From Pelosinus propionicus DSM 13327 (GTDB lineage: Bacteria > Bacillota > Negativicutes > DSM-13327), in NCBI RefSeq assembly GCF_900114615.1, contig NZ_FOTS01000049.1, forward strand, positions 1 to 38,106: a DNA stretch of 38,106 nucleotides, read 5' to 3'. Below are positions 1 through 38,106 of the stretch, one piece after another (position 1 is the first letter of the stretch; each line of letters starts with the position of its first letter). Under the pieces are notes generated by a model that saw only the letters and a program-made list of their open reading frames with translations, made no database searches and was not told the DNA's origin. The position numbers and the translations under genes were made by a program.

Positions 1-241
1 AGATGCCGTTCATGTATCCATACACGAGAACTTTAAACAACCGTTTCGGTGATTTCTCGATTCTCCCCATGCGAGAGTACGCGGCGTACAATTTTCTGTA
101 ATCCATCCCTTCCATTACCGCGTTGAGTAAGCGTACCGAATCTTCTGCCGGGATCATTTCGCCAATATCCATGGGCAGAAGAAATAGTTGATAGGTATCC
201 TCGTTTACTGTATAATCTGGTTGTAAATTCTTTTTCGTCAT
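1..241 (-). CDS. IS1182-family transposase, N-terminal part (cut by window edge)
   Basis: Reading leftward from an ATG at 241-239, 80 codons stay open to the window edge, so only the N-terminal domain is visible. The text includes LLPMDIGEMIPAEDSVRLLN and SPKRLFKVLVYGYMNGI, which I recognise as the start of IS1182/DUF772-type transposases: the N-terminal domain, ahead of the DDE catalytic core. The enzyme would cut and join the ends of its own insertion sequence. No good ribosome-binding site precedes the ATG, so the start is uncertain. A transposase C-terminus of the same family, in the same orientation, lies at the right edge of the window. Confidence 0.85.
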   Translation of the reverse strand, partial: MTKKNLQPDYTVNEDTYQLFLLPMDIGEMIPAEDSVRLLNAVMEGMDYRKLYAAYSRMGRIEKSPKRLFKVLVYGYMNGI

Positions 242-254
242 AAATTTGATTTTA

Positions 255-300
255 CAACAAAAAACGGCTTCTGACTCTTGTCAGTTGCCGTTTTTTGTTG
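255..300. terminator. Bidirectional hairpin terminator
   Basis: A perfect 14-bp stem (255-268 with 287-300) encloses a second 5-bp stem (271-275 with 280-284). The outer arms are CAACAAAAAACGGC and its complement, so each direction ends in a T-run. It could terminate the minus-strand 147-aa gene. If the IS end is at 331, it instead lies inside the element, where it would block outside transcription from entering the transposase gene. Confidence 0.7.
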
Positions 301-364
301 CTTTTGGAGGCTGGCTTAATGCGACAGCCCCTTTTTAATCTAACTGAATTATTGGTGCTGTCTG

Positions 365-808
365 TTATTGAGGTGCTGAGAATGATCCATACTGGTATGG
401 CATCGTCTGTTGTGACATTGAGGAGCCATATTGCCCTGGTTGTTGTGCTTCATATTGATTCCAATTTCTTTGATAATTGGCACTATTATCTCGTAGGCCT
501 TGTATTGCACCCGTCATCTCGTTTATTTTGTGCTGGATTGAGTTTAACACATAAGTAGACATATCTAGACGTTCGTTGATGACGTGGTTAAAGAACTGAG
601 TGGATTGAGAAACTTGGATGGCCATGTTTCGAATGTTTTGAATGGAGTTGATTGCATTTTGGGGATTTCCAGAGTTGATAGCCATAACAATGTTATCACA
701 AGTCGAGACAATATCTTGCGATAAAGAATTAGCTTTGTTAACCTCAGCTATTAATGTTTGTCCATGATTTATGGCGTGTTGTAGAAATGGATTTTTTTGT
801 CGGTACAA
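365..808 (-). CDS. Hypothetical 147-aa protein with Q/Y/G/S-rich tail
   Basis: I do not recognise a family. The start is a TTG at 808-806, preceded by a strong GGAGG eight bases upstream; no ATG competes. Residues 1 to about 110 are polar and probably helical, rich in N, I, Q and S. Residues from about 115 to 147 are low complexity (Q, Y, G, S, P), as in many spore-surface or sticky structural proteins. There is no signal peptide and no membrane segment. Its leader (ATATAGGAGGCGAC) is identical over 14 bases to that of the 29-aa gene at 1070-1159. A spore or coat role is only a guess. Confidence 0.7.
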   Translation of the reverse strand: MYRQKNPFLQHAINHGQTLIAEVNKANSLSQDIVSTCDNIVMAINSGNPQNAINSIQNIRNMAIQVSQSTQFFNHVINERLDMSTYVLNSIQHKINEMTGAIQGLRDNSANYQRNWNQYEAQQPGQYGSSMSQQTMPYQYGSFSAPQ

Positions 809-1020
809 AGTGGTCGCCTCCTATATATAGTATGATAGTAGTATTTTTCATTTTAAAAGCATATTATTCACAGCATTTATAATTTTTTTTAAAAGAGAAA
901 TAAAATTTTTCTACGGGAAAAACAAAATAATGGCTGGGCAATCATGAAAGTTTTTGTATAAATGAATTATATAGAATAAATGAGTTCTAAAAGAAGATAA
1001 ATAAGCGTAAAATAAAGCAT

Positions 1021-1050
1021 TGAGCGTCCTCGTTGCAGCAAGGGCGCTCA
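1021..1050 (-). terminator. Hairpin terminator after the 29-aa gene
   Basis: A 9-bp stem with one G-U pair joins 1021-1029 and 1042-1050, and a small inner stem tops the loop. Read on the minus strand it begins 19 bases after the stop of the 29-aa reading frame and is followed by a T-rich run, fitting a rho-independent terminator. Confidence 0.6.
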
Positions 1051-1069
1051 GTTTGGAATGTTAGGGGGT

Positions 1070-1159
1070 TTAGTGGAGAAACTCAATAATAATGCGTAAT
1101 ACAACTAGGAGAACCCAGTCTGAGACGGTAAATCTAAGATGTTTCGTCTCAAAACGCAT
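1070..1159 (-). CDS. Small 29-aa hydrophobic-tailed peptide
   Basis: This short frame opens with ATG at 1159-1157 after TAGGAGG, eight bases upstream, and ends in TAA. The product starts MRFETKHLRF, then turns hydrophobic (WVLLVVLRIIIEFL), enough for a short membrane helix. A 9-bp hairpin lies in its leader (1185-1209) and a terminator-like hairpin follows its stop (1021-1050), so it is boxed as a complete transcription unit. No family is recognised. Support rests on the ribosome-binding site, the leader shared with the 147-aa gene and the terminator. Small spore proteins are often of this size, but that is inference. Confidence 0.55.
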   Translation of the reverse strand: MRFETKHLRFTVSDWVLLVVLRIIIEFLH

Positions 1160-1184
1160 ATTAGTCGCCTCCTATATTCTGTTT

Positions 1185-1209
1185 GGGGTAGAGGGAATCA
1201 CTCTACCCC
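1185..1209. other. 9-bp hairpin in the leader of the 29-aa gene
   Basis: The perfect arms GGGGTAGAG and CTCTACCCC (1185-1193 and 1201-1209) are separated by seven bases. On the minus strand it stands a few bases before the ribosome-binding site of the 29-aa gene. No T-run follows closely in either direction, so a leader structure is as likely as a terminator. Confidence 0.5.
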
Positions 1210-1302
1210 TTATTACTATATGCATATTTATGGAAATTTAGAAGAATAAATTAAGTTTTTGCATTGGACTAGTATCGGGTATTTTTTACTTATTTCTATA
1301 TA

Positions 1303-1327
1303 AAAAAGAGCTCTCCAAAGGAGAGCT
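1303..1327 (-). terminator. Rho-independent terminator
   Basis: A perfect 8-bp stem (1309-1316 with 1320-1327, loop of three) is followed on the minus strand by CTTTTTTATA. It lies about 110 bases downstream of the stop of the 63-aa cysteine-repeat gene and is its likely terminator. Confidence 0.75.
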
Positions 1328-1434
1328 TAGATGGGAGAGAAGTTGTTGAACGACATGAGAGGTCGTCGTGATGTAGTATGTCCGATTCAGAAGGATTATA
1401 TACAGTAGAGGGAAGGTGTAGGATTGACAGAGAG

Positions 1435-1626
1435 TTAGCGTGGCCAGCATCCTTGCCAAGGCCAGCAAAACTGTCTGGGAAAACAAGAGCGGCGAGGAAA
1501 GCAGGCAAAGCCAAAACCAAAGCCTAAGCCTAAACCAAATCCCAGTCCTAAGAGTATACGGCGTTCTTCTTCGGATCTTGCGTCCCAATCTTCAATTTGT
1601 GGTTCTTCCTGGTAGCGATAATCCAT
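1435..1626 (-). CDS. 63-aa Gly/Phe-rich protein with cysteine hexapeptide repeat
   Basis: The start is ATG at 1626-1624, with AGGAGGTGAT just upstream; a longer frame exists but lacks this site. The protein has three parts. Residues 1-24 are acidic and polar. Residues 25-40 alternate glycine with leucine or phenylalanine (LLGLGFGLGLGFGFGF). Residues 42-63 repeat C-(F/W)-P-(R/W)-x-x, with cysteines at 42, 48, 54 and 60, exactly six apart. No family is recognised. The pattern suggests a cross-linked structural protein, such as a spore-coat component, or a metal-binding tail. The gene has its own terminator at 1303-1327. Confidence 0.65.
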   Translation of the reverse strand: MDYRYQEEPQIEDWDARSEEERRILLGLGFGLGLGFGFGFACFPRRSCFPRQFCWPWQGCWPR

Positions 1627-1761
1627 TGTAATATCACCTCCTAAATCTATAAACATTCTTACTATTACATAATATGATTTATAGTAAATAAGGGTGAATG
1701 GGTTAGCTGTCAATTGCCTCGTCATATTTTTGTCATATCTTTTTTCTATAATAGAAACAAC

Positions 1762-1821
1762 AGATCAGTATAGCCGTGATGAAGGCACCTCTTATAAAAA
1801 AAGCCCATGACTATACTGATC
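1762..1821. repeat. 11-bp inverted repeat in the leader of the 32-aa gene
   Basis: GATCAGTATAG at 1762-1772 is the exact complement of CTATACTGATC at 1811-1821, with 38 bases between. The stem would place its right foot 30 bases before the ribosome-binding site at 1852-1857. It may be a regulatory leader structure or a protein-binding dyad. Confidence 0.5.
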
Positions 1822-1868
1822 GTTTATATAGATCTCCGCAAATTTCTTATTAAGGAGATGGTGTTATC

Positions 1869-1967
1869 ATGATGTTTGAACATTGGATAATTCAACTGTT
1901 TCAATTTATTGTAACTGTAGGATTTTTGTTATATTTGTATCGGGTTAATAAATTGTTAAGTGAATAA
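1869..1967 (+). CDS. 32-aa single-span membrane peptide
   Basis: The frame opens with two ATG codons (1869 and 1872) behind a perfect AAGGAG at 1852-1857 and ends in TAA. The peptide begins MMFEHWIIQLFQFIVTVGFL and continues with a tyrosine- and leucine-rich stretch, so residues 6-25 form one membrane helix with a short basic tail. A strong terminator starts 20 bases after the stop. A small hydrophobic peptide with a structured leader and its own terminator resembles type I toxins or small membrane-protein regulators. I cannot assign either, and no antisense RNA is evident. Confidence 0.55.
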   Translation: MMFEHWIIQLFQFIVTVGFLLYLYRVNKLLSE

Positions 1968-1986
1968 TAGTGGCAATTCATAATGA

Positions 1987-2024
1987 CCGTCTTACCATTT
2001 TGTTTGGTAAGGCGGATTTTTTTT
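1987..2024 (+). terminator. Rho-independent terminator after the 32-aa gene
   Basis: An 11-bp stem with one G-U pair (1987-1997 with 2005-2015) is followed by A and eight T residues at 2017-2024. It is a classic terminator for the small plus-strand gene. Confidence 0.85.
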
Positions 2025-2124
2025 ATCTATTTTCCGCACTAGTTGATAATAATAGGAATTTTTCCTTACGATCATTGATAAAATGTTTTAAGGAAGCTAT
2101 AGGGCATCATCTAAAGTTGTAAGG

Positions 2125-2583
2125 TTAAAGTTTCTTGGTGTAGTCTTTATAAAACCACTTATGAAATTGATACCAAATAAACCAGCTGATAAGCCATAGT
2201 AGATAAGAATGATACCATTGATAGCCGCTATGATATTCGATTGTATCTGTATACTGTTCTAAAAGATATTCAGGAATTACCAAAAGTGTTGTCCATAAGA
2301 AAGCCCATTTTATTCTAGACATAGGGGAATATCTAACCCAAAACATGGCTACAATCGGTACTGTTATCATGTTAGCAGTAAATGAAATGTCTTCGACGAG
2401 AGGTAGCGTCCTTACGGGAAATTTCCACCAGTTGAAATAGGTTGCTATATAACACCATAAGTTAGCATAGATCATGGAGAACATCGCCACAGGTATATAT
2501 GGTTTCATTCCTTTATATTTTAGAGCTAAAGCAAATAAAGCGATGGCAATTGCTATATATTGGACTGACAGTTCAATTGACAA
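2125..2583 (-). CDS. CBO0543-like multi-pass membrane protein
   Basis: The 152-aa product is mostly hydrophobic, with about four or five membrane segments (near residues 6-22, 30-48, 70-85, 92-110 and 124-141). Tryptophan- and tyrosine-rich loops such as YFNWWKFPVR and GYQWYHSYLLWLISWFIWYQ resemble the uncharacterised CBO0543 family of spore-forming Firmicutes. That link is from memory of the family's look and is moderate. The start is TTG at 2583-2581 with GGAGGG seven bases upstream; no ATG competes. It is transcribed away from the amidase gene and seems to stand alone. Function is unknown. Confidence 0.65.
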   Translation of the reverse strand: MSIELSVQYIAIAIALFALALKYKGMKPYIPVAMFSMIYANLWCYIATYFNWWKFPVRTLPLVEDISFTANMITVPIVAMFWVRYSPMSRIKWAFLWTTLLVIPEYLLEQYTDTIEYHSGYQWYHSYLLWLISWFIWYQFHKWFYKDYTKKL

Positions 2584-2757
2584 ATGAAATCCCTCCTGTG
2601 ATATTCCTAACTTTTAGACTTTAGTACTAATATGCCCGCCTAACGATGTTACATACAGTTGAGCTTATACGTATGCGATGAGGCTCTCAGTGCGGTAGGC
2701 AGAGCAGACGGTAAAATACATTGGAATGTTAAAAAATGATGAAGGGGTGTCTTATAA

Positions 2758-3282
2758 ATGAAAATAACGATTAATGGTGGGCACTTTCCAGGTCATGATA
2801 GTGGTGCAGTTGGGCGCACAGGGGTGCAAGAAGCGGATATCAATCGGGATATTATGTTAAAGGTAGCAGATTTTCTTCGTGCAGTATCCTTTGATGTGCG
2901 AGAAGTACAAGTAAGTGCATTGCGTCACATTATTGATGCATCAAAAGAATTTGAGTCTGATTTATTTGTATCGATACATTGTAATGGGTCCTATGATGCT
3001 GATGCCCAAGGTACAGAAACATTTTGCTATGCATTAGGGGGAGAGAGTGAGAAGTTAGCCGCTTGCATTCAACAGCAAGTCATTACTCATTTGGGGACAG
3101 TAGACCGCGGAGTGAAAACGGGAAATTTTTATGTTTTACGAATGTCTGAGTGTCCGGCGGTTCTTGTGGAGACTGCTTTTATCACAAATGAAAACGATGA
3201 AGCCTTGCTTGCTGACGAAGTGAAACGTGATGAATTCGCTGCCGCAATTGCACGAGGTATTACTGATTATCTCAGTATATAA
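2758..3282 (+). CDS. N-acetylmuramoyl-L-alanine amidase (Amidase_3), no signal peptide
   Basis: This zinc enzyme cuts the bond between muramic acid and the stem peptide in peptidoglycan. The 174 residues are essentially one Amidase_3 domain. The expected zinc ligands are visible as His9 (in NGGHFPGHDSG), Glu25 (QEADIN) and His74 (SIHCNG), with catalytic Glu138 (LVETAFI). There is no signal peptide, membrane anchor or wall-binding domain. It therefore resembles the CwlC-like amidases that spore formers use to lyse the mother cell, or phage-type enzymes, rather than a division amidase. An AAGGGGTG site precedes the ATG. The next gene also acts on the wall but has its own leader. Confidence 0.88.
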   Translation: MKITINGGHFPGHDSGAVGRTGVQEADINRDIMLKVADFLRAVSFDVREVQVSALRHIIDASKEFESDLFVSIHCNGSYDADAQGTETFCYALGGESEKLAACIQQQVITHLGTVDRGVKTGNFYVLRMSECPAVLVETAFITNENDEALLADEVKRDEFAAAIARGITDYLSI

Positions 3283-3296
3283 GGAAACCTGGCGTT

Positions 3297-3361
3297 TAGA
3301 AGTTTATTGGTAGCTGCTTAGCACAGGATATGATCATATAAGATTGTGTTTGAAACTTCTA
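3297..3361. repeat. 9-bp inverted repeat around a 12-bp palindrome
   Basis: TAGAAGTTT at 3297-3305 pairs with AAACTTCTA at 3353-3361. Inside lies the perfect palindrome ATATGATCATAT (3328-3339). A short dyad, TTCTAC-ATATA-GTAGAA, follows at 3372-3388. All are in the 133-base gap before the L,D-transpeptidase gene and could be operator sites or a weak terminator for the amidase gene. Confidence 0.35.
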
Positions 3362-3415
3362 TTCTGACTTTTTCTACATATAGTAGAATGGTGAAGGTGG
3401 ATAGGGGGAAATTAT

Positions 3416-4132
3416 ATGATTAGACTTCATTCGATAATCATAAACTGGCGAAAAACCTATTTCGCTATTGCATCCGTGATGATATTTGGATTATTGATAG
3501 GTGTCCTGGGATTTGAGTACTTAGATGAGTTAGAATTGGCTGCTATTTCGGGGCAGACAGAGAAGGCGCCTACAGGACAGATAACCATTGTTGTGAAAAT
3601 CTCAGATCGTATTTTGGAGTTATATAATGACGGAAAGGTCTATAAAAAGTATCGTATCGCCGTTGGTAAAAGAGATACGCCGACGCCTATTGGCGACTGG
3701 ATTGTAATTTGGAAGTCTTTTCGATCAGGAGATATCTTCGGGACACGTTTTTTAGGCTTGAATGTTCCTTGGGGTGGCTACGGTATCCATGGCACTAATC
3801 GACCATGGAGTATTGGGCATTTTATCAGCCAAGGCTGCATTCGTCTGCGCAATAATGATATTGAAGAGCTTTTTGAATGGGTACCAGTAGGCACACCCGT
3901 ACGAATTGAAGGGAAGATCGTTCCCATGCAGCGTACCTTGAAATATGAAGCTACTGGAACGGATGTAGTTCAATTGCAAGTAAAGCTGCAAAAGCTAGGC
4001 TTTTTGGAAGGAAGAGCAGATGGCTTTTTTAATAGGGATACAGAAGAGGCAGTCAAACGATATCAGCATAATCAAGGTTTGAAGCCGAATGGGGTTGCTG
4101 ATCGAAAAATACTAGAACTTTTAGGATTTTAG
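3416..4132 (+). CDS. Membrane-anchored L,D-transpeptidase (YkuD) with peptidoglycan-binding domain
   Basis: This enzyme makes 3-3 cross-links in peptidoglycan, or attaches groups to it, outside the cell. Residues 15-35 form an uncleaved signal anchor. The YkuD domain spans about 55-170 and holds the catalytic motif His125-Gly-Thr-Asn with Ser138-x-Gly-Cys141-Ile-Arg143. A peptidoglycan_binding_1 domain follows at about 176-238, with [14 protein letters not shown] and the [16 protein letters not shown] repeat. Length and order fit the Ykud-PGB1 group of spore-forming Firmicutes. A strong terminator follows, so the gene is probably monocistronic. Confidence 0.9.
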
Positions 4133-4153
4133 TTTATAATAAAATACAGGCAA

Positions 4154-4198
4154 AAAGTAATAGGAGTATCCTTTTGGATGCTCCTATTACTTTTTTAT
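4154..4198 (+). terminator. Rho-independent terminator after the L,D-transpeptidase gene
   Basis: An 18-bp stem with one G-U pair (4154-4171 with 4176-4193, loop TTTT) runs into a T-tract. It also insulates the following sigma-54 promoter region. Confidence 0.85.
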
Positions 4199-4219
4199 CC
4201 AAAGATGTAAGTCGAGGGA

Positions 4220-4268
4220 AATTTCTAAGAAATTAGTAGAATTTCTAAAAAAATAGAAATTCTACTAA
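4220..4268. promoter_or_regulatory. Upstream activator dyads, including TTTCT-N8-AGAAA
   Basis: Two dyads lie side by side. AATTTCT-A-AGAAATT (4220-4234) is a perfect 7-bp dyad. The second has 15-bp arms (4233-4247 with 4254-4268) and contains TTTCT-N8-AGAAA at 4242-4259. The same 18-base layout occurs twice upstream of the ato promoter (11090-11137). The distance to the sigma-54 promoter, about 130-170 bases, is typical of an enhancer for a sigma-54 activator. The activator at 9673-11088 is the likely ligand; that is inference. Confidence 0.6.
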
Positions 4269-4308
4269 CCTAGGCAGGATATAGAATGAAATGGTATGAG
4301 AGTGAATT

Positions 4309-4326
4309 ATTCTAAAAATCCAGAAA
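4309..4326. promoter_or_regulatory. Second activator site, ATTCT-N8-AGAAA
   Basis: This copy matches TTTCT-N8-AGAAA at nine of ten fixed bases with the same eight-base gap. It lies 67 bases (centre to centre) from the site at 4242-4259 and about 65 bases before the -24 element at 4391. Confidence 0.45.
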
Positions 4327-4390
4327 GCAGAAAAGTGAGATATTGAAAAACATCCTTTAGAAGACTCAATTTTTTAAGAGCTTATGATTT

Positions 4391-4404
4391 GGCATGCTTC
4401 TTGC
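4391..4404 (+). promoter_or_regulatory. Sigma-54 promoter of the transporter/atuA operon
   Basis: The sequence TTGGCATGCTTCTTGCAA carries GG at 4391-4392 and GC at 4403-4404 with exactly ten bases between, the canonical -24/-12 arrangement. Transcription should begin near 4416, leaving a leader of about 65 bases before the ATG at 4481. Confidence 0.85.
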
Positions 4405-4480
4405 AAATGTAATTATTATCATTGAATAAAGATAAAATAATATTTTATTCCTTTATTCTAACAAACAAGGAGGAAAGTTG

Positions 4481-5779
4481 ATGTTAGCACTTTTAGGTTT
4501 ATTAACAATCGTAATATTACTGGCAGTAATTATTACAAAACGTATGTCGCCTTTGGTTGCCCTAATTGTTATTCCCATTATAGCGGCATTACTTGGCGGT
4601 TTTGGCTTAGGTACTAGTAAATTTATCATAAGCGGCATACAAAATATTGCACCAGTAGCTACTATGTTTGTTTTTGCAATTTTGTTTTTTGGTGTCATGA
4701 GTGATGCAGGATTATTTGATCCGATTATTAACAAAGTTTTAAAAGCAGTGGGTGCAAGCCCGCCAAAGATTTTAATGGGTACTGCTCTTTTGGCGCTACT
4801 AATTCATCTTGATGGTTCAGGGGCTGTGTGCTTTCTAATTACGATCCCAGCCATGCTTCCTATTTATGAGAGACTTAAAATGGATAAGAGACTGTTATGT
4901 TTAATGGTTTCTATGGCTGCGGGGATTAACTATCTGCCTTGGACAGGACCAACTCTGCGAGCTGCTGCAGCCTTTAAGGTTCCAGTTACTGAAGTATTTA
5001 CACCCTTAGTTATTCCTCAGATTGTAGGGTTAGTCTACATGTTTACAGTGGCTTATTTATTAGGGAAAAGAGAAGCTCGCCGTCTGGGCATAAAAGATGG
5101 CGAAGTAACGGATATCGTTTTAACAAGAGAATTAAAGGATGAAGAACAAGCTCTCAGACGTCCAAACGTATTTTGGATCAATGCTGTTCTTGCCCTTGTA
5201 GTTATGGGGGTAATGATTGCAGGCATTGTTGATCCAGCCCCCATGTTTATGATTGGTACGGTATTGGCATTGATGATTAACTATCCGAAAGTTGGAGAGC
5301 AAAAGGCTCGTGTAGATGCTCATGCCAAAGCAGCCTTAATGATGGCAAGCATTTTGTTAGCTGCAGGGTCTTTTGTGGGAATTATGAGCGGCACAAAAAT
5401 GATTACTGCCATGGCTCAGGTGGCTGTTTCCTTTGTACCTCCTGCCTTGGCTCAGCATATTCCTTTTGCAATGGGTATTATATCCATGCCGCTTAGCTTG
5501 ATCTTTGACCCTGATTCTTTTTATTTTGGTGTTTTGCCAGTAGTAGCTGAAGTAGGACAGATGCTGGGTGTTCAGCCTCTTGCTGTAGCCCAGGCAGCCC
5601 TTATGGGGCAGATGACGGTAGGTTTTCCAGTCAGTCCATTGACTCCTGCGACCTTCTTAATCATAGGACTCACGGGAATTGAACTAGGAGAACATCAGAA
5701 GTTTTCCATTCCATATCTTTGGCTGGCTTCAGTTATTATGACGATTACTTGTGCAATTGTTGGAGTTTTTCCGTTTTAG
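4481..5779 (+). CDS. CitMHS-family carboxylate transporter
   Basis: This inner-membrane secondary transporter has about 12 membrane segments in 432 residues. It belongs to the CitMHS family, whose known members import citrate complexed with Mg2+ or Ca2+ together with protons. Marks include the N-terminal [15 protein letters not shown], the central [20 protein letters not shown] and the HLDGSGA and [13 protein letters not shown] motifs. I place the start at ATG 4481, seven bases after AAGGAGG; an in-frame TTG at 4478 is too close to that site. It is first in a sigma-54 operon with the AtuA-like pair, so it probably imports their substrate. The actual acid is unknown. Confidence 0.88.
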
Positions 5780-5812
5780 GAGTTTTACGTAAAAATAGAG
5801 AGGTGTGTTCTT

Positions 5813-7153
5813 ATGGCAACAATTAGAATCGGTTCAGGTGCTGGTTATTCAGGCGATCGAATCGAACCGGCAGTTGAGTTAGTAGAGAAAGGAAATATTC
5901 AATATTTAATATTTGAGTGCTTAGCGGAACGAACAATTGCAATTGCTCAGCAAGCTAAAATGAAAGATCCTAATGCAGGGTATGATGGACTTTTGGCGCA
6001 GCGCATGGAGGCTGTATTGCCAGGCTGCAAGGAGAAAGGCATAAAGATTATAACAAATATGGGCGCTGCAAATCCTATTGCAGGAGCGCAGAAGATTAAA
6101 GAGATTGCTCAGCAATTAGGTATTAGCGATCTTAAGATTGCAGCAGTAACAGGTGATGATGTTGTAGACGTTGTGCGGGATGGAGATTACACAATTCTAG
6201 AAACCGGTGAACATTTGTCAACTATAAAAGATAACATTGTTTCTGCAAATGCCTATCTTGGTACAAAGCCAATTGTGGAGGCACTTCGTGGTGGTGCAGA
6301 TGTCATTATTACTGGACGGGTTGCTGACCCGGCACTGTTCATGGCACCTTTACTGTTTGAATTTAATTGGTCTGAAGAAGATTGGGACATTATGGGGCAA
6401 GGTACTGTGATTGGACACCTGCTGGAGTGTGCTGGGCAAATAACAGGCGGATACTTTGCAGACCCAGGTTATAAAGATGTGCAAGGCTTGGCTCGCTTAG
6501 GTTTTCCGATTGCTCAGGTGCAGGAAGATGGAACCTTTGTGATTACAAAGGTTCCAGGGTCAGGCGGTAAAGTGACATTGGCAACCTGCAAAGAGCAATT
6601 GCTGTATGAAATACACAATCCAGCAGCTTATATCACACCTGATGTTGTGGCAGATTTTACAGGCGTTCAGTTTACTCAGATTGGGGAAAATGAAATACAA
6701 GTTACAGGCGGAAAAGGACAGGCTAAAACGGAATTTTTAAAGGCTTCTATCGGTTATGTTGACAGCTATATGGGCGAAGGACAAATCAGCTATGCTGGGC
6801 CGGGAGCCGTAAAACGCGGAAAACTAGCTTTAGAAATTGTTGAGGAAAGACTTAAGCTAATGGGCGTTTCGTATCAAGAACTTAAACTGGATCTCATTGG
6901 CATTAATTCTCTTCATGGTGCAAACCTTTCGGAAACGGAGCATGAGCCTTATGAAGTTCGTGCCAGAGTGACTGGCCGTACCCAAAGCATGAAGGAAGCT
7001 GTTCGTATTGGTAATGAAGTGGAGACTCTTTATACAAATGGTCCGGCAGGCGGAGGCGGTGCTACCAAATCTGCCAAACAGGTAGTAGCCATGGTGTCTG
7101 CCTTAGTTCCTCGTTCATTAATAAACTATAAACTGCATTATGAGGTGATCTAA
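5813..7153 (+). CDS. AtuA-family (DUF1446) protein
   Basis: The 446-aa protein matches the acyclic-terpene-utilisation AtuA family (DUF1446) along its length: IRIGSGAGYSGDR at the start, TNMGAANPIAGAQK near residue 85, ITGRVADPALFM near 165 and NGPAGGGGA near the C-terminus. In Pseudomonas, AtuA is needed for citronellol catabolism, but its reaction is not established. Here no other terpene genes are present. Instead it stands between a carboxylate transporter and a small AtuA-C-like protein, and the regulon also holds atoDA and a thiolase. A role in converting an imported acid toward acetoacetate is inference. The ATG follows GAGAGGTG by a short gap. Confidence 0.85.
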   Translation: MATIRIGSGAGYSGDRIEPAVELVEKGNIQYLIFECLAERTIAIAQQAKMKDPNAGYDGLLAQRMEAVLPGCKEKGIKIITNMGAANPIAGAQKIKEIAQQLGISDLKIAAVTGDDVVDVVRDGDYTILETGEHLSTIKDNIVSANAYLGTKPIVEALRGGADVIITGRVADPALFMAPLLFEFNWSEEDWDIMGQGTVIGHLLECAGQITGGYFADPGYKDVQGLARLGFPIAQVQEDGTFVITKVPGSGGKVTLATCKEQLLYEIHNPAAYITPDVVADFTGVQFTQIGENEIQVTGGKGQAKTEFLKASIGYVDSYMGEGQISYAGPGAVKRGKLALEIVEERLKLMGVSYQELKLDLIGINSLHGANLSETEHEPYEVRARVTGRTQSMKEAVRIGNEVETLYTNGPAGGGGATKSAKQVVAMVSALVPRSLINYKLHYEVI

Positions 7154-7154
7154 G

Positions 7155-7466
7155 ATGAAATTAAGAGAGCTTGCTCACTCACGAACTGGAGACAAAGGTA
7201 ATATCTCCAATATTTCGGTAATTGCTCATGATCCAGCCCAATATCCTATTCTTGAAAAGTATGTGACTGCCGCAGTTGTTAAAGAATTTTTTGCAGAAAT
7301 TGTAAAGGGTGACGTAATTCGCTATACACTACCTGCAATTGGCGCCCTTAATTTTGTACTTTATAGTGCATTGGGCGGCGGAGTGACTCGTACTTTATCT
7401 CTAGATGCTCATGGAAAAGGTCTTAGCTCTGCTCTAATGAATTTAGAAATCCCTCTGGAAGAGTAA
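7155..7466 (+). CDS. Small AtuA C-terminal-domain-like protein
   Basis: The 103-aa protein resembles the C-terminal domain found after DUF1446 in longer AtuA proteins, beginning with the typical LRELAHSRTGDKGN motif and containing FVLYSALGGGVTRTLSLD near the end. Only one base separates it from the AtuA-family gene upstream, so the two are translated together and probably form a complex equivalent to the fused form. No catalytic residues can be named with confidence. A long hairpin follows and ends the operon. Confidence 0.83.
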   Translation: MKLRELAHSRTGDKGNISNISVIAHDPAQYPILEKYVTAAVVKEFFAEIVKGDVIRYTLPAIGALNFVLYSALGGGVTRTLSLDAHGKGLSSALMNLEIPLEE

Positions 7467-7501
7467 AAACAATTAAATTAAGAACTGTTGTGATGGCAAC
7501 A

Positions 7502-7539
7502 GACAAAAGACATTTATTGTAAAATAAATGTCTTTTGTC
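7502..7539 (+). terminator. Hairpin terminator of the transporter/atuA operon
   Basis: A perfect 17-bp stem (7502-7518 with 7523-7539, loop GTAA) follows the last gene by 36 bases. The T-rich stretch is within the right arm (CTTTTGTC) and no long T-run follows, so termination may be partial. Confidence 0.7.
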
Positions 7540-7624
7540 GTACCATAAACAGGATATAAGGGCTTGTTCAGTGTAGAAAATTGTTGAATATTGCAAGAGA
7601 ATGTCTATTATAAGGAGAATATCA

Positions 7625-9604
7625 ATGAATTCAATTAGAATAAAGTTGCTTGTGGGTGTTGGTTTACTAATTTCTATATCATTGGGTGTCTTGTGGACTT
7701 TTAACTACTGGAACACCAAACAGCTGCTAATCAAAGATACTGAGGAGTATATTACCTTGCAGGCTGTGACTACAGGAAATCAGGTTGGTGAATTTTTTGC
7801 TTCCCGCATTGCAGAGATTTCACTAATGGCTAATTTCCCTACGGTTGCAGGAGGGGATCATCAGGCGATCATTGCATATTTAAAAATGGAAGAGCAGCGA
7901 GAGCAGAAAAAATATATTCGATTCTTTTTCACAGATCAATTAGGCAATGTATTTTATACAGACGGATCGAGTGCGAATATTGCACAACGGGATTATTTTA
8001 AAAAAGTGATGACAACGGGGCAGGCTTTTGCTCCTGATCCTGTAATATCGAGAGTAGATGGGAAACCGATTATAACCGTGGTTGCCCCCATTAAAAAAGG
8101 CAATGCAGTAGTAGGGATTTTAGGAGGTTCGGTGCCACTAGAGAGTGCTGCAGGTGATGTGGTAAAGATTAAGGTTGGAGAGACTGGGCGGGCTTTCATT
8201 ATAAAACATGATGGAGTAGTGATTGTTCATCCTGAGACAGAAAAAATAATGAATGCAAACCTACTTGAGGATGAAGAGAGCGATGTCAGTTTGAAAGAAG
8301 CTGCAGGAAAAATGGTGAAAGGTGAAAGTGGCATTGCTCATTACAGCGATAAACAAATTGACAACTATATTGCTTACGCGCCTGTTAGTGGAACGGATTG
8401 GAGCGTTGGTGTAAGTGTTCCCGTTGTAGAAGTCATGGGAAAGCTGCAAAAATTTATGTTTTCGGCAGGGATTAGTTTTGTTATTATATTGATAATATCA
8501 ATCAGTATTGTTTTCTTTTTCGCTGGGTACTTGGCAAAACCAATTCAATTGTTAAGTGCTCTTGCTAACCGTATTGCTAAAGGTGATTTAACAATGGAAG
8601 GGTTAGGTATTCACTCAAAAGACGAAATTGGAACGCTAGCAAAGGCTTTTGAGCTAATGGTTAAAAATTTGCGTGATCTATTAAGGAAAATTGCTCAGAC
8701 GGCAGAGCAGTTAGCCGCATCTTCTCAAGAGTTGACGGCTAATTCAGAGCAATCTGCTCAGTCATCAGGTCAGGTAGCAGCATTGATTGTTGATATGGCA
8801 ACAGCGGCAGAAGGGCAAAAGTCTTCTACCAGTGCGATGTTAAAGACAATGGAGTTTATGGATGACGGCATTCAAAAAGTTGTTGAGAAGAATAGCTTTA
8901 TGACAGGTGTCGCTGGGAAAACTGCAAGCTCTGCTTCGGAAGGTGATCAGGTTGTTAAAGAAGCCATGCAGCAAATGCAGAGCATTGAAGATACAGTAGC
9001 GAATTCAGCTCTTGTTGTAGAAGTACTAGGAGAACGTTCAAAGGAAATTGGAAATATTGTTGGTGTAATTTCGACTCTTGCAGGACAAACGAATCTCTTA
9101 GCTCTAAATGCGGCGATCGAGGCTGCCAGAGCTGGTGAGCAAGGACGAGGTTTTGCGGTAGTTGCTGATGAAGTACGAAAATTAGCCGAACAGTCTCATC
9201 ATGCAGCGGAGCAAATCGCTGAATTAATTAAGGAAATTCAGGTAGAAATTAATAAAGCAGTCACAGCCATGAAGAAAGGGACAGAAGAGGCTGCATTAGG
9301 GACAATTGTAATTCAGAACGCCAAAGAACGATTTGGGGAGATTGCCCATTTGGTAAATGAGGTAGCAATGCAAGTGAAAGATATTGAAGTTGAGATTGAA
9401 GGGATGGCTAAGAGCAGTGAAAAAATTGTCGATGCAGTACGTGGTGTGGATACCGATAGTAGGCGTACCGCTGCACAGACACAAGAAATTTCTGCGAGTG
9501 TAGAGGAGCAGTCAGCTGCATCAGAAGAACTGGCTGCGTCGAGCAAAAGCTTAGCAATTATGGCAGAAGAACTGCAAGAGGCTGTACATAAGTTTACATT
9601 CTGA
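7625..9604 (+). CDS. Methyl-accepting chemotaxis protein with periplasmic dCache-type sensor
   Basis: This transmembrane receptor would pass ligand signals to CheA/CheW. In 659 residues it has a first membrane helix (about 7-28), an extracellular double-Cache-like domain (about 35-275), a second helix (about 279-304), HAMP (about 305-357) and a long cytoplasmic coiled coil. The signalling tip ([35 protein letters not shown]) is near 490-525. No CheR-binding pentapeptide ends the protein. ATG 7625 has AAGGAG seven bases upstream; an ATG at 7601 lacks a site. It lies between the atuA operon and its presumed activator, which suggests taxis toward the same acid. Confidence 0.92.
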
Positions 9605-9672
9605 TGGTTATTGTAAAAAGGGGACTTTTAAGGATAAATGTTATAAATCGAGAAGGGGATTAGGAGGATAGT

Positions 9673-11088
9673 ATGGTTCATGAAGCACACGATGATTTAA
9701 ATGAGCTTAAACATGTGTTTGCCTCTCCTGAATATGCTGAAAAATGGTATATTCAAATCTTAAATTCAATTAATAACGGTATTTTAGTAACGGATGATCA
9801 GCTGATTGTACGATACGTTAACGCGCAATACACTCGTATCACAAGTATAAAAGAAAAAGACATACTCGGGCAGCCTCTTAAGAAGGTTCGCCCAGGTGCC
9901 AAGCTTCCCCAAGTCATTGAAAAGGGAGAGTCTCTGGTTGGAGTGTATAGGCGTGAAGGCGATACAGAATATATTGTAGATATGGCTCCAATTATTGTTG
10001 AAGGTGCTATCATAGGTGGCGTATCAGTCGTAAAGGATATTACGGAAGTTCGACGACTGTCTGAAGAAATAAAAACATTTGCCAAAAAGACAGGTCGTTT
10101 AAAAACCATGGTTGATCGTATTTACAAGGCAAAGTATACATTCGATGATATTATAGGCAGCAGCAGTCCCATTCAAGAAGCCGTACGAGTGGCAAAAAGG
10201 GCAGCCCAAGGCAATGCCGATATCTTAATTACAGGAAAAAGCGGCACTGGAAAAGAGCTGTTTGCCCAAGCCATACATAATGCCAGCAATCGTGGTTATG
10301 GTCCCTTTGTTGCTTTGAATTGTGCCGCAATTGCTCCCTCTTTAATTGAAAGTGAATTGTTTGGCTATGAAGAAGGTGCTTTTACGGGTGCAAAAAAAGG
10401 TGGCAGGGTTGGATTATTTGAAATCGCAAGCGGTGGGACGATTTTCTTAGATGAAATTGCGGAGCTGAATCTGGAGGTTCAGGCGAAATTATTGCGTGTA
10501 TTGCAAGAGCGCTCTATACGGCGCGTTGGTGAAACCAGTGAAGTTTCTGTTGATATCCGGGTGATGGCTGCTACCAATAAAGATTTATATCAGATGGTGC
10601 AAGACGGAAAATTTCGTGCCGATGTTTACTATCGTCTGAATGTGCTAAATGTGCATTTACCGCCTCTTGCTGAAAGAGGACAGGATATTATTTTATTGGC
10701 AAATCAATTCTTTCAATTTTATTTTCAGAAAATCGGCAGAACCTTTGAAGTGGATAAGCAAATCCTAAAAGCGTTGCTGCACTATTCATGGTCTGGCAAC
10801 GTTCGGGAACTTCGTAATGTGATTGAATATGCTGTTAATATGTGTGAAGATAATGTAATCACGACTCTTCATCTGCCTAAATGGTTTAAGGTAGATGATG
10901 ATTCAAGAAAGTCCATTCATTCCTTGTCGCAGATGGTTCAAGAATTCGAAAGACGAACGATTCAAAACGCTATTGCTCATTATGGATCGAGTGTAGAGTC
11001 AAAACAACGGATTGCTAAAGAACTGGGAATTTCAGTTGCTACCCTTTACAATAAAATTAAAGCAGATCCGCTGTCAGATGAGAAATAG
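9673..11088 (+). CDS. PAS-domain sigma-54-dependent transcriptional activator
   Basis: This enhancer-binding protein would remodel sigma-54 RNA polymerase with ATP. Its 471 residues hold a PAS domain (about 25-125), a short linker helix, an AAA+ domain (about 155-385) with Walker A GKSGTGK at 188-194, the sigma-54 contact loop GAFTGA at 235-240 and Walker B TIFLDE at 256-261, then a Fis-type helix-turn-helix (about 445-463). There is no phosphoreceiver domain, so PAS probably senses a small ligand directly. It lies between two operons with sigma-54 promoters and shared TTTCT-N8-AGAAA dyads. One dyad pair begins two bases after its stop codon. Confidence 0.93.
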   Translation: MVHEAHDDLNELKHVFASPEYAEKWYIQILNSINNGILVTDDQLIVRYVNAQYTRITSIKEKDILGQPLKKVRPGAKLPQVIEKGESLVGVYRREGDTEYIVDMAPIIVEGAIIGGVSVVKDITEVRRLSEEIKTFAKKTGRLKTMVDRIYKAKYTFDDIIGSSSPIQEAVRVAKRAAQGNADILITGKSGTGKELFAQAIHNASNRGYGPFVALNCAAIAPSLIESELFGYEEGAFTGAKKGGRVGLFEIASGGTIFLDEIAELNLEVQAKLLRVLQERSIRRVGETSEVSVDIRVMAATNKDLYQMVQDGKFRADVYYRLNVLNVHLPPLAERGQDIILLANQFFQFYFQKIGRTFEVDKQILKALLHYSWSGNVRELRNVIEYAVNMCEDNVITTLHLPKWFKVDDDSRKSIHSLSQMVQEFERRTIQNAIAHYGSSVESKQRIAKELGISVATLYNKIKADPLSDEK

Positions 11089-11089
11089 G

Positions 11090-11137
11090 TTTCTAATTAT
11101 TAAGAAAATCGAAAGTAAATTTCTTAATAATTAGAAA
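11090..11137. promoter_or_regulatory. Paired activator sites TTTCT-N8-AGAAA before the ato operon
   Basis: TTTCTAATTATTAAGAAA (11090-11107) and its exact complement (11120-11137) form an 18-bp inverted repeat with 12 bases between. Each arm on its own is a TTTCT-N8-AGAAA dyad, and the two centres are 30 bases, about three helical turns, apart. The pair is about 200-245 bases before the -24 element at 11336. It also directly follows the activator stop codon, so a weak hairpin terminator is a competing reading, though it is AT-rich and no T-run follows. Confidence 0.6.
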
Positions 11138-11219
11138 GGATCTAAAGGTGGTTTTTAACAAGGTCAGCTGCTGTAGGAATGCAGTGATTGTGATTTGTTT
11201 AGCCTCTGTGTAAGAGTGG

Positions 11220-11267
11220 CTAAGGTCCATGTGGAGTTAAAACTCTACATGGACCTTAGTCTTCTTT
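11220..11267 (+). terminator. Long hairpin terminator after the activator gene
   Basis: Arms of 19 bases with one G-U pair (11220-11238 and 11241-11259) are almost contiguous, so the innermost pairs must open to make a loop. TCTTCTTTG follows. It is a strong terminator for the activator transcript and insulates the ato promoter. The same DNA could be cruciform-prone. Confidence 0.7.
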
Positions 11268-11287
11268 GTAAAAAAATAGAAATAAGT

Positions 11288-11320
11288 AAGGAGCCGTTTC
11301 TTATGGGCTCCTTTATTTAT
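11288..11320 (+). terminator. Second hairpin before the ato promoter
   Basis: AAGGAGCC (11288-11295) pairs with GGCTCCTT (11306-11313), followed by TATTTAT. It lies between the long hairpin and the -24 element at 11336 and may be a second terminator. Confidence 0.55.
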
Positions 11321-11335
11321 TGGCATAAAGCATTT

Positions 11336-11349
11336 GGCATGATATTTGC
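11336..11349 (+). promoter_or_regulatory. Sigma-54 promoter of the atoD-atoA-thiolase operon
   Basis: TTTGGCATGATATTTGCAA has GG at 11336-11337 and GC at 11348-11349 separated by ten bases, as in the promoter at 4391-4404, and the two share TTGGCATG and TTGCAA. Transcription should begin near 11361, about 52 bases before the ATG of atoD. Confidence 0.85.
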
Positions 11350-11412
11350 AATTAATTTAAGCTACAAGAAGTGATGGGATGAACTGCTTTTTAGTTAAAG
11401 GAGGAGTGCTGG

Positions 11413-12072
11413 ATGAATAAAGTTATAGGCAAAGACGAACTAATTTCCCTTTTTGAAGATAAGGCGACAATTATGATGGGTGGATTTATGGGGGTTGGAG
11501 CACCGAAATTCTTAGTTAGTATATTAGTGGAACAAGGTGTAAAAGATCTAACGCTGATTACTAGTGACACAGCTACACCGGATACAGGTGTAGGGCCATT
11601 GATTGTAAATCGGCAGGTGAAGCAGATTATTGCTTCGCATATTGGGACAAATCCTGAAACAGGCAGGCAGATGATTGCTGGTGAGACAGTCGTTGAACTT
11701 GTACCCCAAGGAACCCTTGCGGAAAGAATTCGAGCGGGCGGAGCCGGTTTAGGAGGGATTTTAACTCCTACAGGGTTGGGGACAGTAGTGGAGGAAGGCA
11801 AAGAGAAATTGCTGGTAAATGGTAAGGAGTATCTATTGGAATTGCCATTAAGAGCTGATATTGCTTTATTGAAAGCGTTTAAGGCTGATAAAGCTGGTAA
11901 TCTGATATATCGTCAGTCTGCTAGAAATTTTAATCCGATTATGGCTTTGGCGGCAGACTTGGTGATTGTGGAAGTGGAAGAAGTAGTTGAGGTAGGAGAA
12001 CTTAAACCGGATGAAGTAATGACTCCAGGAATTCTTGTTGATAAAGTTATCTGCTGCGGGAGGATTTCGTAA
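11413..12072 (+). CDS. atoD: Acetate/acetoacetate CoA-transferase, alpha subunit
   Basis: This subunit binds CoA in a two-subunit class I CoA-transferase that moves CoA between acyl-CoA and short acids such as acetoacetate. The 219-aa length is typical of AtoD/ScoA. Family marks are [15 protein letters not shown] near residue 21, [16 protein letters not shown] near 108 and [18 protein letters not shown] near 146. AAAGGAGGA precedes the ATG. Its stop overlaps the start of the beta subunit by one base (TAATG), so the two are translationally coupled. Expression should depend on sigma-54 and the nearby activator. Confidence 0.93.
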
Positions 12073-12746
12073 TGAGAACATACAGTGCAAAAGAATTAAT
12101 CGCTTGTAGAGTGGCTGGAGAAATGCGAGACGGGGATGTGGTGAATTTAGGGATTGGCTTGCCTACGCTCGTTTCTAATTATTTACCTGAGGGCATCAAC
12201 ATAACCTTGCAGTCAGAAAATGGCTTTGTAGGACTTGCTCCTGCAGGCAGTGAGATTGATCCTGATTTAGTAAACGCCGGAGGAAAACCGGCAGGTATTT
12301 TCCCGGGAGGAGCTACTTTTGATAGCTTTATGTCTTTTGCATTGATTCGGGGCGGTCATGTAGATGTGACTGTGCTCGGTGGGTTGCAGGTTGATCAGAA
12401 TGGCAATTTAGCAAATTGGATGATTCCAGGGAAAATGGTGCCCGGCATGGGTGGTGCCATGGATTTAGTAGCTGGAGCGAAGAAAGTAATTGTTGCCATG
12501 GAGCATACAGCAAAAGATGGAGCCGCAAAAATCCTAAAAAGCTGCAATCTTCCTTTAACAGGTAAAGGAATTGTAACCTTAATCGTTACAGAGCTTGCTG
12601 TCATTCGAGTAACAGAGGAAGGATTGCTGCTTGAGGAGATATCGCCTTATGCAACTGTGGAAGAGGTGGTCGCTAAGACTGAGGCACAACTTATCATTTC
12701 CGGCGATATTGCTACGATGAAGGGCTTGGAACAATTAGAAAGGTAA
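12072..12746 (+). CDS. atoA: Acetate/acetoacetate CoA-transferase, beta subunit
   Basis: The catalytic subunit carries the glutamate that forms the CoA thioester, here Glu49 in [12 protein letters not shown], the signature of the family. The 224-aa length is normal. Other marks are [16 protein letters not shown] near residue 24 and [19 protein letters not shown] near 114. It begins on the last base of the alpha-subunit stop codon. With the thiolase that follows, it would activate acetoacetate or a similar 3-oxoacid and split it to acetyl-CoA. The true acid substrate cannot be read from sequence. Confidence 0.93.
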
Positions 12747-12783
12747 GTTAAGTACAAAACAAACTACAAAGGCGGTTGAGAAA

Positions 12784-13965
12784 ATGAAAGAAGTTGTAAT
12801 TGTAAGCGCAGTCCGTACTGCAATTGGTGCTTATAATGGCAGTCTTGCGAATGTTTCTGCTGTAGAATTGGGAGCATTGGTCATTAAGGAAGCAATTAAA
12901 AGAGCAAATATCGATTCGACAGAAATAGATGAGGTCATTATGGGCAATGTGCTGCAGGCCGGATTGGGACAGAACCCTGCTCGCCAAGCTGCATTAAAAG
13001 CCGGGTTGCCGATTCAGGTTCCTGCGTTGACCATTAATAAAGTATGTGGTTCCGGTTTAGAAGCTGTAAATCTGGCGGCTCGGACTATTTTAGCTGGTGA
13101 TGGGGATGTGGTAGTAGCGGGCGGCATGGAAAGTATGAGCAATGCACCTTATTTACTGGAAAAAGCGCGTCGGGGCTATCGGATGGGACATAGTGAATTA
13201 ATTGATTCTATGATTAAGGATGGTCTATGGTGTGCTACAAATGATTATCATATGGGGATTACTGCAGAGAATGTAGCACGGCAATATGAGATTACTCGCC
13301 AGATGCAGGATGAATTAGCAGCCAGCAGTCAGGAGAAGGCACTACATGCCATTCAGGAAGGTTGCTTCAAAGATGAAATTGTTCCTGTAGCGATTCCCCA
13401 GAAAAAAGGTGACCCCATCGTTTTTGCCACTGATGAACATCTCAAGAAAGGCACTACCGTTGAGAAATTAGCAGCATTACGTACTGCTTTTAAAAAAGAT
13501 GGATCGGTGACAGCGGGAAATGCTTCCGGTCTGAATGATGGAGCGGCTGCACTGGTTGTGATGTCTTTGGATAAAGCGAAGGAATTAGGTCTTACACCAC
13601 TAGCTCGTTTTGTTTCTTCTGGTTCTGCTGGTGTTGATCCTAGTATTATGGGGATCGGACCAGTACCTGCGACGCAAAAGGCACTGGATAAAGCGGGATT
13701 AACAGTAGCAGACTTGGATTTAATTGAAGCAAATGAAGCTTTTGCAGCTCAATTTTTAGCAGTGGGTAAGGAATTGAGTTTGGATCAGAGTAAGGTAAAT
13801 GTACATGGAGGGGCGATTGCTCTTGGCCATCCGGTGGGAGCGAGTGGCGCTAGAATTTTAGTGACGCTCTTACATGCTATGAAACAAAGAAATGCAAAAG
13901 TTGGCTTAGCAACACTATGCATTGGCGGCGGTCAAGGTGTAGCAACTATCGTTGAAAATATGTAA
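12784..13965 (+). CDS. atoB: Acetyl-CoA acetyltransferase (thiolase)
   Basis: This 393-aa thiolase II interconverts acetoacetyl-CoA and two acetyl-CoA. All catalytic residues are present: Cys88 in [12 protein letters not shown], His349 in [16 protein letters not shown] and Cys379 in CIGGGQG. It follows atoA by 37 bases and has its own AAAGGCGG site. In this operon it probably acts in the breakdown direction after CoA transfer, although thiolases of this type also serve butyrate or PHB synthesis elsewhere. A strong terminator follows. Confidence 0.94.
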
Positions 13966-13970
13966 TACAT

Positions 13971-14008
13971 GAGCGGCTGTCATATTCCTATGCAGCCGCT
14001 CGTTTTTT
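13971..14008 (+). terminator. Rho-independent terminator of the ato operon
   Basis: A GC-rich 9-bp stem (13971-13979 with 13993-14001) is followed by G and six T residues, directly after the thiolase stop codon. Confidence 0.9.
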
Positions 14009-14024
14009 GCGAAACCGCTAGTGC

Positions 14025-14101
14025 TGACACGAAGAACATAAAGAGGAATCGTTATAAAGAACTTCATAATCTTCGCACTCTTTGCGTCTTCGTGTTTCAA
14101 C
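14025..14101. repeat. Imperfect inverted repeat with ACACGAAG termini
   Basis: ACACGAAG at 14027-14034 faces CTTCGTGT at 14088-14095, and both arms continue inward with AAAGAG-like sequence (ACACGAAG-n-AAAGAG on each side). Short dispersed repeats rich in ACGAAG/AAAGAG occur in intergenic DNA of many unrelated bacteria. This may be such a mobile or relic repeat. It fills the gap after the ato terminator. The rest of the gap to 14331 shows no convincing gene. Confidence 0.5.
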
Positions 14102-14331
14102 GTGCTTTTTTATCTATGTTTTAAAGGGCGCATAGCGTTTTTCCTATTGATGATAACTCCTATAGAGCTGTTTTCCGCGCGAGCGCTATATTCTTTAGGA
14201 GGACTTTGGTGTATAATAGTGAATAAATACTATAGCATCATCTACAGGAAGTGTTGCTTGATAGCACTAATTTACCAGCTTAATATAAGGATAACAATAT
14301 GGAATGCTTATAGCGAGAGGAGAGATTTTTT

Positions 14332-14745
14332 ATGCAAATAAAACGTGTTGATTCAACTATTAATACCAATAAACTGCAAGAGTCGAAGGAATTCTATATG
14401 AAGCATTTTGACTTTCAATTAGTATATGAAAGTGACTGGTACATCGAATTAATTGCACGGGATTTACCGACAAATGGCATTAGTTTTACACTGCCCCAAA
14501 GAGAAGAAGGTGAGTTTTTTAATGGAAAAGGCTTAATTATTTCCTTTGAGGTGGATGATGTAGACGCTGAATATAAGCGTCTTAAGGATGAAGGTGTCAT
14601 TATTTATCAAGAGATGCAGGATAAACATTGGGGCGAAAGAAGCTTTGTTGTGAATGACCCGAATGGCATACATCTTTATATTTATTCATCTATTTCCCCT
14701 ACACCCGAATACCAAAAGATTTATGATTCTTTTAAAAAAGATTAA
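14332..14745 (+). CDS. VOC-family (glyoxalase/bleomycin-resistance fold) protein
   Basis: The 137-aa protein has the two-module VOC layout: STINTNKLQESKEFYMKHFDF at the start and an SFVVNDPNGIHLYIY strand near the end. VOC proteins bind a metal and act as isomerases, dioxygenases or binding proteins, and a single copy usually works as a dimer. A metal-ligand set cannot be assigned safely, so no substrate is offered. GAGAGGAGAG precedes the ATG, and a terminator follows the stop within ten bases. It is a stand-alone gene between the ato operon and the GGDEF/HD-GYP gene. Confidence 0.85.
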   Translation: MQIKRVDSTINTNKLQESKEFYMKHFDFQLVYESDWYIELIARDLPTNGISFTLPQREEGEFFNGKGLIISFEVDDVDAEYKRLKDEGVIIYQEMQDKHWGERSFVVNDPNGIHLYIYSSISPTPEYQKIYDSFKKD

Positions 14746-14755
14746 AGGATTGACA

Positions 14756-14791
14756 AAAAGTAGCCGCTTTTGAAAAGCGGCTACTTTTTTT
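14756..14791 (+). terminator. Rho-independent terminator after the VOC gene
   Basis: A 15-bp stem (14756-14770 with 14774-14788, loop TGA) ends in a T-run. The 240 bases after it, up to the next gene, are AT-rich and show nothing else I can support. Confidence 0.9.
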
Positions 14792-15031
14792 ATCTAACAT
14801 TATATGCTGCAAGGATAAGATTGGAATACGGACATGGCTTTTTTTACATAATCATTGTAATAAAGACTGTTAGGAATGATTAGAAAAATTTAACAACGAG
14901 AATAGGAAAACCAAAAAAAATGTCGAAGATTATGTAATAATAATTCTTTTCTTTAAAAAAATTCCTTAAGTTCCAGATAACGCTAATTCTTTTATATCAT
15001 AGATGAAGATGATGAATTAGGAGTGATGATG

Positions 15032-17650
15032 ATGAATAGAGAATATATACCCAAAAGTCCATTGGGCATTGCAATTATTTATATTTTAGTAAGCAGTGGA
15101 TGGATTTTGTTTTCTGATAGCATAATTGAAAAGCTATTTAATGATATAAAGATCATCACCACTCTATCCATAGCAAAAGGCTGGTTTTTTATTTTATGTA
15201 CAGGGTGGTTACTATATCGTCTTATTGGACAGTCGCAGAAAACATTGATGACACAAAATATTGCTCTTGAAGTTTTAGGTGAAGAGCGTTTAGCATCTGA
15301 AGAAGAGCTGCGGCAGCAGTTAGACGAATTACTCAGTCGGGAAGAAGAAATTCACAGGAAAAACTTAGTGCTGGTTTCATTGAATGAAACGGCTTTGGGA
15401 CTTATGAACCGTCTTAATTCAAGTGAGTTATTACGTGACATTGTCGTAAGTGCAGCAAAACTGATTAATACGCCTCATGGATATGTATGCCTAATGGATG
15501 AAGAGCAGGGGGTTTGCAGAAGGTTAATTGGTACAGGTGCTTATGAGGGCGAAACTGGTCGCCTGGATAAGCTGACGGATGGCCTAGCTGGGGAAGTGTA
15601 CAGGATCGGTGAAATTAAAATGGTTGATGATTATAGTACATGGGAGAAACGTTTTACAGATCCCTATTTTGACAAGATGCATTGCACCGTGCAAGTGCCT
15701 TTTAAGTCAGAAGGAAAAGTATTTGGTACATTAGGTCTGTCCTTTGATGATCCGGAAAGAAAGTTTACTGCAAGTGAACTTGAGTTATTAACACGCTTTG
15801 CCGAATTAGCTTCTATCGCTCTTGATAATGCAAATTTGTTTACTACCTACAAGAATGAGCTCATAGAACGGAGGCAGGCTCAAAAGGCTCTGCAGATTTC
15901 GCAAGCCAATTATCGGGCGATTTTTGATGCAGCTAGTGATGGGATTATTGTTCATGATGCTGTTACGGGAGAAATTATCGATAGTAATCAAAAAGTTGAA
16001 GAATTGTATGGCTGCTCTCGTGAGGATATGGCTTCGCGTGGCTTAGATGGACTGGGCAATCATCAAGTTCCTTTTAGCGCAAATGATGCATTAGAATGGA
16101 TTCGTCGGTCTGCTGCCGGTAAATCTCAGCTTTTTGAATGGATGATTGAAAGAAAAAGTGGAGAAAAAATATGGGTGGAAATTAATTTGAAAAATGCTGA
16201 AATTGCCGGAAGGCAGTGTATATTAGCTGTAATCCGTGATATTCGGAGACGAAAGCGAAGAGAGATTGAACTTCATAAAATTCAAAGTAATAATCAGGCA
16301 TTGATTAATGCGATTCCAGACAATATGTTTCTTATACGGTGCGATGGCATTGTTACGGATTGCAAAATAAATAGTTCGCAATTGTACTATTTGCGTTCTG
16401 AAGACATTATTGGAAAAAGCGTTTCTCAAGTTTTTCAAGCAAATCTTGCCGAACAGGCGATGGAGGCAATCGTGGCAGCGATTACGCGGGGGAAGTTGCA
16501 AATTTATGAATTTCAAATGACAAAGGAACAATGTCAGTATTATTTTGAAGCACGGATTGTGCCAAGTGGTGAGGAAGAGGTTTTGGCAATTATCCGTGAT
16601 GTAACGGATCGAAGGCAAATCGAGGAGAAGCTTGCCTATTTGAGTCATCATGATGCAATGACTGGATTGTACAATCGAGCTTATTTTGAAGAAGAGATGA
16701 GAAGAATAGGCGCTCTGCGCAATGTGGCTGCAGGGATTATTATTTGTGACTTAGATGGTTTAAAACTTGTGAATGATACGTTAGGTCATAGTATGGGAGA
16801 TGAAGTTTTAAAAGCGGTAGCTGCTATTCTTAAAAAGGCATTTCGCCCAAAGGACTTAATTGCGCGAATTGGAGGAGACGAATTTTCTATACTTCTTCCT
16901 TCTAATTCTCGATCTGCTTTTAAGATTGCTTGTTCTCGTATTCATACATTAATTGAAGAGTATAATCGCAATAGACCGATTGTACCTCTTAGTCTATCTA
17001 TCGGCTTTGCTGTAACAAAAGATAACCCTACGGACATGAATGCTTTATTTAAAGAAGCAGATAACTATATGTATAGAGAAAAACTGCAGCGTCACCAAAG
17101 TAATAAACATACAATTGTTAAGGCATTAATGAATGCCTTAGAGACTCGAGATTTTATTACAGATGGGCATGGTGAGCGCATGAAGGAATTCATGGTATCT
17201 TTAGCAACTGCTGCGGGTTTGCCGAATCAAAGACTTGCAGATCTTTGTCTATTTGCTCAATATCATGACTTGGGCAAGGTCGGAATTTCTGATGAGATTT
17301 TGTTTAAGCCATATCCTTTGACGACAAAAGAATTTTCGATTATGAAACAGCATTCAGAAATTGGTTATCGCATTGCTCAAGCTACTCCGGAATTGGAACC
17401 GATTTCGGATTGGATATTAAAGCATCATGAAAGGTGGGATGGAAGAGGGTATCCTTTAGGTATTCAAGGAGATGAAATTCCTGTGGAATGCCGCATTTTA
17501 TCCATTGCTGATTCTTATGATGCTATGACCAATGATCGCCCTCAACGCAAGGCAATGAGTTCTGAGGCTGCAATTGATGAACTGCGTAAATGCGCAGGCA
17601 GCCAATTTGATCCTAATTTAGTGAACTTATTTATTCAAATACTAATTTAA
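15032..17650 (+). CDS. Membrane GAF-PAS-PAS-GGDEF-HD-GYP signalling protein
   Basis: This protein could both make and break c-di-GMP. In about 872 residues it shows two membrane helices (about 11-27 and 44-64), a coiled coil (to 112), GAF (about 115-260), two PAS domains (about 285-400 and 412-525), GGDEF (intact GGDEF at 614-618) and HD-GYP (YHDLGKVG at 744, HHERWDGRGYP at 798-808). Both active-site signatures look complete. Four in-frame starts (GTG 15023, ATG 15026, 15029, 15032) follow AGGAG at 15019-15023; I choose 15032 for spacing, and 15029 is nearly as good. It appears monocistronic. Confidence 0.9.
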   Translation: MNREYIPKSPLGIAIIYILVSSGWILFSDSIIEKLFNDIKIITTLSIAKGWFFILCTGWLLYRLIGQSQKTLMTQNIALEVLGEERLASEEELRQQLDELLSREEEIHRKNLVLVSLNETALGLMNRLNSSELLRDIVVSAAKLINTPHGYVCLMDEEQGVCRRLIGTGAYEGETGRLDKLTDGLAGEVYRIGEIKMVDDYSTWEKRFTDPYFDKMHCTVQVPFKSEGKVFGTLGLSFDDPERKFTASELELLTRFAELASIALDNANLFTTYKNELIERRQAQKALQISQANYRAIFDAASDGIIVHDAVTGEIIDSNQKVEELYGCSREDMASRGLDGLGNHQVPFSANDALEWIRRSAAGKSQLFEWMIERKSGEKIWVEINLKNAEIAGRQCILAVIRDIRRRKRREIELHKIQSNNQALINAIPDNMFLIRCDGIVTDCKINSSQLYYLRSEDIIGKSVSQVFQANLAEQAMEAIVAAITRGKLQIYEFQMTKEQCQYYFEARIVPSGEEEVLAIIRDVTDRRQIEEKLAYLSHHDAMTGLYNRAYFEEEMRRIGALRNVAAGIIICDLDGLKLVNDTLGHSMGDEVLKAVAAILKKAFRPKDLIARIGGDEFSILLPSNSRSAFKIACSRIHTLIEEYNRNRPIVPLSLSIGFAVTKDNPTDMNALFKEADNYMYREKLQRHQSNKHTIVKALMNALETRDFITDGHGERMKEFMVSLATAAGLPNQRLADLCLFAQYHDLGKVGISDEILFKPYPLTTKEFSIMKQHSEIGYRIAQATPELEPISDWILKHHERWDGRGYPLGIQGDEIPVECRILSIADSYDAMTNDRPQRKAMSSEAAIDELRKCAGSQFDPNLVNLFIQILI

Positions 17651-17725
17651 AAAATAGAATATTTATAAACTGCACCTTCTGCGGTTCGTGTCTTCTTTAC
17701 GGAAAAAAAGTAAAGGTAATTTTTA

Positions 17726-17757
17726 AGATGTAGCGATGTAGCTGCATCTATTTTTTT
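17726..17757 (+). terminator. Rho-independent terminator after the GGDEF/HD-GYP gene
   Basis: A 9-bp stem with one G-U pair (17726-17734 with 17741-17749) is followed by seven T residues. The remaining bases to 17945 must hold the glycogen-cluster promoter, but I see no clear -35/-10 pair. Confidence 0.8.
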
Positions 17758-17945
17758 ATTAAAATAAAATAAATCAAGACAGGAATATAGTATGAGAGTG
17801 TCCAATATAAAAAAAGGAAAATATTTACAATTAAAAACCTGCTCATAAAAAAGTAGTCATGCTGGAAAATAATCGTGCATAGAATAGGAAATGGGCTGCA
17901 TGAGTTTTTGTGGCATGGGTAGAAAATGAATGGGGGATTTATGTT

Positions 17946-19133
17946 ATGCGTAAGAAGGAATGTGTTGCTATGATTTTAGCAGGTGGGCAGGGAAGCAGGC
18001 TGGGAAGCCTGACGCGCAAGATTGCAAAACCAGCCGTGCCCTTTGGCGGTAAGTATCGTATTATCGATTTTCCTTTAAGCAATTGCCACAATTCTGGAAT
18101 TGATACGGTGGGAGTTCTGACGCAGTATCGTCCTCTGGCTTTGCACAGTTATATTGGAATCGGTAGTCCATGGGATTTAGATCGAAGAGATGGCGGCGTG
18201 TATGTTTTGCCTCCTTATGCCCAGGAAGGCGGCGCAGAATGGTATAAAGGAACAGCAGATGCCATTTATCAAAATTTAAATTTTATTGATATGATTAACC
18301 CTAACTATGTATTGGTGTTATCAGGTGATCATATTTACAACATGGACTATTCAGTAATGCTGGATCATCATAAAAAACAACGGGCGGAAGCTACAATTTC
18401 GGTTATTGAAGTACCTTGGCATGAAACTTCACGCTTTGGAATCATGAATACTGATACATCCGGCAGAATCACAGAATTTATTGAAAAGCCTAGAGATGCA
18501 AAGAGTAATTTAGCTTCCATGGGAATTTATATTTTCAATTGGCGTTTATTGAGAAAGAGTTTAGAAGAAGATCGTAAAAATGCTCTTTCCAGTCATGATT
18601 TTGGCAAAGATATTATTCCTAAACTATTAATGGACGGTCATCGTTTATTTTCATATTATTTTAAAGGATATTGGAAGGATGTAGGCACCGTAGAAAGCTT
18701 TTGGGAAGCAAATATGGATTTATTGACTGATGAGCCAGAACTGGATTTGTATAATCCCAATTGGCGGATTTATTCTGTAAATCCAACCAGGCCACCTCAT
18801 TATATTGGCAGTACAGCAAAAATTACTCGATCTTTGGTGAGTGAAGGCTGCTCAATTTTAGGTGAAGTAGAGCATTCTGTAATCTTTCCTGGTGTGCATA
18901 TCGAGGAAGGAGCCGTAGTTAAGGACTCCATTGTCATGCCTTATGTTACCATAGGCAGAGACGCACAGATTTACCGCGGGATAATCGGACGAAAAAGCTT
19001 AATTGAGGAAGGCGCTTTGATTGGTGCAATCAATCATGAGGGTATATGTGTGATTGAGGAAAATATCGTCATACCTAGTGATGCTCAAATTCTGGAAAAT
19101 CATATGATAAGTAAACAAAAACAGGTGGGATAA
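17946..19133 (+). CDS. glgC: Glucose-1-phosphate adenylyltransferase, copy 1
   Basis: GlgC makes ADP-glucose from ATP and glucose-1-phosphate, the committed step of glycogen synthesis. The 395-aa protein has the nucleotide loop GGQGSRLG (13-20), the [15 protein letters not shown] motif, SGDHIY, an IEKP motif and a C-terminal left-handed beta-helix. In the usual DHIYKMDY motif this copy has Asn (DHIYNMDY), while the second copy keeps Lys. I choose ATG 17946 because it aligns with MHKKACVAM of copy 2; a GTG frame opens at 17910 but has no homologous sequence. It is one base from glgD and probably works as a GlgC-GlgD complex. Confidence 0.94.
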
Positions 19134-19134
19134 G

Positions 19135-20250
19135 ATGCAAAACGTTATGGGAATTATTCATTTGAATCTTGGTCAGGATGTTTTAAAAGAGTTAACTATG
19201 GGGAGGCCGCTGGCCGCCCTTCCTTTTGGCGGCAGGTATCGATTGATTGATTTTATTTTATCCAATATGGTCAATTCAGGAATGCAGAATGTTGGGATTT
19301 TGGTACAAGATAAATATCGCGCATTAATGGATCATTTGCGTTCGGGAAAGGAGTGGGATTTAGCCCGCAAAAGAGATGGATTATTTATTTTGCCTCCTAG
19401 CCCTAATCCGTGTTCTACTAGTGGATGCCGGGGAAGCGTAGAGAATTTTTATAATAACTTAGACTATATTGAAAGCAGCCGGCAGGAATATATGCTGATT
19501 GCTGGTAGTCATATTGTCTGCAACTTAAATTATCGCAAGGCTTTTAAATTTCATAAGGATATGAATGCAGACGTTACTATTTTATACAAGGAACATGATA
19601 TAGAGGATGAACTTACACGATATACTATCCTTGATTGTCAGCCTGATGGCAGAATCAGTGATATGGGCAGCCAATCCCCTAGAAGTGCATCCCGTAAAGT
19701 TTCCATGGAAATGTATCTGATCGAAAAAAGATTGTTGGTAGAGTTAATTAAAGACAGCCAGGCACGAGGCGGCTGGGATTTTACAAAGGATGTTTTAATT
19801 AAAAATGTAGATAAGCTAAAAATGTTTGGTTATCCTTATAAGGGGTATGCGGCCAGGATTGATTCAATAAAAAATTATTATCGTCACAATATGGATTTGC
19901 TAAGACCGGAAAAGTGGGAAGAATTATTCTTCAAATCCGGGCTTGTCTATACAAAGGTAAAGGATGAAGGCCCGGTCAAGTATAAGGAAAATGCCAGAGT
20001 TTTTAATACCATGATTGCTAATGGTTGTATTATTGAGGGACGGGTGGAAAATAGTATTTTATTTCGTGGTGTCAAAGTACATAAAGGCGCATATATTAAG
20101 GATAGTATTATTATGCAAAAGTGCGAAATTGCTGAAAATGCGATTATTGAAAATGTAATATGTGACAAAAATGTTTGTATTACGCAAGGAAAATGGTTAA
20201 AAGGGGAGAAAAACTACCCTCTGGTAGTGGCAAAGGGCACTGTAGTATAG
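19135..20250 (+). CDS. glgD: GlgD-type glucose-1-phosphate adenylyltransferase subunit, copy 1
   Basis: GlgD is the non-catalytic partner of GlgC in Firmicutes and raises or tunes its activity. The 371-aa protein keeps the sugar-nucleotide fold (ALPFGGRYRLIDFILSNM, SGKEWDLARKRDGLFILPPS) and the beta-helix tail (NSILFRGVKVHKGAYIKDSI). It lacks the GGxGxRL phosphate loop at its N-terminus, reading MGIIHLNLGQ instead. It starts one base after glgC. A second GlgD lies at 28654-29772. Confidence 0.92.
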   Translation: MQNVMGIIHLNLGQDVLKELTMGRPLAALPFGGRYRLIDFILSNMVNSGMQNVGILVQDKYRALMDHLRSGKEWDLARKRDGLFILPPSPNPCSTSGCRGSVENFYNNLDYIESSRQEYMLIAGSHIVCNLNYRKAFKFHKDMNADVTILYKEHDIEDELTRYTILDCQPDGRISDMGSQSPRSASRKVSMEMYLIEKRLLVELIKDSQARGGWDFTKDVLIKNVDKLKMFGYPYKGYAARIDSIKNYYRHNMDLLRPEKWEELFFKSGLVYTKVKDEGPVKYKENARVFNTMIANGCIIEGRVENSILFRGVKVHKGAYIKDSIIMQKCEIAENAIIENVICDKNVCITQGKWLKGEKNYPLVVAKGTVV

Positions 20251-20308
20251 ATGCGACAGAGTAAGCAAAAGATTATCCTTCAGAATTAGTCATTTCAGGA
20301 GGTTTTTT

Positions 20309-22744
20309 TTGTTGATGGATAAAGAAGGATTTAAAGAAACTTATATCAGGAAATTACAAGCCCTGCATGGTAAAAGTCTTGAAGAATCCAGTATTCATGA
20401 TCAATATATAGCATTGGGAAGCCTGCTGCGGGATTATATCAGCCCTAATTGGATAAAGACCAATCAGCAGTATAAAGCTAACAGCGATAAACAGCTCTAT
20501 TATTTTTCAATAGAATTTTTATTAGGTAAGCTGCTGGATATGAACCTGATTAACTTAGGGATGAAAGAGGTTTGCCAGGATGGACTTGCAGAGCTAGGAA
20601 TCAATCTATCTGTACTATTACAGCAAGAGCCAGATGCAGGACTCGGTAATGGCGGACTCGGAAGGCTTGCTGCTTGTTTTCTCGACTCTATGGCAGCACT
20701 ATCCCTTCCAGGACATGGCTGCGGTATTCGGTATACTTATGGCTTATTTGAACAGAAGATAGTAAAGAATTATCAAGTGGAATTACCGGATAATTGGCTA
20801 AAAGATGGTTATATATGGGAATATCGTAGAACAGATAAAGCTGTAGAGGTTTCTTTTGGAGGTCATGTAAGAAGCATAGTAAAAGCAGATGGCAGAGTTT
20901 GCTATCTTCACGAAAGTGCAGAAGCAATATTAGCGGTTCCTTATGATATACCTATGATCGGATACCAAAATAATACTGTCAACACTCTTAGATTATGGAG
21001 CGCGGAATTAGCACATAACGACTGCTATTTTACATTCCGTAATCGGAATGATTTCGTAAAAGCGATAGAATATAAGAATTCAGTAGAGCGAATTTCTAAG
21101 TATTTATATCCAGATGATACGCATCCGGAAGGACGTCTATTGCGATTAAAGCAGGAATATTTTTTTGTTTCAGCAGGCTTACAAAGTATTTTAAAGGGAT
21201 TTAAGTCTGCTAATCATAAGATTCAATTTTTTTCTGAGAAAATTGGTGTGCATATTAATGACACACATCCAGCCTTAGCTGTTCCGGAATTGATGAGAAT
21301 CTTAATTGATGATGAGAATCTGGGATGGGATGAGGCTTGGCAAATTACAACGCAGACCATATCTTATACCAATCATACTGTGCTTCCTGAGGCCCTTGAA
21401 ACCTGGCCTGTGGATATGTTTCAGAATTTACTGCCTAGGATTTACATGATCATCGAAGAAATCAACCAGAGATTTTGTAAAGAATTATGGGAGCATTATC
21501 CCGGACAGTGGGGACGCATTGCAGATATGGCTGTGATTGCTGATGGTGTAATTCATATGGCACGTCTTGCAGTGGTAGGCAGTCATAGTGTTAATGGAGT
21601 GGCAAAGCTTCATTCGGATATTTTACAACAATATCTGCTGCATAATTATTATCAATATGATCCAACTAAATTTCATAATAAAACCAATGGTATTACACAT
21701 CGTCGCTGGTTATTAAAGGCGAATCCCCAGCTTACGGATTTAATTAGCAATGCAATTGGAACCAATTGGATTGCTGAGCCCAAAGAATTGCTGCTGCTGC
21801 GTAAATACGCAAAGGATACTGTTTTTAAAGAACAATTAGCAACAATAAAACTTAAGAATAAAATAAAGCTGGTTGATCATATTTATAGTCATTATGGGAT
21901 ATCAGTGAATCTTCATTCGATCTTTGATATACAAATCAAAAGAATTCATGCTTATAAACGCCAAATCTTAAATGTTCTTCATATTATGCATCTCTATAAT
22001 GAATTAAAAATTAACCCGCAATTAGATATGGTACCACGTACTTTTATTTTCGCTGGAAAGGCGGCACCAGGCTATTATATAGCCAAACAAACGGTGAAAT
22101 TAATTAATATCTTAGGATCTGTCATTAATCATGATAAAACCATACAGGATAAACTAAAAGTAGTATTTATGGAGAATTATAGTGTTTCTTTAGGAGAAAT
22201 GCTGTTCCCTGCTGCTGATGTGAGTGAACAAATTTCTACAGCTAGCAAAGAAGCTTCTGGAACCGGAAATATGAAGTTTATGATGAATGGAGCCATTACA
22301 ATTGGAACGCTAGATGGTGCAAATATTGAGATCGAAGAAGCGGTTGGTCCGGAGAATATTATTATTTTTGGTCTTACAGCCCAACAAGCTTTGGATTACT
22401 ATAAACACGGAGGCTACAATGCTTGGGATGTCTATAATGAGGATATGCGAGTTAAAAAAGTAATAGAGCAGCTCGTAAATGGATATTTACCAGACGAACG
22501 AGAAGAATTCAGGCCTCTATATGATTATTTATTGCGTCATAATGATGAATTCTTTGTTTTAAAGGATTTTGCTGCTTACGTCGATGCTCATCAACGGTTA
22601 GATCATAAATTTCGCCAAAAACAGCATTGGCAGTCGATGTGCCTAGAAAATATCGCTCATTCCGGCCTGTTTTCCAGTGACAAAACAATACGAGAGTATG
22701 CTGCAGAAACTTGGAATTTGGAAAGGTCAATCATAAGGAGATGA
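20309..22744 (+). CDS. glgP: Glycogen phosphorylase, copy 1
   Basis: GlgP releases glucose-1-phosphate from the non-reducing ends of glycogen, using pyridoxal phosphate. The 811-aa length is normal for the family. The cofactor lysine is Lys656 in EASGTGNMKFMMNG, and family marks such as EPDAGLGNGGLGRLAACFLDS, NDTHPALAVPEL and KTNGITHRRWL are intact. The start is TTG at 20309, six bases after AGGAGG. The resulting N-terminus MLMDK matches that of copy 2, whose ATG supports the choice. It follows glgC-glgD by 58 bases and is closed by a strong terminator. Confidence 0.94.
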   Translation: MLMDKEGFKETYIRKLQALHGKSLEESSIHDQYIALGSLLRDYISPNWIKTNQQYKANSDKQLYYFSIEFLLGKLLDMNLINLGMKEVCQDGLAELGINLSVLLQQEPDAGLGNGGLGRLAACFLDSMAALSLPGHGCGIRYTYGLFEQKIVKNYQVELPDNWLKDGYIWEYRRTDKAVEVSFGGHVRSIVKADGRVCYLHESAEAILAVPYDIPMIGYQNNTVNTLRLWSAELAHNDCYFTFRNRNDFVKAIEYKNSVERISKYLYPDDTHPEGRLLRLKQEYFFVSAGLQSILKGFKSANHKIQFFSEKIGVHINDTHPALAVPELMRILIDDENLGWDEAWQITTQTISYTNHTVLPEALETWPVDMFQNLLPRIYMIIEEINQRFCKELWEHYPGQWGRIADMAVIADGVIHMARLAVVGSHSVNGVAKLHSDILQQYLLHNYYQYDPTKFHNKTNGITHRRWLLKANPQLTDLISNAIGTNWIAEPKELLLLRKYAKDTVFKEQLATIKLKNKIKLVDHIYSHYGISVNLHSIFDIQIKRIHAYKRQILNVLHIMHLYNELKINPQLDMVPRTFIFAGKAAPGYYIAKQTVKLINILGSVINHDKTIQDKLKVVFMENYSVSLGEMLFPAADVSEQISTASKEASGTGNMKFMMNGAITIGTLDGANIEIEEAVGPENIIIFGLTAQQALDYYKHGGYNAWDVYNEDMRVKKVIEQLVNGYLPDEREEFRPLYDYLLRHNDEFFVLKDFAAYVDAHQRLDHKFRQKQHWQSMCLENIAHSGLFSSDKTIREYAAETWNLERSIIRR

Positions 22745-22751
22745 AATATTG

Positions 22752-22791
22752 ACGAGAGTATACTTAAAGCGTAAAGTATACTCTCGTTTTG
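22752..22791 (+). terminator. Rho-independent terminator between the two glgP genes
   Basis: A perfect 14-bp stem (22752-22765 with 22774-22787) ends in T residues, eight bases after the first glgP stop. It separates glgC-glgD-glgP from the downstream glycogen genes. Confidence 0.85.
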
Positions 22792-22829
22792 TAGTTAATT
22801 CTAAAAATATTGTAATGTGACAATGCGAA

Positions 22830-22859
22830 TTGACAAAAAAATGCAAAAATTTCATTCTA
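22830..22859 (+). promoter_or_regulatory. Possible promoter of the second glycogen operon
   Basis: A perfect TTGACA at 22830-22835 is followed after 18 bases by ATTCTA (22854-22859), a weak -10. It lies between the terminator and the second glgP, where a promoter is needed. The -35 is good and the -10 poor. Confidence 0.3.
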
Positions 22860-22994
22860 AAAAAGAAGGGATTTTTCAGATGAATGGACAAGTATAACGA
22901 TAAGAGAAATCATATAATTTTTTTACAAAAGGACAAGATTATTCAATAAATTCAAATATAAATATTGTAATTTTGAATAAGGGGGACAGGCTGC

Positions 22995-25430
22995 ATGTTA
23001 ATGGATAAAGATGAATTCAAAACCATTTTTGTAAACAATCTGCAAACGATGTTTGGTAAAGGGATTGAGGAAGCGTCTATTAATAATAAATATATGGCCC
23101 TAAGCCGAGTTATTCGTGATTGCATTAGTAAGAATTGGATGGAGACAAATAAACAATATAGTGAAACAGGAGTCAAGCAGGTTTACTACTTTTCCATGGA
23201 GTTTTTACTGGGAAAGGCATTGGATATGCACTTAGTCAATGGCGGAGTCAAGGAAATCTATCGAGAGGCTCTTGAGGAGATCGGGATTGACTTAGAGGAA
23301 CTGGAAAAACAAGAGTCAGATCCCGGCCTGGGCAATGGTGGTTTAGGGCGTTTGGCAGCCTGCTTTATGGAATCAATGGCAGCGGTTGGAATCCCGGGAC
23401 ATGGCTGCGGCATTCGCTATACCTATGGATTATTCGAACAGAAAATTGTAGATCATAACCAGGTTGAATTACCTGATAATTGGCTGCAGGATGGTTATGC
23501 TTGGGAATTTCGTAAAGCGGATAAAGCGGTAGAGGTCAAATTTGGCGGTACCATTAAAAGTAACCAGCAAGGAGGGCGTTGGGTGTTTACCCATGAAAAT
23601 TATGAGGCTGTATTAGCAGTGCCTTATGACGTCCCAATTGCTGGTTATCATAATAAAACGGTGAATACTCTGCGGCTGTGGAATGCAGAATCGTTACATG
23701 ATAGTTTTGATTTTGCATCCTTTAATCGAGGGGAGTACTTAGAAGCAAAGGAGTATCGGTCCTCCGTTGGTTTGATATCGAAGATCTTGTATCCCCAGGA
23801 TAATTTTTATGAAGGACGTCTTCTACGTTTAAAGCAGCAATATTTCTTTGTCTCTGCGGGACTGCAGAGTATCATTCGGCGATACAAAAAGAAGCATACC
23901 TCGATGAAGCAATTGTCCAAGAAGGTAGCTGTGCACATTAATGATACCCATCCTGCAATTGCAGTACCTGAACTGATGCGTTTATTGATGGACCAAGAAG
24001 GCTTATCTTGGGATGATGCCTGGAAAATTACGACGGAAACTATTTCATATACCAACCATACCATTATGCCGGAGGCGCTAGAAACATGGCCAGTGGAAAT
24101 GTTTAAATCGCTACTGCCAAGAATGTATATGATCGTCCATGAGATTAATGAGCGTGTGTGCCGCAGCTTTTGGGATGCGTATCCCGGGGACTGGGAACGA
24201 ATTCGAGGCATGGCAGTAATTGCGGACAATATGGTTCATATGGCCAGACTTGCCGTAGTCGGCAGTCATAGTGTAAATGGTGTTGCTCAAATACATACCG
24301 ACATATTGAAAGAACATATTATGTCGAGTTTTCATAATTTTTACCCCAAAAAATTTAATAATAAGACAAATGGTATTACCCATCGACGGTGGCTGTTAAA
24401 AGCTAATCCTGAACTTGCTGCGATAATAACAGATTGTATTGGGGCAAACTGGATTACGGATCCTCAGAATTTAGATGAATTTGAGCGATTTGCCACAGAC
24501 AAGGTTATACAAGAAAAAGTTCAGAAAGTGAAACACAAAAATAAAAAGGCATTAGCGAAGTATATTAAGGAAAAAACAGGTGTCACCGTAGATACTCGTT
24601 CAATTTTTGATGTTCATATCAAACGTATTCACTCTTACAAACGTCAAATACTTAACATATTTCATATTATGGATTTGTATAATCGATTAAAGGAGAACCC
24701 TTCTTTATCCATCACACCACGAACCTTTATTTTTGCAGGAAAGGCGGCACCAGGATATTATATAGCAAAACAAACTATCAAATTAATTAGCGTTTTGGCT
24801 TCGCTAATCAATAAGGATAAAGATATTAAAGGTAAATTAAAAGTCATTTTTTTAGAAAATTACAGTGTATCCTTGGGAGAATTACTATTTCCTGCAGCTG
24901 ATGTTAGTGAACAGATATCGACGGCTAGTAAAGAAGCTTCAGGGACAGGAAATATGAAGTTTATGCTGAACGGAGCGGTTACGATTGGTACGCTGGATGG
25001 AGCAAATGTGGAAATCCATGAGGCTGTAGGCGATGATAATATTTTTATTTTTGGACTGACCAGCCAGCAGGTGTTTGATTATTACATTCACGGCGGATAC
25101 AATGCTTGGCAGTTGTACAGCAGCGACATACGACTTAAGACTGTTTTAGAACAATTGGTTAATGGTTTTCTACCGTATCAAAAAGAAGAATTTAGGCCCT
25201 TGTATAATTCGTTACTTGCTGATAATGATGAATTTTTTGTTTTGCGAGATTTTGATGCTTATGCAAAGGCGCAAGTCGAATTAGACAAACGATATAAGCA
25301 AAAAAATAAATGGACAGAAATGAGTATTCACAACATTGCGCAAGCAGGTATTTTCTCCAGTGATCGTACTATTTGTGAATATGCCAATGAGATTTGGCAC
25401 ACAAAACCTGTAGTTATTACCAAACCATAG
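22995..25430 (+). CDS. glgP: Glycogen phosphorylase, copy 2
   Basis: This is a paralogue of the upstream glgP with the same length (811 aa) and collinear motifs: ESDPGLGNGGLGRLAACFMES, NDTHPAIAVPEL, KTNGITHRRWL and the PLP lysine Lys655 in EASGTGNMKFMLNG. The start is ATG 22995 after AAGGGGGA. It begins a run of closely spaced genes (glgB 29 bases on). Many differences are spread along the sequence, so the duplication is not recent. The two enzymes may differ in chain-length preference or regulation, which cannot be told here. Confidence 0.94.
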   Translation: MLMDKDEFKTIFVNNLQTMFGKGIEEASINNKYMALSRVIRDCISKNWMETNKQYSETGVKQVYYFSMEFLLGKALDMHLVNGGVKEIYREALEEIGIDLEELEKQESDPGLGNGGLGRLAACFMESMAAVGIPGHGCGIRYTYGLFEQKIVDHNQVELPDNWLQDGYAWEFRKADKAVEVKFGGTIKSNQQGGRWVFTHENYEAVLAVPYDVPIAGYHNKTVNTLRLWNAESLHDSFDFASFNRGEYLEAKEYRSSVGLISKILYPQDNFYEGRLLRLKQQYFFVSAGLQSIIRRYKKKHTSMKQLSKKVAVHINDTHPAIAVPELMRLLMDQEGLSWDDAWKITTETISYTNHTIMPEALETWPVEMFKSLLPRMYMIVHEINERVCRSFWDAYPGDWERIRGMAVIADNMVHMARLAVVGSHSVNGVAQIHTDILKEHIMSSFHNFYPKKFNNKTNGITHRRWLLKANPELAAIITDCIGANWITDPQNLDEFERFATDKVIQEKVQKVKHKNKKALAKYIKEKTGVTVDTRSIFDVHIKRIHSYKRQILNIFHIMDLYNRLKENPSLSITPRTFIFAGKAAPGYYIAKQTIKLISVLASLINKDKDIKGKLKVIFLENYSVSLGELLFPAADVSEQISTASKEASGTGNMKFMLNGAVTIGTLDGANVEIHEAVGDDNIFIFGLTSQQVFDYYIHGGYNAWQLYSSDIRLKTVLEQLVNGFLPYQKEEFRPLYNSLLADNDEFFVLRDFDAYAKAQVELDKRYKQKNKWTEMSIHNIAQAGIFSSDRTICEYANEIWHTKPVVITKP

Positions 25431-25459
25431 TCTGCGGGCAATTATAGGGGAGGTATTAT

Positions 25460-27358
25460 ATGGCAGTTCCTACTTCACCAGTCAGTCAAGAAGATTTATA
25501 TTTGTTTCATGAAGGCAGTAACTTTCGGAGTTATCAGTTACTGGGAGCTCATGTTTTAGAAGTAGATGGCAGGCAGGGAGTGCGCTTTACTGTATGGGCA
25601 CCCAATGCGCAGGCAGTGCGGGTCGTCGGAGATTTCAATGGTTGGCAGGGCGAACAGCATAAGATGGAGCGTGTTGAAGGATCAGGTATATGGTTGTTGT
25701 TTATCCCGGGGATTAAGAACGGAGACATCTATAAATATGAGATACAGACTGCGGAGGGACAGGTAATCCTAAAAGCTGATCCTTATGCCTTTTATGCTCA
25801 GCTTCGACCTGAAACGGCTTCCGTGGTATATAATTTGAACGGCTATCAGTGGAACGATGTAAAGTGGCAATCAAAAAAGAAAAAAACAGTAAATCAGCAG
25901 CCGCTATTGATTTATGAGGTACATTTAGGATCCTGGAGGCGGGGTGAAAACAATGCGGTGTTGACATATCGTGAATTGGCAGAACTCCTCCCTCAATATG
26001 TAGCTGCTATGGGCTATACTCACATTGAAATCATGCCAGTTGCAGAACATCCTTTTGATGGATCTTGGGGTTATCAAGCAACGGGGTATTACGCTATTAC
26101 CAGCCGTTACGGTACTCCGGAAGATTTTATGTACTTGGTGGATGTATGCCATGAATATGAAATTGGTGTGATCGTAGACTGGGTACCAGGGCATTTTTGT
26201 AAAGATAATCATGGACTTAGGCAGTTTGATGGTACTGCATTATATGAGTATGCTAATGTTCAGCGAGCAGAGAATAAGGGTTGGGGCACTGCCAATTTTG
26301 ATTTAGGACGTACGGAAGTGATAAGTTTCCTTATCTCGAATGCTATATTTTGGTTGGATGTGTATCATATTGATGGCATTCGGGTTGATGCGGTTTCTAA
26401 TATCTTATATTTAAATTACGGCAGGGAGGAAGGAGATTGGACACCTAACCCATATGGGGGGGATGGCAATCTTGAAGGAGCCGCTTTTTTGCGTAAATTA
26501 AATGAAGTTGTTTTTGCTCAGCGGCCGAATGTACTTGTGATGGCAGAAGAGTCAACCTCCTGGCCTATGGTATCTTGGCCGACCTATAGTGGCGGCCTGG
26601 GTTTTAACTTCAAATGGAATATGGGCTGGATGAATGACATGCTGCGATACATGGAAATTGATCCAGTTCATCGAAAATGGAATCATCACTTGTTAACTTT
26701 TTCGTTTATGTATGCTTTTTCGGAAAATTTCATTCTACCTTTATCTCATGATGAAGTGGTCCATGGAAAGAAATCGATGCTTAATAAAATGCCTGGTGAC
26801 TATTGGCAGAAATTCGCTAATCTACGTGCTTTTTATGGTTATTGGATGGCTCATCCAGGGAAGAAGTTGTTATTTATGGGCAGTGAGTTTGGTCAATTTA
26901 TTGAGTGGCAGGATCATGAGAGTTTGGACTGGCACTTAGTGGAGTCTCCAATGCATGGAAAGTTGCAGGAGTATTGCCGCAGGTTAAATCATTTTTATCA
27001 GCAGGAACGATCTTTATGGGAAGTAGATGGAAATTGGCAGGGCTTTGAATGGATTGACTGCAGCGATTATACGCAAAGTGTAATTTGTTTTATGCGTAAG
27101 AGTATCAGTCCAGAGGAGATGTTAATTGTAGTGTGTAATTTTACACCTATCGTACATTATGCTTATCGAATCGGCATACCTGCTGAAGGATTTTATCAGG
27201 AATGCTTTAATAGTGACTGGGAGGAGTTCGGGGGATCCGGACAAAAGAATATAGGAATATTAGCAGCTGAAGGGAAGGCTTGGCATAATCAATCTCACTC
27301 TTTGGAAATCACTCTTCCGCCGTTGGCGACTATCTATCTAAAAAAGATTAAAAAATGA
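25460..27358 (+). CDS. glgB: 1,4-alpha-glucan branching enzyme (GH13)
   Basis: GlgB cuts alpha-1,4 chains and rejoins them as alpha-1,6 branches. The 632-aa protein has a CBM48 domain (about 36-125; VWAPNAQAVRVVGDFNGW) and a GH13 catalytic domain with nucleophile Asp310 (DGIRVDAVSN), acid/base Glu363 (MAEESTSWP) and Asp431 (SHDEVVHGKKS). It has a single N-terminal module, as in Firmicute enzymes. GGGGAGG precedes the ATG. It lies between glgP and the second glgC-glgD pair. Confidence 0.95.
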   Translation: MAVPTSPVSQEDLYLFHEGSNFRSYQLLGAHVLEVDGRQGVRFTVWAPNAQAVRVVGDFNGWQGEQHKMERVEGSGIWLLFIPGIKNGDIYKYEIQTAEGQVILKADPYAFYAQLRPETASVVYNLNGYQWNDVKWQSKKKKTVNQQPLLIYEVHLGSWRRGENNAVLTYRELAELLPQYVAAMGYTHIEIMPVAEHPFDGSWGYQATGYYAITSRYGTPEDFMYLVDVCHEYEIGVIVDWVPGHFCKDNHGLRQFDGTALYEYANVQRAENKGWGTANFDLGRTEVISFLISNAIFWLDVYHIDGIRVDAVSNILYLNYGREEGDWTPNPYGGDGNLEGAAFLRKLNEVVFAQRPNVLVMAEESTSWPMVSWPTYSGGLGFNFKWNMGWMNDMLRYMEIDPVHRKWNHHLLTFSFMYAFSENFILPLSHDEVVHGKKSMLNKMPGDYWQKFANLRAFYGYWMAHPGKKLLFMGSEFGQFIEWQDHESLDWHLVESPMHGKLQEYCRRLNHFYQQERSLWEVDGNWQGFEWIDCSDYTQSVICFMRKSISPEEMLIVVCNFTPIVHYAYRIGIPAEGFYQECFNSDWEEFGGSGQKNIGILAAEGKAWHNQSHSLEITLPPLATIYLKKIKK

Positions 27359-27438
27359 GAGGAAGGTAGCGTCCTAGAAATAAAGATAAAGGTGCTGGAA
27401 TAAGTTATGAAAGACTTTTAATAGTAGGGGGCGTTATT

Positions 27439-28650
27439 ATGCACAAAAAAGCGTGTGTAGCTATGTTATTGGCAGGTGGACAAGGAAGTCGTCTTGGTAT
27501 TTTGACACAGAAACTAGCCAAGCCTGCAGTTCCCTTTGGCGGCAAGTATCGCATCATTGACTTTCCTTTAAGCAATTGCAATAATTCAGGCATTGACACA
27601 GTTGGTGTACTTACTCAATATAAGCCGTTAGCGTTGAATAGTTATATCGGTATTGGCAGTGCCTGGGATCTGGACAGAATGAACGGTGGTGTGTTTGTTC
27701 TTCCTCCTTATGTAAAAGAACAGGGAGGAGAATGGTATAAAGGTACGGCAGATGCGATTTGTCAAAACAGCAATTTTATTGACCGATTTAATCCCGAAAC
27801 CGTACTCGTATTATCTGGTGACCATATTTATAAAATGGACTATTCTTTAATGCTGGAGTACCATCAAAAGCAGAAGGCGGATGCTACCATTGCGGTCATT
27901 GAAGTTCCCCTTGATGAAGCTAGCCGATTTGGAATTATGAACACCGATAAGGAACAACGTATTATTGATTTTGAGGAAAAACCTGCGGAACCAAAAAGCA
28001 ATTTGGCATCGATGGGAATCTATATATTTAATTGGCCGGTTTTAAAGAAATATCTGTTTGAAGATGAGCTGAATCGACATTCAACTCATGATTTTGGTCA
28101 TGATATTATTCCTAAAATGCTGGCAGATAAGCGTAATCTTAAGGCCTATTCTTTCAGAGGATACTGGAAAGATGTAGGAACCGTAGAAAGTTATTGGCAG
28201 GCGAATATGGATTTGTTAGGAGAGAGGCCCGAACTAAACTTGTATGATTCAAAATGGCGTATTTATTCCTCGAATCCGCCGAGACCTCCTCATTATACTT
28301 CTGCCACGGCTAAAATTACGAATTCGATTATTGCAGAGGGATGTTTAATTTTAGGCGAGGTCGAGAATTCCATTCTTTTTCCCGATGTTTATGTTGGACC
28401 AGGTGCTAAGGTGAAAAATTCCATTCTTATGTCTGGTGCACATATTGAAGATCATGTTGTGACCGATAAGGCGATTATTGGGCGTAAAACTGTACTAAAG
28501 CAAGGAACTGTAGTAGCAGCGAAGAAGCTGGATGGGCAACAGAAGATAGTCGTATTGGATATTGATATGATTATTCCTCCTCATACTACGATTGAGGCAA
28601 GCCTATCGTGCAGTCCGCCAGAAGATGAGCTTTGTAAAAGGGAGGAATAA
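27439..28650 (+). CDS. glgC: Glucose-1-phosphate adenylyltransferase, copy 2
   Basis: This second GlgC (403 aa) is closely similar to the one at 17946-19133 and keeps all motifs: GGQGSRLG near the start, [15 protein letters not shown], the canonical [15 protein letters not shown] and a C-terminal beta-helix. The C-terminus is slightly longer, ending in a charged [13 protein letters not shown] tail. It follows glgB by 80 bases with an AGGGGGC site and precedes glgD copy 2 by three bases. Having canonical Lys where copy 1 has Asn, it may be the more typical enzyme of the two. Confidence 0.94.
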
Positions 28651-28653
28651 GAT

Positions 28654-29772
28654 ATGATCGATTTAATGGGGATTATTAATCTCAATGAAGCAGAAGAACA
28701 TATAGGAGAGTTAAGCCGTTCTCGTTCATTGGCCTCAATTCCCTTTGCGGGGCGCTATCGCTTAATTGATTTTGTTCTGTCAAATATGGTAAATTCAGAG
28801 ATCTCTAACGTCGGGATCTTTATTCAGCATAAATATCGATCTTTGGTAGATCATTTACGTTCGGGGAAGGATTGGGATTTAGCACGAAAACGCGACGGAC
28901 TCTTTGTTTTACCGCCGGCTTATACCCGAACTCCGATGCAGGTTCATCGGGGTGATGTAGAAAACTTATACAGTAATTTAGATTATATTTATCAAAGCCG
29001 TCAGAGATATGTTATTATTGCAGGCGCCAACATTGTAAGCAATATGGATTATCGAGGAATCCTGGAATATCATAAAAATACAGAGGCTGATATTACCGTT
29101 TTATATACAAAGGCAAATTGCGGAACTCATGATTGTGTCAGATCTAATATTTTAGGACTTGGTCCGGAAGGGCGGGTTCTTAGTATAAGTGAGTTTAAAG
29201 ATACAGGCGGTTATCAAAATATGTCTATTGACATGTTTATTATGAAAAAAGACTTGCTGATCGAATTGGTAAATGGTTGTATTGCCCGTGGGGATTATGA
29301 TTTTGTAAAGCATTGTATTATTAAAAATGTTAAGAGATTAAAAGTATATGGATATCATCATCCAGGTTATGTAGCACGGATTAGCTCTCTGCAAAGCTAT
29401 TTTCAACACAGTATGGAATTACTCAATCCTCATATTTGGAAGGAGCTATTCTTCAAATCGGGATTGATTTATACAAAGGTGAAGGATGAAGCACCTGCAA
29501 AATATATTCATGAAACGGAGGTGACAAATTCTTTAATTGCCAGTGGATGTTATGTGGAAGGAAAGGTCGAAAATAGTATTTTATTTCGCGGCGTAAAAGT
29601 ACATAAGGGAGCATATATTAAAAATAGTGTTATTATGCAGAAGGGGAATATAGGATCAGGAGTGATTCTGGAAAATGTTATTTGTGATAAGGATGTCCAT
29701 ATTACCGCTAATAAGCAGTTAAAGGGTGAATACAGTTATCCCCTTGTAATAAAGAAAGGAAGGGTGATTTAA
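28654..29772 (+). CDS. glgD: GlgD-type glucose-1-phosphate adenylyltransferase subunit, copy 2
   Basis: This 372-aa GlgD resembles the copy at 19135-20250 over its whole length (SIPFAGRYRLIDFVLSNMVNS, SGKDWDLARKRDGLFVLPPA, NSILFRGVKVHKGAYIKNSV). It also lacks the GGxGxRL loop, so it is expected to be a modulating partner of GlgC. It begins three bases after glgC and ends two bases before glgA, giving a tight glgC-glgD-glgA block. Confidence 0.92.
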   Translation: MIDLMGIINLNEAEEHIGELSRSRSLASIPFAGRYRLIDFVLSNMVNSEISNVGIFIQHKYRSLVDHLRSGKDWDLARKRDGLFVLPPAYTRTPMQVHRGDVENLYSNLDYIYQSRQRYVIIAGANIVSNMDYRGILEYHKNTEADITVLYTKANCGTHDCVRSNILGLGPEGRVLSISEFKDTGGYQNMSIDMFIMKKDLLIELVNGCIARGDYDFVKHCIIKNVKRLKVYGYHHPGYVARISSLQSYFQHSMELLNPHIWKELFFKSGLIYTKVKDEAPAKYIHETEVTNSLIASGCYVEGKVENSILFRGVKVHKGAYIKNSVIMQKGNIGSGVILENVICDKDVHITANKQLKGEYSYPLVIKKGRVI

Positions 29773-29774
29773 CG

Positions 29775-31241
29775 ATGACAAAAGTATTAATCGCAGCCGC
29801 TGAAGCGGTACCTTTTGCAAAAACAGGTGGATTAGGAGACGTTATTGGTTCATTGCCGAAAGAACTAATAAAACAAGGTGTGGATGCCAGGGTTATTATG
29901 CCTAATTATCAAGATATCCCTGATAGTTTTAAAGCACAAATGATCTTTAAAAATCACTTTTTTGTCCAGGTTGGCTGGCGGCAGCAATATTGCGGGATTT
30001 TAGAATTTGTTTATGATGGTGTAACTTTTTATTTTACAGATAATGAATATTATTTTAAACGCCATGGCTTTTATGGGTATGGAGATGATGCGGAGCGCTT
30101 CGGTTTCTTTTGTCGTGCAGTGCTAGAGGCTTTGGACAAAATTGATTTTATGCCAGACATCATTCATTGTCATGATTGGCACACTGGAATGATTAGCGCT
30201 TTGTTAGACGCTCATTATCGAGAAAAACCAAAGTATAAAAAGATTAAAACGTTATTTACGATTCATAATCTAAAATATCAAGGCGTATTTTCTCAAGATA
30301 TATTACACGATATATTGAGTTTGGATTGGAAGTATTTCACTCCAGAAGGTGTAGAATTCCATAAGGCCGTTAACTTCATGAAAGGTGGCTTGGCATATGC
30401 AGATATGATTTCAACTGTTAGCAGAACGTATGCTCAGGAAATTCAAGATCCTTATTTTGGTGAAGAATTAGATGGATTTTTACGAAAACGTCAAAATCGT
30501 TTAGTAGGTATTGTAAACGGTATTGATTATACTGTATATAATCCAGCGACGGATAAACTTATTTCTAGTACATATGATGTGCAGAACTTAGAGAAGAAAA
30601 GCAAAAATAAGATCGATTTGCAAACCCGCTTGGGCTTACCTGTAAGGGAAGAGGTACCAGTCATTGCTATTGTGTCTCGATTGGTGAGTGCTAAGGGACT
30701 GGATTTAGTAGAACGAATGCTTCAGGATTTGGTGAAACAGGCGGCGATTGCTGGAAAGGATACTTATGACATTCAATTAGTGGTTCTAGGAACTGGCGAA
30801 GCGCGGTATGAGAACTTCTTTAAATACATGGCCTGGCAGTATCCAGGGAAAGTTTCTGCCAATATCATGTTTGATGAAGATTTGGCTCATCAAATTTATG
30901 CTGGCGCCGATATGTTCTTGATGCCTTCCTTATATGAACCTTGCGGTATTGGTCAATTGATTGCCATGCGTTATGGGTGCCTGCCCATTGTAAGAGAAAT
31001 TGGCGGTTTGCGCGATACGGTACGTTCTTATAATCAAGAGATCTGCGAGGGAAATGGTTTTACTTTTGTGAATTATAATGCTCATGAAATGCTCGATACA
31101 GTCAATTGGGCGTTACAAACATATAAGGACAAGGAATGCTGGAATAAAATCGTAAAAAACGCTATGCAAAGTGATTATAGCTGGGAAAAATCAGCAATGG
31201 AATATAAGGAAATTTATCAAAAATTAACAAAACAGATGTAA
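29775..31241 (+). CDS. glgA: Glycogen synthase (ADP-glucose, GT5)
   Basis: GlgA adds glucose from ADP-glucose to the growing alpha-1,4 chain. The 488-aa protein has the GT-B fold with the ADP-binding KTGGLGDV loop (Lys16), the HCHDWHTGM and TIHNLKYQG motifs, VNGIDYTVYNP in the middle and the C-terminal PSLYEPCGIGQLIAMRYGC active-site segment. Length is normal. It is the only glycogen synthase in the cluster, so both GlgC-GlgD pairs must feed it or another enzyme elsewhere. Confidence 0.95.
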   Translation: MTKVLIAAAEAVPFAKTGGLGDVIGSLPKELIKQGVDARVIMPNYQDIPDSFKAQMIFKNHFFVQVGWRQQYCGILEFVYDGVTFYFTDNEYYFKRHGFYGYGDDAERFGFFCRAVLEALDKIDFMPDIIHCHDWHTGMISALLDAHYREKPKYKKIKTLFTIHNLKYQGVFSQDILHDILSLDWKYFTPEGVEFHKAVNFMKGGLAYADMISTVSRTYAQEIQDPYFGEELDGFLRKRQNRLVGIVNGIDYTVYNPATDKLISSTYDVQNLEKKSKNKIDLQTRLGLPVREEVPVIAIVSRLVSAKGLDLVERMLQDLVKQAAIAGKDTYDIQLVVLGTGEARYENFFKYMAWQYPGKVSANIMFDEDLAHQIYAGADMFLMPSLYEPCGIGQLIAMRYGCLPIVREIGGLRDTVRSYNQEICEGNGFTFVNYNAHEMLDTVNWALQTYKDKECWNKIVKNAMQSDYSWEKSAMEYKEIYQKLTKQM

Positions 31242-31330
31242 TAGTAGAGATATGGCATCAATGAAGATAAAACTGCAATCCGCTCAAAAATCTTATCAGT
31301 ACGTATTTTCTAACGAGTGAGGGATGTAAT

Positions 31331-34300
31331 ATGAAGCAAGAATTAATTCTTCATGATTCACAATTGGATGTCTTTCGCAGCCCCTTTGGGGCTGTTTGTT
31401 GTAATCAACCTCTTATTCTGAAGTTGAAAATACAGAGTTCTGTTCCCCCTGCAAATGTTGTACTTCGATTATGGCTAGAGGAGCGGGGGGAAGAAAGAAT
31501 TCCAATGACGAGGGTGGAGGATTCAGGGCAGACCGTGTTCTATCAAGTGCAGATGAACGCTCCTTTAGCGCCTTGCATTGTTTGGTATTATTTTATGATT
31601 GAGCTGGAGAATTCAGTATATTATTATGGAAACCAGCCTGACCAGTTAGGAGGTACAGGGCGGCTATATGAGACAGAGCCTCCTAGCTATCAAATTACTG
31701 TATATAAGAAGGGAGCCGTTACTCCTGATTGGTTTAAAGGTTCCGTGATGTATCAAATTTTCCCAGATCGCTTTTATAAGGAAACAACAGATGGACAGGT
31801 TTTAACGGCGCCAAAAGGCAGTGTCTTTCATGCGTATTGGGATAACCATCCTTATTATATTCGTGATGCAGATACAGGAAGGATTGTATCCTATGACTTT
31901 TTTGGAGGCAATTTGCAAGGCGTGATTGCAAAACTGCCTTATTTAAAGGAACTTGGCATTAGCGTCATTTACTTTAATCCTATTTTTGCATCTTCTAGCA
32001 ACCATCGATATGATACAGGAGACTATAAAACCATAGATGCTATGCTTGGTGACAACCAAACTTTCGCGGCATTGTGTAAAAAAGCAAATGAGTACGGTAT
32101 TTCTGTAATTTTAGACGGTGTTTTTAGTCATACGGGCAGTGATAGCATTTATTTCAATAGGGAGGGTAATTATCCTGAGGTGGGTGCTTACCAGTCTAAG
32201 GAATCTGCTTATTATAATTGGTATCGGTTTAAAAAATATCCCCATTCTTATGAGGCTTGGTGGGGAATTGATACAATGCCTAATGTGGAAGAGAGTGAAC
32301 CTTCTTATATTGATTATATAATTGATGGGAAGGATAGTGTGATTAAGCAATGGCTTCGGCTGGGAGCCAAAGGATGGCGTCTTGATGTGGCAGATGAGCT
32401 GCCAGATGAATTTATAAAAAAGATCTATAAAGCCATGAAAAATGCGGACCCGGATAGTGTATTGATTGGTGAAGTCTGGGAAGATGCTTCGAATAAGGAA
32501 AGCTATGGAAAGCTCAGAAAGTATCTGCAGGGAGATGAATTAGATTCAGTAATGAATTATCCCTTCCGAGGGATTGTATTGGATTTTATCCTTGGCCGAA
32601 TGGATGCTTTTGAAGTCCATCGACGATTTATGAGCCTGGCAGAAAATTACCCGATTCAAAACTTTTATGCGATGATGAATTTAATTGGCAGCCATGATGT
32701 GACCAGGATATTAACCTTGTTGGGAGAGGCTCCATCTCCGGATAGTTTGACTGTTGCTCAGCAGGCAGTATATCGTCTGTCTACTGAAAAACGGCAATTA
32801 GGAATTGCTAGATTGAAAATATTGGTTCTATGGCAAATGACCTTTCCTGGTGTTCCCTGCATTTATTATGGAGATGAGGCTGGCGTAGAAGGATTCAAGG
32901 ATCCTTTTAATCGCGGAACCTATCCTTGGGGTCAAGAGGATACGGAATTGCTGGTATGGTATAAACAGGTAATTGCACTGCATAACCGTTATGATCTTTT
33001 TAAGGCGGGAGAGTGGATTTCACTGCCTGTCCATGAACAGGTATATGGATATATTCGCAAAATTAGTAATGGAAAGAATGTTTTTAGTCAATCGGCTCAG
33101 GATAACACAGCTGTAATCCTTTTGAACACCAGTGTCGATCAATCCATAATTGTGGAAATTCCGATTCGCAAGTGGTGCCATGGTGTTATGATCGATATAT
33201 TGAATAATGATCAGGAAATTCGGATTATAAAGGGAATACTGACCATATGTTTACAGCCTTTGGAAGGGAAGGTTTTGCTTCAAAGGGAAAAGAGCTTTTT
33301 TCCGCGTCAGGCAGGAATACTCTTACATCCGACATCGTTGCCTTCTAAATATGGTATTGGAGATTTGGGGCAAGAGGCGTATGAATTTATTGATTTTTTA
33401 CATAAGAGCAAACAGAAATTATGGCAGGTACTGCCTCTAAACCCTGTCGGAGATAGTCACTCTCCTTATCAGTGTCCTTCTGCCTTTGCAGGCAATCCTT
33501 TGCTGATATCCATAGATAAATTAGTAAATCAAGGACTTTTGACAGTAGATGACTTAGGACAGGTTCCCCAATTTAATGATGAGCAAGTAGCGTTTTCTGA
33601 TGTGAAAGAATACAAAGAATCCTTATTTCTAAAAGCGTTTACAACTTTTAAACAGCAGAGTAGATTGCAGGATTATGAACGTTTTTGCACGACGCATCAT
33701 AGCTGGCTTTTGGAGTATGCATTGTTTATGGCCCTAAAAAACTTTTTTAAGGGGCAGCCATGGCATCTGTGGCCTAGAGAGGTTTCTCTGCGGGAACCGA
33801 AAGCACTAAAAAAGTATAAAAATTTGCTAGCGGATGCTATTGACTATCATATCTTTTTGCAGTTTATCTTTTTTAGACAATGGGAAGACGTTAAGCAGTA
33901 TGCAAGGCAAAAGAATATCAGTATTATTGGAGATATTCCTATTTTTGTGGCTCACGATAGCTGTGATGTCTGGGCAAATCGGCAGCTCTTTGATTTAGAT
34001 GAAAATGGCAATGCGCACACAGTGGCCGGAGTTCCGCCTGATTATTTTAGTAAGACGGGACAATTATGGGGTAACCCTCATTATCATTGGAAGGAAATGG
34101 AGAAGAATGATTATCGCTGGTGGAGAGAACGGCTGCAGGTCTTATTTTCCTTAGTTGACATCGTTCGTGTTGATCATTTTCGTGGTTTTGAATCCTTTTG
34201 GGAAGTTCCTGCTTCAGCAGAAACTGCAGAGAAAGGGCAATGGGTAAAAGGCCCTGGAGAACGATTCTTTCGTATTTTGCGGCAATATCTAGGTCCGCTG

Positions 34301-34792
34301 CCTATTATTGTAGAAGATCTGGGAATCATTACTCCGGAAGTGGAAGATTTAAAATATGAACTTTCTTTTCCAGGTATTAAGGTACTGCAGTTTTTATTTT
34401 GTTATGATCAAGAGGGACGGTGCATACCGTTTACGTGTGAAAAAAATGTAGTTGTATATACCGGAACTCATGATAATGATACAATTAGCAGCTGGTATGA
34501 AAAACTTGTTGCAGAAGATCTGACATTAGCAAAATGTGTGCAGCAGGAAATTGGGCTAGATGAGAAAGATGGAATTGCTCCATATTGGAAATTCATAGAA
34601 TTCTTATATAAGTGTAATGGGGATACTGCGATTATTCCTTTACAGGATCTTTTGGGATTGTCGGATATAACTAGAATGAACCTTCCTGGCACTGTGGGCG
34701 GTACGAACTGGGTATGGCGGCTGAAGAAGAGACTTCTGACCAATGAGATTAGCAGCAAGCTGGCTGAACTTACAGAGAGGTATGCACGATAA
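31331..34792 (+). CDS. GH13 alpha-amylase/debranching-type enzyme fused to 4-alpha-glucanotransferase (GH77)
   Basis: Two enzymes are joined in 1153 residues. Residues about 1-125 form a beta-sandwich starch-binding-like domain. GH13 follows (about 130-580), with nucleophile Asp352 (GWRLDVADE), acid/base Glu381 (LIGEVWED) and Asp456 (IGSHDVTR); it resembles neopullulanase-type enzymes. From about 657 (RQAGILLHPTSLPSKYGIGD) comes a full MalQ/GH77 with Asp948 (VRVDHFRGF), Glu995 (VEDLG) and Asp1048 (THDND). Such fusions are known in Firmicutes as bifunctional debranching/glucanotransferase proteins. It probably processes limit dextrins left by GlgP. There is no signal peptide, so it acts inside the cell. 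Confidence 0.92.
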   Translation: MKQELILHDSQLDVFRSPFGAVCCNQPLILKLKIQSSVPPANVVLRLWLEERGEERIPMTRVEDSGQTVFYQVQMNAPLAPCIVWYYFMIELENSVYYYGNQPDQLGGTGRLYETEPPSYQITVYKKGAVTPDWFKGSVMYQIFPDRFYKETTDGQVLTAPKGSVFHAYWDNHPYYIRDADTGRIVSYDFFGGNLQGVIAKLPYLKELGISVIYFNPIFASSSNHRYDTGDYKTIDAMLGDNQTFAALCKKANEYGISVILDGVFSHTGSDSIYFNREGNYPEVGAYQSKESAYYNWYRFKKYPHSYEAWWGIDTMPNVEESEPSYIDYIIDGKDSVIKQWLRLGAKGWRLDVADELPDEFIKKIYKAMKNADPDSVLIGEVWEDASNKESYGKLRKYLQGDELDSVMNYPFRGIVLDFILGRMDAFEVHRRFMSLAENYPIQNFYAMMNLIGSHDVTRILTLLGEAPSPDSLTVAQQAVYRLSTEKRQLGIARLKILVLWQMTFPGVPCIYYGDEAGVEGFKDPFNRGTYPWGQEDTELLVWYKQVIALHNRYDLFKAGEWISLPVHEQVYGYIRKISNGKNVFSQSAQDNTAVILLNTSVDQSIIVEIPIRKWCHGVMIDILNNDQEIRIIKGILTICLQPLEGKVLLQREKSFFPRQAGILLHPTSLPSKYGIGDLGQEAYEFIDFLHKSKQKLWQVLPLNPVGDSHSPYQCPSAFAGNPLLISIDKLVNQGLLTVDDLGQVPQFNDEQVAFSDVKEYKESLFLKAFTTFKQQSRLQDYERFCTTHHSWLLEYALFMALKNFFKGQPWHLWPREVSLREPKALKKYKNLLADAIDYHIFLQFIFFRQWEDVKQYARQKNISIIGDIPIFVAHDSCDVWANRQLFDLDENGNAHTVAGVPPDYFSKTGQLWGNPHYHWKEMEKNDYRWWRERLQVLFSLVDIVRVDHFRGFESFWEVPASAETAEKGQWVKGPGERFFRILRQYLGPLPIIVEDLGIITPEVEDLKYELSFPGIKVLQFLFCYDQEGRCIPFTCEKNVVVYTGTHDNDTISSWYEKLVAEDLTLAKCVQQEIGLDEKDGIAPYWKFIEFLYKCNGDTAIIPLQDLLGLSDITRMNLPGTVGGTNWVWRLKKRLLTNEISSKLAELTERYAR

Positions 34793-34838
34793 TACTTAAA
34801 AAATATGGATATATAAAGGGCAATATTTGTAAAAACTA

Positions 34839-34868
34839 TTGACGAGGTAGAGGAGGAGATAGTAAAAT
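34839..34868 (+). promoter_or_regulatory. Sigma-A-type promoter of rrf2-cydA-cydB
   Basis: TTGACG (34839-34844) and TAAAAT (34863-34868) are 18 bases apart, close to consensus. Transcription should start near 34875, inside the dyad described next. Confidence 0.65.
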
Positions 34869-34870
34869 TA

Positions 34871-34905
34871 AATCAATACCGAACCGGTATGGTATGGTAT
34901 TGATT
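34871..34905. promoter_or_regulatory. Nested dyads, likely Rrf2 operator
   Basis: AATCAATACC (34871-34880) is the exact complement of GGTATTGATT (34896-34905). Inside lies a second dyad, ATACCG-AAC-CGGTAT (34876-34890). Both overlap the predicted start point just downstream of the -10, so a bound repressor would block the promoter. The Rrf2-family product encoded 19 bases further on is the natural candidate (inference). Confidence 0.6.
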
Positions 34906-34923
34906 GATAAAGGAGGTATCTAC

Positions 34924-35346
34924 GTGCAGTTCAACCAAGCCACTGACTATGCTTTCCGTGTCATTATGCATTTAGCAGAACTGCCAGAAGGAGAATTAGC
35001 CAATAGCCAAGCAATTGCTGAAGAGCAAAATATACCAGCAGGTTTTTTACAAAAAATTATGCGTTCTTTAGTTAAAGGAGAATTGGTAAAGTCCTATCGG
35101 GGGGTAGACGGAGGCTTTGTTTTGGCTATGCCATCTGAAAAAATCAGCCTCTTAGATGTAATTGAAGTCATGGAAGGGCCTTTGGATTTGCAACGGTGTT
35201 TAAAAGAAGATTCTGCCTGCACCAGAGGGGGCGGGGCAAAATGTTCCGTACATGCTTCACTAGCTGTGATTCAAGCAGATTTCACAATGGCTTTAAGTAA
35301 AGTTAATTTTGCTGAATTAGTGGGAAAAAATAAAGAAGAGAGGTAG
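34924..35346 (+). CDS. Rrf2-family transcriptional regulator with three cysteines
   Basis: The 140-aa protein starts with the typical MQFNQATDYAFRVIMHLA and has a winged helix-turn-helix (about 1-70, with IPAGFLQKIMRSL as recognition region). Cys92, Cys99 and Cys107 follow the dimer helix, in the place where IscR and NsrR bind an iron-sulfur cluster; the spacing here is C-x6-C-x7-C. The start is GTG 34924, seven bases after AAGGAGG; a longer frame from 34894 runs through the operator and lacks a site. It is nine bases from cydA, so it probably senses oxygen, NO or cluster status to control the oxidase and itself. Confidence 0.88.
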   Translation: MQFNQATDYAFRVIMHLAELPEGELANSQAIAEEQNIPAGFLQKIMRSLVKGELVKSYRGVDGGFVLAMPSEKISLLDVIEVMEGPLDLQRCLKEDSACTRGGGAKCSVHASLAVIQADFTMALSKVNFAELVGKNKEER

Positions 35347-35355
35347 GAGAACAAT

Positions 35356-36744
35356 ATGGAAGAAGTGCTTTTGGCACGATGGCAATTTGCTATTACGACA
35401 GTATATCACTTTTTATTCGTACCGTTGACATTGGGATTATCTGTATTAGTGGCTGTAATGGAAACGATGTATGTAAGAACAGGCAATGAAACTTATAAAA
35501 CAATGACTAAATTTTGGGGAAAATTATTTTTAGTTAATTTTATTATGGGTGTGGTAACAGGAATTGTTCAAGAATTCCATTTTGGAATGAATTGGGCTGA
35601 GTATTCTCGTTTTATGGGGGATATTTTTGGTGCGCCGCTAGCATTAGAAGCTTTATCAGCATTCTTTCTAGAATCGACCTTCCTAGGATTGTGGATTTTT
35701 GGATGGGATCGCTTATCGAAAAAAATGCATGTAACTTGTATGTGGTTGGTGGCCTTTGGCAGTAATTTGTCTGCGTTTTGGATATTGGTTGCCAATTCTT
35801 TTATGCAATCTCCTGTGGGGTATGCGCTTCGTAATGGACGGGCAGAAATGACCGATTTTATGCAGGTGATTACCAATCCGTATGTATGGGGGCAATTTCC
35901 TCACACCATTTTAGGGGGATTAGTAACTGCTGGTGTATTTGTAACAGCCATTAGTGCTTACTATTTATTAAAAAGACGTCATTTGCCTGTGTTTAAACCT
36001 TCGATCAAAATCGGTTTGGCATGTATGTTAGTAAGCACATTATTAGTAATGGGTACAGGACATTTACAAGCTCAGTTTCTCGCTAAAAAACAACCTATGA
36101 AGATGGCAGCTATGGAGGCCTTATGGGAATCTGCTGATCCTGCACCTTTTGCAATTGCAGTAGTGGTGGATCAAAACAACAAAAAGAATTCTTTTGAAAT
36201 TGGTATTCCTGGTGCATTATCTTTTCTAGCTTATGATAAGTTTTCAGGGGAAATTAAAGGAATTAACGAGCTGCAGGAAGCTGCAGAGAAAAAATATGGA
36301 CCGGGTAATTACACCCCTAATATTACGCAATCCTTTTGGACATTTCGTGTCATGGTACTATCTGGGCTGTGGATGATGCTAGTGGCAGCGTTGGGTGCAT
36401 TCTTCTTTTATAAGAAACGTCTAGAAGAAAGTCCTTTTATTCTTAAATTATTATTGTGGAGCTTGCCATTCCCGTACATTGCGAATTCTACAGGTTGGAT
36501 CTTGACGGAAGGTGGGAGGCAGCCTTGGATTGTGGTAGGCTTACAAAGAGTAAGTGAGGGCGTGTCGACAAATGTGACCAGTACTGAAATCTGGATTTCG
36601 ATGATAGGTTTTACGGTACTGTATGGAGCATTAGCGGCAGCAGCTGTTTACTTAGTTCGTAAGTTTATTTTAATCGGACCTGTGGATGAAAAACCCGTTC
36701 TAAGTGTGCTGACGAAGAAGAAGGAGGCGACATTATGGAACTAA
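35356..36744 (+). CDS. cydA: Cytochrome bd quinol oxidase subunit I
   Basis: CydA oxidises quinol and carries haems b558, b595 and d to reduce oxygen to water in the membrane. The 462-aa protein has about nine membrane helices. The haem ligands His18 (TVYHFLFVPLTLGL) and His183 (GQFPHTILGGL) are visible, as is the GWILTEGGRQPW motif. The quinol loop is short, as in Bacillus-type enzymes (E. coli CydA is about 60 residues longer). Its end overlaps the cydB start by ten bases. In an anaerobe this enzyme usually removes trace oxygen. Confidence 0.95.
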   Translation: MEEVLLARWQFAITTVYHFLFVPLTLGLSVLVAVMETMYVRTGNETYKTMTKFWGKLFLVNFIMGVVTGIVQEFHFGMNWAEYSRFMGDIFGAPLALEALSAFFLESTFLGLWIFGWDRLSKKMHVTCMWLVAFGSNLSAFWILVANSFMQSPVGYALRNGRAEMTDFMQVITNPYVWGQFPHTILGGLVTAGVFVTAISAYYLLKRRHLPVFKPSIKIGLACMLVSTLLVMGTGHLQAQFLAKKQPMKMAAMEALWESADPAPFAIAVVVDQNNKKNSFEIGIPGALSFLAYDKFSGEIKGINELQEAAEKKYGPGNYTPNITQSFWTFRVMVLSGLWMMLVAALGAFFFYKKRLEESPFILKLLLWSLPFPYIANSTGWILTEGGRQPWIVVGLQRVSEGVSTNVTSTEIWISMIGFTVLYGALAAAAVYLVRKFILIGPVDEKPVLSVLTKKKEATLWN

Positions 36745-37739
36745 ATGTCTTGTGGTTTATTTTAGTGGGAGTCTTATTTACCGGCTTTTTTTTCTTAGAA
36801 GGTTTTGATTATGGTGTTGGTATGCTTTTGCCCTTTATCGGGAAAAATGATGTAGAACGTCGAATTGTAATTAATACAATCGGTCCATTTTGGGATGGTA
36901 ATGAAGTATGGATGATTACTGCAGGCGGAGCCTTATTTGCAGCTTTCCCTCATGTTTATGCAACTATGTTCAGCGGATTTTATATGGCGTTATTTTTAAT
37001 GCTGGTGGCATTGATTCTGCGGGGGGTAGCCATTGAATTTCGCAGCAAAGATGAAAATTCTAAGTGGCGCGGTACATGGGATTGGATGATCTTTCTTGGT
37101 AGTGCCCTGCCGGCACTGCTTTGGGGTGTTGCTGTTACCAACTTGATTCAGGGGATACCTATTAATGAGAAGATGCAGTATGCCGGAACTTTCTTTGATT
37201 TATTGAGTCCGTATACGTTAGTAGGCGGAATTGCTTTCTTGTTAGTGTTTTTATTTCATGGGGCATTGTTTCTGACTCTTCGGGTGGAAGGAGAGCTCAT
37301 CGAACGATCGCGAAAAGCGGCAGTAAAAATTGGTTTGCTTGCAGCTTTGGTCTTTTTAAGTCTTGTAGGCTTAACATATGCCAATACGGATTTGTTTAAA
37401 AGTGGATTAGCCACCAGCGCCTTGTGGGGGGCAGTAGCAGTTTTTGTCGCTGGTTACATTCTGCTTTGGTTAAAGAGATATGGCTGGGCTTTCACTATGA
37501 GCGGATTGGCGATTGCTTTTACTACAATAGCCTTTTTTAGCGGCTTATTCCCGCGTATTATGGTGTCAAGTTTAGATCCAAAGTGGAGTTTAACCATTCA
37601 CAATGCAGCTTCGAGTGCTTATACTTTGAAGATTATGTCCTTTGCAGCTCTGGCTTTAGTACCTATCGTATTGGCCTATCAAGGATGGACCTATTGGGTA
37701 TTTCGTAAACGGGTTACGGCAAAAGAGTTAGAATATTAA
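36735..37739 (+). CDS. cydB: Cytochrome bd quinol oxidase subunit II
   Basis: CydB is the structural partner of CydA. The 334-aa, roughly eight-helix protein shows the family marks GFFFLEGFDYGVGMLLPF, GPFWDGNEVWMITAGGALFAAFP and IMVSSLDPKWSLTIHNAASS. It begins ten bases before the cydA stop (AAGGAGGCGACATT site), so translation is coupled. No cydDC follows: the reading ends nine bases before the presumed insertion-sequence end at 37749. Confidence 0.95.
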   Translation: MELNVLWFILVGVLFTGFFFLEGFDYGVGMLLPFIGKNDVERRIVINTIGPFWDGNEVWMITAGGALFAAFPHVYATMFSGFYMALFLMLVALILRGVAIEFRSKDENSKWRGTWDWMIFLGSALPALLWGVAVTNLIQGIPINEKMQYAGTFFDLLSPYTLVGGIAFLLVFLFHGALFLTLRVEGELIERSRKAAVKIGLLAALVFLSLVGLTYANTDLFKSGLATSALWGAVAVFVAGYILLWLKRYGWAFTMSGLAIAFTTIAFFSGLFPRIMVSSLDPKWSLTIHNAASSAYTLKIMSFAALALVPIVLAYQGWTYWVFRKRVTAKELEY

Positions 37740-37749
37740 ATGATGAATG

Positions 37750-37800
37750 GGCGTGTCGCAAAACGTTTATTGAAATCGTTTTGCGGTACGCCTCTTTTTT
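37750..37800 (+). terminator. Rho-independent terminator after cydB
   Basis: Sixteen-base arms with two G-U pairs (37750-37765 and 37777-37792) are followed by a T-run (37793-37800, CTTTTTT type). It would end the rrf2-cydAB transcript, whether it is native or part of the insertion-sequence end. Confidence 0.85.
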
Positions 37801-37841
37801 AATAAAAAAGCAGAAATCTCTTGTTGATCGGAAGAAAAAAA

Positions 37842-37889
37842 GAAGTCGTAGCTAGATTATGGGCATAACAAAACAGAGGAATCGACTTC
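37842..37889 (-). terminator. Possible terminator of the transposase gene
   Basis: GAAGTCG (37842-37848) pairs with CGACTTC (37883-37889) across a 34-base loop. On the minus strand the second arm runs into TTTTTTTC. It lies 26 bases beyond the transposase stop. The stem is short for so long a loop, so this is tentative. Confidence 0.35.
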
Positions 37890-37914
37890 CCTTCAAAAAA
37901 ATTATATACCGTTA

Positions 37915-38106
37915 TCAGGACGCTTTGGGAATATGCAAATAACTTCCACAACGACCGTTTTGGATTTTGTTGTGGAGTTTCTTTAGGTTGTATGCCATGC
38001 ACAGCAATAGAAATTCAGTATGCACTTTAACTTGACTACGCATCAAAAATCGCCGAAAGCCCATGTCCTCTTTAAGAACCCCAAAAGCTCCCTCGACTTG
38101 AATCGA
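37915..38106 (-). CDS. IS1182-family transposase, C-terminal part (cut by window edge)
   Basis: Sixty-three codons and a TGA stop (37917-37915) are open to the right edge. The translation includes SIQVEGAFGVLKEDMGFRRF and EFLLLCMAYNLKKLHNKIQ, which mark the end of IS1182-type DDE transposases; the glutamate in VEGAFG is the likely last catalytic residue. It ends LHIPKAS. Orientation matches the N-terminal fragment at 1-241, so both could be ends of identical copies. Confidence 0.88.
   Translation of the reverse strand, partial: SIQVEGAFGVLKEDMGFRRFLMRSQVKVHTEFLLLCMAYNLKKLHNKIQNGRCGSYLHIPKAS

Follow-up and report, generated by a model that had tools for sequence, protein, structure and literature searches.

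A small C-x-P repeat protein of Pelosinus propionicus as a candidate dispersed substrate of a sporulation-linked radical SAM/SPASM enzyme

The 63-aa gene

The window, the whole 38,106-nt stretch of Pelosinus propionicus DNA analysed here, carries on its minus strand a short ORF for a 63-aa precursor-like protein, MDYRYQEEPQIEDWDARSEEERRILLGLGFGLGLGFGFGFACFPRRSCFPRQFCWPWQGCWPR (Table 1). The sequence-only reading had described cysteines at positions 42, 48, 54 and 60 heading repeat units behind an acidic head and a Gly-Leu/Phe spacer. Translation of the ORF confirms all four cysteines, each of which starts a C-x-P unit, and the head, spacer and Cys tail follow in the order claimed. Shuffling the 63 residues 200,000 times gave at least four C-x-P units in 2 cases and four equally spaced cysteines in 214. 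Three residues before its Pro, the head has Q rather than Y or W.

Judged from its sequence, the ORF is a coding gene with syntenic orthologues. Compared with the orthologues in Pelosinus fermentans JBW45 (L056) and in genome G009 (L060), nucleotide differences at first, second and third codon positions number 1/0/11 and 1/2/21, respectively. This excess of third-position changes, together with an AGGAGG ribosome-binding site, a sigma-K-like promoter and a terminator-like stem, is how a real gene behaves. Both orthologues have the same neighbourhood as the 63-aa gene, with amidase, L,D-transpeptidase-like and membrane-protein genes close by. Elsewhere in the window (17910–34792) lies a cluster of glycogen genes that, by eye, contains two copies each of glgC-like, glgD-like and phosphorylase-like genes; its last ORF, of 1153 aa, resembles an amylase fused to a 4-alpha-glucanotransferase, also by eye.

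Table 1. Features of the 63-aa gene in the window, and its paralogues elsewhere in the genome
Feature	Position	Strand	Remark
63-aa precursor-like ORF	1435..1626, stop included; coding part 1438-1626	minus	
Acidic head, residues 1-22, MDYRYQEEPQIEDWDARSEEER	1561..1626	minus	P-x-I-x-x-W kept
Gly-Leu/Phe spacer, residues 23-41	1504..1560	minus	
Four C-x-P units CFPRRS CFPRQF CWPWQG CWPR, residues 42-63	1438..1503	minus	
Ribosome-binding site AGGAGG	1637..1642	minus	read from sequence
Sigma-K-type promoter CAC-N17-CATATTAT, then GTA	1669..1696	minus	core same in both orthologues
Terminator-like stem-loop, then T run	1309..1327	minus	2 such sites in whole stretch vs 0.5 expected
Other four paralogues	L009, 120 aa; L010, 86 aa; L011, 101 aa; L012, 91 aa		genome search, loci inspected

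The C-x-P repeat family

Five related genes of the P. propionicus genome, the 63-aa gene included, have a common P-x-[I/M]-x-x-W head and a C-x-P repeat tail and form a family by sequence. The tails of the paralogues consist mostly of C-W-P-R-x-x units in differing copy number. The precursor family is present in all 10 genomes of the host's taxonomic family. An initial match on contig C94 (L013, E 0.65) was discarded, there being no family ORF at that place. Close to two of the paralogues (L010, ~571–1632; L012, ~1040–2536) phage-type DNA methylase-like and site-specific recombinase-like genes were seen by eye; mobile elements may thus be how the family spread.

Homologues with variable repeat number, which the sequence-only reading had proposed to look for, do exist: a set of 41 genes holds 3 to 16 C-x-P units per protein, and the 63-aa gene has four. 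These 41 genes and a wider set of 82 distinct strings, which includes cut copies and close orthologues, were selected by head and C-x-P patterns; the 63-aa gene and its orthologues are outside the 41 and were examined separately. Among the 82 strings, 852 of 893 cysteines lie in C-x-P and 58 strings have every cysteine so placed, proportions that are partly by construction because the same patterns were used for selection. Successive cysteines are mainly 6 (412), 5 (162) or 4 (119) residues apart. Among 803 C-x-P units that could be read two residues further, the x position is aromatic in 484 and the residue after the Pro is Arg, likewise, in 484; only 89 have the form C-x-P-x-R. Gly-type spacers similar to that of the 63-aa protein are found in dispersed copies of other genera (L178, L182, L183, L184, L187, L190–L192, L198 and L200) and in copies upstream of a radical SAM gene (L120 and L142). 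Searches of Pfam and NCBIfam at E ≤ 1 returned no family for the five precursors save one streptosactin match, to P0004, rejected at E 0.02 and 14.9 bits against a cut-off of 50.

The radical SAM/SPASM enzyme and its precursors

Directly upstream of the L011 copy, on the same strand of another contig, is the gene of a 410-aa radical SAM/SPASM protein (rSAM). Enzyme and precursor are encoded together there; for the 63-aa gene the enzyme would act in trans. The earlier reading held that the lack of a modification enzyme nearby favours a structural role. None was seen by eye in the ORF list of the window, so the observation stands, but an rSAM with a predicted RRE is found beside a paralogue elsewhere in the genome, behind the same type of promoter, and as an argument against modification the observation misleads.

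Nine of the 10 genomes in the host's taxonomic family encode the rSAM; G009, at 85% completeness, is the exception. A scan of named genomes gave 33 rSAM loci, in Sporomusa, Anaerospora, Lucifera, Pelosinus, Ruminiclostridium sufflavum and distant relatives, the last in Clostridia, a Woesebacterium and a Latescibacterota bin. A C-x-P-rich ORF directly follows the enzyme gene in 24 of the 33 loci, a pairing read from gene order. In the other nine, the C-x-P ORF is upstream of rSAM (L120, L127), the head occurs without repeats (L114) or with three C-x-P beside rSAM (L119), or no C-x-P ORF adjoins rSAM (5 of 33: L111, L122, L125, L126, L133).

Three sets of loci deserve separate mention. In JBW45 (L102, ~5279–5600), counted among the 24, the rSAM-adjacent precursor runs out of frame within its repeats and relatives have intact copies; the gene may really be lost, or the break may come from sequencing or assembly. 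In Ca. Woesebacteria (L129) and Clostridia bins (L130–L132), relatives of 36–39% identity are followed by C-x-P-rich ORFs with different heads, so the coupling of enzyme and substrate may not be confined to sporulation. A second rSAM copy is found in genome G008 (L069, G008:C6); about 3 kb upstream of it, a minus-strand ORF from near 10845 has 15 cysteines, every one in C-x-P, and belongs to the C-N-P type that other genera also have.

Across 31 rSAM homologues, ten cluster cysteines are invariant (C107, C111, C114, C314, C330, C369, C372, C378, C381, C401), covering the CxxxCxxC motif and the SPASM cysteines. Pfam Radical_SAM matches 31 of 31 and SPASM 30 of 31. In sequence, the solved enzyme closest to the rSAM is SkfB (E 8.3e-23). 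The rSAM scores 71.9 bits against the NCBIfam cut-off of 300 for the SkfB family TIGR04403 and 119.1 bits against 175 for the grasp-with-SPASM maturase TIGR04193; it reaches no cut-off among the 25 of 77 NCBIfam families listed, and neither do four further members. No relative was found in the viral collection, and in a 398-genome sample of the phylum only the own genome matched at E ≤ 1e-50. Inspection by eye of the genes next to the rSAM in its own genome showed no transporter, protease or immunity gene.

Predicted folds and leader recognition

The rSAM model has a mean pLDDT of 88.3. Its closest structures are CteB (5wgg; Z 22.4, rmsd 6.4, 351 aligned), SuiB (5v1t; Z 22.3, rmsd 3.4, 298 aligned) and SkfB (6efn; Z 22.1, rmsd 10.3, 311 aligned), followed by ChlB (Z 21.6), a viperin-like enzyme (Z 21.5) and anSME (4k38, Z 21.4); Foldseek places SkfB, SuiB and CteB on top. 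Since these six fall within 1 Z, the fold leaves the chemistry undecided.

Residues 1–88, modelled alone (pLDDT 87.1), match RREs best: lasso B1 (6jx3; Z 9.9, rmsd 2.1, 76 aligned) and TbiB1 (Z 9.3), then PqqD (Z 7.9), PbtF (Z 7.5), TigE (Z 7.1), SuiB (Z 5.7) and CteB (Z 5.6). Winged folds other than RREs also score (GdmN, Z 7.1; MINA53, Z 6.4). Foldseek gave no match for the RRE model at E ≤ 0.001 (best 0.0027), and the PqqD profile matched 1 of 31 rSAM members (E 0.005). The N-terminal domain is thus predicted to fold like an RRE.

According to the accessible portion of a recent study, discrete lasso RREs recognise the motif [Y/W]xxPx[L/V/I/F/A] (PMC13381572, 2026). With Met also allowed at the last place, the motif is present in 41 of 41 family genes, which were themselves selected by their heads, and in 14 of 15 rSAM-adjacent heads from other genera; the published form, without Met, is present in 34 of 41 and 4 of 15. 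The 63-aa protein and both orthologues read Q-x-x-P-x-I. This Q in place of the aromatic residue weighs most heavily against the view that the 63-aa copy is a good substrate.

Promoters

In Clostridium difficile, the −35 element is given as AC for sigma-K and ATA for sigma-E in the part of the source available, where one sigma-K promoter reads AC/CATATAAT (PMC3789822). The C. difficile sigma-K consensus as described there (−35 AC, −10 CATAnnnT, 16–18 nt) is matched upstream of the 63-aa gene by CACCC...CATATTAT.

A common element of this type recurs across the family. The pattern [A/C]AC-N15-18-CATAnnnT lies within 160 nt upstream of 31 of the 41 genes, against a mean of 1.2 and a maximum of 8 in 500 single-base shuffles; the counts are not independent, because paralogues share ancestry in their upstream regions too. 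Eight of the ten genes lacking it are rSAM-adjacent copies behind the rSAM gene; the others are L054 and the C69 gene (L002), which has the element further upstream (C69:37557). The rSAM gene itself has the element, with the −10 within ~60 nt of its start, in 29 of 34 loci, or 26 of 31 distinct ones, three records being duplicates; it is missing at L109 (−10 only), L119, L122, L127 and L128 (further upstream). Among 15 dispersed or non-downstream copies in other genera, 8 have the full element and 11 the exact CATATTATGTA; L178 and L195 have neither. As a control, the element precedes 9 of 369 other ORFs of at least 150 aa. G was allowed as the first −35 base for rSAM loci, other-genera copies and the control ORFs and disallowed in the 41-gene count.

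Genome-wide, CAC-N17-CATATTAT occurs at 13 places in P. propionicus (reversed control 3), five of which belong to the C-x-P/rSAM system. The remaining eight yielded no further candidates at C58:74488 and C130:493 (before short ORFs), C79:102757 (within the coding sequence of a permease), C37 and C120 (followed solely by short ORFs without obvious significance) or C90 and C107 (nothing). At C79:33065 (L159), the element is followed, 42 nt on, by the start of a collagen-like ORF that has G-x-T repeats and resembles spore-surface collagen-like proteins. The variant AC-N17-CATANNATGTA occurs 12 times (reversed control 2): four places belong to the system, and others precede cotJA (PF11007, E 9.4e-16), a DUF2935 gene (E 7.3e-48), a 38-aa Gly/Cys-rich ORF and a 50-aa ORF. 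Those at C58:74485 and C80 (short ORFs only) and at C38 and C78 (no ORF with a ribosome site) were set aside.

The element upstream of the 63-aa gene is very probably a late-sporulation promoter. The gene of sigma-K itself seems to lie in two pieces on one strand (C78:180450–180866 and C78:186134–186385, covering model positions 4–143 and 137–220), 5,267 bases apart, which suggests a skin-like intervening element.

Distribution across Negativicutes

We surveyed 300 Negativicutes genomes, scoring up to 16 precursor candidates per genome; the Fisher tests of co-occurrence treat genomes without regard to shared ancestry. The rSAM was found in 50 genomes, SpoIVA in 52 and precursors in at least 49. 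Both rSAM and SpoIVA occur in 47 genomes and neither in 245; three have rSAM only (G005, G043, G122) and five SpoIVA only. With precursors counted among the matches listed, 47 genomes have both precursor and rSAM and 248 neither; two have the precursor only (G009, G134) and three rSAM only (G025, G027, G122). The five genomes with SpoIVA and without rSAM comprise G014, G032 and G048, which also have no precursors among the matches listed, and G009 (85% complete) and G134 (87% complete), which have them. Genome G025 (99% complete) has rSAM and SpoIVA and no precursor at the cut-off among the matches listed, which either speaks against a fixed pairing or means that the profile missed a precursor.

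A role in sporulation, for which the sequence-only reading had suggested looking, gains support from the sigma-K-type promoter, the co-occurrence of both rSAM and precursors with SpoIVA and the same promoter before cotJA.

Interpretation

We propose that the 63-aa gene is probably a dispersed, late mother-cell precursor, modified in trans by an RRE-fused rSAM/SPASM enzyme and retained as building material of the spore coat. From sigma-K-type promoters active late in sporulation, the mother cell would transcribe rSAM and one precursor as a two-gene unit and, likewise, several unlinked precursor genes, the 63-aa gene among them. The precursor head may dock on the N-terminal RRE, and the enzyme may then modify the cysteines of one C-x-P unit after another. 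For the chemistry, our first guess is a Cys-to-carbon thioether, at slightly below an even chance; the modification could instead be formylglycine, epimerisation or a carbon–carbon link. Because no transporter, protease or immunity gene is seen in the rSAM–precursor pair, the product would most likely stay in the mother cell and be laid on the forespore, with the coat as its probable location. That rSAM-adjacent precursors are modified is very likely; for the 63-aa copy, modification is likely to a lesser degree.

The strongest competing explanation, which we consider unlikely, is a plain Cys-rich coat protein with ordinary disulfides, only the rSAM-adjacent paralogue being modified and the dispersed copies keeping their heads by descent. 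It would account for the missing RRE-motif aromatic in the 63-aa copy and its orthologues and for the absence of an enzyme beside the gene, and the promoter and distribution fit sporulation without needing modification. It sits poorly with the class-wide retention of head, C-x-P rule and promoter in dispersed copies, with the joint absence of rSAM and listed precursors from three SpoIVA genomes, and with the Gly-spacer copy that adjoins rSAM at L120 and L142.

Anaerobic sulfatase-maturing enzymes act at C-x-P/A-x-R, and C-x-P is the start of that motif. The cysteines could on this basis be converted to formylglycine, as by anSME, giving aldehyde-rich, self-cross-linking coat proteins; the anSME structure is also within 1 Z of the best match to the rSAM model (21.4 against 22.4). 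The full substrate motif is absent from most units, as the count of C-x-P-x-R given above shows, and to our knowledge anSME has no RRE, so we regard this conversion as improbable.

Slightly less probable still is a RiPP secreted or released during sporulation for killing or signalling, comparable to the sporulation killing factor, rather than coat material. SkfB as the closest solved enzyme by sequence and the predicted RRE-type N-terminus point that way; the lack of transporter, protease and immunity genes beside the own-genome rSAM, the many unlinked, long and repeat-varying precursors and the sigma-K-type timing point the other way. The sequence-only reading had offered coat protein, metal binder and modified precursor as options; the first and last may both hold, and metal binding is very improbable, since the high Cys content and regular spacing that would suit it come with Cys spacings of mainly 4 to 6 tied to Pro, and it leaves the coupling to rSAM unexplained.

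Our preferred reading, a modified coat precursor, has counterparts in several known systems. Like the RRE-fused maturases CteB, SkfB and SuiB, the enzyme combines radical SAM and SPASM domains with a predicted N-terminal RRE and usually adjoins a small Cys-rich precursor (24 of 33 loci); unlike them, it is linked to C-x-P repeats, several unlinked precursors and, here, a sporulation promoter. The B1 RRE as best structural match of the predicted N-terminal domain and family heads reading W-x-x-P-x-[I/M/L/V] recall lasso leader recognition, whereas no lasso enzymes are seen beside rSAM, Met is common at the last motif position and the 63-aa copy is without the motif aromatic. Promoter type, small Cys- and Gly-rich proteins and the link to spore formers resemble the C. 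difficile sigma-K-regulon coat proteins as far as the available part of their description goes (PMC3789822); the precursors here differ in being coupled to rSAM, and their coat location is a proposal. A radical SAM enzyme working on a repeated short motif, as it would here, is also described for TvgA/TvgB and other repeating-core RiPPs, which, in the available part of the source, differ in their TVGG motif, larger gene cluster and lack of a spore link (PMC9062424).

We found no description of C-x-P substrates, dispersed precursors or a sporulation link in the open-licence full texts searched; the accessible portions of PMC9062424, PMC13381572, PMC12710340, PMC6856326 and PMC3533761 do not describe a C-x-P/rSAM spore system. 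The enzyme belongs to a known kind, RRE-fused rSAM maturases; the putative C-x-P substrates, their dispersal over unlinked genes and the tie to sporulation appear new as far as the literature searched goes. The roles familiar for radical SAM RiPPs are mainly those of secreted antibiotics, signals or cofactors. With an rSAM that tracks endospore formation and seems to act on unlinked repeat proteins, RiPP chemistry would reach into structural material, and the C-x-P unit offers a handle for mining. It is conceivable, though we rate it at somewhat less than an even bet, that spore-forming Negativicutes use this chemistry so: one RRE-fused rSAM would cross-link dispersed C-x-P proteins into a covalently stapled coat that is made without oxygen and not secreted. 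The proposal makes testable how anaerobic, outer-membrane-bearing spore formers build their coat, and suggests that some of them may make part of it from enzymatically modified peptides.
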